A DNA stretch of 64,000 nucleotides from Candidatus Marithrix sp. (GCA_016744775.1 JADGDS010000001.1:853508-917507); one strand, 5' to 3'. Numbered from the stretch's first letter, positions 1 through 64,000 are shown. Made by a program: numbers and translations. Notes: generated from the sequence alone by a model not told the origin.

Positions 1-974
1 TCAACCATTTCTTGCTTATGAATTTTGCCTAGATTATGATTCAGACGCTCAACTTTTAACCAATTACCATTGGGCATAACCATTTCCCAAGCGGCAAGAT
101 TGTCTAAAGTCGTACCCCAAAGTACTGCCTTTTTACCACCGGCATTCATGGCAATATTGCCACCAATGGTTGATGCGTCTTGAGAAGTTGGATCAACTGC
201 AAATACATAACCGACATCTTCAGCCGCTTCAGCAACTCGCCTAGTAACTGCACCAGCACCGACTCGAATTGTCGCCATATTGTCATGGAATTCTACAGGT
301 TCAATAAAATCGAGTTTTTCGGTATTGATGACTATACTATTAGCATACAAAGGTACGGCACTACCGGTATAACCTGTACCACCACCACGTGGAATAATAG
401 GCAAATCCAAATCAATACAAACTTGTACCATTGCATGAATTTCGGCATTTGAATCTGGATTCAAAACTGCCAAAGGCATTTCTACTCGCCAATCAGTAGC
501 ATCAGTGGCATGAGAAACTCGCGCTAATCCATCAAAACATATATTATCAGGATGACAATGCTTAGCCAGACGCTTAGTTAATTGTTGACGTAAATGCTTT
601 TGCTCTAACAAAGTTTGCTCAAATTGAACCACAGCCTGACGAGTTTCACGTTCTAATTGCAAAGCATGATCATTACCATCAGCGCGAGTAACAACTTGAT
701 CAAGCCGATGATATAAAGCCTGACGTAAAGCTTGCCAACGTTTAGGATTCTCTAACAAGTCATCTTGAATAAAAGGATTACGTTGAATAACCCAAATATC
801 GCCAAGCACCTCAAATAACATACGCGCAGAACGCCCAGTACGCCGCTGATTACGCAATTGCTCAATGATTTGCCAACCAGCTTCACCGAGGAAACGAATT
901 ACGATTTCCCGATCAGAAAAAGAAGTATAATTATAAGGTATTTCACGAATACGGGGGGTTTGATTTAATGTCAT
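1..974 (-). CDS. Large FAD/FMN-binding oxidoreductase, DUF3683-type N terminus (partial, 5' part)
   Basis: The gene runs leftward out of the window, so only about 324 N-terminal codons are seen. Residues 1-130 resemble the DUF3683 region ([16 protein letters not shown]) that precedes the flavin domain in very large D-lactate dehydrogenase-like proteins. From about residue 165 an FAD_binding_4 (PCMH) domain starts, with the glycine-rich loop [12 protein letters not shown] at 195-206 and a second signature, [16 protein letters not shown]. Full-length relatives exceed 1,000 residues and also carry a C-terminal FAD-oxidase domain and an Fe-S/CCG module, so most of the gene lies outside. The likely role is a membrane-linked 2-hydroxyacid dehydrogenase; the substrate cannot be told. 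The start is the ATG at 974, the first in a long open frame. Its promoter should lie in the AT-rich 975-1170 gap. Confidence 0.85.
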
Positions 975-1242
975 TGGTTTAACTACAAGGATGTTATATA
1001 TTTGAAAATATAAGATGTCATCGTGTATTATTCAATCATTATATTTTTAGGATTTTAACTCAAATATGACATCTTTATAAAACACATAAAAGTTATATAT
1101 GTTTTGAACAGTGATTTATGTGATAATATAACTTTAGATCAATCAATAGTTTATAGATGATTATATGACATAAAATGAATATAAAACTCCACACCTTCGG
1201 AGCATTTCAGTAAAAGGTTACAAATCCATCAAATCACTTGAT

Positions 1243-2250
1243 TTGAATATGAGTGCTATCAATATTCTTATTGGTGCAAATGGTGCTGGTAAATCAAATT
1301 TTATTTCGCTATTTAGTTTTTTAAATCAGCTTTCTCAAGGCAGGTTGAGAACTTACGTTGAACAGCACGGATTTGCTAATACTTTTTTTCATTTTGGTGC
1401 AAAACATACTCAGAATATTAGCCTTAAATTGGATGTTGGAAATAACGGCTACCATGTTGTTTTTGTTCATGGCGCAAATAATGATTCTTTGATATTTGAA
1501 GAAGAATCTTGCACATTTACGGGTATGAAGTGGCAGCTTAAGGGGAAATTGGGTGAAAGTGGTTTGCTTTCTGAAGCTGAATCGGTTCAAGAATATTTGG
1601 AAGACTTTCGTGTTTATCACTTTCATGATACTAGTGCTAGTGCAGGCTTTAAGCAGGCAAATGAATTAAATGCCTCTGACTATTTATATAAAGATGCAAA
1701 AAATATTGCATCTTTTCTGTATAGGTTGCGAACTGATTATCCTAAATATTATCGAGATATAGTTTCAACAATTCAAACTGTTGCACCATTTTTTCATGAT
1801 TTTTATCTGGAACCACGAGGAAGAGAGGGGGAAGAAAAAATTTTATTGAAATGGTTGCATCGTGATCATGACGAAACTTTCTCAGCAAATCAACTTTCTG
1901 ATGGTACAGCACGTTTTATTTGTTTGGCTAGCTTGTTTTTGCAACCTCAAGAATTGCGACCAAATACAATTGTATTGGACGAACCAGAATTAGGTTTACA
2001 TCCTGCGTCTTTAGAGGTGCTTGCTGATATGATAAAATCTATTGCAAAAGAAAATCAAGTGATTTGTTCTACTCAGTCTGTATCTTTTGCAAACTTGTTT
2101 GCGCCCGAAGAGTTTATTGTTGTAGATCAGGAAAAGGGAGTATCCACTTTTAGAAGACTGGATAAAAGCAGTTTGAATCATTGGTTAGATGATTATGGAA
2201 TGGGTGATATATGGAATAAGAATCTTATTGGAGGTCGCCCTGAATGGTAA
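1243..2250 (+). CDS. AAA family ATPase (AAA_21/SMC-like), 5' end probably frameshifted
   Basis: An ABC/SMC-type ATPase of the AAA_15/AAA_21 kind. Walker A is GANGAGKSN near the N terminus, the signature-like LSDGTARF is around residue 225, and Walker B is TIVLDEPELGLHP around 245-257. The C terminus (NLIGGRP) is typical of the family. The open frame begins only at a TTG at 1243. The same frame upstream to the stop at 1171 still encodes the family N terminus (SISVKGYKSIKSLDLN) but has no ATG. An ATG at 1175, one frame away, gives MNIKLHT, so loss of one base near 1194 probably separated the true start from the gene. It is followed directly by a DUF4276-like remnant, a common partner of such ATPases in defence-like two-gene modules. 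It is probably nonfunctional or expressed without its first strand. Confidence 0.75.
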   Translation: MNMSAINILIGANGAGKSNFISLFSFLNQLSQGRLRTYVEQHGFANTFFHFGAKHTQNISLKLDVGNNGYHVVFVHGANNDSLIFEEESCTFTGMKWQLKGKLGESGLLSEAESVQEYLEDFRVYHFHDTSASAGFKQANELNASDYLYKDAKNIASFLYRLRTDYPKYYRDIVSTIQTVAPFFHDFYLEPRGREGEEKILLKWLHRDHDETFSANQLSDGTARFICLASLFLQPQELRPNTIVLDEPELGLHPASLEVLADMIKSIAKENQVICSTQSVSFANLFAPEEFIVVDQEKGVSTFRRLDKSSLNHWLDDYGMGDIWNKNLIGGRPEW

Positions 2251-2541
2251 AAATAATTCCCTATATTCAGATGTATGAGTTTGAAGGCTTGTTATTTTCC
2301 TCTCCTTCAGCAAGACGAAATAAGACCTTGGGCAGAAGATATTTTAGATCAATTCAATGGAAATCCAGAATTGATTAACAATTCGTCGCAAACAGCACCA
2401 TCAAAACGGCTTGCAGTAACGCCATATCGTAAAACAACCCACGGTCCTAATATTGCTAAAGAAATAGGACTTGATGTTTTACGAGAAAAATGTAAGGGTT
2501 TCAATGATTGGTTGAGTCGTTTAGAAGCATTAGCAGCATAA
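2244..2541 (+). pseudogene. DUF4276 family protein, internally deleted and frameshifted
   Basis: Starting at the ATG at 2244, inside the end of the ATPase gene, the frame reads MVKIIPYIQMYEFEGLLFSS. This looks like a short N-terminal piece joined directly to the middle of a DUF4276 protein (the YIQMYEFEGLLF motif), with the usual first half missing. Near 2300 the frame shifts. The rest continues in the frame of an ORF beginning at 2275, which ends in the family-like tail IGLDVLREKCKGFNDWLSRL. Both a large deletion and a frameshift are visible, so the partner of the ATPase is dead. Pairing of AAA ATPases with DUF4276 is known from genome neighbourhoods; a defence role is an inference. Confidence 0.6.
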
Positions 2542-2652
2542 GAATAAAATCGCGCTTCAGCCAATTTGACTATTTGTTCAGCGGCTGTTTGTCCGGGAAT
2601 TTTTAAAATTCTGTTTTCGGTTTGAGAAGTAATGCGATTTTACATAAACTCA

Positions 2653-2684
2653 ACATCGCCTTGGAATTTATTCCAAGGCGGTGT
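2653..2684. terminator. Hairpin, possible transcription terminator
   Basis: Perfect 11-base arms (CGCCTTGGAAT and its complement) flank a TTA loop, followed by GTGTTTATTC. It lies between the rightward ATPase/DUF4276 relic and the leftward Rpn-type gene, where a bidirectional terminator would fit. The T-run is weak, so it could equally be a dispersed palindrome. About 90 bases to its left, the minus strand at 2560-2640 still reads like protein (ITSQTENRILKIPGQTAAEQ) without a start. Confidence 0.5.
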
Positions 2685-2765
2685 TTATTCATGTGCAAAT
2701 GTTTTGATTTGACATCATACACAGTAACGTCAGTAAATTTCGGTCACACCCCTTTTGTAGGCTTG

Positions 2766-3659
2766 TTACTCTTCAGTTAATAACTTTTGAATTTCTTCAT
2801 TTGTTAAACCGGTAGATTTTATAATGACGTTAATATCAATATTTTGTTGCAATAAACTTTTAGCTACTTCAAATTTATTTTCTTTAACGCCCATTTCTTT
2901 TCCTTTTTTAATGCCCTTTTCTTCGGCATAATCTAGTGCATTTTTATTATCTAATCTGGTTTTTAAATCCATTTGATAAGCAAATTGTTCATCTTTGCTC
3001 ATGGCTAAAAATTCTGCTAAGTCAAAGGCTTCTCTTATTAAGTCATCTGTTTTTAAGACTTTAGGAATTTCTGCTAGTTGTTCTAAATTAGTTAAATAGT
3101 ACAACCACATTTCTAAGTGATTGGATAAGTCTTTTTCTTGTTTCCTAAATTTTGGCATTTCTAAAAAATAATAACTTAGTTTGTCATAAAAAACTTCATT
3201 GTTATCATCTTTTAGATCAACTTTTGTTAAGTATTTTGTGTCTGTTTGGTTTTGTTTTAATCTAGCATCTTTGAATGTAAAATCTAGTATTCCAACAAAA
3301 TAAACCTTTTTTAATTTATAATCCCAGTCTCCATGTTTGGATTGTTCTTGGATGGGGAATGTTGGGTAATAAATACTTCTATCCTTGAAATATTTTTGTT
3401 TTGCTCTTTGTAGTTCAACTATAAAATTGTTGTTTTTTTCATCTGTGCAATATATGTCATAGATGGTTTTTCGATCAGATGGATTTAAGCCAAGTTTTTC
3501 TAAGTTCTTGTATTCAATTGATACTATTTTATCTTCAATATCTAATAAGTCATTCAGAAAACTTATCAGGAATTTTCTATTTTCATAGGTTCCAAATATT
3601 CGCTTAAAACCAAAGTCTGTTAATGGATCTATGTATTTGTTTTTTATTGTAATACACAT
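2766..3659 (-). CDS. Rpn family PD-(D/E)XK nuclease / putative transposase
   Basis: A 297-residue protein of the recombination-promoting nuclease (Rpn, PDDEXK_2) family. The diagnostic N terminus is DPLTDFGFKRIFGT, followed by the nuclease core with an aspartate in the IYDIYCTD strand and NFIVELQRAKQ, where E and Q match the family's E-x-Q active-site strand. The C terminus carries the usual charged EKGIKKGKEMG linker and a short helical tail (ITGLTNEEI-like). The length is normal for the family. Rpn proteins were described as transposase-like but act as DNA endonucleases that promote RecA-independent recombination. They are abundant in large sulfur bacteria and cyanobacteria. It stands alone, next to a MITE-like element on its 5' side, and appears intact. 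Confidence 0.9.
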   Translation of the reverse strand: MCITIKNKYIDPLTDFGFKRIFGTYENRKFLISFLNDLLDIEDKIVSIEYKNLEKLGLNPSDRKTIYDIYCTDEKNNNFIVELQRAKQKYFKDRSIYYPTFPIQEQSKHGDWDYKLKKVYFVGILDFTFKDARLKQNQTDTKYLTKVDLKDDNNEVFYDKLSYYFLEMPKFRKQEKDLSNHLEMWLYYLTNLEQLAEIPKVLKTDDLIREAFDLAEFLAMSKDEQFAYQMDLKTRLDNKNALDYAEEKGIKKGKEMGVKENKFEVAKSLLQQNIDINVIIKSTGLTNEEIQKLLTEE

Positions 3660-3703
3660 AACTTAACTCCTAAATTGTTTATCTAGCTTTGTAGGTTATT
3701 TTC

Positions 3704-3962
3704 TAATAGACATGTCCCTTAATAAGTAATACCTTCGCCAAAATAAAACTGGTCTGTAGTACAACGAATTAAGAAATAAACGAAACGATACGATACGAAG
3801 TCAGCGCAGCTAAGTCAGCGATACGCAGTCACGGAGCGAAGCGGAGTAAGCTAAGTAACGAAGTAATTTGTTTAGCTGCGCTGACTGCGTTTCGTTTATT
3901 TCTTAATTCGTTGTACTAACAACAGTTTTAAACCTGTTTAATTATTTAGGGACAAGTCTAAT
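3704..3962. mobile_element. MITE-like element with nested long palindrome
   Basis: Imperfect terminal inverted repeats of about 17 bases (AATAGACATGTCCCTTAA at 3705 and the complement of TTAGGGACAAGTCTAAT at 3946-3962) bracket 259 bases without coding potential. Inside, 3757-3918 is itself a long inverted repeat: the outer arms begin TAGTACAACGAATTAAG and end with the exact complement, and a second pair of arms (GTCAGCGCAGCTAA and its complement) lies further in. The middle contains short iterated motifs (GATACGATACGAAG; CGAAGCGGAGTAAG). No transposase is present, so it would depend on one elsewhere. The motif ATTCGTTGTACTA also occurs near 24709 and 45003, at the edges of other repeats. Confidence 0.6.
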
Positions 3963-4080
3963 ATAATTAGTTATATAATAACATATTAAAATCTATTTTT
4001 TTTACGGGATTTAAAATAGGATATGACATAATAATTACAAGGATGTTATTGTTTACTGCTTTTACATAGTGTTCATCTAA

Positions 4081-4497
4081 ATGTCGCATACAGTACAATA
4101 CGCTCAAGAGATACTCAAACAACAACAAAACTTAACTCTACAATTACAACAGCTTTGGCAAAAACTAAATATTCAACCCAATAATTTAAACGATCTAACA
4201 GCCTTAGAAAAACTCTCATACTGGCAAAAAATTCGCCACTGGAAAACAAATCATAAATTGCGTAAAAACATAGAAGCCTATCAGCAATTGCCATCACAAA
4301 CAGGTATAGCTAAAAATGATTCACACTGGCAATGCGCGGTAACACGCAGCAAAACTGCCATATTTATTGGTTTAGAAGAATTATCAGATATTGCATTGGG
4401 AATATTGTTGGCAAATACTAGCCGACTTAATAGTAAAAAATTGGTTACACAATCAAGCTTGGCAACAAACAGAATCATTACAAGCGGCATTGGCTGA
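4081..4497 (+). pseudogene. CHAT protein, N-terminal fragment (frame 1)
   Basis: First part of a rightward gene of about 780 codons that is split into three frames up to 6441. This piece holds a helical, Q-rich N terminus (residues 1-60), then a basic segment, and loses the reading frame between about 4391 and 4440. There the neighbouring frame takes over with WQILADLIVKNWLHNQAWQQ. No domain is recognised here; in related proteins the region before CHAT is a helical sensing or repeat region. The start ATG at 4081 is plausible but no strong Shine-Dalgarno sequence precedes it. A sequencing indel is possible, but the whole neighbourhood shows similar damage. Confidence 0.6.
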
Positions 4498-5749
4498 TAG
4501 CGATTGGCAAACTTGGTGCAAGGCTACAGAATCACCCCTCTACATATTGTTAGATTCATTAAATACACAAGGTTTAAATATCGCACTAGAAGCCGCTAAT
4601 TTTGAACAACCTAAGTTACAAACTTGGTTAAAAGAATTATTAGAAGGCAAACCAAATAAACTATTAAGCCAATTAAATTTGGCTTGGGAAAATGCCAAAA
4701 ATAAAGCTGAAATTGTAGCAAGACTATTGACAGCTTTAGAAAATTATAATTTTCAAGGAAATTTTCAAAAAATTTCTTTTATTAAATTTTCAACTTATCA
4801 TCAAGCATTAGCAATGGTAATATTAGGTGATGCACCTAAAAAAATAGAATTTGCCATACAAAACTGGCTAGAAAAACAAGCCAAAATCGACCAAACCACA
4901 CCAGTATTAGACACAATCCACGCCTTAAAACACCGCCTAAATCGCGCTGTCTCAATTTATCAACCCAAGCATCCAGATTTAGGAAAAACCGTACATAATT
5001 GGTCAAAAGTACTATTACAAGAAAACCTTCAAGATTCTGAAAACATAGAAAATTTATGGCAAATACTAGAACGCTCACGAATAGGATTAGCCGGTTTAAC
5101 AATGAAATTGCCCGATAATTGGGATATAAATTTGGGTAAGACCTTATGGTATGGCTTAAGAAAAAGTATAGATGAACTTGGAGGTAATAATCCACCCTCA
5201 GAAAATGAAGCTTGGCCACTTTTACAAATATGGCTATCTCAAATTTCTGAATGGATGTCATATAAAACACCCACAATTGATACCTGTAAACAACACCTAC
5301 AAGCAAAACAAGCCTTATTACAACCATTTTTTGACCCAATACGGCAACGACTACGAATATTATGGCTAGATCAAACAGGCTTATCCTTAAAAGACCTACC
5401 AGACAATTGTGCTAAACAAGAACTTTGGCTAGAAAAAAGCAAAGATAGCGTAATAAATCAATGGACTATAAATTTTGAACAACACAAACGTAATACTGGA
5501 GGAATAAGCGGCAACAATCCAAACTGGGAAAAAGTCATGCAAACAGAACCAGTGCAAAAATTAGCCGACACACTAAAACAATGGGCAGCGCAATTAGAAC
5601 AAATAACCATAATATTTCCAGCCCCATTAGCACAATTACCTTGGGAAATCTTGCCACAACTAGAAAATATCCTAGTGCGAGAAATTAACTTAGCACATTG
5701 GTTGAAATCCACCCTAACCCCCCTTTACGAAAGGGGGGATTTTGGGTAA
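4391..5749 (+). pseudogene. CHAT protein, central helical region (frame 2)
   Basis: Middle part of the split CHAT gene, about 440 codons. It is tryptophan- and leucine-rich and alpha-helical in character, with repeated W-x(n)-W spacing, but no clear TPR consensus. Towards the end it enters the start of the CHAT fold (ITIIFPAPLAQLPWEILPQL around residues 410-430), the strand that precedes the catalytic histidine. The frame then ends in STLTPLYERGDFG because a 40-base palindromic repeat sits in the gene at 5705-5743. Codons before about 4400 in this frame are probably not translated from their own start, since the frame is a continuation of the preceding piece. Confidence 0.6.
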
Positions 5750-6441
5750 CATCCGATCCACAAGGGCAAGCACAATGTATGGTAAAAGAAGCGCGATGGG
5801 TAGCAAAACAACATAACACCCAACTAGAAAACCCATGCCCATCAGTATTTGACGCACTACACCACCTAGCCAATAAAAAACAAGCCCACCTATGTATGCA
5901 CGGAAACTATGATCGCAAAAACCCCATAGCCAGCGGCTTACAACTACAAGGAAAAACAGATACACAACCAGCAATAAAATTACCACTATGGACATGTACC
6001 CAACTACCATCAACACTAGACATAATAATCTTATCAGCCTGTGAATCGAACCTAACTGGACAACAAACAGAAGGCTTACTAACACCAATAGGAATTGGAC
6101 CAAGTTTAGCAGCAGCCGGCGTAAAAACCGTAGTAGGAACCCTATGGTCATGTAATGGACTAGCAGCCCTATGTTTTAACTATTATTTTTATAAAATTGC
6201 CCAACAAAATCCACAAATGCCGTGGCATATTGTAGCGGCAAATGCGCGTAAAGCCTTAAAACAAATGGGGCAAGAAGACTTAGAAAACATAGCAACAGAA
6301 TTCAATTTAGACGATAAAAATCCATGCTATGAATTGCTAGATCAACTTGCATCAACCGCATTATTTATACCGCCATTTGAAGACTTTTCATATTGGGCAT
6401 GTTTTTCAGTATTAGGCAATGTACAACGACAACAAAACTAA
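5698..6441 (+). pseudogene. CHAT domain (caspase-like peptidase), C-terminal fragment with catalytic dyad
   Basis: The C-terminal CHAT (caspase HetF associated with TPRs) domain. The histidine motif is LCMHGNYD and the cysteine motif is IILSACESNLTG, followed by LAAAGVKTVVGTLW, the standard order and spacing of a CHAT cysteine peptidase. Both catalytic residues are kept. The domain is joined in a different frame to its upstream part through a palindromic repeat inserted at 5705-5743. Translation initiation at 5698 would begin inside that repeat, so expression as a free protease domain is doubtful. The stop overlaps by four bases the stop of the small leftward gene at 6438. In characterised systems CHAT proteases cleave partner proteins after activation; no such partner can be named here. 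Confidence 0.8.
5705..5743. repeat. C/G-run palindrome inserted in the CHAT gene
   Basis: The sequence AATCCACCCTAACCCCCC, a short loop and AAAGGGGGGATTTT form a hairpin of the same family as those at 34939-35032 and 47969-48000 (CCCCCTAACCCCC cores). Here it lies within coding sequence and coincides exactly with a switch of reading frame from frame 2 to frame 1. Insertion of this element, or slippage in its homopolymer runs, is therefore the likely cause of the second break in the CHAT gene. Confidence 0.7.
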
Positions 6442-6674
6442 AATCTACCAACTGGCTCATTGGGGCGAGAATCATCATTTTCCTCACCACCCTCATCTAA
6501 CAAACGTAAACCACCTGTCTTTTGACAAGCAATTATAAAAGAACGACGAAAATCATGTTTATTTGACCACTTTTCTTTAACAGCATCAACAAACGCCTGA
6601 TCATCTTGATGCTGATCTAACAACCCTTGCAAATCATTCATAAAATTTTGAATATCATCACGTAAACTACTCAT
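6438..6674 (-). CDS. Small acidic protein of unknown function
   Basis: A 78-residue protein, not recognised. It has an N-terminal amphipathic helix (LRDDIQNFMNDLQGLLDQ), a KEKWSNKHDFRRSF segment, one cysteine (IIACQKTGG) and an acidic tail ending SRPNEPVGRF. It is convergent with the CHAT gene, overlapping its stop by four bases. Its start (6674) lies directly after the stop of the membrane-protein gene at 6676, so it is the last gene of the leftward module. Unlike its neighbours its frame is intact. The position suggests a role with the CHAT and membrane proteins; nothing in the sequence proves it. Confidence 0.55.
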   Translation of the reverse strand: MSSLRDDIQNFMNDLQGLLDQHQDDQAFVDAVKEKWSNKHDFRRSFIIACQKTGGLRLLDEGGEENDDSRPNEPVGRF

Positions 6675-6675
6675 A

Positions 6676-7455
6676 TTAAATAAAACTCCTTATCCACTTA
6701 AAAAAATTACACAATCGTTTAACAAAACCAACTCGAAAAAACAAACAACAAAACCGTTTTCCAAGCCAACAACTAATACGCCACCCTATAGGTATTAACA
6801 ACAAAGTAATTAATAACCAATAAATCCAAATACTCTGAGCATCTAACTCAATACCCTTACCCTTAAAATTAAATATTATACCAGCGGTACCTGCGCTACC
6901 AGCCAATAAAAGTATTAAAATGGTACCAAGAGTATTTAAATATTCACCAGCATGTGTCTGCCTATTTTCCAAAAATAAACGCCATCTATCCTGTAAACCA
7001 TTAAGATATTTAACTTGATAATCAATATAAACCTGATGATCTTGTAATTTTTTAATACTAAGATCAAACAAAGATAATACAGGTATATCATCAAACGGCG
7101 GTTTCCAACGTAAATGTTCAGTTTTCTGAGCCTGATGAAAATCTAATTGTAAATTTTTTTCTGAGGCATAACTACTAATTTCTTCTAAACGTCTAGCTAA
7201 ATTTTCACCATTAACATCCAAAGTCTGCAAGGCACCCTGAATACGACTACTTAAAAACTGTGCTTCATTACTAAGAACTTGCATTTCATTCAACTGATCT
7301 GCCAAAATACCAGTACGCGCACAAACAAGACGAGTACCATCATTTTCATCAGCATAATTAGTATAAAAAGTCCTTTTAGCCTGCAAACGTGGACGTAAAA
7401 TTTTAGCTGCCTCATCAATACGCCGAAATTGCCAACAACTTCTCCACCGAAGTTT
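6676..7455 (-). pseudogene. Membrane protein, C-terminal fragment with two TM helices
   Basis: The C-terminal part of a gene that begins at 7955 and is broken twice. The genuine segment starts around RRIDEAAKILRPRLQ and holds a long, probably coiled-coil cytoplasmic region (VLSNEAQFLSSRIQGALQ), followed by two membrane spans near the end (TLGTILILLLAGSAGTAGII and WIYWLLITLLLIPIG) and a basic tail. The frame changes to that of a short middle piece near 7440-7455. The architecture recalls a sensor or pore subunit: soluble head, coiled coil, hairpin of two membrane helices. It is not recognised as a named family. Confidence 0.55.
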
Positions 7456-7955
7456 TCCAATCCTGACTACCTCCGCCATAACAAAAAGCGCCAGCCTCAA
7501 TAGGAGCTAACGAAACAGATTCATTGGCTTCAGGAATCAGCCGCTTGAATACGAAACAAATTCTTATTATAGCGAGGGTTAATAAAGCGCAACTGAGAAT
7601 TATCATCATCAGAAACATCAATATTAACAGAATGTTGCTCAACAGTTTCGCCCTCATCCAAAACCAACAAAGCCACACCAAACAAAGCTTTTTCACAAAA
7701 ATCAGAACTATAAACTTGACAAACATCCTGCCAAGCTAACTGAAAATACTTCTTCCATTGATCAAGAGACTCACCGGCAGCAACATCGCGCCGAAACAAC
7801 CGTTTATCAGACTCAAAGCGAATACCCTCAGCAGAAACAGTACGTTTACGAGGATCAAGCCCCAAAGTAGGCGGCTCATCCCAACGACTACCATCCTCCT
7901 TCCAGAGATAAGTACGAAACATAAAATAAAAAACATACTCATAACTATTTGACAT
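7440..7955 (-). pseudogene. Membrane protein, N-terminal and middle fragments
   Basis: The start is the ATG at 7955, preceded by GAGGAG and beginning MSNSYEYVFYFMFRTY; the longer frame upstream overlaps the preceding gene and is unlikely. About 135 residues read through WDEPPTLGLDPRKRTVSA and an acidic stretch to FRIQAADS, where the frame stops at 7530. Another frame then continues with PEANESVSLAPIEAGAFCYG and SQDWKTSVEKL down to about 7440. Two indels therefore separate three pieces of one gene of about 420 codons. No domain is recognised. The gene follows the ATPase relic (7960-9642) closely, suggesting that they once formed an operon. Confidence 0.5.
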
Positions 7956-7959
7956 AAAA

Positions 7960-8573
7960 TTACAACTCCTCAATTTTATCAGCCACACCAATTCCATGCT
8001 TTAAACAAAAATCACCAGCCTCTTCAGTAAAACCACCCAAAGACAAATAAGTAGCTAAAACAATAGCGTCAGGAAAAAGAGTCTTATAAACCTCAACTTT
8101 CTCTTGAAAGTCTTCCATTTTGTTTAAGCCCATTTTACTCTGAGTTTTTTTCACTTCGACTAAAACAACTCTGCCACATGAAGATTGAGCAACAATATCA
8201 AGTTCCATATTTTTACCATCTTCACGCTGAATATGAACTCTTTCTTTTACTTTTTGAATATTTAAAGTTGTATTGTCTGTAACATTCTGAAAAAATTTGG
8301 ATAAGCTAAAACGTTTTTTGCTTCTAAAGGCGGTGGCTAACATATTTTCAGCCATTTTACCAGTTAGAGAGTTTATTTTTCCCTGTAATTGTTTATTTGT
8401 ATGAGTTAATTTAGCAATTCTACCAGCAAATTATTGTTTTAAATCAGGTGCAAAGTCTTTGATTTCTTTCTCAAAGCTCTTGCGTAAAATTAAATTTAGT
8501 GTTCCATCTTCTAAACCTTTAAAATCAATATTAGAAACAGCTCTATTAATCAAATCAGCTTCTTTTAGAACGA
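7960..8573 (-). pseudogene. AAA ATPase, C-terminal part with PD-(D/E)XK-like domain
   Basis: Continuation of the ATPase at 8757-9642. After a two-base (CA) insertion near 8576 the frame reads IVLKEADLINRAVSNIDFKG, is stopped by a TAA at 8431-8433, and resumes in the same frame as FAGRIAKLTHTNKQL, reaching MAENMLATAFRSKKRF at 8355. The last 130 codons are open and contain a nuclease-like core: ELDIVAQ (aspartate) and VVLVEVKKTQ (E-x-K), the pattern of DUF234-type C-terminal domains of prokaryotic STAND-like ATPases. The open 131-codon end could be translated alone, but its origin as the tail of the ATPase is clear. Confidence 0.6.
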
Positions 8574-8756
8574 TGTGTGTTTATGGATTTCATTAACTTC
8601 TAAATCTAAACCTAATTTTTCTTTTAATTCTTTTGGTGTGAAATATTTGTCATTATTTTGACTCAAAAATAACAAAATATTTTTCGCATTTTTGTCATTT
8701 ACTTCATTGACAGTATGATGAATATATTCTCCCCAAGTTAAGTACATTTCAGCATT
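8565..8756 (-). pseudogene. AAA ATPase, winged-helix segment between two lesions
   Basis: It continues the ATPase frame directly after an in-frame TAA at 8757-8759: NAEMYLTWGEYIHHTVNEVN, then NAKNILLFLSQNNDKYFTPKELKEKLGL, a winged-helix-like segment as found after the ATPase core in this family. It ends in HKHTSF because of a CA insertion; removal of the two bases restores the continuation at 8573. It is clearly part of one broken gene and not an independent 60-residue protein. Confidence 0.6.
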
Positions 8757-9642
8757 TTATTCTGAAATTTCATAATTAACAGTACCCATTACTCCTTCTG
8801 AAGTTGTTAAATCTTTCTCTTCATAATCGCTGATTATGACACAAGAAATAAAAAACGGATCCGCCATACATAATTCATTGATTTGCATAGCAGTGTCATT
8901 AGTAATAGGCTCTTCATAAAATGAGGCATATTTATAGACTGCTTGTAAGCCTTCATCTTCTGTTAGGTATGGTGAAAAGCGTGTTTGTTTCAATCTACCT
9001 GCTTCTAAATATTTAGATATGACTTTTAATAGCCAACCAGCATAAGAGCCAGTTACTAGCATTGGTGCTACTTTTGATTCGGCAAGAGAGTGATAACTGC
9101 CAGCTAAAGTATCAATTGGTGCTTCTTTATAATGTTGATCGGGATATATATATTTTGTAATATTTTGAAATTCATCTAAAATGACTAAAATTCGTTGATC
9201 ATACAAATCTGCAAAACGATGTGGTGCAGTACAAGCAGTTTTCCACATTAAACCATGACTACCTCCAAGTTCTTTATTTTCAATTAGAAAGTCAACATCA
9301 TCAACTAAAGCTTTAATTGATTTACTGACACCAAATTCTCTGATCTCTTTTAAAGATAATGGTTGTTTTACAAGTTTAGGAGTTTGAGTAATAAAGGAAA
9401 TATATTGTGAAGCAAAAGCTCGGTAATATTTAATTGCCAAATCTGGATACCACATTTTATTTTCAGCAAAGTCAAAATAAAATGGAATAACTTCTTTATT
9501 TTCACTCCACAATTGGTTAAAAATCCGTTGCACAAAGCTGGTTTTGCCGCTTTTCCTTCTAGGTTGTTTATCCATTTGCCGAATTGTTTAAATTCTTTTT
9601 CTCGCCCAACTAATAAGTCTGGATCACCTAATTTGAAGTTTT
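8757..9642 (-). pseudogene. AAA family ATPase (archaeal-type/STAND-like), N-terminal part
   Basis: The N-terminal ATPase core of the broken gene. From 9637 the frame reads FKLGDPDLLVGREKEFKQFG, the usual lead-in. Near 9560 bases are lost and the frame changes, so that the open part starts as PRRKSGKTSFVQRIF, a Walker A (RRKSGKT) missing its preceding strand. Walker B is QRILVILDEFQN. Later LVTGSYAGWLL and a helical region follow the family pattern. The open frame ends at a TAA (8757) in the same frame as the next fragment. Four independent lesions across the gene indicate long-standing inactivity. In the family such ATPases are linked to defence or regulation, but substrates are not known. 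Confidence 0.65.
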
Positions 9643-9678
9643 TTTATTGTAGGGGGAATCCCTTGTGGTTGCCCTTAA

Positions 9679-9704
9679 CTTGACAGTTTTTAAAAACCTG
9701 TCAG
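9679..9704. repeat. Degenerate CCTGACAGG-type palindrome
   Basis: CTTGACAGTTTTTAAAAACCTGTCAG is a decayed copy of the dispersed palindrome seen intact at 17326-17359 and 35961-35995. It sits between the ATPase relic and the lipoprotein gene at 9711, just past the stop of the latter, where it could act as its terminator. Confidence 0.6.
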
Positions 9705-9710
9705 CTTTGG

Positions 9711-10319
9711 CTAACCAAGACAATACCAAATAACCTTGCTTAATTTATTAGTCTCTGAAAAAAATAAATGAACTTCTTCTTCAAAACCACCCTCAAATAC
9801 ATTCTGATAAACAAAATAACTATCTACTGATAACAATGGCTTTAAATGTTGTTTAACTTGATTTAATGACGAACCGATTCTAATATCACCGGGTAATTTA
9901 TATTCCTTTCCTGTTAAAGTAATATTAATTAATATATCTGAATCTTCTACCACTTCAGAATTTCTAATTATATATGCACTCAATTCAATACCATCAAAAA
10001 AGATTTTATGTAATTCATCTGTTTGTGATTTAACATAGGCATTAGTAAATTTTTCAACTTTAATATCTGTAGGATCACCTAAAATTTTAAAAACTGAGTC
10101 TAAATTACTTTCGCATTCTACTAATAATTTATTTTTAAAATATGGGTAAATTATGCCTTCTTCATTTTCTAATAATGGCATCGAAAAATCTACAATATTT
10201 TCTGATGTATCATTATCCTCACCATCACTTGATATTTTTTTATCTTTTTTGGAAGATTCAATTAATGCACAGGAGTTAATAAATATTGTTAGAATAAACA
10301 AGAAGGCAAGTTGTTTCAT
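9711..10319 (-). CDS. Hypothetical lipoprotein
   Basis: A 202-residue protein with a clear type II signal: hydrophobic MKQLAFLFILTIFINSC, with the lipobox cysteine at 17, then a charged, Ser/Asp/Lys-rich linker (residues 21-42). The mature part (about 45-202) is not recognised. It contains FKILGDPTDIKVEKF and GDIRIGSSLNQVKQHLKPLL, a pattern resembling the strand-helix repeats of BamE/SmpA-like or pyrroline-type small lipoprotein domains (GD-P and G-S-hydrophobic motifs), but the match is loose. The reading frame is intact, unlike those on its left. It is monocistronic by spacing. Confidence 0.7.
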   Translation of the reverse strand: MKQLAFLFILTIFINSCALIESSKKDKKISSDGEDNDTSENIVDFSMPLLENEEGIIYPYFKNKLLVECESNLDSVFKILGDPTDIKVEKFTNAYVKSQTDELHKIFFDGIELSAYIIRNSEVVEDSDILINITLTGKEYKLPGDIRIGSSLNQVKQHLKPLLSVDSYFVYQNVFEGGFEEEVHLFFSETNKLSKVIWYCLG

Positions 10320-10387
10320 GGCTGATATCCAGTTTTATAAATCTCATTATTATGTATGACTCTAATTTTCTAATTATTAGCGATAAA

Positions 10388-10406
10388 GTGCAAGTAAAAC
10401 TTGCAC
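10388..10406. terminator. Hairpin downstream of folE2
   Basis: GTGCAAGT, AAA and ACTTGCAC form a perfect hairpin 15 bases beyond the folE2 stop. It is the likely end of the yjbQ-rdgC-mtnA-dxs-folE2 transcript, although the T-run in the leftward sense is short. Confidence 0.5.
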
Positions 10407-10420
10407 ATTACTACTAAAAA

Positions 10421-11215
10421 TTATGAGATTTTATCGTTTTTTATCATAGCATAAGCAGAGTGATTGTGAATAGATTCAAAATTTTCAGATTCAACAACAT
10501 AAGAAGATATTCGATTTTCATCATTTAATTTAGTGGCAATATCACGTACTATATCTTCTACAAATTTAGGATGATCATAAGCATATTCAGTTACATACTT
10601 CTCATCTGGGCGTTTTAAAAGACCATATAATTCGCATGATGCTTGTTGTTCAACTATATCAATAATATCTTCTATCCACAAAAAGCCATTGGTTTTAGCG
10701 GTAATTGTTACATGAGAACGTTGGTTATGGGCACCATAATCAGATATTTTTTTAGAACATGGGCATAAACTGGTTACAGGCACCACAATTTTCAGCGTTA
10801 TTGATGGTGAACCATTTGTTATATCTCCAAGAAATGTAACATCATAATCTAATAGGCTTTTAACACCAGAAACTGGGGCTGATTTTCTGATAAAATAAGG
10901 AAAATTCATTTCAACATGCCCAGAATCAGCCTCTAAACGTTCAATCATTTCTGTGAGCATTTGCTTAAACGATTGTAGAGTAATTTCATGCTCATTTTCA
11001 TTTAAAATTTCCACAAATCGAGACATATGTGTGCCTTTAAAATTATGTGGTAAATTTACATACATATTGAAATTCGCAATCGTATTTTGATCTCCACCAG
11101 CGCGTTCCTTAATACACACTGGATATTTTATATCCTTAATACCTACTTTATCAATTGCAAGGTGGCGCGTATCAGCACTACTTTGAACATCAGGTATTGT
11201 CACTGGTTTATTCAT
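10421..11215 (-). CDS. folE2: GTP cyclohydrolase FolE2 (type IB)
   Basis: Converts GTP to 7,8-dihydroneopterin triphosphate, the first step of folate (and queuosine) biosynthesis. The protein is 264 residues, as usual for COG1469. It opens with the family N terminus [19 protein letters not shown], and the active-site cysteine lies in [21 protein letters not shown], the hallmark that separates FolE2 from the zinc-dependent FolE. FolE2 accepts metals other than zinc, so it is often used or induced under zinc limitation. Here it sits at the end of a five-gene leftward operon, one base after dxs, so constitutive expression seems likely. No folE is in the window. Confidence 0.95.
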
Positions 11216-11216
11216 A

Positions 11217-13073
11217 CTATAAATCCTCTTTATACATCTTTTTAATTGAACGTATTATTCCTGCTGCATTTAAACCGCATTCTGCTAATAAAGCGTCAGA
11301 TTGCCCATGATCAATAAAGCGATCAGGTAAACCTAAATTTAATACAGGAATTGAATTTGCTTGTGCTTGTAAATATTCATTTACTGCACTACCAGCACCG
11401 CCCATAATTACATTTTCTTCTATAGTTACTAATAATTGATGTTGTTGCGTCATTTGCATTAGCATTTCGATATCTAATGGCTTAATAAAACGCATATTAA
11501 CAACGCTTGCATCTAATATTTCTGCCGCTTCTAATGCAGTTTTTAACAATGTTCCAAATACTAATAAGGCAATTTTTTTGCCTTTACGACGTAATTCTGC
11601 TTTAGCTATTGGTATAGTTGTTAATGCCTTATCAACTGCGATACCAACACCACTGCCACGTGGATAACGCACTGCGCTTGGTCCATTATGTTTAAACCCT
11701 GTTGTGAACATTTGCCGACATTCATTTTCATCAGCAGGCACCATCAACAATATATTGGGGATGCAGCGTAAATAAGAAAGATCAAAAAGACCTGAATGAG
11801 TAGGGCCATCCGCACCAACTAAACCGGCACGATCAATTGCAAATAATACGGGTAAATTCTGTATCGCCACATCATGTATTAATTGATCATAAGCGCGTTG
11901 TAAAAATGTTGAATAAATTGCAAGCACTGGCTTTAAACCTTCGCAAGCTAAACCAGCGGCTAAGGTGACACTATGTTGTTCGGCAATGCCAACATCAAAA
12001 TATCTATCTGGATAACGTTTGGAAAATTCAACTAAGCCAGAACCTTCACGCATTGCAGGTGTAATACCAACTAAACGTTCTTCTTCAGCAGCCATATCAC
12101 ATAACCAATCGCTAAAAATTTGCGTATAACTTGGTGCGCCAGCAGACTTGCTTAACATTTTTCCAGTTTCAGGATCAAAAGCAGTTACACCATGATAAGC
12201 ACATGGATTTTCCTCTGCATTTGGATAACCTTTGCCTTTTTGAGTAACTATATGTAAAAACTGTGGACCTTTTAGATTTTTGACATTTTTTAATGTAGTT
12301 ACTAAACTTGATAAATTATGTCCATCAATCGGACCAATATAGTTAAAACCTAATTCCTCAAATAAAGTACCGGGTACAACCATGCCTTTGACATGTTCTT
12401 CAGTACGTCTTGCGAATTTTTTTACAGTTGGAAGGCGTGTAAGTATATGTTTACTGCCTTCACGCATTGACGTATATAAGGGGCTTGATAATACTTTAGC
12501 TAAATAATTTGATAAGCCACCTACATTTTCTGAGATTGACATATCATTATCATTTAATATAACTAATAGATTTGCATCTAAATCACCAGCATGGTTTAAA
12601 GCCTCAAAAGCCATACCGGCAGTTAAAGCACCGTCGCCGATTACCGCTACAACTTGATCATTTAAACCTAATTGGCGTTTGGCAATTGCCATTCCTAAAG
12701 CGGCACTTATAGAAGTGCTTGAATGCCCAACGCCAAAAGCGTCATAAATACTTTCGCTACGTTTAGGGAATCCAGCAATTCCTTTAGCTTGGCGTATGCC
12801 AGACATGGCTTCACGTCTGCCAGTTAAAATTTTATGAGGATAACTTTGATGCCCTACATCCCATACTATACGGTCATCAGGAGTATTAAAGACATAATGC
12901 AAAGCAATTGTCAATTCTACAACACCTAAATTTGATGCAAAATGTCCGCCAGTACGACTTAAGGTTTCTATTAAAAATTGGCGTAATTCTATAGCTAATT
13001 GTAATAATTCATTTTCTGATAATTCACGTAGTTGAGTTGGAAAGTCAATTTTTTCTAAAAGAGGATATTGCAT
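11217..13073 (-). CDS. dxs: 1-deoxy-D-xylulose-5-phosphate synthase
   Basis: First enzyme of the MEP pathway to isoprenoids; also feeds thiamine and pyridoxal synthesis. It condenses pyruvate and glyceraldehyde 3-phosphate with thiamine diphosphate. At 618 residues the length is normal. Seen are [16 protein letters not shown], the ThDP/Mg motif [18 protein letters not shown] with NDNDMS, the central YIGPIDGHN, and the transketolase pyrimidine domain [17 protein letters not shown], then a C-terminal domain with FIKPLDIEM. It overlaps the 3' end of mtnA by 29 bases and is separated from folE2 by one base, so the two are translationally coupled. Confidence 0.97.
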
Positions 13074-14067
13074 TTGGTTCTATAACTGCTTGTTCAGTGA
13101 CAATAACATCTACCAAGGCGGCAGGCGTAACATCAAATGATGGATTCCATGCCTTTGCACCTTTTGGAGCAATAGCTAAATTATTTATTGTGAGAATTTC
13201 TTCACTGGGGCGTTGTTCAATTGTGATTTGATCACCTGAACTTAAATTCATATCTATAGTAGATGTAGGTGCTACAACCATGAATTTAATATTGTGTTGA
13301 CGTGCTAAAACTGCTAAACTATATGTACCAATTTTATTCGCAACATCGCCATTAGCGGTAATACGATCAGCTCCGACAATGATCCAGTCTATTCGTTGTT
13401 GTTTCATTAAATTGGCGGCGGCACTGTCAGCTAACAAGGTAACAGGAATATTATCTTGTAATAATTCCCAAGCTGTTAAACGTGTGCCTTGTAACCAAGG
13501 GCGTGTTTCATCAGCATAAACTTCGCTGATTTTACCTGCTGCATATGCACTACGAATTACACCTAAAGCGGTGCCATAACCACCAGTTGCTAATGCACCT
13601 GCATTACAATGAGTTAAAACTCGACAATTTTCTGGTAATAAAGCGGCTCCTAATTCACCCATACGATGATTTGCATCAATATCTTCTTGTTGAATGGCTT
13701 GTGCTTCTTCTAGTAAGATTGCTACTGAATTATTAGTTATTTTGGTTTGCATTCGTTGTAATGCCCAAACTAAATTTACCGCAGTAGGGCGTGCTTTAGC
13801 CAATGTTTCTATATCAGTTTGAATTATTGTTTGCCAATTATTAGGGTCATTTTTATAAGCGGCTTTGGCGGCTAAGACTACGCCATAAGCGGCAGTTATA
13901 CCAATTGCCGGTGCGCCACGCACTACCATATCTTTAATTGCCTGTGCTACCTCGGTAGCAGTTTTTAGAATTAAAGTATGGTGTTTATTTGGTAATAGAC
14001 GCTGATCTAATAAATGTAATTGGTCTAATTCCCAATAAACAGCGCGTAATTTAGAGCATTTTTTCAT
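13045..14067 (-). CDS. mtnA: S-methyl-5-thioribose-1-phosphate isomerase
   Basis: Methionine-salvage enzyme that isomerises 5-methylthioribose 1-phosphate to the ribulose form. Belongs to the eIF2B-alpha/MtnA fold. Visible motifs are [14 protein letters not shown], the catalytic cysteine in [15 protein letters not shown] and the aspartate in [20 protein letters not shown]. The open frame reaches 14100, but the natural start is the ATG at 14067 ([14 protein letters not shown]) or the one at 14079, both just after GGAGGAGAGG within the end of rdgC. I give the 14067 start (340 residues). The other salvage genes (mtnB, C, D) are not in the window. Confidence 0.93.
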
Positions 14068-14980
14068 AAGTTTCTTCATCCTCTCCTCCAAACACTTCAA
14101 ATAAGCTTTTAATAAAAGGCACTAATTCTGAATTCATTATTATGAAATCAGCATCAAATTGTTGCGCCTTGGTTTCGGCATTATTGTCATCTAGTTGAGT
14201 TTGAATTAAGTCTGAAAATTGTAAGCGTCTAATTACTAATTCGTCATCTAGTATTAAATTGAAACGTTGGTTCCATTCTAAGGCTAGGCGTGTTACTAAT
14301 TTTCCAGCGGCTAAATGTCCTTGCATTTCTTCTGCGAATAAGTCTTGACGCTTACAATTTACCACTGCTCCTTCTTCTGAAATATCGGTTAATACGCAAG
14401 CGTCAGCCAATTCAAAAATCGCAGGGCATTGATTTTCTTTTATTAACCATTGCGTCATAGTTTGCGCTGGATTATTTTTCATTTTTGGAGACACTACCGG
14501 CAAACTACCTAGAGTTTGACGTAAAAAACTAGTAAATTCTTCTGCGCGTTTACGACTTGATGTATCAATTATTAGCCAAGCATTATCTATATCAATATAA
14601 GCAAATTGATAGTTAGAACGTGAAAAAGCGCGTGGTATTAAGTCTAATAAGACTTGTTCACGAATGTCAGCTTTTTCGGCTTTACGTACTTTTCGCATTT
14701 GTTGATTTTCAATTTCTTCAACTTTATCGTTGACAAAATCGCGAATTACAGACGCTGGTAATATTTTTTCTTCTTTACGTGCAGTCAACATAATACAGTT
14801 GTTTGCAATATGTACTAAGGATTCACTATCATTACCCAATGGTGGAACCCAGCCAATACTTTCCATTTCCATGCTGCCGGCTGGATGAAAAGCTGCTTCT
14901 GTTAATTTTTCCTCTAATTCTTCTGCTGATAAAGTAAAAGGTTTTAAAAAACGAAATATATGTATATTTTTGAACCACAT
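14051..14980 (-). CDS. rdgC: Recombination-associated protein RdgC
   Basis: A nucleoid-associated, ring-forming DNA-binding protein of beta- and gammaproteobacteria that can limit RecA access to DNA. The 309-residue length and the N terminus [11 protein letters not shown], followed by [13 protein letters not shown] and later the [13 protein letters not shown] motif, are typical. It lies between yjbQ and mtnA: its start is eight bases after yjbQ and its 3' end contains the Shine-Dalgarno and start of mtnA. The frame is complete and shows no odd residues. Confidence 0.95.
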
Positions 14981-14988
14981 TTAACAAA

Positions 14989-15399
14989 TTATCCTTGTAA
15001 TATATGAATGATAATAGAACGTTGATCTATATCATGACGATGTTCCCATAGAAATATACCTTGCCAAGTGCCAAGTGCTAATTTGCCATTTACTATAGGA
15101 ATTGTTAGGTTTACTGCGGTTAAGGCAGTTTTTATATGAGCTGGCATGTCATCTAAACCTTCGAGTCGATGCGTATATAAAGCATCACCTTCTGGCACTA
15201 GACGATTTAACCAATGTTCTAAATCTCTTAATACTGATGGATCAGCATTTTCTTGAATTAGCAAACTGGCTGAAGTGTGTTGTATAAATAGTGTACACAA
15301 ACCTTCGCTAATATCAGCCTCATTAACCACATTCACAACTTGTGGAGTGATTTCAAATAATTTTTGATGAGCTGTATTTAGTTTTATTGTTTTAATCAT
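14989..15399 (-). CDS. YjbQ/UPF0047 family protein
   Basis: A 136-residue protein of the YjbQ family, some members of which show low thiamine-phosphate synthase activity; the physiological role is unsettled. The family signatures are SEGLCTLFIQHTSASLLIQENADPSV, read here in two parts, then HLEG-like RLEGLDDMPAHIKTAL and the C-terminal LGTWQGIFLWEHR with the conserved histidine. It is the first gene of the leftward five-gene operon. A palindromic repeat at 15412-15443 lies just upstream, between it and uup. Confidence 0.92.
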   Translation of the reverse strand: MIKTIKLNTAHQKLFEITPQVVNVVNEADISEGLCTLFIQHTSASLLIQENADPSVLRDLEHWLNRLVPEGDALYTHRLEGLDDMPAHIKTALTAVNLTIPIVNGKLALGTWQGIFLWEHRHDIDQRSIIIHILQG

Positions 15400-15411
15400 A
15401 TCAATTATTTA

Positions 15412-15443
15412 TCTCGTTCCCACGCTGGAGCGTGGGAACGAGA
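15412..15443. repeat. CTCGTTCCCACGCT palindrome
   Basis: A perfect 15-base inverted repeat (TCTCGTTCCCACGCT and complement) around a GG centre, filling the space between uup and yjbQ. The same arms bound the larger element at 47839-47960. Palindromes of this sequence are frequent in large sulfur bacteria and cyanobacteria. Lying after the uup stop and before yjbQ, it may terminate or attenuate read-through. Confidence 0.85.
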
Positions 15444-15449
15444 AATGAA

Positions 15450-17297
15450 TTATTCTAATTCTTCCCAACGTTGATAGCAGTGTTGCAATTCTGATTCTAT
15501 CTCTTTTAGACGTGCTAAGGTTTTATTCATTGCTGATTGGTCGGCTTGATAAAATTTTGGATCATTAGTTTGTTCTTGTAATTCAGTCTGTTCTGTTTCT
15601 AGTTTTTCTATTTGTGCTGGTAGTTTTGATAGTTCGCGTTGTTGGTTATAATTTAATTTTTGGGTTTTGTTTGTGGTTTTTTTAGTGGTTTTTTTATTGA
15701 CTTTTTTCTCTGGTGATTTTTTAGGTATGTCTTGGTATCCACCAACATATTCATTAATAATAGCATTACCTTCAAATACGATACTGGAAGTTACTACATT
15801 ATCTAAAAAGCGTCTATCATGACTTACTAATAGTAAGGTGCCGGGGTAGTTTAGTAATAATTCTTCTAGTAATTCTAATGATTCTACGTCTAAGTCATTT
15901 GTTGGTTCATCTAATACTAGTACATTGGCGGATTTGGTAAATAGTCGTGCTAGTAATAGGCGATTACGTTCTCCACCTGAAAGGGATTTTACTGGTGAGC
16001 GTGCGCGTGCTGGAGCAAATAAAAAATCACTCAAATAAGACATGATATGTTTTTTTTGATCATTAATGGTAATAAAATCTTGCCCTTGAGCTACTGAATC
16101 TACTACTGTTTCTTCCAGATTTAATTGATCACGCAATTGGTCAAAATAGGCAATACTTAGTTTGGTGCCATGTTTAACAGTGCCGCTATCAGGTGCAATT
16201 TCACCTAGTAAGATTTTTAGTAAGGTGGTTTTACCTACACCATTACCACCAATTAAGCCAATTTTATCTCCTCGCATAATTACTGTGGAGAAGTCTTTTA
16301 TTAATGGGGTATTTTGATAAGACTTATTAATGTTTTCTGCTTCAATAACTATACGCCCTGATGATTCTCCAGCTTCGACTTTTAATTTTACTTTGCCTAG
16401 CTGTTCACGACGTTGTCCACGTTCTTCACGTAGTTTTTTTAATGATCTTACTCGTCCTTCATTACGAGTGCGACGCGCTTTTATGCCTTGACGAATCCAT
16501 ATTTCTTCTTGGGCTAATTTTTTGTCAAATTTTGCTGCTTGAATTGCTTCAGCGGCTAGATTTGCCTGTTTTTGACGCAGATAAGTTGCATAATCACCGG
16601 GATAACTAGTTAATTGCCCTCTGTCTAGTTCTATTATACGAGTAGCTAGACGCTGCATAAATTCTCTATCATGGCTGATAAATAATAATCCTCCATTAAA
16701 TTCTAGTAGAATTTGTTCTAACCATGCGATTGCTTCAATATCTAAATGATTGGTTGGCTCATCTAATAATAATAAATCTGGTTCAGTTACTAAGGCTTGT
16801 GCTAAAGCAACGCGCCGCTGCCATCCACCAGATAAGCTAGAAATTTTTTGATCAGCGGGTAATTGCAAGCGCGATAATATGGTTTCGACTCGTTGTTCCA
16901 AACTCCAACCATCTTCAGCTTCTATCTGCTGTTGTACAATTTCTAATTTTTTTAATAAACTGTCATCAGTAGCAATAGCCTGTACGATTTCATGATATTC
17001 ATTAACTAAATCTCCAATTTTTCCTAAACCTTGAGCTACAGCATAAAAAATAGTATCATTAGGATTAAATACCGGATTCTGATTTAACAAAGCTATTCGA
17101 CAAGCAGTTTTATATTCAATTTTACCTTTGTCAGGATGTAAATCTTTATTTATTAATTTTAGTAAGGTAGATTTGCCCTCACCATTACGCCCAATTAAGC
17201 AAACACGCTCAGCTTTTTCTATACGCACATTTACATTGTCTAATAGCGCAACATGCCCGAAGGCGATAGATACATTATCTATATTAATTAATGACAT
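15450..17297 (-). CDS. uup: ABC-F family ATPase Uup
   Basis: A soluble ABC-F protein with two fused ATPase domains and no membrane segment; acts on ribosomes and affects precise transposon excision. At 615 residues it has Walker A GRNGEGKST (about 36-44) with signature SSLSGGWQRRVALAQAL, then a second Walker A GGNGVGKTT with LSGGERNRLLLARL; Walker B motifs are LLLDEPTNHLD and LVLDEPTNDLD. The inter-domain linker is rich in Arg/Glu. The last 90 residues are a Lys/Thr-rich stretch and a coiled coil (KLPAQIEKLETEQTELQ), the DNA-binding C-terminal domain that marks Uup. It is divergent from ccmA. Confidence 0.95.
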   Translation of the reverse strand: MSLINIDNVSIAFGHVALLDNVNVRIEKAERVCLIGRNGEGKSTLLKLINKDLHPDKGKIEYKTACRIALLNQNPVFNPNDTIFYAVAQGLGKIGDLVNEYHEIVQAIATDDSLLKKLEIVQQQIEAEDGWSLEQRVETILSRLQLPADQKISSLSGGWQRRVALAQALVTEPDLLLLDEPTNHLDIEAIAWLEQILLEFNGGLLFISHDREFMQRLATRIIELDRGQLTSYPGDYATYLRQKQANLAAEAIQAAKFDKKLAQEEIWIRQGIKARRTRNEGRVRSLKKLREERGQRREQLGKVKLKVEAGESSGRIVIEAENINKSYQNTPLIKDFSTVIMRGDKIGLIGGNGVGKTTLLKILLGEIAPDSGTVKHGTKLSIAYFDQLRDQLNLEETVVDSVAQGQDFITINDQKKHIMSYLSDFLFAPARARSPVKSLSGGERNRLLLARLFTKSANVLVLDEPTNDLDVESLELLEELLLNYPGTLLLVSHDRRFLDNVVTSSIVFEGNAIINEYVGGYQDIPKKSPEKKVNKKTTKKTTNKTQKLNYNQQRELSKLPAQIEKLETEQTELQEQTNDPKFYQADQSAMNKTLARLKEIESELQHCYQRWEELE

Positions 17298-17325
17298 TAA
17301 GTCTCCAAAAAACCTGATACTAAAA

Positions 17326-17359
17326 AAACCTGACAGGTTTTTTTAAACCTGTCAGGTTT
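17326..17359. repeat. AAACCTGACAGGTTT palindrome
   Basis: Perfect 15-base arms around TTTT, between the divergent starts of uup and ccmA. It lies in a promoter region and so is not a terminator in either direction. The same element occurs at 35961-35995 and, decayed, at 9679-9704. An isolated half-like AACCTGATA lies just to its left. Confidence 0.85.
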
Positions 17360-17416
17360 AGACTGTGTCAAGTATATCAATTAGTCTGATTCAATTCATT
17401 ATTATTATAATACAAT

Positions 17417-18031
17417 ATGAAAAACACTTTAAAAATTGAAAATTTACAATGTATCCGCGATGATAGAATTTTATTTGAAAATTTAAATTTCTCTATCTCA
17501 AATGGGCAATTATTACAAATTGAAGGTAATAATGGTTGTGGTAAAACCAGCTTATTGCGTATTTTATGCGGTATAAGTTTATCTGCTGATGGTTTAGTTT
17601 TATGGAATGAGAAAAATATTCAAGAAAATAAATCTACTTTCTATAGCAACTTACTTTATATTGGACATAATAATGGCGTAAAAAGAGATTTAACACCCTT
17701 AGAAAATTTAGCAATAGCACGCGCCTTGGCTAGCAATCCAAGCTCTATCGAATTAGAAGAAGCACTTGATAAAGTAGGCTTATATGGATTTGAAGACGTA
17801 GCCACAGGAACATTATCAGCCGGGCAACAGCGTAGGGTTGCCCTAGCGCGTTTATTCATCAATAAAGCAGCTTTATGGATACTTGACGAACCCTTTACTG
17901 CGCTCGATAAAACTGCGGTAGCAGACTTAGAAAAACTATTAGATGAACATGCACAACAAGGCGGTATGGCAATTCTAACCTCACATCATCATATTAAATG
18001 TCAATATTTGAATTCTCTTCATTTGGGCTAA
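17417..18031 (+). CDS. ccmA: Heme exporter ATP-binding protein CcmA (orphan)
   Basis: The ATPase subunit of the CcmABCD machinery of system I cytochrome c maturation, which releases holo-CcmE. It has 204 residues, the normal length. Walker A is GNNGCGKTSLL, the signature LSAGQQRRVALARLF and Walker B LWILDEPFTALD; the region IGHNNGVKRDLTPLENL is characteristic of CcmA. In most gammaproteobacteria ccmA is followed directly by ccmB. Here a MITE-like repeat and recB follow instead, so the rest of the operon must lie elsewhere or was displaced. Confidence 0.88.
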   Translation: MKNTLKIENLQCIRDDRILFENLNFSISNGQLLQIEGNNGCGKTSLLRILCGISLSADGLVLWNEKNIQENKSTFYSNLLYIGHNNGVKRDLTPLENLAIARALASNPSSIELEEALDKVGLYGFEDVATGTLSAGQQRRVALARLFINKAALWILDEPFTALDKTAVADLEKLLDEHAQQGGMAILTSHHHIKCQYLNSLHLG

Positions 18032-18041
18032 TGATCAAAAT

Positions 18042-18122
18042 AACTACAGGGATTGCATGTAAGCAAGGATAAAACTCCAGACTTTACAACAACATCCATG
18101 CTAAAATACAATCCCTGTAGTT
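18042..18122. mobile_element. MITE-like repeat, AACTACAGGGATTGCAT family, copy 1
   Basis: Terminal inverted repeats (AACTACAGGGATTGCATGTA at the left; the complementary CAATCCCTGTAGTT at the right) enclose 81 bases, with a second inner pairing between AGCAAGGAT and ATCCATGCT. It lies between ccmA and recB. Other copies are at 24736-24807, 44350-44380 (one arm) and 44890-44988. It is non-coding. The copy near 24736 has the same position relative to a recB 5' relic, so the repeat was copied along with recB. Confidence 0.8.
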
Positions 18123-18140
18123 CTTTACCAACCAACCAAA

Positions 18141-21100
18141 ATGAAAAATACCACCATAGAAAAACTAGAACCACTAACAATCCCCTTAGAAGGCATTAAA
18201 CTAATCGAAGCCAGTGCTGGCACTGGCAAAACTTATACTATTACTACTTTAGTCTTGCGTCTGATTCTTGAAAAGCGTTTGACTATTAATAAAATTTTAG
18301 TTGTTACTTTTACTGAAGCCGCTACTGAAGAATTACGTAATCGTATTCGTAGTCGTTTGCGTGAAGCCCTTCAGGCTTTTGAAAACGCTGATACTGATGA
18401 TGAAGTTTTAGCCGAATTGATTCATAAATTTTCTGCTTATAAAGATGAGGCAATTTTTCGTTTAACTAATGCTTTACGTGGTTTTGATGAAGCCGCAATT
18501 TTTACTATTCATAGTTTTTGTCGGCGAATGTTACAAGATCATGCCTTTGAAAGTGGTGTCTTATTTGAAACTGAATTGATTGGTGATCAATCACCATTAT
18601 TAGGTGAAATTGTAGAAGATTTTTGGCGACAAAATTTTTATCACGCATCAGGTTTATTTATTACTTATGCACAACAAAATAAATATAAAAACCCTAACAG
18701 CCTATTAAAAATAATAAATTATGGTCAATATCTTGAACAACCCTTTTTAAATAAAATTCCAAGCTTAGAAACAATTAATTCATCAGAATCACAAGAAGCC
18801 GCTTTTTATAAAGCCTTTAAAAACGTCAAACAACTATGGCTAGCTTCTGCTAAACAAGAAGTAGAACAATTATTAATCAATGATAAAAATTTAAAGCGAA
18901 ACAAATATTCACTGAAATATATACCATCTTGGTGTCAAAAATTAGATGAATATCTAACAGCGCGATCAATATCTATTAGTTTACCAGATACATTTATTCG
19001 ATTTACTCCTAGTGAAATTGCTCAAGCTGTCAAAAAAAATAGCAATCCACCTCAACATCAATTTTTTGATTTATGTCAACAATTATATGATAGGCATCAA
19101 GAATTATCTTCTCATTTTGAACAACGTCTAGTTGCCTTAAAATTAAAACTATTTGTAGCCGCTGAAAAAGCTTTAACACGTAAAAAATATCAATTTCATC
19201 TACAATCTTTCGATGATTTATTAATAAACCTCTACAAAGCATTAAAAAAACCTAATGGTAATCATTTAACTAGCCTAATTCATAATAAATTTCAAGCGGC
19301 TTTAATTGATGAATTCCAAGATACTGATCCTGTGCAATATGAAATATTCAAGACAGTATTTGGTAGCGATAATCGTATTTTATTTCTAATTGGAGATCCA
19401 AAACAGGCTATTTATAGTTTTCGTGGTGCGGATATTTTTACTTACATGTCAGCGGCTAATGATAAGCAAACGCGCCGCTATACCTTGGCTACAAATTGGC
19501 GTTCCCAAGCTGATTTGATTGATGCAGTCAATCAAGTTTTTAAAAAAAATCCGCAAGCATTTATATTTAAAGACATACCCTTTCAACCAGTGCAAGCACC
19601 TGAACGTAAACGTGATGCGCCTCATCTAAAAATCGAAAATCAAAGTTTACCACCATTACAACTATGGTTTGTTTCCAGAAATGAGGCTGGTTGTCAGCCA
19701 AATAAATTGATAAATAAGGCTTGGGGTAATACACAAATCCCAATTTCAGTTGCCAATGAAATTGCTCGTTTACTAATATTAGGCGAACAAGAACAAGCTA
19801 TGATAGGCAAGAAAGCCTTGCGTGCCGGAGATATTGCGGTATTAGTTCGTACCAATAAGCAAGCACGACATATGCAACAAGTATTAACCGAGTTACATAT
19901 TCCAAGTGTATTATATAGTCGCGATAATTTATTTACTTCAGATGAAATCATAGAAATAGAACGAATATTACAAGCAATTGCTGATCCGAGTAATGAAAAT
20001 TTAATCAAAGCGGCTTTGACTACAGATATTTTAGGAGTTTCTGGCAATGAATTGTATCAATTGATGAATGATGATAGAGCGTGGCAACAATATTTAAGTC
20101 GATTTCAAGATTATAATTATCAGTGGCAAAATATTGGATTCATTCAAATGTACCATAACCTTTTATTAAAGGAACAAGTACAAACACGCTTATTACATTA
20201 TCCAGATGGAGAAAGACGTTTAACCAATATATTACATCTTGCTGAAATTTTACAGCAACTTAGCATCAAGCAACAACTAAGTATGGGAGGAGTTTGTCAA
20301 TGGTTATCACAACAGCGTCAACAACCAGATATTAATAATGAAGAACAACAATTACGTTTAGAAAGTGACGAAAAACGAGTTAAAATTGTTACAATTCACA
20401 AAAGCAAAGGCTTAGAATATCCAATAGTATTTTGTCCATTTGTGTGGGATGGATATTTGCATCATAGCAAAGATGAACAATTTATTTTTCATGATAAAAA
20501 TCACGAATTAACCTTAGACTTAGGATCAAAACTACAAGAAAAGCATCGTCAACAAGCTTTAGAAGAAGAAAGAGCAGAAAATTTACGTCTATTTTATGTA
20601 GCAGTAACTCGTGCCAAACATCGTTGTTATTTAGTCTGGGGAGCATTTAAAGATGCAGGTATTTCAGCACTAGCCCATTTATTACATCCAGATATTGACG
20701 TAGAAAAAGTAGATGACAATATTCTATGGGAACAACTAAAAAGCAATGATAAATTAGAAGTATCACATTTACCATTAGACGTTCCACCAATATCAGCACC
20801 AGCACCAGAATTTGACATATTAAAAAAGCGTAGCTTTTCAGGCAAAATCAATAAGGAATGGAAAGTCTCTAGTTTCAGCTCATTATCAAACAAGCCTCAT
20901 TCTGCTACAAAACTAGATTATGACTTAATTGCTGATAAAACACACATATTCAACTTTCCACGTGGAGCAAGAGCAGGGCAATTTATGCACAGCCTGTTTG
21001 AAAAACTAGATTTTCAAGCACCTAGCGAAACCCTAATTAACACTCAACTAAACAACTTTGCTTATGATGCCGAACAATGGCAACCAACAATTACAAACTT

Positions 21101-21647
21101 AATAGACAATGTAATAAACACACCACTAACACCAGATAATGATTTAACACTATCAAAAATAAGCCGCGACAAACGACTAAATGAACTAGAATTTTTCTAC
21201 CCTATATTTCACCTAAACGATCAAAATTTACGTGCCATATTTAATAAATATGGTAAAAATGTGCATAGCGACTTCAAACCAGCACGTGGATTTATGAAAG
21301 GTTATATTGACATGATATTTGAATACCAAGGGCGATACTACCTAATAGACTACAAATCGCACATGCTAGGCAACTACCACCAAACAGCATTAAACAAAAT
21401 AATAGCAAGAGAAAACTACATCCTCCAATACCACATATACACAATAGCACTGCACCGCTACCTCTCAACTCGCCTAGCAAACTACAACTATGAACAACAT
21501 TTTGGAGGAGTATATTACTTATTTTTACGCGGAATGACACCAGAGACGGGGGCAGATTTTGGGGTATATCGAGACATGCCAGATTTGGGGCTTATTGATG
21601 AACTGTCGGTTTATCTTGGTGGAAAAAATTTGCATAACAAATTATAA
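18141..21647 (+). CDS. recB: Exodeoxyribonuclease V subunit beta (RecB)
   Basis: The 3'-5' helicase and nuclease subunit of RecBCD, for double-strand break repair and degradation of foreign linear DNA. The 1168 residues match the family length. Motif I is ASAGTGKTYT (25-34), motif II IDEFQDTDPVQ, motif III GDPKQAIYSFRGADI, motif V HKSKGLEYPIVFCPF, motif VI RLFYVAVTRAKHR. The C-terminal nuclease domain shows HSLFEKLDF, GFMKGYIDMIF and YYLIDYKSH, with the catalytic D and D-x-K. No recC or recD lies next to it. Its last 462 bases recur almost unchanged at 24164-24625, and diverged tails recur twice more, so the 3' end is a site of repeated rearrangement. Confidence 0.96.
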   Translation: MKNTTIEKLEPLTIPLEGIKLIEASAGTGKTYTITTLVLRLILEKRLTINKILVVTFTEAATEELRNRIRSRLREALQAFENADTDDEVLAELIHKFSAYKDEAIFRLTNALRGFDEAAIFTIHSFCRRMLQDHAFESGVLFETELIGDQSPLLGEIVEDFWRQNFYHASGLFITYAQQNKYKNPNSLLKIINYGQYLEQPFLNKIPSLETINSSESQEAAFYKAFKNVKQLWLASAKQEVEQLLINDKNLKRNKYSLKYIPSWCQKLDEYLTARSISISLPDTFIRFTPSEIAQAVKKNSNPPQHQFFDLCQQLYDRHQELSSHFEQRLVALKLKLFVAAEKALTRKKYQFHLQSFDDLLINLYKALKKPNGNHLTSLIHNKFQAALIDEFQDTDPVQYEIFKTVFGSDNRILFLIGDPKQAIYSFRGADIFTYMSAANDKQTRRYTLATNWRSQADLIDAVNQVFKKNPQAFIFKDIPFQPVQAPERKRDAPHLKIENQSLPPLQLWFVSRNEAGCQPNKLINKAWGNTQIPISVANEIARLLILGEQEQAMIGKKALRAGDIAVLVRTNKQARHMQQVLTELHIPSVLYSRDNLFTSDEIIEIERILQAIADPSNENLIKAALTTDILGVSGNELYQLMNDDRAWQQYLSRFQDYNYQWQNIGFIQMYHNLLLKEQVQTRLLHYPDGERRLTNILHLAEILQQLSIKQQLSMGGVCQWLSQQRQQPDINNEEQQLRLESDEKRVKIVTIHKSKGLEYPIVFCPFVWDGYLHHSKDEQFIFHDKNHELTLDLGSKLQEKHRQQALEEERAENLRLFYVAVTRAKHRCYLVWGAFKDAGISALAHLLHPDIDVEKVDDNILWEQLKSNDKLEVSHLPLDVPPISAPAPEFDILKKRSFSGKINKEWKVSSFSSLSNKPHSATKLDYDLIADKTHIFNFPRGARAGQFMHSLFEKLDFQAPSETLINTQLNNFAYDAEQWQPTITNLIDNVINTPLTPDNDLTLSKISRDKRLNELEFFYPIFHLNDQNLRAIFNKYGKNVHSDFKPARGFMKGYIDMIFEYQGRYYLIDYKSHMLGNYHQTALNKIIARENYILQYHIYTIALHRYLSTRLANYNYEQHFGGVYYLFLRGMTPETGADFGVYRDMPDLGLIDELSVYLGGKNLHNKL

Positions 21648-21907
21648 TAATTTATTTGCTATTCCTAATTTGTAGTAAATTTTTATTGAATTAGTTGTTA
21701 CTATTTAACCATTTAAAGCATTTGTTACAAAAATTATAATACTGTTTTTAAATGAAAGTATAAATATCACTTGATTATTATAAATAATATAATTAAAATA
21801 TAATATAACTATAAAATTTTAGCCAATCGCTTATATCAATTTATAGTTAGCTAATGTTTAATAATATTATTCATATATAAGATGACACTATATAGGAGCT
21901 TTATAAA
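21648..21907. other. AT-rich intergenic region upstream of the PKD protein gene
   Basis: These 260 bases are over 80 percent A+T with no open frame. They are likely to hold the promoter of the gene at 21908, which has the Shine-Dalgarno TATAGGAGCT. I see no repeat or RNA structure in it. It marks the left edge of cargo inserted after recB. Confidence 0.5.
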
Positions 21908-23812
21908 ATGAAGAAAACTAGCATTTTAATTATCATGCAGTTCTTGATAATGTGTTCAACACAACTACAAGCAGGATCTGCTGTGTTTGAAAATTTTAAA
22001 AATGGCATTGGTGGTTTTACTGAAAATAAGTTTTTGTCCGTTACTAACGAACAATTATTATTTAGTGGTGATGGAAATAAAGGTGGTGATATAATCCCGT
22101 GGATGGGAGGTTCAAAATCAGGAAAATTTAATCCTAGCCCACAAAATTCTAACTATTTTGAAAACTTTATTGTATCAAGCGATATGATATGGAAAGGTGG
22201 AGACCAAAATGCTACTTATGGCTTATCAACTTGTATTCAGCAAAACAGCGAAGGAAAGCTTGATTACCTCTCATTTTTTATAGCAGGCACTGGAAATGAT
22301 ACAGCTTATAAAATAAGTATGACAAAAAACAATCAATATAAAATACTTGTTGATTGGACAAAATCATCTACGATTAAATCGGGTAGCATTAACACATTAT
22401 CTATACACAAAATAAATAATAATTTTTCTTTTGAGATTAATGATAAAAAAGTAGAACAATTATCTATAAATGGATGTTCAGATGGTGCTATAGGTGTTGG
22501 TGTTTCTACAGAAGGTGTATTTGCCTTTGATAATTTCAATATTAAACCAATAATCATCGAGGATTTTAATATTGATGCTGGTGGATTTTCAGGAAGTAAA
22601 TACTTTGTTCCATCTAATGGAAAATTAATTTTTCAGGGTGATGGTTCAGATGGCACTAGGTTAACAGCATGGAATGGTGGCTATAATGCTAGTGGATTTA
22701 GTCCTAAAATTGAACATTCTAACTATTTTAGTGATTTTGTTTTCTCAATAGATACGCTTTGGATGGGGGGTGATGATAATTATAATTATGGTGTTTATGT
22801 ATGTGCCAGAGAGGATTCTGATAAGTTAAAAGGAATTGGATTTTATATTGTTGGATCAGGTTCTTATCTAATAACCGTGGATGGAAATAAATTCGGTGAT
22901 TGGACACAATCTAATAGCATTAAAGTAGGACAAATAAATACTTTACAAATCGTCAAGATAAATAATAATTTATTATTTGTGATAAACAATCAAACAGTGA
23001 AAGAATTAGATTTAACAAATTCTTGTGGTGGTAGTATTGCTTTTGAATCAGCTAATGTAGTTAATGTATCATATGATAACTTCCTTTTAATAGATTATAC
23101 ACTACAACCATATACTCCTCCAATTCCTGATGTTCAACCAGAAGAAAATAAACCACCAATAGCTAAATTTACTGTGACTCCTTCTTCAGGAAATGCACCC
23201 TTAACAGTTAGTTTGGATGCTAGTGCCTCCAGTGATCCTGATGGATCAATTAGTAGTTATAATTGGTCATCATCTGATGGGCAAACAGCTACAGGTGTAA
23301 CTGCTAGTATGATCTTTAATAATGCTGGTTCTTACAATATTACCTTGACTGTTAAAGATAATGGAGGAAAAACTAATACAGTTACACAGACTGTAACTGT
23401 AAATCCAACACCAACACCAACATCGTGTAATGAAAATTTATGCCTCAATTTTATTGGTTTAAAAAATTTCTATGCTGTTGGTGATATAGTAAAACTGGAT
23501 TTAGCACAAAAGGTAGATAGAGATAGATTTTCACGAGTTGATTTATGGTTAGCAATTGAAATGCCTAATAATGGAATTCTATATAAAACTGATAAAGCTT
23601 TTTTACCATTTAGTGGTGAAGCTCAAGCATTTAAAACATCTATAGAAAGGATGGATATAACTGATAATATACTTAATATTGAAATACCACCGGGTATTGG
23701 TGGAACTTATCAATTCCATGCAGTATATGTAAAAGCTGGAGGCAAAAATCCAGTTAAAAATGGTTTGGATATTATTAAGAAAATTAATAAAACTGTGACA
23801 CTAGCAAAGTAG
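21908..23812 (+). CDS. Secreted protein with two LamG-like repeats and a PKD domain
   Basis: A 634-residue exported protein. A signal peptide (MKKTSILIIMQFLIMCSTQLQAG) ends near residue 23. Two homologous beta-rich units follow (about 25-215 and 216-395; each has F-N-I-x-G-F-opening, a SNYF..F-S-D-W-GGD motif and WT-S-x-IK-G-IN-L), of the LamG/DUF1080 kind. A PKD domain spans about 416-500 (AKFTVTPSSGNAPLTV, SSDPDGSISSYNW, TVKDNGG), then a PTPTPT linker and a C-terminal domain of about 125 residues (VDLWLAIEMPNNG, IEIPPGIGGTYQFHAVYV) that I know from large sulfur bacteria. A role in adhesion or binding of extracellular glycans is inferred. It lies between recB and a recB relic, as cargo. Confidence 0.85.
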   Translation: MKKTSILIIMQFLIMCSTQLQAGSAVFENFKNGIGGFTENKFLSVTNEQLLFSGDGNKGGDIIPWMGGSKSGKFNPSPQNSNYFENFIVSSDMIWKGGDQNATYGLSTCIQQNSEGKLDYLSFFIAGTGNDTAYKISMTKNNQYKILVDWTKSSTIKSGSINTLSIHKINNNFSFEINDKKVEQLSINGCSDGAIGVGVSTEGVFAFDNFNIKPIIIEDFNIDAGGFSGSKYFVPSNGKLIFQGDGSDGTRLTAWNGGYNASGFSPKIEHSNYFSDFVFSIDTLWMGGDDNYNYGVYVCAREDSDKLKGIGFYIVGSGSYLITVDGNKFGDWTQSNSIKVGQINTLQIVKINNNLLFVINNQTVKELDLTNSCGGSIAFESANVVNVSYDNFLLIDYTLQPYTPPIPDVQPEENKPPIAKFTVTPSSGNAPLTVSLDASASSDPDGSISSYNWSSSDGQTATGVTASMIFNNAGSYNITLTVKDNGGKTNTVTQTVTVNPTPTPTSCNENLCLNFIGLKNFYAVGDIVKLDLAQKVDRDRFSRVDLWLAIEMPNNGILYKTDKAFLPFSGEAQAFKTSIERMDITDNILNIEIPPGIGGTYQFHAVYVKAGGKNPVKNGLDIIKKINKTVTLAK

Positions 23813-23939
23813 TAAAACTAATAACTTCAAGCTTTTTTCACTAAGCTTGAAGGTTTGAGCCGTTTCTAATATAAACGGTCTATCATCTCTAATTATAAAG
23901 GTGTGACATCAATATGAAATTTAGTTTATGACAGCGGAT

Positions 23940-24627
23940 ACCGATTACAAGTATCACACTTATCATTATAAATTCCGTCAATATCAGCACCAACACCATA
24001 ATTTTAGATATTAATAAAGCGTCGCTTTTCAGGCTAAATCAATAAATAATGGAAATTATCTAGTTTTAGTTCATTATCAAATCAGCATAAAAAGCATATT
24101 TTCAAGAACCTAGCGAAAAAGTAATCAGCACTTAATTTAGCAATTTTGGTTATGAAGTAGAACAATAAGCCGCGACAAACGACTAAATGAACTAGAATTT
24201 TTCTACCCTATATTTCACCTAAACGATCAAAATTTACGTGCCATATTTAATAAATATGGTAAAAATGTGCATAGCGACTTCAAACCAGCACGTGGATTTA
24301 TGAAAGGTTATATTGACATGATATTTGAATACCAAGGGCGATACTACCTAATAGACTACAAATCGCACATGCTAGGCAACTACCACCAAACAGCATTAAA
24401 CAAAATAATAGCAAGAGAAAACTACATCCTCCAATACCACATATACACAATAGCACTGCACCGCTACCTCTCAACTCGCCTAGCAAACTACAACTATGAA
24501 CAACATTTTGGAGGAGTATATTACTTATTTTTACGCGGAATGACACCAGAGACGGGGGCATATTTTGGGGTATATCGAGACATGCCAGACTGGGGGCTTA
24601 TTGATGAACTGTCGGTTTATCTTGGAG
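23940..24627 (+). pseudogene. recB relic B: diverged segment plus near-identical 462-bp tail
   Basis: From about 23950 to 24163 the sequence follows recB 20780-21160 with many changes and deletions (shared CAATATCAGCACCA and GCTTTTCAGGC stretches). From 24164 to 24625 it matches recB 21158-21619 with only about three differences. The open part from 24267 encodes the nuclease-domain end (GFMKGYIDMIF, YYLIDYKSH) with D-to-Y and L-to-W changes. The sharp change from diverged to almost identical suggests gene conversion of an older duplicate by the intact gene, or a second copying event. It ends GGR-stop where relic sequence of another gene begins. Confidence 0.85.
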
Positions 24628-24629
24628 GG

Positions 24630-24712
24630 AGGTGATTTAATGTCTAAATCATTCATGTGTGAGTTAGTGAATTTTGGCGTAAACCAGCTAGTTCTGTCAT
24701 AGCTTCTATTCG
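24630..24712 (-). pseudogene. Relic of the 3' end of the HNH-partner gene
   Basis: On the minus strand this reads RIEAMTELAGLRQNSLTH and stops. It matches RIEAMTELANLRQTSLTQ near the end of the 133-residue protein at 26326-26727. The neighbouring bases AGGTGATTTAATG correspond to AGGAGATTTAATG at 26339. It abuts recB tail B exactly as complete genes of the HNH module abut other recB tails, so it is the remains of an earlier copy of that module. Confidence 0.7.
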
Positions 24713-24735
24713 TTGTACTAACAGAGAAGAGAAGA

Positions 24736-24807
24736 GATTGCATTTTATCAAGGATAAAAGCCCTTAAATTACAATAATATCCCTGCTAAAATACAATCCC
24801 TGTAGTT
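24736..24807. mobile_element. MITE-like repeat, AACTACAGGGATTGCAT family, copy 2 (left arm worn)
   Basis: The right arm, CCCTGCTAAAATACAATCCC with TGTAGTT, is intact; the left arm is reduced to GATTGCATTTTATCAAGGAT. It lies about 50 bases before the recB 5' relic, as copy 1 lies before intact recB. Confidence 0.7.
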
Positions 24808-24858
24808 TTTAAACGGCTAAACCAGCACAAAAATTCAGACAAAAGTTTACCAACCAAA

Positions 24859-25060
24859 ATGAAAAACACCACCATAGAAAAACTAGAACTCCTAACAATC
24901 CCCTTACAAGACATAAACCTAATAGAAACTAGCGCAGGCACCGGCAAGACTTATACAATTACAACTCTAGTCTTACGCCTAATTCTGGAAAAGCGTTTGA
25001 CTATTCGTAGTCGTTTGCGTGAGGTTCTTCAGGCTTTTCAAAAAGCTGATACTTCATTTA
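24859..25060 (+). pseudogene. recB relic C: 5' end with internal deletion
   Basis: It begins MKNTTIEKLELLTIPL like intact recB, including the preceding ACCAACCAAAATG, and keeps the Walker A motif TSAGTGKTYT. Twenty codons (recB residues NKILVVTFTEAATEELRNRI) are missing in frame; a TATT microhomology lies at both edges of the gap. After AFQKADT the similarity ends and the frame runs into unrelated sequence to 25146. The rest of this copy is gone except for a 97-base tail at 25783. A hypothetical gene occupies the space between. Confidence 0.85.
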
Positions 25061-25163
25061 AAAATCGCAATAAGGGCATTTACGCACATACCAAGATTTT
25101 ATGGTTTTATTATGTTATGATAAAATTAACTAATTTAGCTAATTAAATAGTTAAACGGAGGCA

Positions 25164-25757
25164 ATGATGACACAACACATAGAAATACAAAATCCAGAAC
25201 AATACACTAAAGTAGATTACCAAAACTTTGAATATCTTTTGTTCGCAGATGATACGGATAAAGAAAAACTTGAAGAAATATGTATGACTTTAGCGCATTT
25301 GCCCACTGTTGAAGCAGCGGCTTTATTAGCAAAATTTAATGAATATATCCGTGCAAAAGAAGTTGAATGGCTAACATGTGCAATTGAGGAAAATCAGTAT
25401 CTTCATTTAACACCATGCAATGAACAAGAAGAACGAGATATTCTAGCCTTGAAAGTCATACAAGAAATGGAAGATCATATTATAGACTTGGAAATGGAAT
25501 ATGATAAAGAAGATTTAGGCTGGCAAAAAAATCAAATCAAATTGGAGGCAATCAAATCATTAGTGGCAGAAGATGATGCCAGTATATATTATGATAATGA
25601 AATGCCTTGTCAAAAAAATAGAATGATTGAATTACGTAATGAGATCGAAACCCAAGAAAAAATTATACAAGCGATCAAGCAATCAATCCAAACAGAACGC
25701 TATAAAAAAGTAAATAGTATGACTATGCAACATTATCATTTTGATGGAGAAGAATAA
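25164..25757 (+). CDS. Hypothetical acidic protein
   Basis: A 197-residue, strongly acidic, soluble protein, not recognised. It has a good Shine-Dalgarno (ACGGAGGCA) before ATGATG; the second ATG, six bases from the ribosome site, may be the true start. The first 130 residues look helical (EKLEEICMTLAHLPTVEAAALLAKF), and the last part carries a predicted coiled coil (RNEIETQEKIIQAIKQSIQ). No membrane segment or signal peptide is seen. It is bracketed by a recB 5' relic on the left and a recB 3' tail on the right, so it is cargo in the accretion zone. Confidence 0.65.
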   Translation: MMTQHIEIQNPEQYTKVDYQNFEYLLFADDTDKEKLEEICMTLAHLPTVEAAALLAKFNEYIRAKEVEWLTCAIEENQYLHLTPCNEQEERDILALKVIQEMEDHIIDLEMEYDKEDLGWQKNQIKLEAIKSLVAEDDASIYYDNEMPCQKNRMIELRNEIETQEKIIQAIKQSIQTERYKKVNSMTMQHYHFDGEE

Positions 25758-25782
25758 AAGATCAATAACAAATGATTATGCC

Positions 25783-25879
25783 TCATACACCAAAATCAGG
25801 AACAGATTTTGGTGTATATCGAGACATGCCAGACTTGGAACTTGTTGATGAACTTTGTTTGTATATTAGTGTGAATTAA
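25783..25879 (+). pseudogene. recB tail C (97-base 3' end)
   Basis: An in-frame remnant reading HTPKSGTDFGVYRDMPDLEL then VDELCLYISVN and stop, which corresponds to the last 35 residues of RecB ([20 protein letters not shown] and so on). At DNA level it is closer to tail D at 26837 than to the intact gene, so C and D share a donor that was a different recB allele. It ends 20 bases before the stop of the convergent HNH gene. Confidence 0.85.
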
Positions 25880-25898
25880 AAATACGCATATAATATAA

Positions 25899-26333
25899 TT
25901 AACTTTGATTAGAAGGAGGATGTTCATTCGCCATATAAAGTACCCGTCGTAGATTAATTAATCCTTCTCGATTTAAGTGTAAAGTTTCTACAGTAACACG
26001 TCCAATCATTGTGATGCCAATGATGAGAGTAAAATCTTCATTCCAGTTAAAATTATCAGACCATTTATGTTGTCTTGGATGATACAATGGTGCAATTTCT
26101 CCCGTGACTGGATCTATTGCTTCTGTTTTGTTGTATTTATGATTATTACAGCCTTGGCAAGCTAATGCCAAGTTATCTAAAGAAGTGTCTCCACCTTTAC
26201 TCTGCGGAATAATATGTTCAATTGAAAAAGCTTGTGTTGCAAAACGTGCTTGGCTACGACAATATTCACAACTTCCTTGTGCGCGTTCTACTACATTGTT
26301 TTTCAGTGTAGTATTTATTTGTCTCTTATACAT
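25899..26333 (-). CDS. HNH endonuclease
   Basis: A 144-residue HNH nuclease. The zinc site is formed by CEYCRS at residues 19-22 and CQGCNNHKYN, with the catalytic core IEHIIPQSKGGD and LDNLALAC, so both CxxC pairs and the histidine are present. The C-terminal half (HPRQHKWSDNFNW, LNREGLINLRR) is typical of the short solitary HNH proteins widespread in cyanobacteria and sulfur bacteria. It overlaps the upstream 133-residue gene by eight bases, so both are co-translated. The pair sits between two recB tails (C and D). A homing-like or defence function is possible; biochemical function is unproven. Confidence 0.9.
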   Translation of the reverse strand: MYKRQINTTLKNNVVERAQGSCEYCRSQARFATQAFSIEHIIPQSKGGDTSLDNLALACQGCNNHKYNKTEAIDPVTGEIAPLYHPRQHKWSDNFNWNEDFTLIIGITMIGRVTVETLHLNREGLINLRRVLYMANEHPPSNQS

Positions 26334-26727
26334 AAGAAGGAGATTTAATGCCTAATTGATTCATCAATTGAGTTAGTGAAGTTTGGCGTAAATTAGCTAA
26401 TTCTGTCATAGCTTCAATTCGTTTAGCATCAAATTGTTCTACTTTTTCAGTTAAATCTAACAATTCTTGGCATTCTTCAGAACTTAAAGTCTCAGCTTGA
26501 CGCTTAGCAATTAAATTATCATAAGCCGCTTGAATATCATACGGAAGCTTTTGATTAATTCGAAGTAAAAGTTCAGAATCACGACGTGGTATAGAAGGTG
26601 CTTTACGTTGTGCTTGTATATGATGCAAAGACAAGGTAAACCTTTCTAAATCAGACGAATTGAATTGCTTAACCACGTTCAGCAATTCATCAAAATTGAT
26701 GTGTGCTTTAACTTGAACTGTAGGCAT
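26326..26727 (-). CDS. Small helical partner of the HNH endonuclease
   Basis: A 133-residue helical protein that begins MPTVQVKAHINFDELLNVVK and contains the repeated acidic-hydrophobic pattern SSEECQELLDLTEKVEQFDAK followed by RIEAMTELANLRQTSL. I know it only as a gene regularly found just upstream of short HNH endonucleases in cyanobacteria and sulfur bacteria. It starts after a fair ribosome site and overlaps the nuclease gene by eight bases. An accessory, regulatory or immunity role for the nuclease is inferred from the coupling. A relic of its 3' end lies at 24630-24712. Confidence 0.75.
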   Translation of the reverse strand: MPTVQVKAHINFDELLNVVKQFNSSDLERFTLSLHHIQAQRKAPSIPRRDSELLLRINQKLPYDIQAAYDNLIAKRQAETLSSEECQELLDLTEKVEQFDAKRIEAMTELANLRQTSLTQLMNQLGIKSPSYV

Positions 26728-26836
26728 CTGAAATTATCCTATTTAAAATAAATTATATATTTTAGTATATATCAAATCTGGAACTAATTGATCAACTAAA
26801 AAAATAGGCTTTTTATTCAGTAAAATTTCATCATCA

Positions 26837-26968
26837 TATTACTTATTTTTAAGAGGATATACACCAAAATCAGGAACAGATTTTGGTGTATATCGAGACA
26901 TGCCAGATTTGGGGCTTGTTGATGAACTATCAATATATTTGAATAGCCCAACAATAATAGCTAATTAA
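26837..26968 (+). pseudogene. recB tail D (132-base 3' end)
   Basis: An uninterrupted frame encodes YYLFLRGYTPKSGTDFGVYR, then DMPDLGLVDELSIYLNSPTI and a stop. This equals the C terminus of RecB ([20 protein letters not shown]) with conservative changes, and its codon choice differs at many third positions. It is therefore a tail from a functional but different recB allele, not a decayed copy of the neighbour. Its stop codon overlaps that of the convergent SH3 protein gene. Confidence 0.85.
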
Positions 26969-27417
26969 TGAATATAATCGCTACTAGCATAACCTATTTG
27001 ACCATTATTCAATAAGACTCTTGCCCAATAATTTGTTTGATTTAAAATACGAACTGCTGATCCTCTACTGGCTCTACCAACAACCCGTGATCTTGCAGTT
27101 GGGCGACTACGAATGTTTAGTTTACCAGATCTTGTACGTACAATAGCGCATGAACCAGAACTAATATAATCTCGACTAGCATAGCCAATTCGACCATTAT
27201 TAAGTTTAACTTTTACCCAAAAACTTCTATTATTAATAATTCTCAACGCTGATCCTTTATGAACCTTAGCAATCACTCTTGATCTTTCTGATGGGCGACT
27301 TCTAATATTTAATGAACTAAAACCAGTATCTACAATTCCGCATCTAGCAAAAACTAAATTAGGTATTAAAGCTGTCACAAAAGACAGAAATACAATTGTC
27401 GTCAAAATTTTCTTCAT
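26965..27417 (-). CDS. Secreted protein with two bacterial SH3 domains
   Basis: A 150-residue protein with a signal peptide (MKKILTTIVFLSFVTALIPNLVFA) and two tandem SH3_3 domains (about 26-85 and 88-150). Each has the LNIRSRPS/T-x-RSRV motif, a KG/RGSALRI-type turn and a final GYAS-DYI. These domains usually bind peptidoglycan peptides, so a periplasmic wall-binding role is likely. The gene has a clear Shine-Dalgarno (AAAGGAGA) and lies alone; its 3' end abuts recB tail D, so it marks the right boundary of the accretion zone. Confidence 0.88.
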   Translation of the reverse strand: MKKILTTIVFLSFVTALIPNLVFARCGIVDTGFSSLNIRSRPSERSRVIAKVHKGSALRIINNRSFWVKVKLNNGRIGYASRDYISSGSCAIVRTRSGKLNIRSRPTARSRVVGRASRGSAVRILNQTNYWARVLLNNGQIGYASSDYIH

Positions 27418-27522
27418 AAAAAAATCTCCTTTATATAGTAATGATTAAATTTTATTATAACATATTTTAATTATTTAGTTATACTGTGTCTTTTCAAGTT
27501 GATAATAGGTATATTGAATTCT

Positions 27523-28020
27523 ATGCAAGTTAAAATGCAAACTACTTTAGGTGATATTATTATTGAACTTAATTCTGAAAAAGCACCTAAAACCGTCGAT
27601 AATTTTGTAAATTACGTCAAAGATGGATTTTATGATAACACTATATTTCATCGTGTTATTAATGGTTTTATGGTTCAAGGCGGTGGTATGGAATCAGGAA
27701 TGAAAGAAAAAGCCACTAAAGCACCAATTGAAAATGAGGCTGATAATGGTTTAAGTAATAAAACTGGTACTCTTGCTATGGCTAGAACTTCTGATCCACA
27801 TTCTGCCACAGCCCAGTTTTTCATTAATGTTTCTGATAATGCTTTTCTCGATTTTAGTGGCAAGAATCCTCAAGGTTGGGGTTATTGTGTATTTGGAGAA
27901 GTTGTTGAAGGTATGGATGTTGTTAATAAAATTAAAGAAGCTCAAACCACCACTTGCAGCCCACATTCAGATGTGCCTTGTGATGACATAAAAATTGAAA
28001 AAGCTGAATTAGTCAGCTAA
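27523..28020 (+). CDS. ppiB: Peptidyl-prolyl cis-trans isomerase B (cyclophilin)
   Basis: A cytoplasmic cyclophilin; catalyses proline isomerisation. The frame extends upstream to 27499 through TTG, but the conserved start is the ATG at 27523 ([18 protein letters not shown]), giving 165 residues. The active-site motif [15 protein letters not shown] and later [19 protein letters not shown] and WGYCVFGEV are complete. No signal peptide, so PpiB and not PpiA. It is followed by a short palindrome and lpxH, the gene order seen in many gammaproteobacteria. Confidence 0.95.
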
Positions 28021-28027
28021 ACATTAT

Positions 28028-28049
28028 TTTCAACGCGCAAGCGTTGAAA
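28028..28049. repeat. Palindrome between ppiB and lpxH
   Basis: TTTCAACGC, GCAA and GCGTTGAAA form a hairpin with nine-base arms and a GNRA-like loop, ending nine bases before the lpxH ATG. It could stop ppiB transcription or shape lpxH translation, since no clear Shine-Dalgarno lies between the hairpin and the start. Confidence 0.7.
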
Positions 28050-28058
28050 TCATATATC

Positions 28059-28781
28059 ATGTCAGAAACTTTCTTTATTGCAGATTTACATCTTAATTCA
28101 AAAGATTCAATTCCATTTATTCAGTTATTAAAATTTTTACAAAATCGTGCCAAACAAGCTGATGCTTTATACATATTAGGTGATTTATTTGAAGTTTGCT
28201 TAGGTGATGATGAAGATCAAGAAGTTCTAAAAGCTTTAAATGACTTAACTAATAATGGTGTTCCAGTTTTTATAATGCACGGTAATAGAGATTTTTTACT
28301 AAGTCAAGCGGCTATTAAAAATTGTAAATTACTAAAAGATGATGCTTATATAATTGACTTATATGGTGTTCCAACTTTGATTATGCACGGTGATACTTTG
28401 TGTACATTAGATGTAAAATATCAAGCATTTCGTAAACAAGTGCGCAATCCTCAATGGCAAACACAGTTTTTAGCACAACCATTAGCTCAACGACGACTAA
28501 TAGCTCAACAAGCGCGTAGTGAAAGTCAAGCAACAACCAAAACCACGGCTGAATTTATAATGGATGTGACTCCAGAAGCAGTAACATCAAGCCTAGAAAA
28601 ATATAATGTTTATCAATTAATTCATGGACATACCCATCGCCCAGCAATACATAATATTACTGTAAATGGGCATGATGCTACTCGATATGTGCTAGGGGAT
28701 TGGCGTGAAGATAGTGCGATGGTTCTTCAGTGTACAGCTAAAACTAATAATTTAATTGATTTATATGAAATTAATGAATAG
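28059..28781 (+). CDS. lpxH: UDP-2,3-diacylglucosamine diphosphatase
   Basis: Lipid A pathway enzyme that hydrolyses UDP-2,3-diacylglucosamine to lipid X. The calcineurin-like metal motifs are all present: IADLHLN, LGDLFE, MHGNRDFL, IMHGDTL and the final IHGHTHRPAIH. The start is taken at 28059 (MSETFFIADLH), not at the TTG five codons upstream, giving 240 residues, the usual length. It is a membrane-surface enzyme. The gene is downstream of ppiB, on the same strand. Confidence 0.95.
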   Translation: MSETFFIADLHLNSKDSIPFIQLLKFLQNRAKQADALYILGDLFEVCLGDDEDQEVLKALNDLTNNGVPVFIMHGNRDFLLSQAAIKNCKLLKDDAYIIDLYGVPTLIMHGDTLCTLDVKYQAFRKQVRNPQWQTQFLAQPLAQRRLIAQQARSESQATTKTTAEFIMDVTPEAVTSSLEKYNVYQLIHGHTHRPAIHNITVNGHDATRYVLGDWREDSAMVLQCTAKTNNLIDLYEINE

Positions 28782-28788
28782 ATTGGAG

Positions 28789-28807
28789 TACAAAGCGCAG
28801 CTTTGTA
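28789..28807. repeat. TACAAAGC-GCA-GCTTTGTA hairpin
   Basis: A perfect eight-base hairpin just after lpxH, preceded by TTGGAG. The same string TGGAGTTCAAAGCGCAGCTTTG recurs, in two parts, at 35162-35181 before the mntA-like gene. A dispersed repeat, here in a position to terminate lpxH. Confidence 0.65.
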
Positions 28808-28822
28808 AATAAAAACTACTTA

Positions 28823-28907
28823 AACCTTGATTTTACTTGATTAGCTTGATTAGCTTGATTCTTTAAAAAAATCAGGGGTAATCCTTTAATCCTTAAAAAT
28901 CAAGGTT
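28823..28907. repeat. Inverted repeat with internal CTTGATTAG iterations
   Basis: Arms AACCTTGATTTT and AAAATCAAGGTT enclose three iterations of CTTGATTAG/C. The right arm contains the panC stop codon (TGA at 28900-28902), so the repeat forms the end of panC and replaced whatever tail it had. It probably acts as the terminator between convergent lpxH and panC. Confidence 0.7.
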
Positions 28908-29802
28908 CGAGCCTTTTAATTGTCTTAAACACCCTACTTATAAAACTATCAATTAATCGAATACCATCTACAAAAAAAGCGATATACAAAATAACATCTT
29001 GATCATCTATAATTTCCAGATGATCAATTTTAACCGATTTTTCTTCAGCTATTCTAGCTTTAATAGTATCTAATACTAAATTATAATCTGATTCACCTGC
29101 TTTTATTAACTGTTCTCCATGTCTTAGTGCATGATGAACTTTTAAAGCAGCATCGCGCTGTTGTTCTGACAATAAACTATTTCTTGAACTAAAAGCTAAA
29201 CCATCATTATCTCGTAAAGTTGGTACAGCTACTACCTCAATCTCAGGAAAATATAATTTAGCCATAGCTTTTAATATGGCTAATTGTTGAATATCTTTTT
29301 CACCAAAATAGGCGCGATGAGGAGATAAAATATCAAACAACTTATAAACAATAGTAGCGGCACCATCAAACACCCAAGGATGTAATTTACCATCTAAACG
29401 ATAAACCAAATTCGCAGGCACCCTAACCACATTATCTATTCCATTATTTTGGGCTTCAATAACAAAACTATCGCGTTGCTGAAATTCATCAGCCTGAAAT
29501 TTAGCAAAACCTTTAGCATTTGGAAATATTTCATCTACTGAAGGATGAAAAATCATATCAACATTGGCTTGGCGAGCAACAATTTTATCCTGCTCAAAAT
29601 CACTAGGATATGCTAACAATTGTGGCTGCCGAAACTGCATCGGATTTAAGAAAATACATAGAACAGTAACATCATTTTCCTTATTTGCCTGCTCTATCAG
29701 AGACTGATGCCCCTTATGCAAACCACCCAAAGTTGGCACCAAACCAATTTGTTTACCACTAACATAAGACAGAGCCTCAGCAATAGATTCTATAATTTCC
29801 AG
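28900..29802 (-). CDS. panC: Pantothenate synthetase, probable CTG start
   Basis: Condenses pantoate and beta-alanine using ATP, in coenzyme A synthesis. Motifs are the HIGH-like PTLGGLHKGH, IFLNPMQF, FFGEKD-like YFGEKDIQQL, and the KMSKS-like GLAFSSRNSLLS, all in order. The open frame could begin at a TTG at 29829, but that would lie deep within thiS. The conserved N terminus (EIIESIAEAL) begins at a CTG at 29802, five bases after GGAGG in the end of thiS. I take CTG as the start (300 residues). The C terminus has about 15 extra residues after GIRLIDS, encoded in a repeat. panB is not in the window. Confidence 0.9.
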   Translation of the reverse strand: MEIIESIAEALSYVSGKQIGLVPTLGGLHKGHQSLIEQANKENDVTVLCIFLNPMQFRQPQLLAYPSDFEQDKIVARQANVDMIFHPSVDEIFPNAKGFAKFQADEFQQRDSFVIEAQNNGIDNVVRVPANLVYRLDGKLHPWVFDGAATIVYKLFDILSPHRAYFGEKDIQQLAILKAMAKLYFPEIEVVAVPTLRDNDGLAFSSRNSLLSEQQRDAALKVHHALRHGEQLIKAGESDYNLVLDTIKARIAEEKSVKIDHLEIIDDQDVILYIAFFVDGIRLIDSFISRVFKTIKRLEP

Positions 29803-29803
29803 C

Positions 29804-30004
29804 TCAACCTCCGCCAATAGCCTGCACAATTTCTACTTTATCTTGATCTTTTAATGTAAATTGCTCAAATTGACTACGTGGAATAATATCTAAATTAATT
29901 TCTACCGCAAAACGTTTATTTTCTAAACTTAAATCTTCAATTAAATTAGAAATAGTCAAATTATCAGCAACTGATTTTGATTCTCCGTTTAAATATATTT
30001 CCAT
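29804..30004 (-). CDS. thiS: Sulfur carrier protein ThiS
   Basis: A 66-residue ubiquitin-like sulfur carrier for the thiazole of thiamine. It has the family ending VEIVQAIGGG, whose terminal Gly-Gly is adenylated and thiocarboxylated, and the usual opening MEIYLNGESKSV. It follows proS by six bases and its end carries the ribosome site of panC. In most bacteria thiG follows; here panC takes that place, so ThiG must come from elsewhere. No TPP riboswitch precedes it, as expected for a gene embedded in an operon. Confidence 0.92.
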   Translation of the reverse strand: MEIYLNGESKSVADNLTISNLIEDLSLENKRFAVEINLDIIPRSQFEQFTLKDQDKVEIVQAIGGG

Positions 30005-30010
30005 TTTAAA

Positions 30011-31267
30011 TTATCCAATTATAAAATCAATAATTCTATCTATAGAAATATTCTGACTTTTCTCATCAAGCCGCCCTTTATACTCAACCTCAGATTTATC
30101 TAAACCACGTTCACCAATTACAATACGATGAGGAATTCCTATCAATTCAGCATTAGCAAACATAACCCCCGGGCGTTCTTTACGATCATCAAATAAAACA
30201 TCTACCCCAACAGCCTGTAATTTATTATATAAATCTTCAGCAGCCTCGCGTACACGTTGAGATTTGTGCATATTCATTGGTAATAACGCTACAGAAAATG
30301 GTGCTATTGACTCAGGCCATATAATACCATTTTTATCATGGTTTTGTTCAATAGTAGCCGCTACTAAACGCGATACCCCAATACCATAACAGCCCATAAT
30401 TAGAGTAGCTGACTTGCCATCCTCATCAAGCACAGAAGCTCCCATTGCTTTAGCATATTTATCACCTAATTGGAAAATATGCCCCACTTCAATGCCGCGA
30501 GCTATATCTAATACAGATTTACCATCAGGGCTAGGATCACCAGCTTTAACACCATCTTCAAACACTTCTACATTAGCAGCATAATCACCAGTAGTGCTAT
30601 AAGCAATAGCATCTTCCCCAGATTCTGCTAACACATGAAATTCATGAGAGCGACTACCACCGATATTGCCATTATCTGCTAACACAGCCCGAAACTTAAG
30701 CCCTAAACGATTGAAAATATTACTATAAGTTTTATACATCAACTCATAAGTTTCATCTAAAGAACTTTGTTCCAAATGAAAAGAATAAGAATCTTTCATT
30801 AAAAACTCACGCCCGCGCATAATACCAAACCTAGGGCGAATTTCATCACGAAACTTAGTTTGAATTTGATACAAATTAATTGGTAATTGTTTATAACTTC
30901 TAATTTCATTACGAATTAAGTTAGTAATAATCTCCTCATGAGTTGGACCATAACAAAACTCACGATCATGACGATCCTTAAAGCGTAATAATTCTGGACC
31001 ATATTGATCCCAACGTCCTGATTCTTGCCATAATTCTGCTGGCTGCACCGCTGGCATTAATATCTCTTGTGCGCCAGATTTATCCATTTCATCACGTACA
31101 ATATTTTCAACTTTACGCAATACACGCAATCCAAGCGGCAACCAAGTATATAAACCAGCGGCTAATCTACGTACCATACCTGCTCTTAGCATCAGTTGAT
31201 GACTAATGACTTCAGCATCAGCAGGGTTTTCTTTTAAAGTTGCAAGTAAAAAGTGGCTAATTCTCAT
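30011..31267 (-). CDS. proS: Prolyl-tRNA synthetase lacking the INS editing domain
   Basis: Charges tRNA(Pro). The class II motifs are intact: motif 2 around [19 protein letters not shown] (137-155), motif 3 [19 protein letters not shown], and the anticodon domain with [12 protein letters not shown] and [12 protein letters not shown]. Sequence and signatures ([20 protein letters not shown]) are those of the ordinary gammaproteobacterial enzyme, which has about 570 residues. This one has 418, because about 150 residues between YAANVEV (230) and [10 protein letters not shown] (240) are missing in frame. That span is the INS domain that hydrolyses mischarged Ala-tRNA(Pro). The missing part is too clean for decay. 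The gene begins at the ATG at 31267, overlapping the preceding stop by one base. Confidence 0.93.
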
Positions 31268-32109
31268 TATTTATATTTTCTAGCTGAAGGAATATTCACA
31301 TAAACAGTATCACGATTAGGCTCATTGAGTTTGATTTTAGAACTCATTCGCCCACGTAAATAGTCTATATATAGATCCTTGCCAAGAGGATACAACATTG
31401 ACATAGAATGCCCATCATCAATTAACCAACCACTTTTAAAAGTTGAGCCTTCTCTATGCCCAGCAGCAAAATATTTTAGTGTTAAATAAATCATTCCCAC
31501 TACTTTTTTACCATTATGGATAATGATATTTTTCATTCTGAAGGTTTTATTTGATGAAGGTGTTAATTTATTATTACGAATAAAATTTTTATTTAGCTTA
31601 CCAAAAGGAGCTAAACCATAATAATTATTAGCATTGTAATTGGAAGAAATATTAATAAATTGCCAGAAATTCATATTGATTTCACCGGGTGTAAATCCAT
31701 ATTCTGCTAACTTTTGTCTTCTACCATTTTTTTTCACATAAGCATCAGAAGCATACCATTTAAAATCCTTATGCTTTTCAAATTTTACATATAAAATATG
31801 ACGCGGATTTTTATTAATTATAAATTGTTGGATTCCAACATCATTTCTATTATTCCAGTTTATTCGTTTAGTTTTAATATACTTTTTTAAAGTTTTATAC
31901 CAACGAGAACGTCTAAATTTGCGTGTTGATATTTTGTCTAAATATTTAGTATTGCGCTTAGTAAATGCCTCATCTAAAAAGAATAGTGTTTGAGAACGAT
32001 GTGCTATATCTCCCTTTCTGATTTTGTCAATCTGGCTACCATTGCCAAAGGCGAAGGCATTAATTGAAATTATTAATGATACTAATGTGAGGATAATTTT
32101 CATTTTCAT
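31267..32109 (-). CDS. Hypothetical secreted basic protein
   Basis: A 280-residue protein with a signal peptide ([20 protein letters not shown]) and a lysine-, arginine- and asparagine-rich mature part; not recognised. The middle shows [19 protein letters not shown] and [17 protein letters not shown], and the end [16 protein letters not shown], which suggests a single beta-rich domain. It overlaps the proS start by one base and so would be co-transcribed, although a functional link to proS is unlikely. Two further small exported proteins precede it. Confidence 0.7.
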
Positions 32110-32156
32110 AATGATTCCCCCATAGACGGGGGAAATTTAGTTAAAGTGGAAGAATG

Positions 32157-32870
32157 TTAGAAATTTGAAGAAGAACCTTGACAATCTTCAGGTGCCCATC
32201 TACAGCGTAATGCTTTATAATCTTCTAATTTTAGAGTTTGTTTTAATTCGGCGGTGATGGCTTTGACTTTAAAATCCCATGCTGCCATGTTATTATCATA
32301 TTTAAATACCATATGAAATACCTTTTTAGTAGCATCTGAATAACATTCAGAATTTGCATCTTTACAGCCTATAAAAATTTGCCACATAGCAACATTAAAA
32401 TCAAACTTTTTCTTACCATTTTCATAATATTCTTCAATATCGCCTAAAGAGAAATACTTCTTATCAAACAATAATTTCACAGTTGTATAATAACGTCTTG
32501 ACATACCAGATAAACGGGTTAAATAATCACCCACAGATTCAGTTCGACTGACTTGTCTGCTTAAACTAGTTGTTTGTACGATAGCGTTACGGTTCACAAA
32601 AAATCTAGCTACAGTTTCTTGAACTAAACTATCTTTTTCAAATTGAGGAGTGTTATGTGAGGCAACTTTTTCAAAATTGTTTTGAATGGTAATTGCCATA
32701 GTATCAACTTCTTCCAAAAATTTTTCAGCTACTTGACTAGAAGTACCTAGTTGTTGTCCAATTCTATCTAATAATCGTTGATAAATTGCATCGTCAGCTA
32801 AAGTAACTGAAGGGGTAAAATTTAAAATCAGTAATAAACTGATAAGACTTAACCGTAATGCTTTCGTCAT
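32157..32870 (-). CDS. Hypothetical secreted helical protein
   Basis: A 237-residue protein with a signal peptide cleaved near SVTLADD (about residue 26). The mature part is helical, with four cysteines towards the C terminus (FIGCKDANSEC, LRCRWAPEDC) that could form two disulfides in the periplasm. Not recognised. It sits between a small lipoprotein gene and the 280-residue secreted protein gene, all leftward, so the three may form one envelope unit. Confidence 0.7.
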   Translation of the reverse strand: MTKALRLSLISLLLILNFTPSVTLADDAIYQRLLDRIGQQLGTSSQVAEKFLEEVDTMAITIQNNFEKVASHNTPQFEKDSLVQETVARFFVNRNAIVQTTSLSRQVSRTESVGDYLTRLSGMSRRYYTTVKLLFDKKYFSLGDIEEYYENGKKKFDFNVAMWQIFIGCKDANSECYSDATKKVFHMVFKYDNNMAAWDFKVKAITAELKQTLKLEDYKALRCRWAPEDCQGSSSNF

Positions 32871-32916
32871 AATAATTTTCCTTAAGTATAATAATTAATT
32901 CTTGTTGTTGTTGTAT

Positions 32917-33114
32917 TTAGCGATCCATTTCACCAGCAGACCATCTTTTTTTACGAGCTTCAGTTTCTGGATCAGGTATTGGATCTTCTTCAGGTATTAC
33001 TTCTGGTTCTGTAATAATTGTTTCTATATTTGGTTTTTTAGGAGTTTTTGCACAGGCATTGATCATAATTGCCATTAAAGCCAGCAAAATAATATTAAAA
33101 AAACGATTTTTCAT
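32917..33114 (-). CDS. Small lipoprotein
   Basis: A 65-residue lipoprotein. The signal ends in MINAC, with the lipid-accepting cysteine at 21, followed by a Pro/Glu-rich linker (ITEPEVIPEEDPIPDPE) and a short basic end (ARKKRWSAGEMDR). Such proline-glutamate linkers are typical of lipoproteins that reach across the periplasm. It is first of a leftward group of three exported proteins. Function unknown. Confidence 0.65.
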   Translation of the reverse strand: MKNRFFNIILLALMAIMINACAKTPKKPNIETIITEPEVIPEEDPIPDPETEARKKRWSAGEMDR

Positions 33115-33185
33115 AATGTATTACCTTCATTTGTAATGATGTTTAAATATCAATTTTATTTCTATAATATCTTACTGTCAAGAAT

Positions 33186-33340
33186 TATTTGATATATCGT
33201 TTGAGATATGTTTGTATTGTTGTATAATTAATACTTTTTTCATTGAAAAAGTCTAAAATAAATTGATATTCATGAACAATTGTATTTCTAAAACCAATGG
33301 TTTTTTGCCATTTTTCACTATAATTAATGACGTCAAATTT
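33186..33340 (-). pseudogene. HepT-like (DUF86) toxin relic, 3' end only
   Basis: About 50 codons on the minus strand read EKWQKTIGFRNTIVHEYQFI and continue to a stop at 33186. GFRNTIVHEY is the R-x4-H-x-Y catalytic motif of HEPN toxins of the HepT/DUF86 family, and the preceding W-Q-K is the usual lead-in. The 5' part is missing and is cut off where a GTAGGTTGGGTTA palindrome begins at 33343. The intact HEPN/MNT pair at 35204-35946 is of a different type, so this is an independent lost system. Confidence 0.7.
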
Positions 33341-33342
33341 TG

Positions 33343-33390
33343 TAGGTTGGGTTAGCTTTTTTTTACGTAGTAAAAAAAACGTAACCCAAC
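33343..33390. repeat. GTAGGTTGGGTTA palindrome
   Basis: GTTGGGTTAGC and GTAACCCAAC arms around a T-run and A-run form a large hairpin. A second member of the family (GTAGGTTGGGCTGACG...AGCCCAAC) lies at 63224-63252. Each copy borders a gene remnant. The rest of the gap up to the gene end at 33494 shows nothing. Confidence 0.7.
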
Positions 33391-33493
33391 AAGAATGTGC
33401 TACTCTACTTATTAAATCAAGGAATTAATCTTACAAAATGGCATTGATTAGTTTATCCACGTAATTCCTGTACTCTACATTTTACTTAATCAC

Positions 33494-34921
33494 TTATTTA
33501 GGCACAAACCGACGAATATTACCATAAACCCGATAAAATCCACCACGCGCCGCTTCTCGAATTTCATCAACTATAAACAATCCCTCTTCTTCACGCAAAT
33601 TACGCGGAAATTGAACATTCCATTCAGGATTATATTCTTCTAATAATACTCGTACCCGTAATTTGCCATTAATATTTAGACATTTTAAAATCACACCCTG
33701 AGTTGGATCAGATGTCGTTTCTAATTCCTTGGTTTTGGAAACTGCAATTGCTTTTGGTGCTTTAATAGTTTTGCTTTGAGGAATTACACCAGTTTCAGCG
33801 GCTTTAATAGCTTCGGCACTAGCGTCAATACAAGCTAAAGCTCCATTAGTTGTAACTATATAAACTCGTTCATTCAGATATTGCATCGAATAGGCAGAAC
33901 CACAACTCGTACCTAATTTCCACAATCTATCACCAGCTTTATTAAAACAATATATTGAGGAATAACAATCACCTGCAAATACATATTCACCATTTTCAGA
34001 TGCAGCACAAGAATATACAGCGGCATCACATGAATATATTTGTTCAACTTCTCCAGTTTTTTTATTTAAAGCATATACTTTTTTAGTTCCTGTGCCTGCA
34101 TAAACTGCCAATTTTTCTTGCCAGCCAAATAGAACTTGCTTTGCATCTTTGGTATTCCAAAGCATTTCTCCTTGTTCAGAATAACTAGTTACACCGCCAC
34201 TATGCCCATGATAAACCCCATCATCATCACAACGAACCATCCAGCCACTCTGCCCCTGACTTTTTTTCTGCCACAAAGTTTCATCTTCATTATTAGCAGT
34301 CATAATCGTGCCACCTGCATCAGCAACACCAAGCAAACCATTATGAATATCAAGCCAATAAATATCAACATTTTCAGAGATTTGATATGCTACACGCGGT
34401 AATTTACCAGTCAGATCATATACAGAACCATCATCACAACCAGCATAAACCCAAGGCATATCAGCAACAATACACTTCACCCCATCCGGCAAACGATATT
34501 GATTTATAACTTCAGCGTCATGATTTAATACAAACACACTACCATCTTGATTACCAACCCAACAATAATCCTCATTAATAAAAATGCCAAAAGCGGCGGC
34601 ACCAGAATTAAATTTCCATAAAACTGGAGCTGGTTTAGCCTTAGATTTTTGACTATTGATTTGTCGTCTAGTAATTGGACGTTTTTTACGTTCCCCGATT
34701 ACCGCAGGTTCATAGCCTTTTTTGAGTTTAGCTTTAACTTGTTTCTGAGCTTCAGCATTTGCTTTTTCAGGAGTAGGATAATTTTTAGTACTAGCTCGCC
34801 CATCAGTACCAATTCTACCATAACGAATAGTTACATCATTACCATTAATGGTGACTTCATAGAACTTATGTGACACACCATCGTCTTCTGATAATTCTAA
34901 ATAAATTTTTTCGTTTGACAT
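33494..34921 (-). CDS. WGR domain protein with PQQ-type beta-propeller
   Basis: A 475-residue protein. Residues 1-75 are a WGR domain (FYEVTINGNDVTIRYGRIGTDG), a nucleic-acid or protein contact module known from PARPs and bacterial MolR-like proteins. A basic linker follows (ERKKRPITRRQ, 78-95). Residues 100-380 hold repeats of the beta-propeller kind (YCWVGNQDGSVFVLN, VYAGCDDGSVYDL, YVFAGDCYSSIYCFN). A C-terminal region (420-475) ends with FYRVYGNIRRF. No signal peptide, so it is cytoplasmic. The combination is seen in many filamentous bacteria, but the role is unknown. A hairpin-repeat block lies upstream. Confidence 0.85.
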   Translation of the reverse strand: MSNEKIYLELSEDDGVSHKFYEVTINGNDVTIRYGRIGTDGRASTKNYPTPEKANAEAQKQVKAKLKKGYEPAVIGERKKRPITRRQINSQKSKAKPAPVLWKFNSGAAAFGIFINEDYCWVGNQDGSVFVLNHDAEVINQYRLPDGVKCIVADMPWVYAGCDDGSVYDLTGKLPRVAYQISENVDIYWLDIHNGLLGVADAGGTIMTANNEDETLWQKKSQGQSGWMVRCDDDGVYHGHSGGVTSYSEQGEMLWNTKDAKQVLFGWQEKLAVYAGTGTKKVYALNKKTGEVEQIYSCDAAVYSCAASENGEYVFAGDCYSSIYCFNKAGDRLWKLGTSCGSAYSMQYLNERVYIVTTNGALACIDASAEAIKAAETGVIPQSKTIKAPKAIAVSKTKELETTSDPTQGVILKCLNINGKLRVRVLLEEYNPEWNVQFPRNLREEEGLFIVDEIREAARGGFYRVYGNIRRFVPK

Positions 34922-34938
34922 ATAGATAAGTGCCTAGA

Positions 34939-35032
34939 TTTAAATCCCCCCTAACCCCCTTTTTCAAAGGGGGGAATGAGATTATTTACTAATCCCCCAC
35001 TTTTTTAAAGGGTGGTTAGGGGGGATTTTAAA
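34939..35032. repeat. AAATCCCCCCTAACCCCC inverted repeat pair
   Basis: Outer arms (TTTAAATCCCCCCTAACC at 34939 and its complement ending at 35032) enclose smaller hairpins (CCCCCTTTTT with AAAGGGGGG). It is the two-sided form of the element found in the CHAT gene (5705-5743) and beside the YceI gene (47969-48000). The remainder of the gap to 35203 is AT-rich promoter-like DNA with one TTCAAAGCGCAGCTTTG hairpin at 35166-35181. Confidence 0.75.
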
Positions 35033-35203
35033 TGAATTTAATTGAAATTATAACTCATTGTTTGAAATAATTCATGATGTGATATAATGAATAACTATTT
35101 GAATCATTGACATTTTAATAATGTATGAATCATTAAAAGGGAAATTGTACATTCCACTCTGGAGTTCAAAGCGCAGCTTTGTTTTTTCTATTGTTGTTAT
35201 ATT

Positions 35204-35512
35204 ATGAATATTAGATTAAATCAAGAATATGTAAATTTTATTTGCAATAAAAGTTTAGAATTATTTAACTCTAAAGATGTTTGGATATTTGGCTCAAGGG
35301 TTGATATGAATAAAAAAGGTGGAGATATAGATATATTTATCAAAACCTCAAATACAGATAATATCTTACAAACTAAAATTGTTTTTTTAAGAGAATTTGA
35401 AAAAAAATTTGGAGAACAAAAAGTCGATTTAATTGTCGAGGCTGCTAATTCTAAATTTAATAAAATTTTTGATATTGCAAAACAAGAAGGCGTGAAGATA
35501 TGTTACAACTAA
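35204..35512 (+). CDS. MNT-type nucleotidyltransferase antitoxin
   Basis: A 102-residue minimal nucleotidyltransferase. The active-site pattern is FGSRVDMNKKGGDIDIFI, G-S-x(n)-D-x-D, and a third acidic position lies in VDLIVEA. In characterised MntA-HepT systems such proteins neutralise the HEPN RNase by transferring AMP to its tyrosine. It overlaps the HEPN gene by 13 bases, the standard coupling of this toxin-antitoxin type. The pair stands alone between repeats and the Gld-type operon. Confidence 0.85.
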   Translation: MNIRLNQEYVNFICNKSLELFNSKDVWIFGSRVDMNKKGGDIDIFIKTSNTDNILQTKIVFLREFEKKFGEQKVDLIVEAANSKFNKIFDIAKQEGVKICYN

Positions 35513-35946
35513 TAGATATAAAACATGAAATTGATAGACATATCAAACGAATAGATGCAATATTGCCAGATATTCAAAATTGGTTGCCTTTACAAAAGCA
35601 AGATTTTGATGATACTGAAAAAGTTATAACTATAGATTCATTTATCTATCGTTTTACCAAAATTCAAGATAAAATGGGAGATAAATTATTTCCTGCTGTA
35701 TTAAAAGAATTTCAAGAATATAAATCAAATATGCCGCTGATTGATGTTTTAAATAAATTAGAAAAATTTGAACTAATAGATAGTGCTGATATGTGGATTG
35801 ATGCGAGAAAGCTTAGAAATAATTTAACACATGATTATCCAAATAATGAAGATGATATAATAGAAGCGATAAATTTATCAATCACTAGTTATTTGAAAAT
35901 GAAAAAGGTATATACTGAAATGTTAAATGCTACTGGTGTATGTTAG
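35500..35946 (+). CDS. HEPN toxin of an MNT/HEPN pair
   Basis: A 148-residue helical protein. The HEPN catalytic motif R-x4-H-x-Y appears as RNNLTHDY near residue 112-119, preceded by ADMWIDARKL. HEPN toxins cut RNA (in known cases tRNA or mRNA) and the tyrosine is the AMPylation target. The sequence is of the longer HEPN kind (FIYRFTKIQDKMGDKLFPAV) rather than DUF86 proper. It starts at an ATG within the end of the antitoxin gene. Confidence 0.82.
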   Translation: MLQLIDIKHEIDRHIKRIDAILPDIQNWLPLQKQDFDDTEKVITIDSFIYRFTKIQDKMGDKLFPAVLKEFQEYKSNMPLIDVLNKLEKFELIDSADMWIDARKLRNNLTHDYPNNEDDIIEAINLSITSYLKMKKVYTEMLNATGVC

Positions 35947-35960
35947 ATTATTGCATATAT

Positions 35961-35995
35961 CAAACCTGACAGGTTTTAAAAACCTGTCAGGTTTG
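35961..35995. repeat. CAAACCTGACAGGTTTT palindrome (possible bidirectional terminator)
   Basis: Perfect 17-base arms around a single A, lying 14 bases after the HEPN stop and ten bases before the convergent gldG-like stop. Same family as 17326-17359. Here its A/T arms and position fit a terminator for both strands. Confidence 0.8.
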
Positions 35996-36004
35996 TTGTT
36001 TAAG

Positions 36005-37816
36005 TTAATTTCTCCGTCGTCTGCGACTAGACATACCAAACCAAATTCCCAACATTCCTATCAATATCGGCATTAATCCAATATTAAAAAACATCATTTG
36101 AGTTTCTAGTCGTTCTATGTCTTTTTGTAGTGCATGTTGTACATTACGCAGTTCTTTTCTTATTTTGATTTTTTCTTCACGGAAACCTACTATTGCTTGT
36201 TGTTGTTGAATATTTAAGCTTAGTTCGTTGCCGCTTTGTTTATCAGTTTGCAAGCTATTAATTTTTTGTTCAGTTTGTTCTAATCTGGCTTGCAATTCTC
36301 TTTCTTTTTCACGAAAGCGAAATTCTGCTGTTTGTTGAATTTCTGCTACTTTGGTAAATGGACGAGTAGAAGTTCCACGATTACGTACACTGATTAAGTC
36401 AGTGCTGCCGCTTAGATTATCTAAGGCATTAGAAACAAAAGTTGCATTTGCTGCATGAGGCATTGCTAATCTTTGCCCAAATAAATTTTGCACTCTTACC
36501 CAAAATTTATCTTCTAACAAATCTGTATCAGCTACTACAATCACGTTAATATCTGATTCTTTCACAGAATTTTCCTTATCAGGAAATGCTGTTTTAACTT
36601 TGCCAGTTACTCGTGCCGCTAAAGTGAATTTACCTTCTTGTTTGAAATCTCGCGCTAAATCTTCTGGTTGAGAAAACATACCTAGTTTTTTGACATCTAT
36701 CTTCATAGCCATATTACTAGTTTCGATTAAAGGTACAATTTTAGTTGCAACATCACCTTTTTTAACAATAGCTCCCGGTGTAGCAAGTATCATATTATCA
36801 AGTTTCGCGGTGATAATATCGCTTTTATTAAAATTATGTTTCGCATTTAAATCCATCCATACCGGATATGTTACCACTATCGCACTATTACCCTTTTGCA
36901 TTTGAACTTTCTTAGCAGCGCGAAGATCACCTACCACTTTTTCCGCTACTATTTCAATTCCCCAAGCATCAAACAACTTGCTTAAATCAGAATTACGTGG
37001 AGCCTGCATAGCCGCTAAAGGATTTTTAGGATCAGTTGGTGGCTTATAAGCTTCAGAATAAGGATCAGCAAATACAATCGCCTTACCACCTTTTAGCACA
37101 AATTGATCAATCGCATATAAAGTATCATCACTCAAATCTTTAGGATGTACCAACATTAAGACATCAACATCTTCATCAATCTCAGTTTCAAGTTGTCTAA
37201 TTTCAAATAATTGACTTAAATGATCAACAATCATCCAAGATGAATCTCTATCACCTTGAATTGGCAAACTACTCATTAAACCAACTACAGTTTTCTTAGT
37301 ATTATTGAGTTGATAAATTAGCTGAGTTAAATCATATTCTAAAAATTCTTCACGATTTGGAGAGAAAAATGCAATTACTTTCTCATCATCAGTAGAATTA
37401 GTGGCAGCTAAACCAAAATAAAATTTAGTATTACTATTATCTACAGGCACACCTTGTATGCCATAGCCTTCTGCACTATCTTCAGCTTCAGAAAAAGGTT
37501 CAGGATCAATAATATGTAAATTAATATTATTTCCTGCTAAACGTTGATATTCTTCTAATAATTCTCGCACTCGCACAGTATAATGGCTGACAGCCGGCAA
37601 ACCACTGGCAAGTTTTTTAGACAGATAAAAACGTAAAGTTATTGGCTCTTCTAAGTTAGCCAAAATATTCTTAGTGCCTTGTGACAAAGTATAAAGTTTA
37701 TTATCGGTTAAATCTAAGCGAGCCGATGTTAAAGTAGTATTACTGATAATATTGACAGCTAATAATAATGCAATTGCCATCAAGAAGCCGCTGCTAGTAA
37801 GTATTTTTTTATTCAT
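36005..37816 (-). CDS. GldG-family ABC transport auxiliary protein
   Basis: A 603-residue membrane-anchored protein of the GldG/ABC_transp_aux family. It has an N-terminal membrane helix (LMAIALLLAVNIISNTT), a long periplasmic region with LDLTDNKLYTLSQGTKNIL and PEPFSEAEDSAEGYGIQGVPV, a Rossmann-like portion (VDVLMLVHPKDLSD, KAIVFADPYSEA), a coiled coil (about 510-575, RFREKERELQARLEQTEQK) and a C-terminal helix (FFNIGLMPILIGMLGIWFG) with a basic RRRR end. It is the third gene of the exporter operon, four bases after the permease. Substrate unknown; in gliding bacteroidetes the counterpart takes part in motility, which need not hold here. Confidence 0.9.
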   Translation of the reverse strand: MNKKILTSSGFLMAIALLLAVNIISNTTLTSARLDLTDNKLYTLSQGTKNILANLEEPITLRFYLSKKLASGLPAVSHYTVRVRELLEEYQRLAGNNINLHIIDPEPFSEAEDSAEGYGIQGVPVDNSNTKFYFGLAATNSTDDEKVIAFFSPNREEFLEYDLTQLIYQLNNTKKTVVGLMSSLPIQGDRDSSWMIVDHLSQLFEIRQLETEIDEDVDVLMLVHPKDLSDDTLYAIDQFVLKGGKAIVFADPYSEAYKPPTDPKNPLAAMQAPRNSDLSKLFDAWGIEIVAEKVVGDLRAAKKVQMQKGNSAIVVTYPVWMDLNAKHNFNKSDIITAKLDNMILATPGAIVKKGDVATKIVPLIETSNMAMKIDVKKLGMFSQPEDLARDFKQEGKFTLAARVTGKVKTAFPDKENSVKESDINVIVVADTDLLEDKFWVRVQNLFGQRLAMPHAANATFVSNALDNLSGSTDLISVRNRGTSTRPFTKVAEIQQTAEFRFREKERELQARLEQTEQKINSLQTDKQSGNELSLNIQQQQAIVGFREEKIKIRKELRNVQHALQKDIERLETQMMFFNIGLMPILIGMLGIWFGMSSRRRRRN

Positions 37817-37820
37817 AATA

Positions 37821-38558
37821 TTAATCAGCCTTTTTCATTTCAATTATAATAGCAGTACAAAACAACCAAAACGTAATTAAAGATAAGAAATAAATAATAT
37901 CTCGTAAATCAATTACCCCTTTAACAACAGAATAAAAATGAGTCAAAAAGCTAAATGAACTGATAGTTTCGACTATTATTTGAGGTGCCCAGCTAAAGAA
38001 ATCTAACACCATTGAAAAACCACTGAGAATAAAAACTAAACAAACTACTACAGTAATCACAAAGGCAATAACTTGATTTTTAGTAAGCGCAGAAATACTG
38101 GAACCAATAGCCAAAAAAGCACCTGCCATCAACAAACTACCCAAATAACCAGCAGCAATGACAGCATTATCAGGCTCACCTAAATAATTCACTGTCATCC
38201 ACATTGGAAATGTAAGAAATAATGCGATAGTGGTAAATGCCCAAGCGGCTAAAAATTTGGCTACAACTGCCTCACCAATAGTAACAGGTAAAGTTAATAA
38301 CAACTCTATACTACCGCTTTTACGTTCCTCAGCCCATAAACGCATAGTTAAAGCAGGAATAAGAAATAAATATAACCAAGGATGAAAAGTAAAAAAGGCG
38401 GATAAATCAGCTTGCCCTAAAGCAAAGAAATTGCCCAAATAAAAAGTAAAAATACCACTTAAAAACAAGAAAATAACGATAAATACATAAGCAATTGGAG
38501 TAGCGAAATAACTACTCAATTCTCGTTTAAATAAAACTGAAATTTGACTAAAACGCAT
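37821..38558 (-). CDS. ABC-2 type permease (GldF-like)
   Basis: A 245-residue inner-membrane protein with six predicted helices, for example YVFIVIFLFLSGIFTFYLG and FVITVVVCLVFILSGFS. The conserved MRLWAEERKSGSIELLLTLP lies after helix 2 as usual for the ABC-2 family. It lies between the ATPase and the GldG-type protein in a three-gene leftward operon with short spacers (11 and 4 bases). It forms the membrane channel of the exporter. Confidence 0.92.
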   Translation of the reverse strand: MRFSQISVLFKRELSSYFATPIAYVFIVIFLFLSGIFTFYLGNFFALGQADLSAFFTFHPWLYLFLIPALTMRLWAEERKSGSIELLLTLPVTIGEAVVAKFLAAWAFTTIALFLTFPMWMTVNYLGEPDNAVIAAGYLGSLLMAGAFLAIGSSISALTKNQVIAFVITVVVCLVFILSGFSMVLDFFSWAPQIIVETISSFSFLTHFYSVVKGVIDLRDIIYFLSLITFWLFCTAIIIEMKKAD

Positions 38559-38569
38559 GAAATTAACCC

Positions 38570-39514
38570 TTAAACTCCTGTTGTAATTGTTCTAAACACA
38601 TCATCCAAACGCCCTTTATTGACAAACATCTCCTCAATTTCCCACTTTTGTTGATGAATATGTTGACTAATTTCGGCAATTATAGAACGATTAGCTTCAG
38701 GAAAAACCTGATAAGTTAATAAGCCGCTATCGCCTTCACTCAAAGCCTCTAATTTATAAACACCAGAAACTTCTAATAAAGACTTACGTAACTCATTAGC
38801 CTGATCAGCCGCTGCTCTTACACTAATAGTAATAGAATTATGATATTGAGATTTAGCTTCCAACTCTGTTGGCGTGCCATCAGCGACAATTTTACCATTA
38901 GTAATAATGATAGCGCGATTACAAACAGCATGAACTTCCTCAAGAATATGAGTAGAAAGAATAATAACCTTCTCTTTAGCCATATTTTGGATAAGGTTAC
39001 GAACCTCATGCTTTTGATTAGGATCTAATCCATCGGTAGGTTCATCTAAAATTAACACATCAGGATCATGTAAAATAGCTTGTGCCAAACCAACGCGCCG
39101 TTTAAAACCTTTAGAAAGAGTATCAATAGACTGATAAACCACCTTATCTAAATTAACTCTTTGAATAGTTTCATCAACACGACGAGACTTCTCTCTACCT
39201 TTAAAACCGCGAACCTCTGCGATAAAATCCAGAAAAGCGATAGTAGTCATATCAGGATAAGCCGGAGCCCCTTCAGGCAAATAACCAAGCCGCTGCTTAA
39301 CCTTAATAGGATCATTGACAATATCATCGCCATCAACAGAAACACTACCACTGCTAGGGGTTAAAAAACCAGTAATCATCTTCATAGTAGTAGATTTCCC
39401 GGCACCATTAGGCCCCAGAAACCCCAAAACTTCACCCCGATTTACCTGAAAGCTTATATCATCCACAGCCATCAAGGAACCAAATTCCTTATATAAATTC
39501 TTAATATTAACCAT
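38570..39514 (-). CDS. ABC transporter ATP-binding protein (GldA-like)
   Basis: A 314-residue ATPase. Walker A is GPNGAGKST (36-44), the signature LSKGFKRRVGLAQAI and Walker B VLILDEPTDGLDP. The region KQRLGYLPEGAPAYPDMT is the form seen in the GldA/YhaQ group, and a 75-residue C-terminal extension (SGLLTYQVFPEANRS) follows the ATPase core. It starts the three-gene operon. The promoter should lie in the 125-base gap to the next gene. Confidence 0.92.
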   Translation of the reverse strand: MVNIKNLYKEFGSLMAVDDISFQVNRGEVLGFLGPNGAGKSTTMKMITGFLTPSSGSVSVDGDDIVNDPIKVKQRLGYLPEGAPAYPDMTTIAFLDFIAEVRGFKGREKSRRVDETIQRVNLDKVVYQSIDTLSKGFKRRVGLAQAILHDPDVLILDEPTDGLDPNQKHEVRNLIQNMAKEKVIILSTHILEEVHAVCNRAIIITNGKIVADGTPTELEAKSQYHNSITISVRAAADQANELRKSLLEVSGVYKLEALSEGDSGLLTYQVFPEANRSIIAEISQHIHQQKWEIEEMFVNKGRLDDVFRTITTGV

Positions 39515-39639
39515 AGAATATAATTAATGTCGTTATAGAAAGTATATTATATAGGGTTTTAATTGGCTGGTTCAAATATGATCGCTATCATTTTAAGTTC
39601 TTAGACATTTACCTTATAATTTCCATAGATTTATAGATA

Positions 39640-41685
39640 TTAGTTAATAACCCCGTGATAACGCCCAAACCAATAGGCGATAAGAAAATCAATTCCTGAT
39701 AAGCCTGTTCTTATGGGGCCTTTATGTAAATTAAAAGGATTTTCTTTCCAGTAATAACTAGATGCGGCGGACTCAAATAAAGGATAAGCGCGTAAACTTT
39801 GTACACGATCAGCAGCTTTTGCGCGTCTGTATTTCCAGATCATTTCTGGATAAGGTGAGGCTGTGTGTTTAGGATTGATTGTCCAATCAATTTCATATTT
39901 TCCACGTATAGTTGGTATTTCGCGCAAACGCCATAAGGCTTGTTCAATCCAGAAAGGACGATTCGGTTTATTACGTAATGTACCAGAAATAAGTTTAAAT
40001 AGCCCCATACGATGTGTCAACATATGTTCATCTGCATCTTCAAGAAACTTACGGTAATCATTGGCTTCTTCTGACTGTTCACCAGCTGTATCAACAAAGC
40101 TCAAGTAATTGAGATAGAATGACCAAATCTTCAGATGATTTCCCGACCAATCACTGACCACACCCGCAATATTGGTTAAATTCCATTCTGTTTTCTTGGA
40201 GTAGATTTTGAGACGTCTGTAGCATTCTCTTATATCTTTATTCCACTCCAGAATATATTGATAATTGGGTTTATCTCGCAGCATATAATACAATACCAGA
40301 TTCAACTGCATGGAACGTGGCCATTTCCTGACTTGATAAACCCTACTGAAACCGCAGTTCGTTACAAATAAGGATTTATGCTTATAACGTAAAGCAATCA
40401 GGGCTTCAATCATGCGTGTACGAATATCACCATAGCGTTTTGTAATGTCAGCATATTCAGGGCTTGATAGAGTACGCAAGGCTTTTGTTGACCAATAAGC
40501 TGCAATCACAATGCCCCTGCTCATATCATTATTGCCACCACGCTTGTATTCTACTGCGCTAAACTCGGAATATTGCATCCTACCCCGTCGCCATTCGGGA
40601 TTGTTATTGGCACGACCACGATCCAGCATGATGGTACGTGCGAAGGTATCAGCAAGCTTATCATTAGGATTTGTACGCACAATATCAATCGCATTTATAA
40701 CAGCATTAAGCGATTTTAGCATCTTGTTTAAGGCTGAAGGGTCTCGTGTGACGAGATATTTTTTTGCCATTGCAGACACATAAACGCCTGTCCATATTAA
40801 AGCATCACCATCATGTCGATAGCGTTTTTCCCACTCATCCCATTGTGAAACAAAGCCCAATTCATTGATTTGCAATTTTGAAACTTGTTCATCAAAAAAT
40901 GCCGCTTTAGCTTTTAGATTATAACGATAAGCACTGTTTCTGAGTTTGGCTTCTGCAATGCTGATTGGATCTATGATTTTTTGAATCACGCGCAGACGAT
41001 TTGGATTTTGTTGATAATAGTTGTAATCAGTGGGATCGAAAACCCAATAATGAATACTATTCTTAAATTCTTGCCGCTGAGTATAGGGGGCGATTTGAGG
41101 CAGTGCATGAAACTCAGCTTGAGAATAATTTGGAAGCACTGTTGTTATGAATCCCAAGGAAGATGCGCTGGGATTATCTGTTGTGGGAAGATCAATACGC
41201 TGGTTTGTCCATAGGGGTTGTATCTGCAATTTACCTATTTTATGCCATGATTCGTAAAATTTATAGTATTTTCCTTGGTAATAGGCTGAATATTCTCCAC
41301 TATATTCATTTGCACTATCTTTAGGTATGAGGGTTTCTATGATTCTTATCGGAGTGTTTTTATTAAAATCAGCCTCACGGATAAAGCCATCGGCATGTTT
41401 AATATATCCGACTACATCAAGATCATAAGTCATCATAATGCTGCCATCAGAATAGAGTTCTACTGTGCCTTCAATTGCGCTTGAAATATGGTCTGTATAA
41501 TCTTTCAACTTGACCAGCTTATAATGTCCATTTTGCCAACGCACTTCGGCTTTGCCGGTATAAGTACCGGCATAATCATTACCTGAGAAGCTGTAAATAC
41601 CTTCAATAGAAGTTGCAAAAACTATGCTATTTATGCATAACAACAAGCAGAGGCTCAATCCCTGAAAAGGGTACAAATTAATCAT
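39640..41685 (-). CDS. Large secreted protein, paralogue 1 (no LamG domain)
   Basis: A 681-residue exported protein with a signal peptide ending near NSIVFATS. The N-terminal region has GIYSFSGNDYAGTYTGKAEV, a small beta domain, followed by a long helical part (about 210-680) with WVFDPTDYNYYQQNPNRL, DEWEKRYRHDGDALIWTGVY, and repeated Trp/Tyr motifs. This resembles an alpha/alpha barrel of the glycan-enzyme type (DGDALIWTG, TKALRTL), but the family is not recognised. It is a tandem duplicate of the next gene (about 80 percent identical protein over 640 residues) and lacks only its N-terminal LamG-like domain. Confidence 0.8.
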   Translation of the reverse strand: MINLYPFQGLSLCLLLCINSIVFATSIEGIYSFSGNDYAGTYTGKAEVRWQNGHYKLVKLKDYTDHISSAIEGTVELYSDGSIMMTYDLDVVGYIKHADGFIREADFNKNTPIRIIETLIPKDSANEYSGEYSAYYQGKYYKFYESWHKIGKLQIQPLWTNQRIDLPTTDNPSASSLGFITTVLPNYSQAEFHALPQIAPYTQRQEFKNSIHYWVFDPTDYNYYQQNPNRLRVIQKIIDPISIAEAKLRNSAYRYNLKAKAAFFDEQVSKLQINELGFVSQWDEWEKRYRHDGDALIWTGVYVSAMAKKYLVTRDPSALNKMLKSLNAVINAIDIVRTNPNDKLADTFARTIMLDRGRANNNPEWRRGRMQYSEFSAVEYKRGGNNDMSRGIVIAAYWSTKALRTLSSPEYADITKRYGDIRTRMIEALIALRYKHKSLFVTNCGFSRVYQVRKWPRSMQLNLVLYYMLRDKPNYQYILEWNKDIRECYRRLKIYSKKTEWNLTNIAGVVSDWSGNHLKIWSFYLNYLSFVDTAGEQSEEANDYRKFLEDADEHMLTHRMGLFKLISGTLRNKPNRPFWIEQALWRLREIPTIRGKYEIDWTINPKHTASPYPEMIWKYRRAKAADRVQSLRAYPLFESAASSYYWKENPFNLHKGPIRTGLSGIDFLIAYWFGRYHGVIN

Positions 41686-41700
41686 AATACTATGCCTTAT

Positions 41701-44256
41701 TTACATATCTTCCTTAATCACCCCATGGTAACGTCCAAACCAATAGGCTATAAGAAAATCAATTGCCGATAAGCCTGTTCTTATGGGGCCTTTATACAAA
41801 TTAAAAGGATTTTGTTTCCAGTAATAACTGGAAGCGGCGGATTCAAATAAAGGATAAGCCCGTAAACTTTGTACACGATCTTCAGGATTTTTACCTGTGT
41901 ATTTCCAGATTAGTTCTGGATAAGCTGAGGCTGTGTGTTTAGGATTGATCGTCCAATCTATTTCATATTGCCCACGTATAGTAGGTATTTCGCGCAAACG
42001 CCATACAGCTTGTTCAATCCAGAAAGGATGATTGGGTTGATGACGTAATGTACCGGAAATCAGTTTAAACAGCCCCATACGATGTGTCAACATGTGTTGA
42101 TCTGCATCTTGAAAAAACTTACGATAATCATTGGCTTCTTCTGACTGTTGTCCAGCAGCATCAACAAAGCCCAAATAATTGAGATAGAGTGACCAAATAC
42201 CCAGATGATTTGCTGACCAATCACTGACCACGCCCCCAATATTGCTGAAATTCAATTCTGTCTGCTCGGAATAGATTTTGATATTTCTGTAGCATTCCTT
42301 GATATCATCATTCCAATTAAGAATATGTTGATAATTGGGTTTATCCTGCACCAGATTATACAAGACCAGATTCAACTGCATGGAACGTGGCCATTTATAG
42401 AATTGATCAAGCTTACTTAAGCCGCAGTTATTAACAAATAAGGATTTATGCTGATTACGTAAAGCAATCAGAGCTTCAATCATGCGTGTACGAATATCAC
42501 CATACTGCTTTGTAATGTCAGCATATTGCTGGCTGGATAGACTACGCAAGGCTTTTGTTGACCAATAGGCTGCAATCATAATGCCCCTGTTCATATCAGG
42601 ATTGCCATCACGCTTGTATTCTACTGTGCTAAACTCGGAATATTGCATAGTACCCTGTCGCCATTCAGGATTGCTATTAGCACGACCACGATCTAGCATG
42701 ATGGTACGTGCGAAGGTTTCACCAAGATTGTCATTAGGATTTGTACGCACAATATCAATGGCATTGATAACAGCATTGAGTGATTTCAGCATTTTATTTA
42801 AGGCTGAAGAGTCTCGTGTGACTAGATATTTTTTTGCCATTGCAGACACATAAACACCTGTCCATAATAAAGAATCACCATCATGTAGATAGCGGTTTTC
42901 CCCGCTGTCCCATTTTGAAACAAAGCCCAATTCATTGATTTGCAATCTTGCAACTTCTTCATCAAAAAATGCGGCTTTAGCCTTTAGATTATAACGATAA
43001 GCACTGTTTCTGAGTTTAGCTTCTGTAAGGCTGATTGGATCTATTATTTTTTGAATAACGCGCAGACGGTTTGGATTTTGTTGATAATAGTTATAATCAG
43101 TAGGATCAAACACCCAATAATGAATACGATCTTTAAATTCTTGACGCTGGGTATAGGGTGCGATTTGAGGCAGTGCATGAAACTCAGATTCTTTATAGAA
43201 TGGAGACAGTTTTGTTATGGTTTCCAAGGATGATTGGCTGGCTGCTTTATCTGTTGTGGCAAGATCAATACGCTGGTTTGTCCATATGGGCTGTGCCTGC
43301 AATGTGCCTGTTTTACGCCATGATTCGGGAAAACTATAGCGTGTTCCTTGGTAAACCCCTGAATACTCGCCACTGTATTCATTTGCAGTATTGTTAGGTC
43401 TTAGGGTTTCTGTGATGCTAATTGGTGTGTTTTTATTAAAATCAGCCTCACGGATTAAGCCATCTATGTGTTTAATGTATCCAACCGTATCAAGATCATA
43501 ATTCATGCTAATACTGCCATCAGGATGAGCTTGTGCTGTGCCTTCAACTGCGCTTGAAATATGGTCTGTATAATCTTTCAACTTGACCAGCTTGTAATGA
43601 GCCTCTAGCCTACGTAATTCTGCTGTGCCACTATATTTGCCAGCATAATCATTACCAGAGAAGCTATAAATACCTTCAACAGAAGGAGCAAGACTTAAAC
43701 TATCAAGACGGGAATCTGATTGCCAGTTCATGACTCCAATCGCCCCTTTTGAGAAACTCTCATCATGAACTTCAAGTTTTAATTCACCATTCAGATAAAC
43801 CTTGATGTTAGAAGCAAAGGCATCAACGCTTAAATCGTACCATTGCCCATATTCAAGTGTAGTTGAACTTTCCGCAACTAGTGTCCAGTCATGATTGACT
43901 TTTCCAAGACCAATGATATTGCTTTCGGGCAGGATAAAGGCAACATAGCCACGCATATTGAAAGCCTCCTCAGTGGCATCAGTAATGCGAAACAAAATGC
44001 CCACAGCTTGACCAGCATTCACTTTAATACGCGCTGTATAATTAAAATCAGAAAAGTGGAGTTCAGTCAGTGCCTTATAGCCTAATACATTGGGTAGGAT
44101 AACTTGGCCATTTTCCCAGCTCCAGTTTCCATTATAAACTTGCCAATTGTGATTAAACGAAGCCTTATCAAAATTCTCATCAATACCTTTTGCAAAAGCT
44201 ATGGTAGTTATGCACAACAACAAGCACAAGTTCAATCCCTTCAGTAAACTAATCAT
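41701..44256 (-). CDS. Large secreted protein, paralogue 2 with N-terminal LamG/DUF1080-like domain
   Basis: An 851-residue exported protein. After the signal peptide (ends TIAFAKG) a LamG/DUF1080-like domain of about 170 residues is present (DENFDKASFNHNWQVYNGNW, WTLVAESSTTLEYGQWYDLS, GAIGVMNWQSDSRLDSL). The remaining 660 residues copy paralogue 1: GIYSFSGNDYAG, WVFDPTDYNYYQQNP, LHDGDSLLWTGVYVSAMA. The two stops and starts are 15 bases apart, a recent tandem duplication with later domain loss in paralogue 1. A substrate-binding or hydrolytic role on extracellular polymers is inferred from the LamG-like domain. Confidence 0.82.
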   Translation of the reverse strand: MISLLKGLNLCLLLCITTIAFAKGIDENFDKASFNHNWQVYNGNWSWENGQVILPNVLGYKALTELHFSDFNYTARIKVNAGQAVGILFRITDATEEAFNMRGYVAFILPESNIIGLGKVNHDWTLVAESSTTLEYGQWYDLSVDAFASNIKVYLNGELKLEVHDESFSKGAIGVMNWQSDSRLDSLSLAPSVEGIYSFSGNDYAGKYSGTAELRRLEAHYKLVKLKDYTDHISSAVEGTAQAHPDGSISMNYDLDTVGYIKHIDGLIREADFNKNTPISITETLRPNNTANEYSGEYSGVYQGTRYSFPESWRKTGTLQAQPIWTNQRIDLATTDKAASQSSLETITKLSPFYKESEFHALPQIAPYTQRQEFKDRIHYWVFDPTDYNYYQQNPNRLRVIQKIIDPISLTEAKLRNSAYRYNLKAKAAFFDEEVARLQINELGFVSKWDSGENRYLHDGDSLLWTGVYVSAMAKKYLVTRDSSALNKMLKSLNAVINAIDIVRTNPNDNLGETFARTIMLDRGRANSNPEWRQGTMQYSEFSTVEYKRDGNPDMNRGIMIAAYWSTKALRSLSSQQYADITKQYGDIRTRMIEALIALRNQHKSLFVNNCGLSKLDQFYKWPRSMQLNLVLYNLVQDKPNYQHILNWNDDIKECYRNIKIYSEQTELNFSNIGGVVSDWSANHLGIWSLYLNYLGFVDAAGQQSEEANDYRKFFQDADQHMLTHRMGLFKLISGTLRHQPNHPFWIEQAVWRLREIPTIRGQYEIDWTINPKHTASAYPELIWKYTGKNPEDRVQSLRAYPLFESAASSYYWKQNPFNLYKGPIRTGLSAIDFLIAYWFGRYHGVIKEDM

Positions 44257-44349
44257 AATACTGCCTTATTTTTTTAAATAGCATATAGGTGAATACACAG
44301 TCAACTCATTATTATGCGATGAATATACCAACTACATATAGTTTAAAAA

Positions 44350-44380
44350 AACTACAGGGATTGCATTTTAGCAGGGATTA
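44350..44380. mobile_element. MITE arm, AACTACAGGGATTGCAT family, solo
   Basis: A single arm (AACTACAGGGATTGCATTTT then AGCAGGGATTA) with no partner arm nearby. With the complete copy at 44890-44988 it brackets the relic genes between 44460 and 44843. Confidence 0.75.
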
Positions 44381-44459
44381 TATAGATATATATTACTATT
44401 ATCCATGTAATTATTATCTGATGTTACGCACTAGCCAGGATAAACGCTTATATAATTCA

Positions 44460-44740
44460 TTACCATTCATAACTATCTATTTTAAATGAAGCATTTCTAT
44501 ATGAAACCACACGTATTTTTGAGTTTTTGACATCAATATGCCATATATCATCAAATGATACACTGGCAAGCAAGTTAAGATTATCTCCATTTTTAGATGA
44601 CACCCAAAGCATTGTAACTTCTTTATTCTTGTCTTTAATACCAACAAGCAGTCTTCAATAGATTTAAAGTATAATCCTGATGCAGGATCATATTTCTCAA
44701 GATATACCATATCTTTTGCAACAGTTTTACTAATTTGCAT
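44460..44740 (-). pseudogene. Small unknown gene with frameshift
   Basis: It opens MQISKTVAKDMVYLEKYDPA and continues to FKSIEDCLLV. At about 44650 the frame slips, and another frame continues with GIKDKNKEVTMLWVSSKNGD, then SFDDIWHIDVKNSKIRVVSY to a stop at 44460. The two pieces together make a protein of about 93 residues. The family is not recognised. It directly follows a trace of an AAA ATPase gene on the same strand. Confidence 0.5.
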
Positions 44741-44771
44741 TTTTTATACCTAAAATATATTTTATAATAGC

Positions 44772-44843
44772 TTTGCTCATTAATAACAATTCTTGATAAT
44801 CGCTAATGGAACGGTAATTGGAAACACCGAAACGTAAAAGCAT
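44772..44843 (-). pseudogene. AAA ATPase relic (first 23 codons)
   Basis: From an ATG at 44843 the minus strand reads MLLRFGVSNYRSISDYQELL, the opening of AAA_15/AAA_21 ATPases (MLLRF-V-N-RSI), then continues about 20 codons without similarity and stops at 44734. Walker motifs are absent, so nearly all of the gene is deleted. It ends where the next relic begins. Confidence 0.55.
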
Positions 44844-44889
44844 AATGATAACTTTAATAAATGATTTGCTTGCAATACTAACATAAAAA

Positions 44890-44988
44890 AACTACAGGGA
44901 TTGCATGTAAGCAAGGATTAAACGTCACTTCGTTCCGTTATTAGATGTAAGAGAAATAAATCCCTGCTAAAATGCAATCCCTGTAGTT
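44890..44988. mobile_element. MITE-like repeat, AACTACAGGGATTGCAT family, copy 4 (complete)
   Basis: Arms AACTACAGGGATTGCATGTA and its imperfect complement ending CAATCCCTGTAGTT enclose a 40-base centre with a CGTCACTTCGTTCCGTTAT segment. It is the longest copy (99 bases). The ATTCGTTGTACTA motif follows at 45003, as it does near copy 2 (24709). Confidence 0.8.
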
Positions 44989-45048
44989 ATTATACAGTGG
45001 CTATTCGTTGTACTCAATCACCTGCATCAATAAACACCCAGTCAAAAA

Positions 45049-46854
45049 TCAACCATTCTTACTCTTCAAATGCACCAACAACAAAGAAATAGCCGCTGGA
45101 GTAATACCGGGAATTCTTGAGGCTTGCCCTATAGTATTTGGACGTTGCTTTTGTAATTTTTGGCTAACTTCATTGGAAAAGCCTTTTATCTTATTATAGT
45201 CAATATCTATTGGAATTTTGCTTTCTTCATAGCGGCGTAATCGAGCTATTTCAGTTTCTTGACGCTTAATATATCCGCCATATTTTTGTTGAATTTCAAT
45301 TTGTTGCCAAACAGCATCAGCAACATTTTCCGCCTTAATATCTAAACTTTCATATGAAACATCGGGGCGACGTAATAATTCTAAGGCATTAGTATTATTT
45401 AATTTAATTTGACTTAATCTTTGTTTTTCAGTTTCTATTGCAAGCCTTTTATTTTCAAAAGCCTGCCATTGTTCATCAGAAATTAAACCAAGTTTTCTTC
45501 CAATAGCAGTTAAACGTAAATCGGCATTATCTTCGCGTAATAAAAGTCGATATTCAGCTCTACTGGTAAACATTCTATAAGGCTCATTAGTACCAATAGT
45601 GATTAAATCATCAATTAAAACACCAATATAAGCCTCATCACGACGAGGTGCCCATGCAGACTTACCTTGTACTTTTAAGGCAGCGTTTAAGCCAGCTATT
45701 AATCCTTGAGCAGCGGCTTCTTCATAACCAGTAGTACCATTAATTTGCCCAGCAAAAAATAAACCCTTAATAAACTTAGTTTCTAAACTGTATTGTAAGT
45801 CGCGAGGATCAAAAAAGTCATACTCAATAGCATAACCCGGGCGAGTAATATGAGCTTTTTCACAGCCCTTCATCGAACGCACCAATTGTAATTGAATATC
45901 AAATGGTAAACTGGTAGAAATGCCATTTGGATAGACTTCAACAGTTTCTAAGCCTTCGGGTTCGATAAATATTTGATGTGAATTTTTATCAGCAAAGCGT
46001 ATTATTTTATCTTCTATTGAAGGACAATATCGTGGTCCAACACCTTCAATAACTCCGGTGTACATTGGAGAACGATCTAAGCCGCTGCGAATAATATCAT
46101 GTGTTTGTTCATTGGTATGAGTTATATAACAGGAAATTTGCGCAGGATGTTGACTGGCTTCGCCTTGAAAGGCAAATACAGGTACAGGTTCATCCCCCGG
46201 CTGTTCAGTCATCAGCGAATAGTCTAAACTACGAGCATCTAATCGCGGTGGCGTACCGGTTTTTAGACGATCTACATTAAAAGGTAATGCTCTTAAACGC
46301 TCAGACAAAGCATTAGCTGGAGGATCGCCAGCTCTGCCACCTTGAAAATTGGATAAACCAATGTGAATTATTCCACCTAAAAAGGTACCAGTAGTTAATA
46401 CTACGGTTTCAGCAAAAATGCGAATACCAGCTTGAGTGACAACGCCCTTAATAATATCATTTTCAACAATTAAATCATCAGCAGCTTGTTGAAATAAAGT
46501 TAAATTTTCTTGAGTTTCAAGAGCTTTTCTGACAAAAGCCTTATATAAAACTCTATCCATTTGCCCGCGAGTGGCACGAACTGCTGGACCTTTTCTCCCA
46601 TTAAGAATACGGAATTGAATACCAGCATGATCAGCGGCACGTGCCATTAATCCACCTAAAGCATCAACTTCCTTAACTAAATGCCCCTTACCAATACCAC
46701 CAATAGCTGGATTGCAAGACATTTGCCCTAATGTTTCAATATTGTGAGTTAGTAATAAGGTACGCGCACCTAAACGAGCAGATGCAAGAGCGGCTTCAGT
46801 TCCTGCATGTCCACCGCCGATAACAATAACATCAAAAGCTTCTGGGTAATTCAT
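45049..46854 (-). CDS. mnmG: tRNA uridine-5-carboxymethylaminomethyl modification enzyme MnmG
   Basis: With MnmE it modifies wobble U34 of several tRNAs. An FAD protein of 601 residues with dinucleotide motif [14 protein letters not shown] (12-25), [20 protein letters not shown], the Cys-containing [30 protein letters not shown], and the C-terminal helical domain ([20 protein letters not shown]). It is about 28 residues shorter than the E. coli protein, through a shorter linker before [12 protein letters not shown]. It overlaps the upstream moxR-like gene by one base. Confidence 0.96.
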
Positions 46855-47819
46855 TAGGATACTGGCACTCTGAGTAATAATTCTTTAATAAATTGATCGG
46901 TAGTAATACCTTCAGCCTCAGCTTCAAATGATAATAAAATACGATGACGTAATACATCATATGCTAGTGTTTGAATGTCTTCAGGATTAACATAATCTCG
47001 ATCATGTAACCACGCATAGGCTTTAGCACAACGAGCTAGAGCTATACTAGCACGTGGGCTAGCTCCAAATTCTTGCCATCTAGCCAAATCTTCCCCATAA
47101 GCAGAAGGATCGCGTGTTGCCACAACTATTTGGATTAAATATTCTTCTAATTGTGGTGCTAAATGTACATTTAATACTTCTTGACGCGCTGCAAATAGAG
47201 TTTCTTGAGTTAATTTTTCTATATCGGCAGTGCTAGTACCTTCTTCTTGAGCTTCTTTAAATGTTAAAGCTAAAATTTTATGTTCAGCGGCGACATCTGG
47301 ATAATCTACCCTTACCATGATTAAAAATCTATCACGTTGCGCCTCTGGTAATGGATAAGTACCCTCTTGTTCAATTGGATTTTGAGTTGCCATTACTAAA
47401 AATAACTTCGGCAACAAATGAGTTTCCTTACCAATTGTAACTTGATGTTCAGCCATAGCTTCGAGTAAAGCAGATTGTACTTTAGCAGGAGCGCGATTAA
47501 TTTCATCAGCTAAAACAAGGTTATGAAAAATTGGTCCAGCTTGAAATTTAAAACTAGCGTCTTGCTCATGATAAATTTCGGTACCAGTTACATCAGCGGG
47601 TAATAAATCTGGTGTAAATTGAATTCGATGAAAACTACATTCTAAACCTTCTGATAGAATTCTAATTGCTCTAGTTTTAGCTAAACCGGGCGCACCTTCG
47701 ACTAATAAATGCCCATCTGCTAATAATGCTACTAATAATCTGGTGACTAGTGCTTCTTGACCAATTATATATTGGTTAATATGTTGTCTTAATTGGGAAA
47801 TTTCTTGTTTGATTGACAT
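46854..47819 (-). CDS. MoxR family AAA ATPase
   Basis: A cytoplasmic MoxR-type AAA+ ATPase, a chaperone-like activator of metal or cofactor insertion, often with von Willebrand A partners. Walker A is [10 protein letters not shown], Walker [23 protein letters not shown], sensor [22 protein letters not shown]. The start is the ATG at 47819 (MSIKQEIS, 321 residues); the longer frame to 47849 enters a palindromic repeat. The usual downstream DUF58 and vWA genes are absent: mnmG follows with a one-base overlap. Partners may be elsewhere. Confidence 0.9.
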
Positions 47820-47838
47820 TGTTAATAATTGAATTTTC

Positions 47839-47960
47839 CTCGTTCCCACGCTCCAGCGTGGTAACGCATGTACAGACGCTCCAGCGTCAAGTGTTTTTTT
47901 ATTTGTACTCGGCGCTGGAGCGCCGATACATACGTTACCACGCTGGAGCGTGGGAACGAG
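47839..47960. repeat. Compound palindrome with CTCGTTCCCACGCT ends
   Basis: Outer arms CTCGTTCCCACGCT and complement (ending 47960) contain several inner hairpins built on GCTCCAGC/GCTGGAGC (47849-47859, 47875-47887, 47910-47924). The 32-base simple form lies at 15412-15443, so this 122-base version looks like a nested insertion of such palindromes. It occupies the space upstream of the moxR-like gene. Confidence 0.8.
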
Positions 47961-47968
47961 AAAAAAAA

Positions 47969-48000
47969 TTCCCCCCCTTTAGGGGGTTAGGGGGGCTTTA
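47969..48000. repeat. CCCCCCCTTTAGGGGGTTAGGGGGG element
   Basis: A member of the C/G-run family also seen at 5705 and 34939. It sits next to the compound palindrome and just past the stop of the YceI-like gene, where it could serve as terminator. Confidence 0.65.
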
Positions 48001-48002
48001 TG

Positions 48003-48593
48003 TTACATCTTAAAAGTAAATACAAAATTAATTGGCACCACTTTACTAATACGTGGTAATCCAGCTAAATTCCGTAATTTTTCAATACCATCTAACAATT
48101 TGAAATCAGCCGCTTTTAAAAATAATGCGGTTTGATTAACTATCATTAATTTATCTCCAGCTAAACGTGTAACCAATACATTAGCCGTAATATCTTTTTG
48201 TTCACCATGTAAGTCTAACTTAACCGTAACAGTTTCTAACATGGTTTTACCAACAGCCAGTTTATTGACTTTATCCATATCTACCTTGGTAGTAATATTA
48301 GCAGTAGCAAACTTAGCAATTTCAAATAAGAATTCTTGCATTCGAGAATTGCGAATTTCAATATTAGTCTCTACACTAGATAAATCTACTTTTAATGTTA
48401 CATTACCGCTTTTATCAATTTTACCTTCTAATTGTTTAAATTTCCCGATTTCAGCAACATCAGTTTTTTTGACTGAAATAAATGTCAAAGCGGATGTTTC
48501 ATTATCAAGTTGATAATCAGCTTGCTTATTGCTTGATAGGCAACCGCTAACAAGCGCGATGGAAAATAATAACAGGCTTAGTTTTTTAATCAT
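48003..48593 (-). CDS. YceI family lipoprotein
   Basis: A 196-residue lipoprotein: signal MIKKLSLLLFSIALVSGC with lipobox cysteine at 18. The mature domain is a YceI-like lipocalin fold (NETSALTFISVKKTDVAEIG, FKQLEGKIDKSGNVTLKVDL, RNSRMQEFLFEIAKFATANI). YceI proteins bind isoprenoid or other hydrophobic molecules. It starts 15 bases after the stop of the chaperedoxin gene and may be co-transcribed with it. Confidence 0.85.
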   Translation of the reverse strand: MIKKLSLLLFSIALVSGCLSSNKQADYQLDNETSALTFISVKKTDVAEIGKFKQLEGKIDKSGNVTLKVDLSSVETNIEIRNSRMQEFLFEIAKFATANITTKVDMDKVNKLAVGKTMLETVTVKLDLHGEQKDITANVLVTRLAGDKLMIVNQTALFLKAADFKLLDGIEKLRNLAGLPRISKVVPINFVFTFKM

Positions 48594-48608
48594 ATTGGTA
48601 TTCCTATA

Positions 48609-49373
48609 TTAGTATAATAAAGATGACATTTTACCACGATAACGATTTACAAGCGTACCTTCATTATCCAATAAATTAAATACCCCTAATATGCTTTTAC
48701 GCCCAAGATCATCTTTGAATTTTCTATCTAAACGCATTATAGTTAATAAATGTTCTAGTGCAGATTCATATTGTTCTGCTACTATGAAATGGGTGCTAAT
48801 ATAATAATGCGCCAGTAGATTATTAGGATTGTTTTTTAAAGCTTGTTCTAAGCTTTCTAATGAAGGTGCTTTATCAGCAACACTTGCAAATTTATTTTTT
48901 ACCATTAACTTACTAACCTCAAGTGTGGCTATTACATTTAATGGTAATGTGTCTAATAATTGTTTAGCCACTGCAAATTGTTTAGTTTCTATCAGAATTT
49001 TAGCTTCATCAATTATAAGCTCATGAGCTGGGCGTTCACCATCACTATCTAGCATTTCACGTAATTGTGCTTCTGATTGTACCCCTATAGCTTCATTAAC
49101 AATTTCACCGTCTCGAAATAGTTTTAAAGTGGGCAAACTACGAATAGCATATTGGCTAGTTAATTGCTTTTGTTCATCACTATTCACTTTAGCTAAGATA
49201 AATTGCCCTTGATACTCTTCTGCTAATTTCGTCAAAATCGGCATTAGGCTTTTACATGGGGCACACCAATCTGCCCAAAAATCAACTAATACAGGAACTT
49301 GATTAGATTTTTCTAGTACTTCTGTTGTAAAATTATCTACTGTTGCTATAACAATGTATGGAGAATCACTCAT
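48609..49373 (-). CDS. Thioredoxin-TPR chaperedoxin (YbbN/CnoX family)
   Basis: A 254-residue cytoplasmic protein: thioredoxin domain (residues 12-110) with active site WADWCAPCKSL, followed by helical TPR-like repeats (LIDEAKILIETKQFAVAKQL, LLAHYYISTHFIVAEQY). This is the YbbN/CnoX architecture, a holdase that also protects clients from overoxidation. Unlike the E. coli protein, which has lost the first active-site cysteine, both cysteines (CAPC) are kept, so it may have redox activity. It is divergent from the phoH-like gene. Confidence 0.9.
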   Translation of the reverse strand: MSDSPYIVIATVDNFTTEVLEKSNQVPVLVDFWADWCAPCKSLMPILTKLAEEYQGQFILAKVNSDEQKQLTSQYAIRSLPTLKLFRDGEIVNEAIGVQSEAQLREMLDSDGERPAHELIIDEAKILIETKQFAVAKQLLDTLPLNVIATLEVSKLMVKNKFASVADKAPSLESLEQALKNNPNNLLAHYYISTHFIVAEQYESALEHLLTIMRLDRKFKDDLGRKSILGVFNLLDNEGTLVNRYRGKMSSLLY

Positions 49374-49418
49374 AATGATGTATTATTACCTTTTTTATAA
49401 TAAACTATTATATCAAGT

Positions 49419-50366
49419 ATGACAGATAATCGCATAATTTTAGAACCACCGGATAATAAACGACTAGCTAATCTATGTGGTCAATTTGATAATCATTTGC
49501 GACAACTTGAACAAAGCTTTGATGTAAAAATTAATCATCGCGGACATGAATTTAATATAAGCGGAAGCAGCGATGATACAGTACAAACTGTAATACAAAT
49601 ACTTTCTAAATTATATAATGCTACAGAGGAAGAACAAATAAATCCAAATCGTGTGCATTTATTTTCTCAGGAGACTAATATTTCTCAAACTGATAACACT
49701 GAAGGTGCGGAGGTTATAATTCGCACCCCACGTTGCGTGATTAAGGGGCGTGGTTCTAATCAACGTCAATATTTAAATAAAATTGTTAGACATGATATAA
49801 ATTTTGGCATTGGAGCTGCTGGTACCGGCAAAACTTATTTGGCTGTTGCTAGTGCGGTTGAAGCATTAGAAAATGAACAAGTACGCCGCCTAATTTTAGT
49901 ACGCCCCGCCGTTGAAGCCGGTGAACGTCTTGGATTTTTACCCGGCGATTTAGCTCAAAAAGTTGACCCATATTTGCGTCCATTGTATGATGCTTTATAT
50001 GAAATGTTAGGCTTTGAAAAAGTAGGTAAATTATTAGAACGCAATATGATTGAAATTGCACCTTTAGCCTATATGCGTGGGCGTACTTTAAATGATGCCT
50101 TTGTGATTTTAGATGAAGCTCAAAATACTACTGTAGAACAAATGAAAATGTTTTTAACTCGTATTGGTTTTGGCTCTACGGCGGTAGTTACTGGCGATAT
50201 AACTCAAATTGATTTACCACGTGAAAATCAATCTGGTTTAAATCATGTTATTAAAATTCTTCCAGATGTTAAGGGGGTAAGTTTTACTTTCTTTGATTCT
50301 AAAGATGTGGTACGACACCCTATTGTTGGACGTATTATTGATGCTTATAAAAAAGCCGAGAAATGA
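49419..50366 (+). CDS. ybeZ: PhoH-like ATPase YbeZ
   Basis: A 315-residue PhoH-type ATPase (helicase-like) with an N-terminal KH-like region (residues 15-90). Walker A is GAAGTGKTYLAVASA (134-148), Walker B AFVILDEAQNTT. It is a partner of the endoribonuclease YbeY in ribosome maturation and quality control. The four-gene order ybeZ-ybeY-ybeX-lnt is standard in gammaproteobacteria, and here each gene overlaps the next by four bases, indicating one translationally coupled operon. Confidence 0.94.
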   Translation: MTDNRIILEPPDNKRLANLCGQFDNHLRQLEQSFDVKINHRGHEFNISGSSDDTVQTVIQILSKLYNATEEEQINPNRVHLFSQETNISQTDNTEGAEVIIRTPRCVIKGRGSNQRQYLNKIVRHDINFGIGAAGTGKTYLAVASAVEALENEQVRRLILVRPAVEAGERLGFLPGDLAQKVDPYLRPLYDALYEMLGFEKVGKLLERNMIEIAPLAYMRGRTLNDAFVILDEAQNTTVEQMKMFLTRIGFGSTAVVTGDITQIDLPRENQSGLNHVIKILPDVKGVSFTFFDSKDVVRHPIVGRIIDAYKKAEK

Positions 50367-50824
50367 TAAAAGCAGATATTGATATACAATATGCTAGCAA
50401 GGCGGCAGATTTACCTAATAAAGATATGATTAATCGTTGGGTGAATGCCGCTTTACAGTCTATTGATGAACCTGAACCTGAACCTGAATTAACAATTCGT
50501 ATTGTCGATGAAGCTGAAGCGCAACAATTAAATGAACAATGGCGACAGCGTAGCTATCCAACCAATGTTTTATCCTTTCCTTTTGAATCTCCACCGGGTA
50601 TAAATATTCCATTATTAGGGGATATTATAATTTGTGCCGCAGTCGTTAAACGTGAAGCCGCTGAACAACAAAAATCTGTTGAATCCCATTGGGCACATAT
50701 GATTATTCATGGATGTTTGCATTTGCTGGGTTATGATCATATTGATGATTCAGAAGCAAATATCATGGAAAATTTAGAAATTGATATTTTACATTCCCTA
50801 GGTTATTCTAATCCTTATTTATGA
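50363..50824 (+). CDS. ybeY: Endoribonuclease YbeY (rRNA maturation)
   Basis: A single-strand-specific metal endoribonuclease needed for 16S rRNA 3' processing. At 153 residues it has the metal site HMIIHGCLHLLGYDH (H-x3-H-x5-H), preceded by PTNVLSFPFE and LLGDIIICA. It overlaps ybeZ and ybeX by four bases each. Confidence 0.95.
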   Translation: MIKADIDIQYASKAADLPNKDMINRWVNAALQSIDEPEPEPELTIRIVDEAEAQQLNEQWRQRSYPTNVLSFPFESPPGINIPLLGDIIICAAVVKREAAEQQKSVESHWAHMIIHGCLHLLGYDHIDDSEANIMENLEIDILHSLGYSNPYL

Positions 50825-51639
50825 GTTCTAGATCTTGGTTTGAACGTCTCAAACAATCATTATTTGCTTCTTATAAACTACGTGATAAAAAGCAATTAAT
50901 AAATTTATTGCGTGATGCTGAACAAGGTAATTTACTAAATGTTGATGCCTTGGGAATGATTGAAGGTGTATTAAAAGTGACAGAGACACATGTACGTGAT
51001 GTCATGATTCCCAGAAAGCAGGTTACAGTTTTAAATTTAAATGATCCACCGGAAAAATTAGTCGAAACAATTGTTAAATCTGGATATTCACGGTTTCCGG
51101 TAATTGGCGAAAATCTTGATGATATACAAGGTATATTTTTAGCCAAAGATTTATTGGATTATTATGCAAAAGGCGGTAAATCTCAGTTTAATATGCGAGA
51201 TGTTATGCGCTCTGCGGTATTTATTCCTGAAAGTAAACGTTTAAATGTATTGTTACGCGAATTTCGTACTAGTCGTAATCATATTGCAATTGTAGTGAAT
51301 GAATATGGTGGAGTTGCTGGCTTAGTAACTATTGAAGATGTCATTGAAGAAATTGTCGGGGAAATTGATGATGAATATGATATTGATGATCAAGTGTTCA
51401 TTAAAAAAGATGATAACGGCGAATATATTGTGCAAGCTCTTACGCCAATCGAAGAATTTAATGAATATTTTAGATCTTCATTAAATGAAAATGAATTTGA
51501 TACTGTTAGTGGTTTACTGTTACAAGCATTTGGATATTTACCTAAAAAGGGTGAGCAAATAGAATTTAAGAATTTTCATTTTGAAGTGACAGAAACTAAT
51601 CGCCGTCATATCATTACATTAAAAGTTAAACCATTATGA
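50821..51639 (+). CDS. CBS domain-containing protein (CorC/YbeX)
   Basis: A 272-residue cytoplasmic protein with a pair of CBS domains (about 60-185: VRDVMIPRKQVTVLNL, LLREFRTSRNHIAIVVNEYG) and a C-terminal CorC_HlyC domain (220-272: FDTVSGLLLQAFGYLPKKGE). In E. coli the counterpart affects Mg/Co handling and ribosome metabolism. Position in the ybeZYX-lnt operon supports the assignment. No membrane segment, so not the CorC/CorB kind with DUF21. Confidence 0.93.
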   Translation: MSSRSWFERLKQSLFASYKLRDKKQLINLLRDAEQGNLLNVDALGMIEGVLKVTETHVRDVMIPRKQVTVLNLNDPPEKLVETIVKSGYSRFPVIGENLDDIQGIFLAKDLLDYYAKGGKSQFNMRDVMRSAVFIPESKRLNVLLREFRTSRNHIAIVVNEYGGVAGLVTIEDVIEEIVGEIDDEYDIDDQVFIKKDDNGEYIVQALTPIEEFNEYFRSSLNENEFDTVSGLLLQAFGYLPKKGEQIEFKNFHFEVTETNRRHIITLKVKPL

Positions 51640-53054
51640 AACTAGTAATTGCACTATTAACAGGTTCTTGCTTACCTTTGGCATTTGCTCCTTTTTCCTT
51701 GTATCCTATAGCTGTATTAGCACCTGCGATATTATTTTATCTATGGCAATCAGCATCACCAAGAGATGCCTTTAAATATGGTTTATTATTTGGCATAGGC
51801 TTATTTGGGTTTGGTATTTCATGGATACATTCTACTATTTACCAATTTGGCGGTTTGCCCTTTATAGGGGCAATTGTTTTGACCATTCTGTTAGTGCTAT
51901 TTATGGCATTGTATATAGCAGCATTAGGCTGGTTGGTAACGCGCTATAAGATGCATATATTTATATTACCAGCGGCTTGGACATTAATGGAATTATTAAG
52001 AGGATGGTTATTAACAGGTTTTCCTTGGTTAAGTATTGGTTATAGTCAAATAGATTCTCCGCTAAGTGGATTTGCTCCTTTATTAGGAGTTTATGGTGTA
52101 ACTTTGTTTACAGTATTATCTGCTGCAATATTGGTATATTGTATTAAGTTTAAAAAGGTTTTAGTAAGTATTTTTATAGTTTTTATTTGGGGTAGCGGCT
52201 GGTTATTATCAAATATATCATGGACACAAGCAGAAGATAAAACCTTAAAAATAGCACTAGTACAAGCTAATATACCGCAAGACTTTAAATGGGAATCAAA
52301 TAATCAAATTCCTACTATAAATCGTTATTTACGGTTAAGTAAATCGCATTATGATGCAGATATAATAATTTGGCCAGAAACAGCTATACCTCTGTTTTAT
52401 CATCAAGTTCAGAACTTAATAAAATCTTTAGCCAGTAAGGATACTAATTTTTTAATTGGTATTCCGGTGATGGAACCAGATGGTCGTTATTATAATAGTC
52501 TTGCTAATATTGGTAAAAATGAATTTTATTCTAAACATCATTTAGTACCTTTTGGTGAATATATTCCTTTTATGTCAATGTTTGGTGATTTATTAAAATT
52601 CTTAGATGTACCAATGTCTGAATTTACTGCTGGCTCTAAGAAACAGGCGACTTTAAATGTTGAAGGCATTCCGATTGGAGCATCAATTTGCTATGAAGAT
52701 GCCTTTGGTGATTTAGTTCGTCAAAGTTTACCCGAAGCTAAATTATTAGTGAATATAAGTAATGATACGTGGTTTGGAGAATCCATTGCGCCAGAACAGC
52801 ATTTAGAAATAACTCGTATGCGAGCCTTAGAAACTGGACGCTATTTATTACGCGCAACTAATACTGGAATTTCAGCGGTTATAAATGAAAAAGGTAAAAT
52901 TACAGCTAGATCACCGCAATTTGAAACCATGACTTTACGCGCAACTGCTCAAACATTTACCGGCACAACAGCCTATGTTATTGTTGGTAATTGGTTGATT
53001 ATTGGTTTGTTGTTTTTGATTGTTTTGTTTGGTTATAGGTTAGGGCAACCATAA
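51636..53054 (+). CDS. lnt: Apolipoprotein N-acyltransferase
   Basis: Adds the third acyl chain to lipoproteins at the inner membrane. A 472-residue protein with about six N-terminal membrane helices (residues 1-190) and a periplasmic nitrilase-like domain. The catalytic triad positions are seen: glutamate in IIWPETAIPLFY, lysine in FYSKHHLVPFGEYIPF and cysteine in GASICYEDAFGD. A final membrane helix (VIVGNWLIIGLLFLIVLFGY) ends the protein. It is the last gene of the ybeZYX-lnt operon. Several lipoproteins in the window are its likely substrates. Confidence 0.95.
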   Translation: MKLVIALLTGSCLPLAFAPFSLYPIAVLAPAILFYLWQSASPRDAFKYGLLFGIGLFGFGISWIHSTIYQFGGLPFIGAIVLTILLVLFMALYIAALGWLVTRYKMHIFILPAAWTLMELLRGWLLTGFPWLSIGYSQIDSPLSGFAPLLGVYGVTLFTVLSAAILVYCIKFKKVLVSIFIVFIWGSGWLLSNISWTQAEDKTLKIALVQANIPQDFKWESNNQIPTINRYLRLSKSHYDADIIIWPETAIPLFYHQVQNLIKSLASKDTNFLIGIPVMEPDGRYYNSLANIGKNEFYSKHHLVPFGEYIPFMSMFGDLLKFLDVPMSEFTAGSKKQATLNVEGIPIGASICYEDAFGDLVRQSLPEAKLLVNISNDTWFGESIAPEQHLEITRMRALETGRYLLRATNTGISAVINEKGKITARSPQFETMTLRATAQTFTGTTAYVIVGNWLIIGLLFLIVLFGYRLGQP

Positions 53055-53073
53055 AGGATTGCCCCTACATAAA

Positions 53074-53898
53074 TTAAAATCCAGCCATATTTGCCATAAC
53101 AATTTCTATTTGTGCAGATAACTGTTCTGCTTGATAAATATTATTTGGATCAGCCTGTAAAACTAGTAACAATGGTTTAATGCTTGACAAAGCTTGCATT
53201 ATTGTCTTTTTCATATCATCATTCGATGAATATTCACTAGACTCAAATTTTTGTAACAGTTTTACTTGTTGTTTCCAAAAATCATTAGCTACTGATTGTG
53301 TAGCTACAATTTTGAGTAATATAAACCACCGCCCTAAAGCGTATTCAGTTGCCCATTGACTATCACGCCAAGCCGAAGAAATAATTTCATTATTTAACTC
53401 AGCTTGCCCTGATTCTATGCCAGCCTGAAAAGCTTGCGAAGCAGAAGAATTAGCTTCAAAATTAAAACCTAATTGAAATTCATAATCATTATTAGCATTT
53501 AACTTGACTAATTGATAATTTTGATCAATACTGTTATTAACATTTGAAGGTAATAAAGTTATTACAGTAACAATTACTAATATTGTTGCTGCCACAGAAG
53601 TAACTAGCGGTTGCCACATTGGTATTTGAAAATTCCACCATTTATTGTCAGTAGATGGTGATTTTTGTGCAATATATGATGCAGTTTCTAACCAATTATT
53701 ATAACAGTTGGAACAACGATTTAAATGCGCAAATATTTTTTCTCGTTGTTTTTTTGTAACATTGTGGCTAATAAAGCTAATAATTTGTTCATCAGGCACA
53801 CATTCTGTTGTTGTCGATGATTGGGATTGATGAGTGGCTATGCCAAGCAAGGCAAGCCCACGTTCTGACTTCATTAAATTTTCAATTTCATTATCCAT
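53074..53898 (-). CDS. Membrane-anchored zinc-finger anti-sigma factor-like protein
   Basis: A 274-residue protein. The N-terminal part (30-75) has H-x3-C-x2-C as FAHLNRCSNCYNNW, the ZAS-like zinc motif of anti-sigma factors. A membrane helix follows (PLVTSVAATILVIVTVITLL, about 92-112), then a periplasmic helical domain of about 160 residues (GRWFILLKIVATQSVANDFW, QADPNNIYQAEQLSAQIEI). It follows the sigma-factor gene by 11 bases, so it likely controls it. The periplasmic part would be the signal sensor. Exact trigger unknown. Confidence 0.75.
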   Translation of the reverse strand: MDNEIENLMKSERGLALLGIATHQSQSSTTTECVPDEQIISFISHNVTKKQREKIFAHLNRCSNCYNNWLETASYIAQKSPSTDNKWWNFQIPMWQPLVTSVAATILVIVTVITLLPSNVNNSIDQNYQLVKLNANNDYEFQLGFNFEANSSASQAFQAGIESGQAELNNEIISSAWRDSQWATEYALGRWFILLKIVATQSVANDFWKQQVKLLQKFESSEYSSNDDMKKTIMQALSSIKPLLLVLQADPNNIYQAEQLSAQIEIVMANMAGF

Positions 53899-53909
53899 CT
53901 CTCTATTCC

Positions 53910-54788
53910 TTATTGCTTATCATAGAATAAACCAGCTTCCTTAAAAGCAATGTTTAAACGACTTAAGCTTTTTTTGATGCGTTTATCAACTTGACTAGCA
54001 GTTAAATTGATGATAGCAGCAATTTGTTTCGTCGTTAAACCACTATGATAACGTAGCCGTAAAAGCATACATTCCTCTTCATTAAGACGGACATATTTGC
54101 TTAAAACGCCGATTAATTTATTCAATGGCTCGTCAGCTTGATTAATATTACCATCAATTAATTGACTTAGTGTTTGTAATATATTTTGTTCATCTAAGGA
54201 TTCCATTTCATTTTCTACACTATCTTGATGAGCCGCAAATTTATCTACATTATCTGTGAGAGATGTTTCATGATATTCTAATTTAATAGGACAATTAGCT
54301 ATGACTGCATTTACTATTTCCTCAATTTTCCATCGTTCGCGTTTAGGTTCTATTGTTAATAAAATTTCAATTACTTCATGTTTAGAATATTTCTTTTTAA
54401 CCAGTAACTGATAAGCCGTTTGATAAAAACAATCAGTTTGATCACGTAACCATTTATTAGGGCGTTGCTTACCAAATTTTTTATTCCAAAAATCAGAGAA
54501 TAAATTTACCGTAATTTTGGTAATAAATCCCTTCATATTTTTGCCTTTAAAAGCACGTATTTTTTTCCAATTATCAGATTCTAAAGCATCTAATACATAA
54601 TTAGAAGCTTCTAATTCCAGATTGGTATTATCAGGAAAGCGTTTAGCTGCCATGCTTTGAATATGCTTCCAGTGATCAAAGACGGTTTGCTTTAGTTGTT
54701 CATTCTCAGCTTTATTAGATGATGAGGAAGATGAAGATGGATTTATATTAAGTAATATAAATTTAAAAATCCAGCGTATTAAATACAT
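53910..54788 (-). CDS. RNA polymerase sigma-70 family (ECF-like) factor
   Basis: A 292-residue sigma factor when started at the ATG at 54788 (MYLIRWIFKF), which follows GAGGTGG; the frame upstream has a GTG that would use up that ribosome site. Region 4 is clear at the C terminus: LNEEECMLLRLRYHSGLTTK, then QIAAIINLTASQVDKRIKKS, a helix-turn-helix for the -35 element. Region 2 is weaker (NYVLDALESDNWKKIRAFKG, FITKITVNLFSDFW). A hydrophobic N-terminal segment and a serine run (SSSSSSS) are unusual for a sigma factor and may tether it. It lies between the TPR and anti-sigma genes. Confidence 0.8.
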   Translation of the reverse strand: MYLIRWIFKFILLNINPSSSSSSSNKAENEQLKQTVFDHWKHIQSMAAKRFPDNTNLELEASNYVLDALESDNWKKIRAFKGKNMKGFITKITVNLFSDFWNKKFGKQRPNKWLRDQTDCFYQTAYQLLVKKKYSKHEVIEILLTIEPKRERWKIEEIVNAVIANCPIKLEYHETSLTDNVDKFAAHQDSVENEMESLDEQNILQTLSQLIDGNINQADEPLNKLIGVLSKYVRLNEEECMLLRLRYHSGLTTKQIAAIINLTASQVDKRIKKSLSRLNIAFKEAGLFYDKQ

Positions 54789-54815
54789 AAGCCACCTCAC
54801 AAATATAAAAAAAAA

Positions 54816-55475
54816 TTAAAACATTTTATAATAACATTGTTGATTCAAATATTCATCGAAGTAAGATATTAACTGATGAAAAATACTAGGATAAATTTGT
54901 GATTGTATGACAGCGGTTAATTTATGCTGTGGTGCCATTTTTTTTAGCCGCCAATAATGTTGTTTTGCGGTGCAGCTATCATTAATTGATTGGTGGTATA
55001 ATGCCATCAAGCCAGTAAATGCTGTGAATTCAGAGATATGAAATACATTTCTATTTGGATACAACACTTTTAAGTCAAATTTATTTTGAAAAATAGCGGG
55101 AATTTGTTCCAAAGCACCTTGCCTTAAACAGCGAAACGCATATTGAGTTTTGGCAAATAAATAATCAGGATATTGGCGATAAAGTTGTTCTAATAGATCT
55201 TCAGATTTTTCTGATTGACCAGTTGCATCATAACTTGCTTTTAAATAATTATAAAGAACAGGTACTTGAGGATATTTAGTTATTAGTTCAACTAAAGGGC
55301 TAATCGCTTGTTCTGGCTTAGTTCGGATCAATTTATATAATTTTTTAACTTGTAGCTGCACTTTATCAGGCAAAGCTGTTATGCTTTGATGAGGTAAAGC
55401 ATCATAAGTGATTCGATAACCTAAATTTGTTAAAGCTTGTTCGCCATTGGAGATTTTTGTAGTGAAAAAACGCAT
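54816..55475 (-). CDS. TPR-like repeat protein
   Basis: A 219-residue cytoplasmic helical protein with TPR-like motifs (KLYKLIRTKPEQAISPLVEL, YPQVPVLYNYLKASYDATGQ, KSEDLLEQLYRQYPDYLFAK). It starts at the ATG at 55475 after AGAGGG, and is followed after 27 bases by the sigma gene, so it is the first gene of the leftward sigma/anti-sigma unit. Its start region overlaps that of the divergent lipoprotein gene by 14 bases. It may serve as protein-protein adaptor of the sigma circuit (inference). Confidence 0.75.
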   Translation of the reverse strand: MRFFTTKISNGEQALTNLGYRITYDALPHQSITALPDKVQLQVKKLYKLIRTKPEQAISPLVELITKYPQVPVLYNYLKASYDATGQSEKSEDLLEQLYRQYPDYLFAKTQYAFRCLRQGALEQIPAIFQNKFDLKVLYPNRNVFHISEFTAFTGLMALYHQSINDSCTAKQHYWRLKKMAPQHKLTAVIQSQIYPSIFHQLISYFDEYLNQQCYYKMF

Positions 55476-56343
55476 AATTAATTACCCTCTTGATCCTCGT
55501 CTTATTAATAATTTTTATTATCAAAATATCAAAATAAGCAATAAAAATACCACATACAAATTACTAAGTTTAATATTACTAATAAGCTTAGTAGCTTGTA
55601 GTGATAATGAACCCAACACAGTATCGACTGATGAATTTGAAAAATTAAATCAAATTCAACAAGCTCAATTAGATTTTGAAGTGCCGAGTTTATCAATTTG
55701 GGGAAAAGTATCAGAAATTAAAATGGCGATTGGCGATAATGTGGAATTACAAGCGATTTTAAAAAATAAAGATGGAAATCCTATTGCTAATCAGCCTTTA
55801 TCAATTAGTTCTGACAAGGGTAATTTTTTTACAGAAAATAATTTATTTACAGATAATAATGGTAAAACAACGAGTTTATTATTAGCAACTGTAGTTGGAA
55901 AGGATAAAATTACAGTTTTTAATCATAACTTAGGCGTTTCTGCCAGTTTAGCTATTATTGTTAATGATCCCAAATCAAAACAAGCATTAATATTAGGTGA
56001 AATGCCCGGCTTTGTATCATGGAACAATTTAGCAAAAGTCAGATTAAAAAATGATATTCCTCAATTTAACCCACAAATTAGAAGTTTAAATAATAAACAA
56101 GTAAAAATACAAGGGTTTATAATACCCTTAAAACAAGAGACAAAACATTTTATATTATCAGCTAAAGCCCCAATTTCTTTTTTCAGCTTGCCAACTGGTG
56201 CAGAAAATATGATTGATGTTTATACTATAAAAAATCTTAAAATCTCTTTAAAGCCAATTATAGTAATTGGTACATTTGAGGTATTAAAAGAAGATGAACA
56301 AGGATATTTTTATCGTTTAAAAAATGCCGAGGTGATTGAATGA
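55462..56343 (+). CDS. Lipoprotein with Big-1 and DUF3299 domains
   Basis: A protein of about 293 residues starting at GTG 55462, seven bases after GGAG; an upstream TTG at 55447 is less likely. The signal ends in ISLVAC, with the lipidated cysteine near 46, after an atypically long, polar leader of about 25 residues. The mature part has a Big-1/invasin-type Ig-like domain (about 75-165: AIGDNVELQAILKNKDGNPI) and a DUF3299 domain (about 185-293: FVSWNNLAKVRL, KVKIQGFIIPLKQETKHFIL). It overlaps the divergent TPR gene at their starts. Together with the next gene it may be the target of the adjacent sigma factor (inference). Confidence 0.75.
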   Translation: MKKRIINYPLDPRLINNFYYQNIKISNKNTTYKLLSLILLISLVACSDNEPNTVSTDEFEKLNQIQQAQLDFEVPSLSIWGKVSEIKMAIGDNVELQAILKNKDGNPIANQPLSISSDKGNFFTENNLFTDNNGKTTSLLLATVVGKDKITVFNHNLGVSASLAIIVNDPKSKQALILGEMPGFVSWNNLAKVRLKNDIPQFNPQIRSLNNKQVKIQGFIIPLKQETKHFILSAKAPISFFSLPTGAENMIDVYTIKNLKISLKPIIVIGTFEVLKEDEQGYFYRLKNAEVIE

Positions 56344-56993
56344 TAAAACAAACATTAATAATAGCATTATTATCTATAAACCTAATTTCAGCTTGCACAG
56401 AACCAGTAAAATCCAATGCTATTATGAAACAGCCAAATTCGATAGATAAACTAGAACATTTTGTACCAACCAAACTACAAATTGCTAGCGGCTTACTTGA
56501 AGGCATTGCCGCTCTTCCCTATCTATTAAATACCCCTATTAGAACTATCAATAAGGCATTAACTGAGGCTCAAGCAGAAATCAGTTTAGATAAAATTTAC
56601 CAAGTTGTATATAGCAAAACATTCAAAGAAGTGCCGCCAGTAAGCGGCAATACAGGTATTCCATATAAAGGAATAAAACAAAGCAATAAATTTCTAAAAA
56701 AGCTATTGAGCCAAGATTATAGTTTTAAAGTACTTGATAATGATCAATATATATTAATATCCCTAATCAATAAATCAAAAGAAATTATTGACTGGGCTGC
56801 GCTACCAAAAAAATATTTACAAAGTCAAAAAGCACAAGCAATACTACTAAGTTTAGCCGCTAATTCGATACTAAACGACAAAAGAATGCCAGAATATAAA
56901 GAAATAGAAACCACTTGGTTGAAACAAAAAGCGGCAGCACGTGAAATTGTTGAACAGCGGTTTAACGAAATTAATCAGAGAATGGGAATTTAA
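56340..56993 (+). CDS. Hypothetical lipoprotein
   Basis: A 217-residue lipoprotein (MIKQTLIIALLSINLISAC, cysteine at 19) that overlaps the DUF3299 gene by four bases. The mature region is helical and ends with a long amphipathic helix (ETTWLKQKAAAREIVEQRFN). A motif ALPYLLNTPIRTINKALTEA near residue 57 is of no known family. Probably acts with the preceding lipoprotein in the periplasm. Confidence 0.65.
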   Translation: MIKQTLIIALLSINLISACTEPVKSNAIMKQPNSIDKLEHFVPTKLQIASGLLEGIAALPYLLNTPIRTINKALTEAQAEISLDKIYQVVYSKTFKEVPPVSGNTGIPYKGIKQSNKFLKKLLSQDYSFKVLDNDQYILISLINKSKEIIDWAALPKKYLQSQKAQAILLSLAANSILNDKRMPEYKEIETTWLKQKAAAREIVEQRFNEINQRMGI

Positions 56994-57057
56994 TTAAAAT
57001 TAATTGGAAATAATATGCAAAATAGGAATCCTATCACCAAAATAGAAATATGCTAGT

Positions 57058-57537
57058 ATGATCAGTAATCAAGAATCACTTCATGCTCAATACTTGAATG
57101 CTATGGGTATTCAAGTATGGGTACGGCGGAATATACCTGTTCCAGCTCCTCCACTTTCTGTTAATTTAATGTTCATTACTGAAGCTCCAAAGGAAAATGA
57201 AAAGGCAGAAAAAATATTTGATGCAATGTTATATGCTATTGATTTAAATATTAAAGATATTAATATGACTTATATTTGTGATAATTTTTTAGAACAAATA
57301 GCCTTAATAAAACCTAGATTAATTGTTGCATTAGGTAGAATTGCGGCTCATGAACTGTTAAAAACTGATACTTTAATAACTCAATTACGTAATCAAGTAT
57401 TTGAATATGGAAATGAAAAAATTCCTTTAATAGTGACTTATCATCCAAAATATTTATTACATCGCCCAACTGAAAAAGCTAATGCTTGGCAAGATTTACA
57501 ACTAATTACTAAAACTCTCGCCAATTTAAAATCATGA
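57058..57537 (+). CDS. Uracil-DNA glycosylase-like protein
   Basis: A 159-residue protein with the alpha/beta core of family-4-type uracil-DNA glycosylases: VNLMFITEAPKENEKAEKIF in place of the water-activating GExPG motif, LIVALGRIAAHELL in the middle, and the second motif VTYHPKYLLHRPTEKANAWQ, matching the H-P-x2 loop and R-P. The glycines and the iron-sulfur cysteines of classic members are absent, so activity is uncertain. It overlaps rimI by four bases, an arrangement common in gammaproteobacteria where the glycosylase-like gene precedes rimI. Confidence 0.75.
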   Translation: MISNQESLHAQYLNAMGIQVWVRRNIPVPAPPLSVNLMFITEAPKENEKAEKIFDAMLYAIDLNIKDINMTYICDNFLEQIALIKPRLIVALGRIAAHELLKTDTLITQLRNQVFEYGNEKIPLIVTYHPKYLLHRPTEKANAWQDLQLITKTLANLKS

Positions 57538-57977
57538 GAAATACTTATATACGCCCAATGACAATTGCCGATTTAGCAATTGTATTAGAAATTGAAACAG
57601 CAGCATATCCATTTCCTTGGCGATTACAAACATTTCAAGATTGTTTAAAAGCAGGCTATCAGGCAGAAGTTTTAGAAGTAAATCAAACTATTATCGGTTA
57701 TGGATTGATATTAAAAGTAATGGATGAAGCGCAAATTTTAAATCTGTGTATTCATCCAAAACAACAAAGTTATGGCTATGGGCGAAAAATGCTAGAACAT
57801 TTATTGCAATTTACTCAATTAACAAAAAGCGTCTTTTTAGAAGTACGCCCATCGAATATAGCAGCAATTAGACTTTATAAAAAAATGGGTTTTAAACAAG
57901 TTGGAGTACGTAAAGGATATTATCCGAATGGAAATCAAGAAAGAGAGGATGCTTTGATTTTATCAAGAAAAACATAA
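57534..57977 (+). CDS. rimI: Ribosomal protein bS18 N-alanine acetyltransferase
   Basis: A 147-residue GNAT enzyme that acetylates the N-terminal alanine of ribosomal protein S18. Motifs are IRPMTIADLAIVLEIETAAY with FPWRLQTFQDCLKAGY, acetyl-CoA loop QSYGYGRKMLEHLL, SVFLEVRPSNIAAIRLYKKM and VGVRKGYYPNGNQEREDALIL, all family-typical. Four-base overlap with the preceding gene. Confidence 0.93.
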   Translation: MRNTYIRPMTIADLAIVLEIETAAYPFPWRLQTFQDCLKAGYQAEVLEVNQTIIGYGLILKVMDEAQILNLCIHPKQQSYGYGRKMLEHLLQFTQLTKSVFLEVRPSNIAAIRLYKKMGFKQVGVRKGYYPNGNQEREDALILSRKT

Positions 57978-57980
57978 GTT

Positions 57981-58062
57981 TGCCGATGGCCAGACTTGAA
58001 CTGGCACGGCTCGCGCCACTACCCCCTCAAGATAGCGTGTCTACCAATTCCACCACATCGGC
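57981..58062 (-). tRNA. tRNA-Leu(GAG)
   Basis: The minus strand folds as a class II tRNA. The acceptor stem GCCGATG pairs with CATCGGC plus discriminator A; the D arm is TGGTGGAATTGGTAGACAC; the anticodon stem CTATC/GGTAG holds loop TTGAGGG with anticodon GAG; a long variable arm GGCGCGAGCC follows; the T arm has GTTCAAGTC. CCA is not encoded. It lies just downstream of secG, the usual place of tRNA-Leu in gammaproteobacteria. Confidence 0.96.
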
Positions 58063-58070
58063 TTAAATCT

Positions 58071-58412
58071 TTATTCTGGAACTATTGGAGTTTCATCATC
58101 TGTAGGTACAGATGGCTGTTGTTCTGTCACAACTGTTTGTGTTTCCACAATACTTTTAGGCGTTATGTTTTGCATAGAAAAATAAGCTAAAACCAAACAT
58201 GTAACAAAAAATGATGCCGCTAAAATAGCGGTGGTACGAGTTAAAAATGATCCCGAACCTTGACTACCAAATACTGTGCCTGAAGCACCACCACCACCGC
58301 CGCCACCAAAGGCAGCCCCTGCATCTGCACCTTTTCCATGTTGGATTAATACTAATCCAATCAATCCGAAACAAATTATAAGATGAACTACTACTAGTAT
58401 ATCATGAAACAT
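58071..58412 (-). CDS. secG: Preprotein translocase subunit SecG
   Basis: A 113-residue inner-membrane protein of the SecYEG channel with two helices ([20 protein letters not shown] and [20 protein letters not shown]) separated by the hallmark loop [21 protein letters not shown] short acidic/proline-rich tail ([14 protein letters not shown]) follows. It lies between tpiA and tRNA-Leu, the standard gammaproteobacterial order. Confidence 0.96.
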
Positions 58413-58433
58413 TTTTTTTTCAATAAAATTTAT

Positions 58434-59183
58434 TTAGCCAGCTTGGCAAATTGTTAAAAAATCTTCTGCTTGTAAGGATGCACCGCCTATTAAACCACCG
58501 TCAATATCTTGCATCGCAAATAATTCAGCAGCATTATTAGCTTTTACGCTACCACCATATAGTATTTGGACTTTTTCTGCAACATTAACATCTTGTGCCG
58601 CGATTTGTTGGCGAATAAAAGCATGAACTTCTTGAGCTTGTGCTGGGCTTGCAGTTTTGCCGGTGCCAATTGCCCATACTGGTTCATATGCAATTACTGA
58701 TTTGTTTAAGGCTGCTATTCCTTGTAAATTTATGACTGCATCTAATTGTCGTTTTACGACATTTTCAGTTTCACCAGCTTCGCGTTCTTCTAATAATTCA
58801 CCGACACATAAAATTGGTATTAAACCAGCCGCTTGTGCTTTAGCAAATTTTTCGGCTACTAATTGGTCACTTTCAGCATATAAGCTACGTCGTTCTGAGT
58901 GACCAACAATAACATATTTAGAATGAAAGTCAAGCAACATGCTAGCAGAAACTTCACCAGTAAACGCGCCAGAATCTTGTTCAGATAGATTTTGACCACC
59001 CCAAGCAATAGCAGTATCCTTTAAAATTTCACTTGCTTGCTGTAAGTAAATAAAAGGTGGACATACAGCAACTTCAGAATTTTTAACAGATGCCATTCCT
59101 GCTTTTAAGGCTTCTAATAAAGATTGGTTACTTTCAATAGAACCATTCATTTTCCAGTTACCAACAACTAGTGATTGACGCAT
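58434..59183 (-). CDS. tpiA: Triosephosphate isomerase
   Basis: Interconverts dihydroxyacetone phosphate and glyceraldehyde 3-phosphate. It has 249 residues. Catalytic residues lie in NWKMNG (Lys), VIVGHSERRSL (His) and IAYEPVWAIGTGKTASPAQA (Glu), with the flexible loop intact, then YGGSVKANNA and GGASL. Start ATG at 59183 after AAGGAT. It is the first gene of tpiA-secG-tRNA. Upstream lies a good promoter and a CA dinucleotide run. Confidence 0.97.
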   Translation of the reverse strand: MRQSLVVGNWKMNGSIESNQSLLEALKAGMASVKNSEVAVCPPFIYLQQASEILKDTAIAWGGQNLSEQDSGAFTGEVSASMLLDFHSKYVIVGHSERRSLYAESDQLVAEKFAKAQAAGLIPILCVGELLEEREAGETENVVKRQLDAVINLQGIAALNKSVIAYEPVWAIGTGKTASPAQAQEVHAFIRQQIAAQDVNVAEKVQILYGGSVKANNAAELFAMQDIDGGLIGGASLQAEDFLTICQAG

Positions 59184-59204
59184 ATCTTTAATTTATCCTT
59201 ATTA

Positions 59205-59222
59205 TGTGTGTGTGTGTGTGTG
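59205..59222. repeat. (TG)9 dinucleotide tract in the tpiA leader
   Basis: Nine TG units on the plus strand, so (CA)9 in the sense of tpiA, lie 22-39 bases before its start codon and directly after the predicted transcription start. Dinucleotide runs of this length are rare in bacterial chromosomes and slip easily. No other such run is seen in the window. Confidence 0.85.
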
Positions 59223-59233
59223 ATTTGGATGGT

Positions 59234-59263
59234 ATTATATCATAATATACTTAAAATGGTCAA
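59234..59263 (-). promoter_or_regulatory. Sigma-70 promoter of tpiA
   Basis: On the minus strand TTGACC (59263-59258), an 18-base spacer and TATAAT (59239-59234) form a near-consensus promoter. Transcription should begin near 59226, four bases before the (CA)9 run. Inferred by eye. Confidence 0.65.
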
Positions 59264-59301
59264 TATTTAGCCTGCCAATGTAGCACCGATTTAGCTATTG
59301 A

Positions 59302-59889
59302 TTAGTATGTTTGTATTCCATATTTTAGTAATAAGCTTGGAAGAATATCGTCAAGGTTTTGTATATCTTTATCTTCTAATTCTATTAGATTCAGATTGTA
59401 TTTTTTATAAATATTTTGTTTTATTTTCTTTCTTTCTAGGTATTTTGAATCATTTTCATATCCCCAGTATTCAATATAGACTTTACCTGTAGGAATATAG
59501 AAATCAGAGTAAACTTCCTCTTCAATAGGGAGTTTTCTTTCATAAGCGTGAACCACTTCAAACATATATAACCAGTTATCAATAAGCATTTCTGCCTTAG
59601 ATCTTGTGAAGTGTCCATCTGTAGCTCTATGTTTTGCTGGAAATTTATCTCTAAAATCTGTAGTTTCTGAGTCGGTTTTTATTTCAATATTTTCAGGCCA
59701 TACAATATATTTACCATATTGTTTACTTTCTTTATAAGTCGCTTTTTGTTCTAAGCCTGCATCGGTAAGTAGCCATGTATCATCCTTTCTTTCTACCCAA
59801 CCGAGCTTGGTAAACTCTGCAAATAGTTCTTTGGCTGTTATTCCTAACTTTTTTGATAAGGCTGTAGTTGATATATGTTTGACTTTCAT
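59302..59889 (-). CDS. Winged-helix plus PD-(D/E)XK nuclease-like protein
   Basis: A 195-residue protein. Residues 1-55 form a winged helix ([37 protein letters not shown]). After a linker the second domain starts with [20 protein letters not shown], then [20 protein letters not shown], matching a PD-(D/E)XK core of the very-short-patch or DUF2726-like kind (glutamates in KAEMLI and YIEYWG, D in SDFYI), and ends with [20 protein letters not shown]. It overlaps the ubiB stop by four bases, so it is translated as a tail gene of the ubiquinone operon, though no functional tie is evident. Genes of this type occur sporadically across proteobacteria. Confidence 0.75.
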
Positions 59890-61448
59890 AATAAAACAAT
59901 CCCAAAACCAACAACAATTACACTAGCAACTAATATCAACATAAGACGTTTATGGAATTGTTGCATGTCTTTACGTATTTGAATTAGTTCATGATTTAGG
60001 TGTTTTAATTGATCTGTTTGCATTTGACGCTGGCTTAAAGCTTCGTGAATTAGTAGCGGCATTTCTGGCATTTTTTCTACCCATAATGGGAAGTTGTTAC
60101 GTATGCCTTTTATAAATGCTCGCATTCCTACTCGCTCATCCATCCAGCGTTCTAAGAATGGTTTGGCTGTTTGCCATAAGTCTAAGTCTGGATATAGTTG
60201 TCTGCCTAAGCCTTCGATGTTTAGTAGGGTTTTTTGTAGTAATACTAATTGTGGCTGTACTTCCATGTTGAAGCGTCGCGCTGTTTGAAATAGTCTTAAC
60301 AGTACTAATCCAAAGGATATATCTTTTAATGGTTTGTCAAATATTGGTTCGCAGACGCTGCGAATTGCTCCTTCAAATTCTTCGATTTTGGTTCCTGCTG
60401 GTACCCATTCTGAATGTACATGTAATTCGGCAACGCGGTGGTAGTCACGGCGGAAAAATGCTAGAAAGTTGGCAGCTAAATAGTGTTGATCTTCTGTGCT
60501 TAGTGTGCCCATTATGCCAAAGTCAACTGCAATGTAGGAGGGGCGGTGAGGTTTGCTAGGATCAACAAAAATGTTACCGGGGTGCATGTCGGCATGGAAG
60601 AAGTTATCTCTAAATACTTGAGTGAAAAATATTTCTACTCCTGCTTCTGCTAGATGCTTTAAGTTCATGCCTTGCTGTTTTAAGGTTTCAATGTTACTAA
60701 CTGGAATACCTTTTATACGCTCTATTACCATTACATTTTGTAATGTATAATCCCATTCTACTTCTGGTATATATATTAAATCAGAATCTTTAAAGTTGCG
60801 TCTTAGCAGAGTTGCATTAGCGGCTTCTTTGATTAAGTCTAATTCATCTTGCAGATTTTTTTCAAATTCAGCAACTACTTCGCATGGGCGTAATCTGCGC
60901 CCATCTGCCCAATAGCGATTGGCTATGTTGGCTAAAAAATATAATACTTCTATATCTTTATGAATATTTGCTTGAATTCCTGGGCGTAATATTTTAACTA
61001 CTACTTCACGTCCATTGTGAAGACGCGCTACATGTACTTGTGCAATCGAAGCTGCGGCTAGTGGTGTGCAATCAAATTGAGCAAATACCTCTTCTACAGG
61101 GCGTTCATAAGCTTGTTCAATTATTTTACGTGCTTCGTCGCCATGAAAGGGTGGTACATGATCTTGTAACTTAGCTAATTCTAGGGCAATATCATCAGGC
61201 AATAAGTCACGCCGCGTCGATAGAATTTGACCAAATTTAATAAAAATTGGTCCCAATTCTTCTAAGGCTAAGCGTATTCGCATTGCTCGTGTAAGTTTTT
61301 TTGGACGTAACCAATAACCTAGAGTAAAATAAGATAGAAGGCGTAATGGGCGAAATATTTTAGTTGATAATAATAGTTCATCTAGCCCATAACGCACAAT
61401 TATGCGATAAATAGTCAGTAAACGTATCAGCTGACGAATAAGTCTCAT
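59886..61448 (-). CDS. ubiB: Ubiquinone biosynthesis regulatory kinase-like protein UbiB
   Basis: An atypical kinase/ATPase of the ABC1/COQ8 family that supports ubiquinone assembly. It has 520 residues. The family K-x-G-Q motif is [20 protein letters not shown], the Ala-rich loop is [13 protein letters not shown], and catalytic-like [10 protein letters not shown] and [10 protein letters not shown] motifs are present. A C-terminal membrane helix is seen ([17 protein letters not shown]). It overlaps ubiJ by four bases. Confidence 0.96.
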
Positions 61449-61918
61449 GTTAATTTTTGTACTCGTTGTTCTAAACGTTCAAAATCATCGCGTAGGGTAT
61501 CTACTTGATTAAGAAAGCTTTCCATTTCAGCGCGTTTGACAATAGTTTTTATTGTTGGCAATTGATTTTTAATCTTTTGTTTCCATTCCCAATCAATATT
61601 TTTAATGATATTAAACATACTTTGGGCAATACTAATATCACCTGATATTTTCATATCAGGATCATTTGCAGAAGTTTCGCTTTCTAATAATAAACGCAAT
61701 AAGGTAAATGGAGTTGTAGAAATATGAACATCTTCTTCCCCATCATATTGATCCAATAGCAAAATAGTTTGATTATCAATAAATATATATTTATTGATAT
61801 TAATACTATTTAATTCAAAGCGAATAATTTTGCCTGATAATTTTTTAAGGGCATCTAAACTCTCTTTATCTAATAAAGAAATTGCTTGATTTATTATAGG
61901 TTCTATTATTAAATTCAA
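61445..61918 (-). CDS. ubiJ: Ubiquinone biosynthesis accessory factor UbiJ (SCP2 domain)
   Basis: A 157-residue protein with an SCP2 lipid-binding domain (about 20-115: [55 protein letters not shown]) and a C-terminal coiled coil ([20 protein letters not shown]), as UbiJ proteins have. It gathers ubiquinone intermediates for the soluble Ubi complex. Shorter than the E. coli protein (about 200). Overlaps the RDD gene and ubiB by four bases each. Confidence 0.88.
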
Positions 61919-62415
61919 TGGTAAGATTTCTCCAATTGTTCTAAAGGAACGGTGGCTTCGTCATGTATAATTACTACGGTGCCTGCCATTTTGTCATGCC
62001 AGCCTTGTTTGCGTTTATCCCATAAAATCCATAGAAATCCTAAGCCAAATGGAATTAATGAAATTGTATAGGCTATATAACGTAATAGTGCTTGTTGGAA
62101 ATCTATCGGTTTGCCTGTGTCTGCATCAACTATTTCACAATCAACTAGTAATTTTCCCGGTGTTGCGGCGTATTTTAGCCATAACCATAAAATTAAAATT
62201 ATTGGTAATATATTTTCAACTAAAAAACTTTGCCATTGAAATTTTTCTAACATCGGCAATGCAGCTAAAACATTATCTGGTAATACTAAATAATTGGTAT
62301 CATCAACAACATTTATTAAAAAAAATATTATTATTCCAAATAGCCATAAGGCATCAAAAACTGCGGCAACAAAGCGTCGCCAAAATCCTGCATACTCTGT
62401 TAATCTAGTGATCAT
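61915..62415 (-). CDS. RDD family membrane protein within the ubi operon
   Basis: A 166-residue inner-membrane protein with an RDD domain: the opening [20 protein letters not shown] (R-R-x(n)-D), a second helix near [17 protein letters not shown], and [20 protein letters not shown] with the final [21 protein letters not shown] proteins are of uncertain function; some have been implicated in ion exchange. Its place between ubiE and ubiJ, with four-base overlaps on both sides, is unlike the usual ubiE-ubiJ-ubiB order. Confidence 0.88.
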
Positions 62416-63155
62416 AATTTATATCCTCGATGTACAGCGGCAATTCCACCACTTAAATTGTGATAATCACAACGCTCAAAACCAGCGTCTTCCATCATTT
62501 GTAATAAATTGTCTTGATTGGGGTGCATACGAATGGATTCAGCAAGATATTTATAACTTTCTGAATCATTTGCAATTATTTTGCCTATAAACGGTAATAT
62601 TTTAAAAGAATAGGTATCATAAATAGGCTTTAAGGGGCTTATTTTGAGTTCGGAAAATTCTAAAATTAATAATTTGCCACCGGGTTTTAATACTCGTAAC
62701 ATGGATTCAAGTGCAGCGTCTTTATTGGTAACATTACGTAAACCAAAGGCGATAGTTATAAGATCAAAACTATTGTCGGCAAAGGGTAAAGATTCTGCAT
62801 TTACTTGGGCATAGTCAACTAGTATGCCTTTGTTTAATAAGCGTTCACGCCCTACTTCTAACATATTATCATTGATGTCAGCTAGTACAACTTGCCCTTC
62901 TGAGCCTACAATTGTGGCAAATTTAGCGGCTAAATCGCCAGTACCCCCAGCTAAATCAAGGATTTTTTGTCCGCGTTTTACGCCTGCTAATTCTATGGTA
63001 AAGCGTTTCCAGATACGATGTATGCCACCAGACATTAAATCATTCATGAGATCATATTTTGATGCGACTGAATCAAAAACATGAGTAACGTGGTGAACTT
63101 TTTCTTCAAGCGGCACTTCGGTAAAGCCAAAATGGGTTGTGTTTTCAGATGTCAT
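62412..63155 (-). CDS. ubiE: Ubiquinone/menaquinone C-methyltransferase UbiE
   Basis: SAM-dependent methylation of the demethylated quinone ring. The 247 residues begin with the family [20 protein letters not shown] and [18 protein letters not shown]; motif I is [16 protein letters not shown], followed by [14 protein letters not shown] and [20 protein letters not shown]. It is the first gene of the leftward ubiE-RDD-ubiJ-ubiB unit. Confidence 0.96.
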
Positions 63156-63522
63156 GGTATATTTATATATTTGTGTGGAAAATTTGGTTAATTATAGCTG
63201 ATTTTAAAAAATAATAAAGTATTGTAGGTTGGGCTGACGAAAGGAAGCCCAACGAATCGTAGAAGAATGGTGGTGTAGCATTTAAACTAACTTCACCACC
63301 GCCATTCAGATAACTAATAACCTTAATACGTTCACGATCAAAATCAAAGCCACCATCAAGCCAAGGGGCAAATTGCGTATGTATTGATTGATATTAATAT
63401 CTTTTTTATTATGTTTTTCATGGGTTTTTATCCTTGTTTAAAATCTTTTAATTATACAATTTTTTGCCGGCAAATGATTTAAATATTCGGTAATATTATA
63501 TATTTTCAAAGGAAATAATATT
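63156..63522. other. Intergenic region with palindrome and a coding-like remnant
   Basis: GTAGGTTGGGCTGACG...AGCCCAAC (63224-63252) is a palindrome of the family at 33343-33390. Beyond it, 63255-63400 has coding-like composition on the minus strand: one frame reads QFAPWLDGGFDFDRERIKVI and on to SYLNGGGEVSL, while a second gives a hydrophobic NLPLGLMVALILIVNVLRLL. Neither has a start codon with a ribosome site, so I do not call a gene. The right part holds the promoter of the antitoxin at 63523. Confidence 0.45.
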
Positions 63523-63798
63523 ATGACTCATATCAATACAGAAGCAAATATTAATATTAAAATCAATGCAGATATAAAAGGAACATTAACTCGTGCTGCG
63601 GCACTTTCTCAAAAATCCATAAGTGCTTTTCTGCTTGAAGCAGCCTTTGAACGAGCTAAATCTATCTTACAAGAATATGAAACTATTACGTTATCTAATG
63701 TAGAACGTGATCGTTTTTTTGCATTGTTAGACAGTTCTGATGAACCTAATGAAACTCTCCAAGCAGCTATGAAAGAATATCTTAAGGAGTATAAATAA
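63523..63798 (+). CDS. DUF1778 (TacA-type) antitoxin
   Basis: A 91-residue ribbon-helix-helix antitoxin. The N terminus NINIKINADIKGTLTRAAAL followed by SISAFLLEAAFERAKSIL is the RHH fold of DUF1778 proteins; the C terminus (LSNVERDRFFALLDSSDEPN) is the toxin-binding segment. It has a Shine-Dalgarno AAAGGAAA before ATG 63523. Its stop is directly followed by the start of a GNAT toxin gene. Confidence 0.9.
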   Translation: MTHINTEANINIKINADIKGTLTRAAALSQKSISAFLLEAAFERAKSILQEYETITLSNVERDRFFALLDSSDEPNETLQAAMKEYLKEYK

Positions 63799-64000
63799 GT
63801 GAGTGTGAAATGGATTATTACGCCGCTTGACAAAAAATATCATAATCGTGCTGATTTTGATTGTGGAGAAATAGCGTTAAATGAATATCTGAAAAAATTT
63901 GCCAGTCAAAATGCAGCACAAGATCTGAGCCGAACTTTTGTTATGCTCTCCTCTGCTACTGATACAAAACAAATTTTAGGATATTATACTTTAACGGTTG
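63799..64000 (+). CDS. GNAT toxin, TacT-type (partial, 5' end)
   Basis: It starts at GTG 63799 right after the antitoxin stop and reads off the window. The visible 67 codons (VKWIITPLDKKYHNRADFDC, LNEYLKKFASQNAAQDLSRT, ILGYYTLTV) match the N terminus of TacT/AtaT-like acetyltransferases, which acetylate charged tRNA and are paired with DUF1778 antitoxins. The acetyl-CoA loop lies beyond the end. Confidence 0.88.
   Translation, partial: MSVKWIITPLDKKYHNRADFDCGEIALNEYLKKFASQNAAQDLSRTFVMLSSATDTKQILGYYTLTV

Follow-up and report, generated by a model that had tools for sequence, protein, structure and literature searches.

Pieces of recB between cargo genes in Candidatus Marithrix: probable remains of repeated insertions that duplicated part of the adjoining gene

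The recB locus and the pieces between its cargo genes

The window, by which we mean the whole 64,000-nucleotide stretch of Candidatus Marithrix DNA analysed here, contains a resident recB gene followed by further pieces of the same gene that alternate with unrelated cargo genes (Table 1). A sequence-only reading of this DNA had reported that recB is intact and that three additional copies of its 3' end lie downstream, and both observations were borne out: the resident gene is complete, and the three tails, called B, C, and D, reach bit scores of 822, 75, and 111, respectively, against a best score of 42 among 100 mononucleotide shuffles of the region.

Table 1. Genes, recB pieces, and other features at the recB locus (positions counted from the first letter of the window)
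Feature	Position	Strand	Remarks
ccmA-like ABC gene, left flank	17417..18031	+	congener synteny breaks between this gene and recB
recB, resident allele, intact, 1168 aa	18141..21647	+	
Cargo: secreted PKD-domain protein, 634 aa	21908..23812	+	
recB remnant psi1a	23944..24081	+	corresponds to recB 20753-20890, 85%; 5 stop codons
recB remnant psi1b	24089..24166	+	corresponds to recB 21001-21078, 77%; 84-85% to congener recB
recB tail B	24161..24628	+	corresponds to recB 21155-21622, 98.9%; left end is the joint to psi1b
HNH partner gene, 3'-end remnant	24630..24714	-	85% to 26338-26423
Dispersed inverted-repeat (palindromic) element copy	24733..24810	.	occurs many times in each genome, including upstream of recB
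recB remnant psi2	24814..25053	+	5' end of recB with the region preceding it; 56 bases deleted internally
Cargo: 197-aa hypothetical gene	25164..25757	+	its fragments flank the HNH pair in the congener
recB tail C	about 25785..25890	+	77% to recB; 84% over the first 68 bases
Cargo: HNH nuclease, 144 aa, weakly PtuB/IscB-HNH-like	25899..26333	-	
Cargo: HNH nuclease partner gene, 133 aa	26326..26727	-	
recB tail D	26836..26968	+	BLAST match 26836-26931, 85% to recB
SH3-domain protein, old right flank of tail D	26965..27417	-	
Peptidyl-prolyl isomerase gene, conserved right flank	27499..28020	+	downstream of recB in the congener too

Tail B is nearly identical to the resident gene, as had been noticed, with limits and counts that shift slightly: a BLAST of recB against the window gives 5 mismatches over 468 bases, where about three differences over 462 bases (24164-24625) had been counted. 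Tails C and D, both of which keep a reading frame open to a stop, were correctly recognized as more similar to each other than to the resident gene; they share 95.7% identity over 70 bases (25785-25854 and 26859-26928), as against 77% and 85% to recB, and together they form a 70-base direct repeat around the HNH pair. The left ends of tails B, C, and D fall at different recB positions, namely, 21155, 21537, and 21512. It had also been stated that each tail ends within 20 bases of a convergent gene, which is the case for C (20 bases before the HNH gene) and for D (overlapping the end of the SH3 gene) but not for B, downstream of which lies only the remnant of the HNH partner gene and no intact gene.

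The debris does not consist of 3' ends alone, as the first description had it, since two mid-gene pieces (psi1a and psi1b) and a piece carrying the recB 5' end with its upstream region (psi2) lie there too. Together, the middle, 5', and 3' pieces indicate that the locus holds the remains of several recB copies rather than tails only. In psi1a the differences from recB are distributed as 12, 1, and 8 over the three codon positions, a pattern of neutral decay. The deletion joints of psi1 and psi2 carry short microhomology of 3-4 bases, and short microhomology is likewise found at the left end of tail B, where psi1b is joined to recB position 21155. The inserts themselves end in the shared repeat, and the joints with 3-4 bases of microhomology lie inside the recB debris, where they may be later deletions. 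No integrase or transposase was recognized in the recB cargo.

Draft genomes can misjoin repeats, and a locus of this kind might in principle be produced by collapsed or chimeric repeats. We regard the chance of such an artefact as negligible, given that the window is embedded in a contig of 919 kb, from a genome that is 98.4% complete with 0.15% contamination, that the copies have diverged from one another (77-99%), and that a second, separately assembled genome contains the same type of structure.

The congener and the two recB lineages

The genus was compared through two genomes, the second being that of a single congener (G001, 40 contigs). Its recB gene (G001:C11:49325-52741) is also accompanied by debris of this kind, here upstream of the gene, comprising recB 5' pieces, a SnoaL-type cargo gene, six collinear pieces of a second recB copy, two fragments of the 197-aa cargo gene of the window, an HNH pair, and another 5' remnant. 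Isomerase and lpxH-like genes follow recB in both genomes, and the ccmA block of the congener is found about 35 kb away in inverted orientation. Neither of the two genomes has an empty site at recB itself. Of 20 recB loci from the family's other genera, none had extra recB fragments, and the context of recB differs in every other genus examined; a recB neighborhood conserved in the family was therefore dropped as an idea, as the other genera share no conserved recB neighbors. Among named relatives, Candidatus Parabeggiatoa, Thioploca, and Beggiatoa are the nearest.

The HNH pair of the congener belongs to the same family as that of the window and has the other orientation. The presence of such a pair beside recB in both genomes of the genus, together with the C/D repeats that flank the pair of the window, could suggest that the nuclease homes to recB by cutting the recB genes of other strains and being copied into them with flanking recB sequence. 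We consider this very unlikely, because the HNH proteins of the two genomes share only 44% identity and are oppositely oriented, the nearest relative found (69%) occurs in another genus on a contig other than that of recB, the 90% match of the partner gene in the congener lies elsewhere without an HNH gene, and the fragment loci in other parts of the genomes hold other cargo. Other genera lend homing to recB no support, their HNH relatives residing on other contigs than recB, and the idea was set aside.

The piece psi2 points to a contribution from a second lineage. Over 147 coding bases, it is 93.9% identical to the congener recB and 85.7% identical to the resident recB, and 16 of its 21 differences from the resident gene over these bases are at third codon positions (tallied elsewhere in this work as 19 of 26), with codon positions counted in ungapped alignment blocks and two or three blocks that cross a small indel left out. 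In a small tree with six outgroups, psi2 groups with the congener recB and a congener remnant, apart from the resident recB (SH 0.905, bootstrap 80). At 10 sites of the psi2 comparison the resident recB alone differs, and the outgroup has the resident state at 5 of the 6 polarizable sites of the psi2/congener grouping. Between the two genomes, recB has a dS of 0.41 and a dN of 0.081; this dS is raised, as is that of the ccmA-like gene (0.586), relative to about 0.25 for typical neighbors. It seems that two allelic lineages of recB came together at this locus. The grouping of psi2 and the raised dS speak against an origin by simple duplication within a single genome and favor recombination with a different lineage, for which the evidence is moderate, psi2 being a short stretch.

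These observations bear on an explanation by one or more tandem duplications of recB, in which unequal exchange within the genome would have produced copies that later decayed and were invaded by unrelated genes. Such an origin would account for pieces from all parts of recB, for the collinear decay of the congener copy psiA2 into six pieces that follow the order of the gene, for the 3-4 bases of microhomology at the psi1 and psi2 deletion joints, and for the occurrence of pieces in both genomes, some of which may predate their split. We nevertheless think it unlikely, since psi2 groups with the congener recB and not with the resident gene, the cargo inside the repeats is single and not duplicated, and cargo gain and flank duplication covary between the genomes at two other loci (see below). 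In particular, a single ancestral tandem duplication followed by decay is insufficient in view of the identities of psi2 to the two recB genes.

Genes, cargo, and broken copies across the two genomes

Loci with an intact gene, cargo, and a broken second copy were surveyed by comparing the entire 919-kb contig, and about 1.03 Mb of congener sequence, each against itself, with a locus defined by a repeat of at least 50 bases and at least 80% identity, a gap of 250-8000 bases with at least one cargo ORF, and an intact gene of at least 150 aa. With recB counted in each genome, and under a definition that picks up some tandem gene families in addition to insertions, 19 loci were found in 0.919 Mb here (20.7 per Mb) and 29 in 1.029 Mb of the congener (28.2 per Mb). 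The control stretches, which are centered on recB and not random, yielded 0 loci in 0.344 Mb from other genera and 4 loci in 1.571 Mb from other bacteria (exact tests: 48 versus 4, p about 1e-10; 48 versus 0, p 8e-4). Cutting both genomes into control-sized 20-kb pieces changed the counts little (20 and 26 loci). A gene 3' end is involved in 11 of the 19 loci here, and the direct repeats range from 50 to 1136 bases with 80 to 99.9% identity, the recB pairs measuring 468 and 70 bases. Repeats with more than 99% identity, such as those at C9:207136/211576 and C9:765277/769735, would mark recent insertions. There is also a second accretion zone (C9:206485-214073), which holds three tails of one gene. 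The occurrence of the pattern at dozens of other genes in the genus makes recB one rich example and not a special integration site.

The sequence-only reading had favored segments that insert repeatedly at the recB terminus while carrying a replacement tail, which would amount to a dedicated mobile element with site specificity for the recB 3' end, comparable to integrase islands. Tails that stop at or near the stop codon, a resident gene that stays intact, and cargo that varies from copy to copy are what such an element would leave behind. We give this explanation scarcely any credence, however, because the left ends of the tails vary, 5' and middle fragments are present, the congener debris lies upstream of recB, and no integrase was recognized; moreover, the junctions have no common core site and no shared cut site of the conserved kind that had been anticipated. 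The same pattern is found in unrelated genes, at 46 non-recB loci across the roughly 1.95 Mb surveyed in the two genomes, and the 20 recB loci of other genera are without it. Site-specific insertion at recB was accordingly discarded for want of an integrase, a core site, or specificity. The part of the earlier account that stands is repeated cargo insertion, with a second gene end left over and recB kept intact, which is supported by empty sites at two other loci and by the same architecture at recB.

At the first of these two loci (C9:186800-186885/188629-188714), two cargo genes that match the two genes of HEC-02, a candidate anti-phage system (E = 8e-85 and 5e-32), lie between the copies of an 86-base repeat, which consists of the 3' end of a 512-aa gene, and the congener sequence is contiguous at the corresponding position (C11:10084-9070), with a single copy of the repeat. 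At the second, it is the congener that has a 257-base repeat around cargo (C11:5094-5350/7842-8098), and this repeat is single in the genome studied here. At these two sites, the difference in cargo between the genomes goes along with a difference in flank duplication.

Classed by profile match alone (Pfam, PADLOC), recognized toxin-antitoxin or anti-phage cargo is present at 7 of the 14 sites that were read in this genome and comprises HEC-02A/B, AbiEi/AbiEii, PtuA, AbiLi, TacA with a GNAT acetyltransferase, HigB, and a PhdYeFM/PIN pair. In a small control of 10 random contig genes, none had a PADLOC match at 1e-10, and one was assigned by Pfam to the RRXRR/HNH proteins. Neither a transposase or integrase nor a restriction-modification pair was recognized when the cargo proteins, some of which remain unnamed, were scanned with Pfam.

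The mutS gene of the congener likewise has a decayed second copy beyond cargo. Of the 17 differences between the two copies, 15 are at third positions, and 15 of the 16 changed codons are silent; the mutS copies differ in the way alleles do, so that one of them most simply came from another strain. Pooling 39 repeat pairs that are 90% or more identical gives a third-position fraction of 0.556, compared with the 0.5 expected if a copy decays next to a gene under constraint (p 0.043), and, as the pooled fraction is just above 0.5, many copies may have diverged after duplication. The allelic signature is clear at some loci without being general.

A possible route of insertion and its known counterparts

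Our results lead us to propose that the recB pieces are probably the remains of repeated cargo insertions that copied part of the adjoining gene. In each event, cargo would be set beside recB and the adjoining recB sequence would be doubled, with one copy on each side; the duplicated flank would be long and variable, and one copy would stay functional while the other would decay through small internal deletions and point mutations. The newest pair would then be the tail of the resident recB and tail B (468 bases), around the PKD gene and older debris, and an older pair would be tails C and D (70 bases), around the HNH pair, with psi1 and psi2 representing copies older than the C/D pair. Tail B, at 99%, stands beside pieces at 77-85%, which requires either a recent event or gene conversion; conversion of tail B by the resident recB is thus an alternative to a separate recent insertion.

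Duplications of this sort would be expected if donor DNA from another strain carried the cargo next to the same core gene and recombined through homology at the gene end, the other joint being imprecise, such that the recipient's own gene end would be left beyond the cargo. The route might be homology-facilitated illegitimate recombination of the transformation type or, alternatively, single-crossover integration. Variable repeat lengths, unrelated target genes, and the lack of a recognized recombinase fit such a homology-driven accident better than a dedicated element. Direct repeats should recombine away, and toxin-antitoxin cargo would punish its own loss, which may explain the frequency of such cargo; addictive genes of this kind would keep the direct repeats in place. 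We infer import from other strains with one homologous and one imprecise joint, followed by retention of the repeats through addictive cargo. Homologues of ComEC and DprA are present; both proteins are widespread and are no proof of transformation.

In Helicobacter pylori, the insertion of restriction-modification genes with a long duplication of the target was reportedly described in Nobusato 2000 (Gene 259:99) and Furuta 2010 (NAR 38:2428). From the comparison of related genomes, insertions of H. pylori restriction-modification genes with a long and variable target duplication on the order of 100 bases have been inferred (PMC3031569, PMC3874152). The loci described here are similar in their selfish or defense cargo without a recognized transposase, in their variable direct repeats of target sequence, and in resting on a two-genome comparison, and they differ in repeats that span 50 to more than 1000 bases and often lie at gene ends, in recognized cargo of the toxin-antitoxin or anti-phage type and not restriction-modification genes, in a density of about 20-28 loci per Mb, and in the persistence of decayed second copies. 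An empty site (at the two other loci), long direct repeats of variable length, and the lack of a recognized transposase or integrase are features shared with long target duplication; no restriction-modification pair was recognized among the proteins scanned, and for this reason we describe the pattern as one that works like long target duplication and do not file it as a member.

At T6SS, CDI, and Rhs loci, sequential displacement gives rise to orphan immunity genes and 3' ends, and homology-facilitated illegitimate recombination has been proposed as the cause (PMC5361080). Serial insertion beside a conserved gene, which pushes old 3' ends downstream, is common to those loci and to recB, and the serial displacement at T6SS and Rhs loci is the closest description of the accretion seen here. 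Unlike in those systems, the displaced pieces are recB nuclease-domain tails, which look functionless, and not toxin tips with immunity genes. In Streptococcus pneumoniae, natural transformation produces merodiploids of about 100 to 900 kb through pairing at repeats (PMC3784515), which is similar in that a chromosome can end up with a region in two copies after recombining with incoming DNA, whereas the duplications in Marithrix are no larger than a gene and lie around foreign cargo. Islands of the integrase type, which sit at gene 3' ends, are a poorer match, in view of the differing tail starts, the many unrelated targets, and the lack of a recognized integrase. Judged from sequence comparison, the pattern works like insertion with long target duplication, here at high density and with other cargo, and a recB-specific system is not supported.

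These observations bear on how chromosomal defense and toxin-antitoxin genes move without a nearby integrase or transposase. In this genus, such moves look frequent, their scars can be counted, and the events can be put in temporal order by the decay of the duplicated gene ends. The process thereby becomes testable with respect to the homologous end, the size of the imported piece, and the protection of repeats by addictive cargo. More tentatively, it is possible that the genus acquires and replaces its toxin-antitoxin and anti-phage genes for the most part without transposases, through cargo linked to the end, or the whole, of a neighboring core gene from another strain, and that core genes, recB and mutS among them, hold decayed second alleles as a fossil record of this traffic.

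The recB locus in the two genomes

In addition to the recB fragments themselves, we found a perfect 11-base inverted repeat with a 7-base loop (ACACCAAAATC / GATTTTGGTGT) in tails C and D, the two 3'-end pieces of recB that flank the HNH pair; this repeat is absent from the resident recB. A copy of a dispersed inverted-repeat element of ~80 bases also lies in the window, and this element recurs at many sites, on both strands, in both genomes, including upstream of recB.

An HNH-plus-partner pair adjoins recB in both genomes of the genus, although the two HNH proteins share only 44% identity and are oppositely oriented, and a search of the window's own genome turned up no further HNH of the family to which the window's HNH belongs. 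In the congener, recB ends at an early TAA and lacks its ~16 last residues.

Feature coordinates (C9, 919-kb contig containing the window, and its stretch L192; C30 and L037, contig and recB region of the congener)
Feature	Sequence	Position
11-base inverted repeats, tails C/D	window	25785-25817 and 26856-26894
~80-base element	window	24733-24810
HNH pair	window	25899-26727
HNH pair	L037	14710-15563
Early TAA of recB	L037	19718
Three tails of 525-aa gene	C9 (L192)	206485-214073 (6485-14073)
mutS and second copy	C30	129139-129908 and 132925-135420
ccmA-like gene	window	17417-18031
Tandem secreted-protein genes	window	39629-43691
Three overlapping ORFs	window	4081-6441

Repeated gene copies away from recB

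The genome that the window comes from holds a second accretion zone, in which three tails of one 525-aa gene, comprising a 938-base repeat of 99.9% identity and then an 81% copy, alternate with cargo. This cargo consists of unnamed genes together with a Septu PtuA-like ATPase. The congener carries mutS and a second copy with an internal deletion, with cargo separating them, and 15 of their 17 differences fall at third codon positions.

Other genes of the window

Two genes that encode large secreted proteins of 681 and 851 aa stand in tandem with 86.5% identity across 2 kb. Three ORFs that overlap in different frames look like a single broken gene. The ccmA-like gene shows a synonymous divergence from the congener of 0.586; typical neighbours have less than half this value, and the gene looks as though it were a portion of an imported block.
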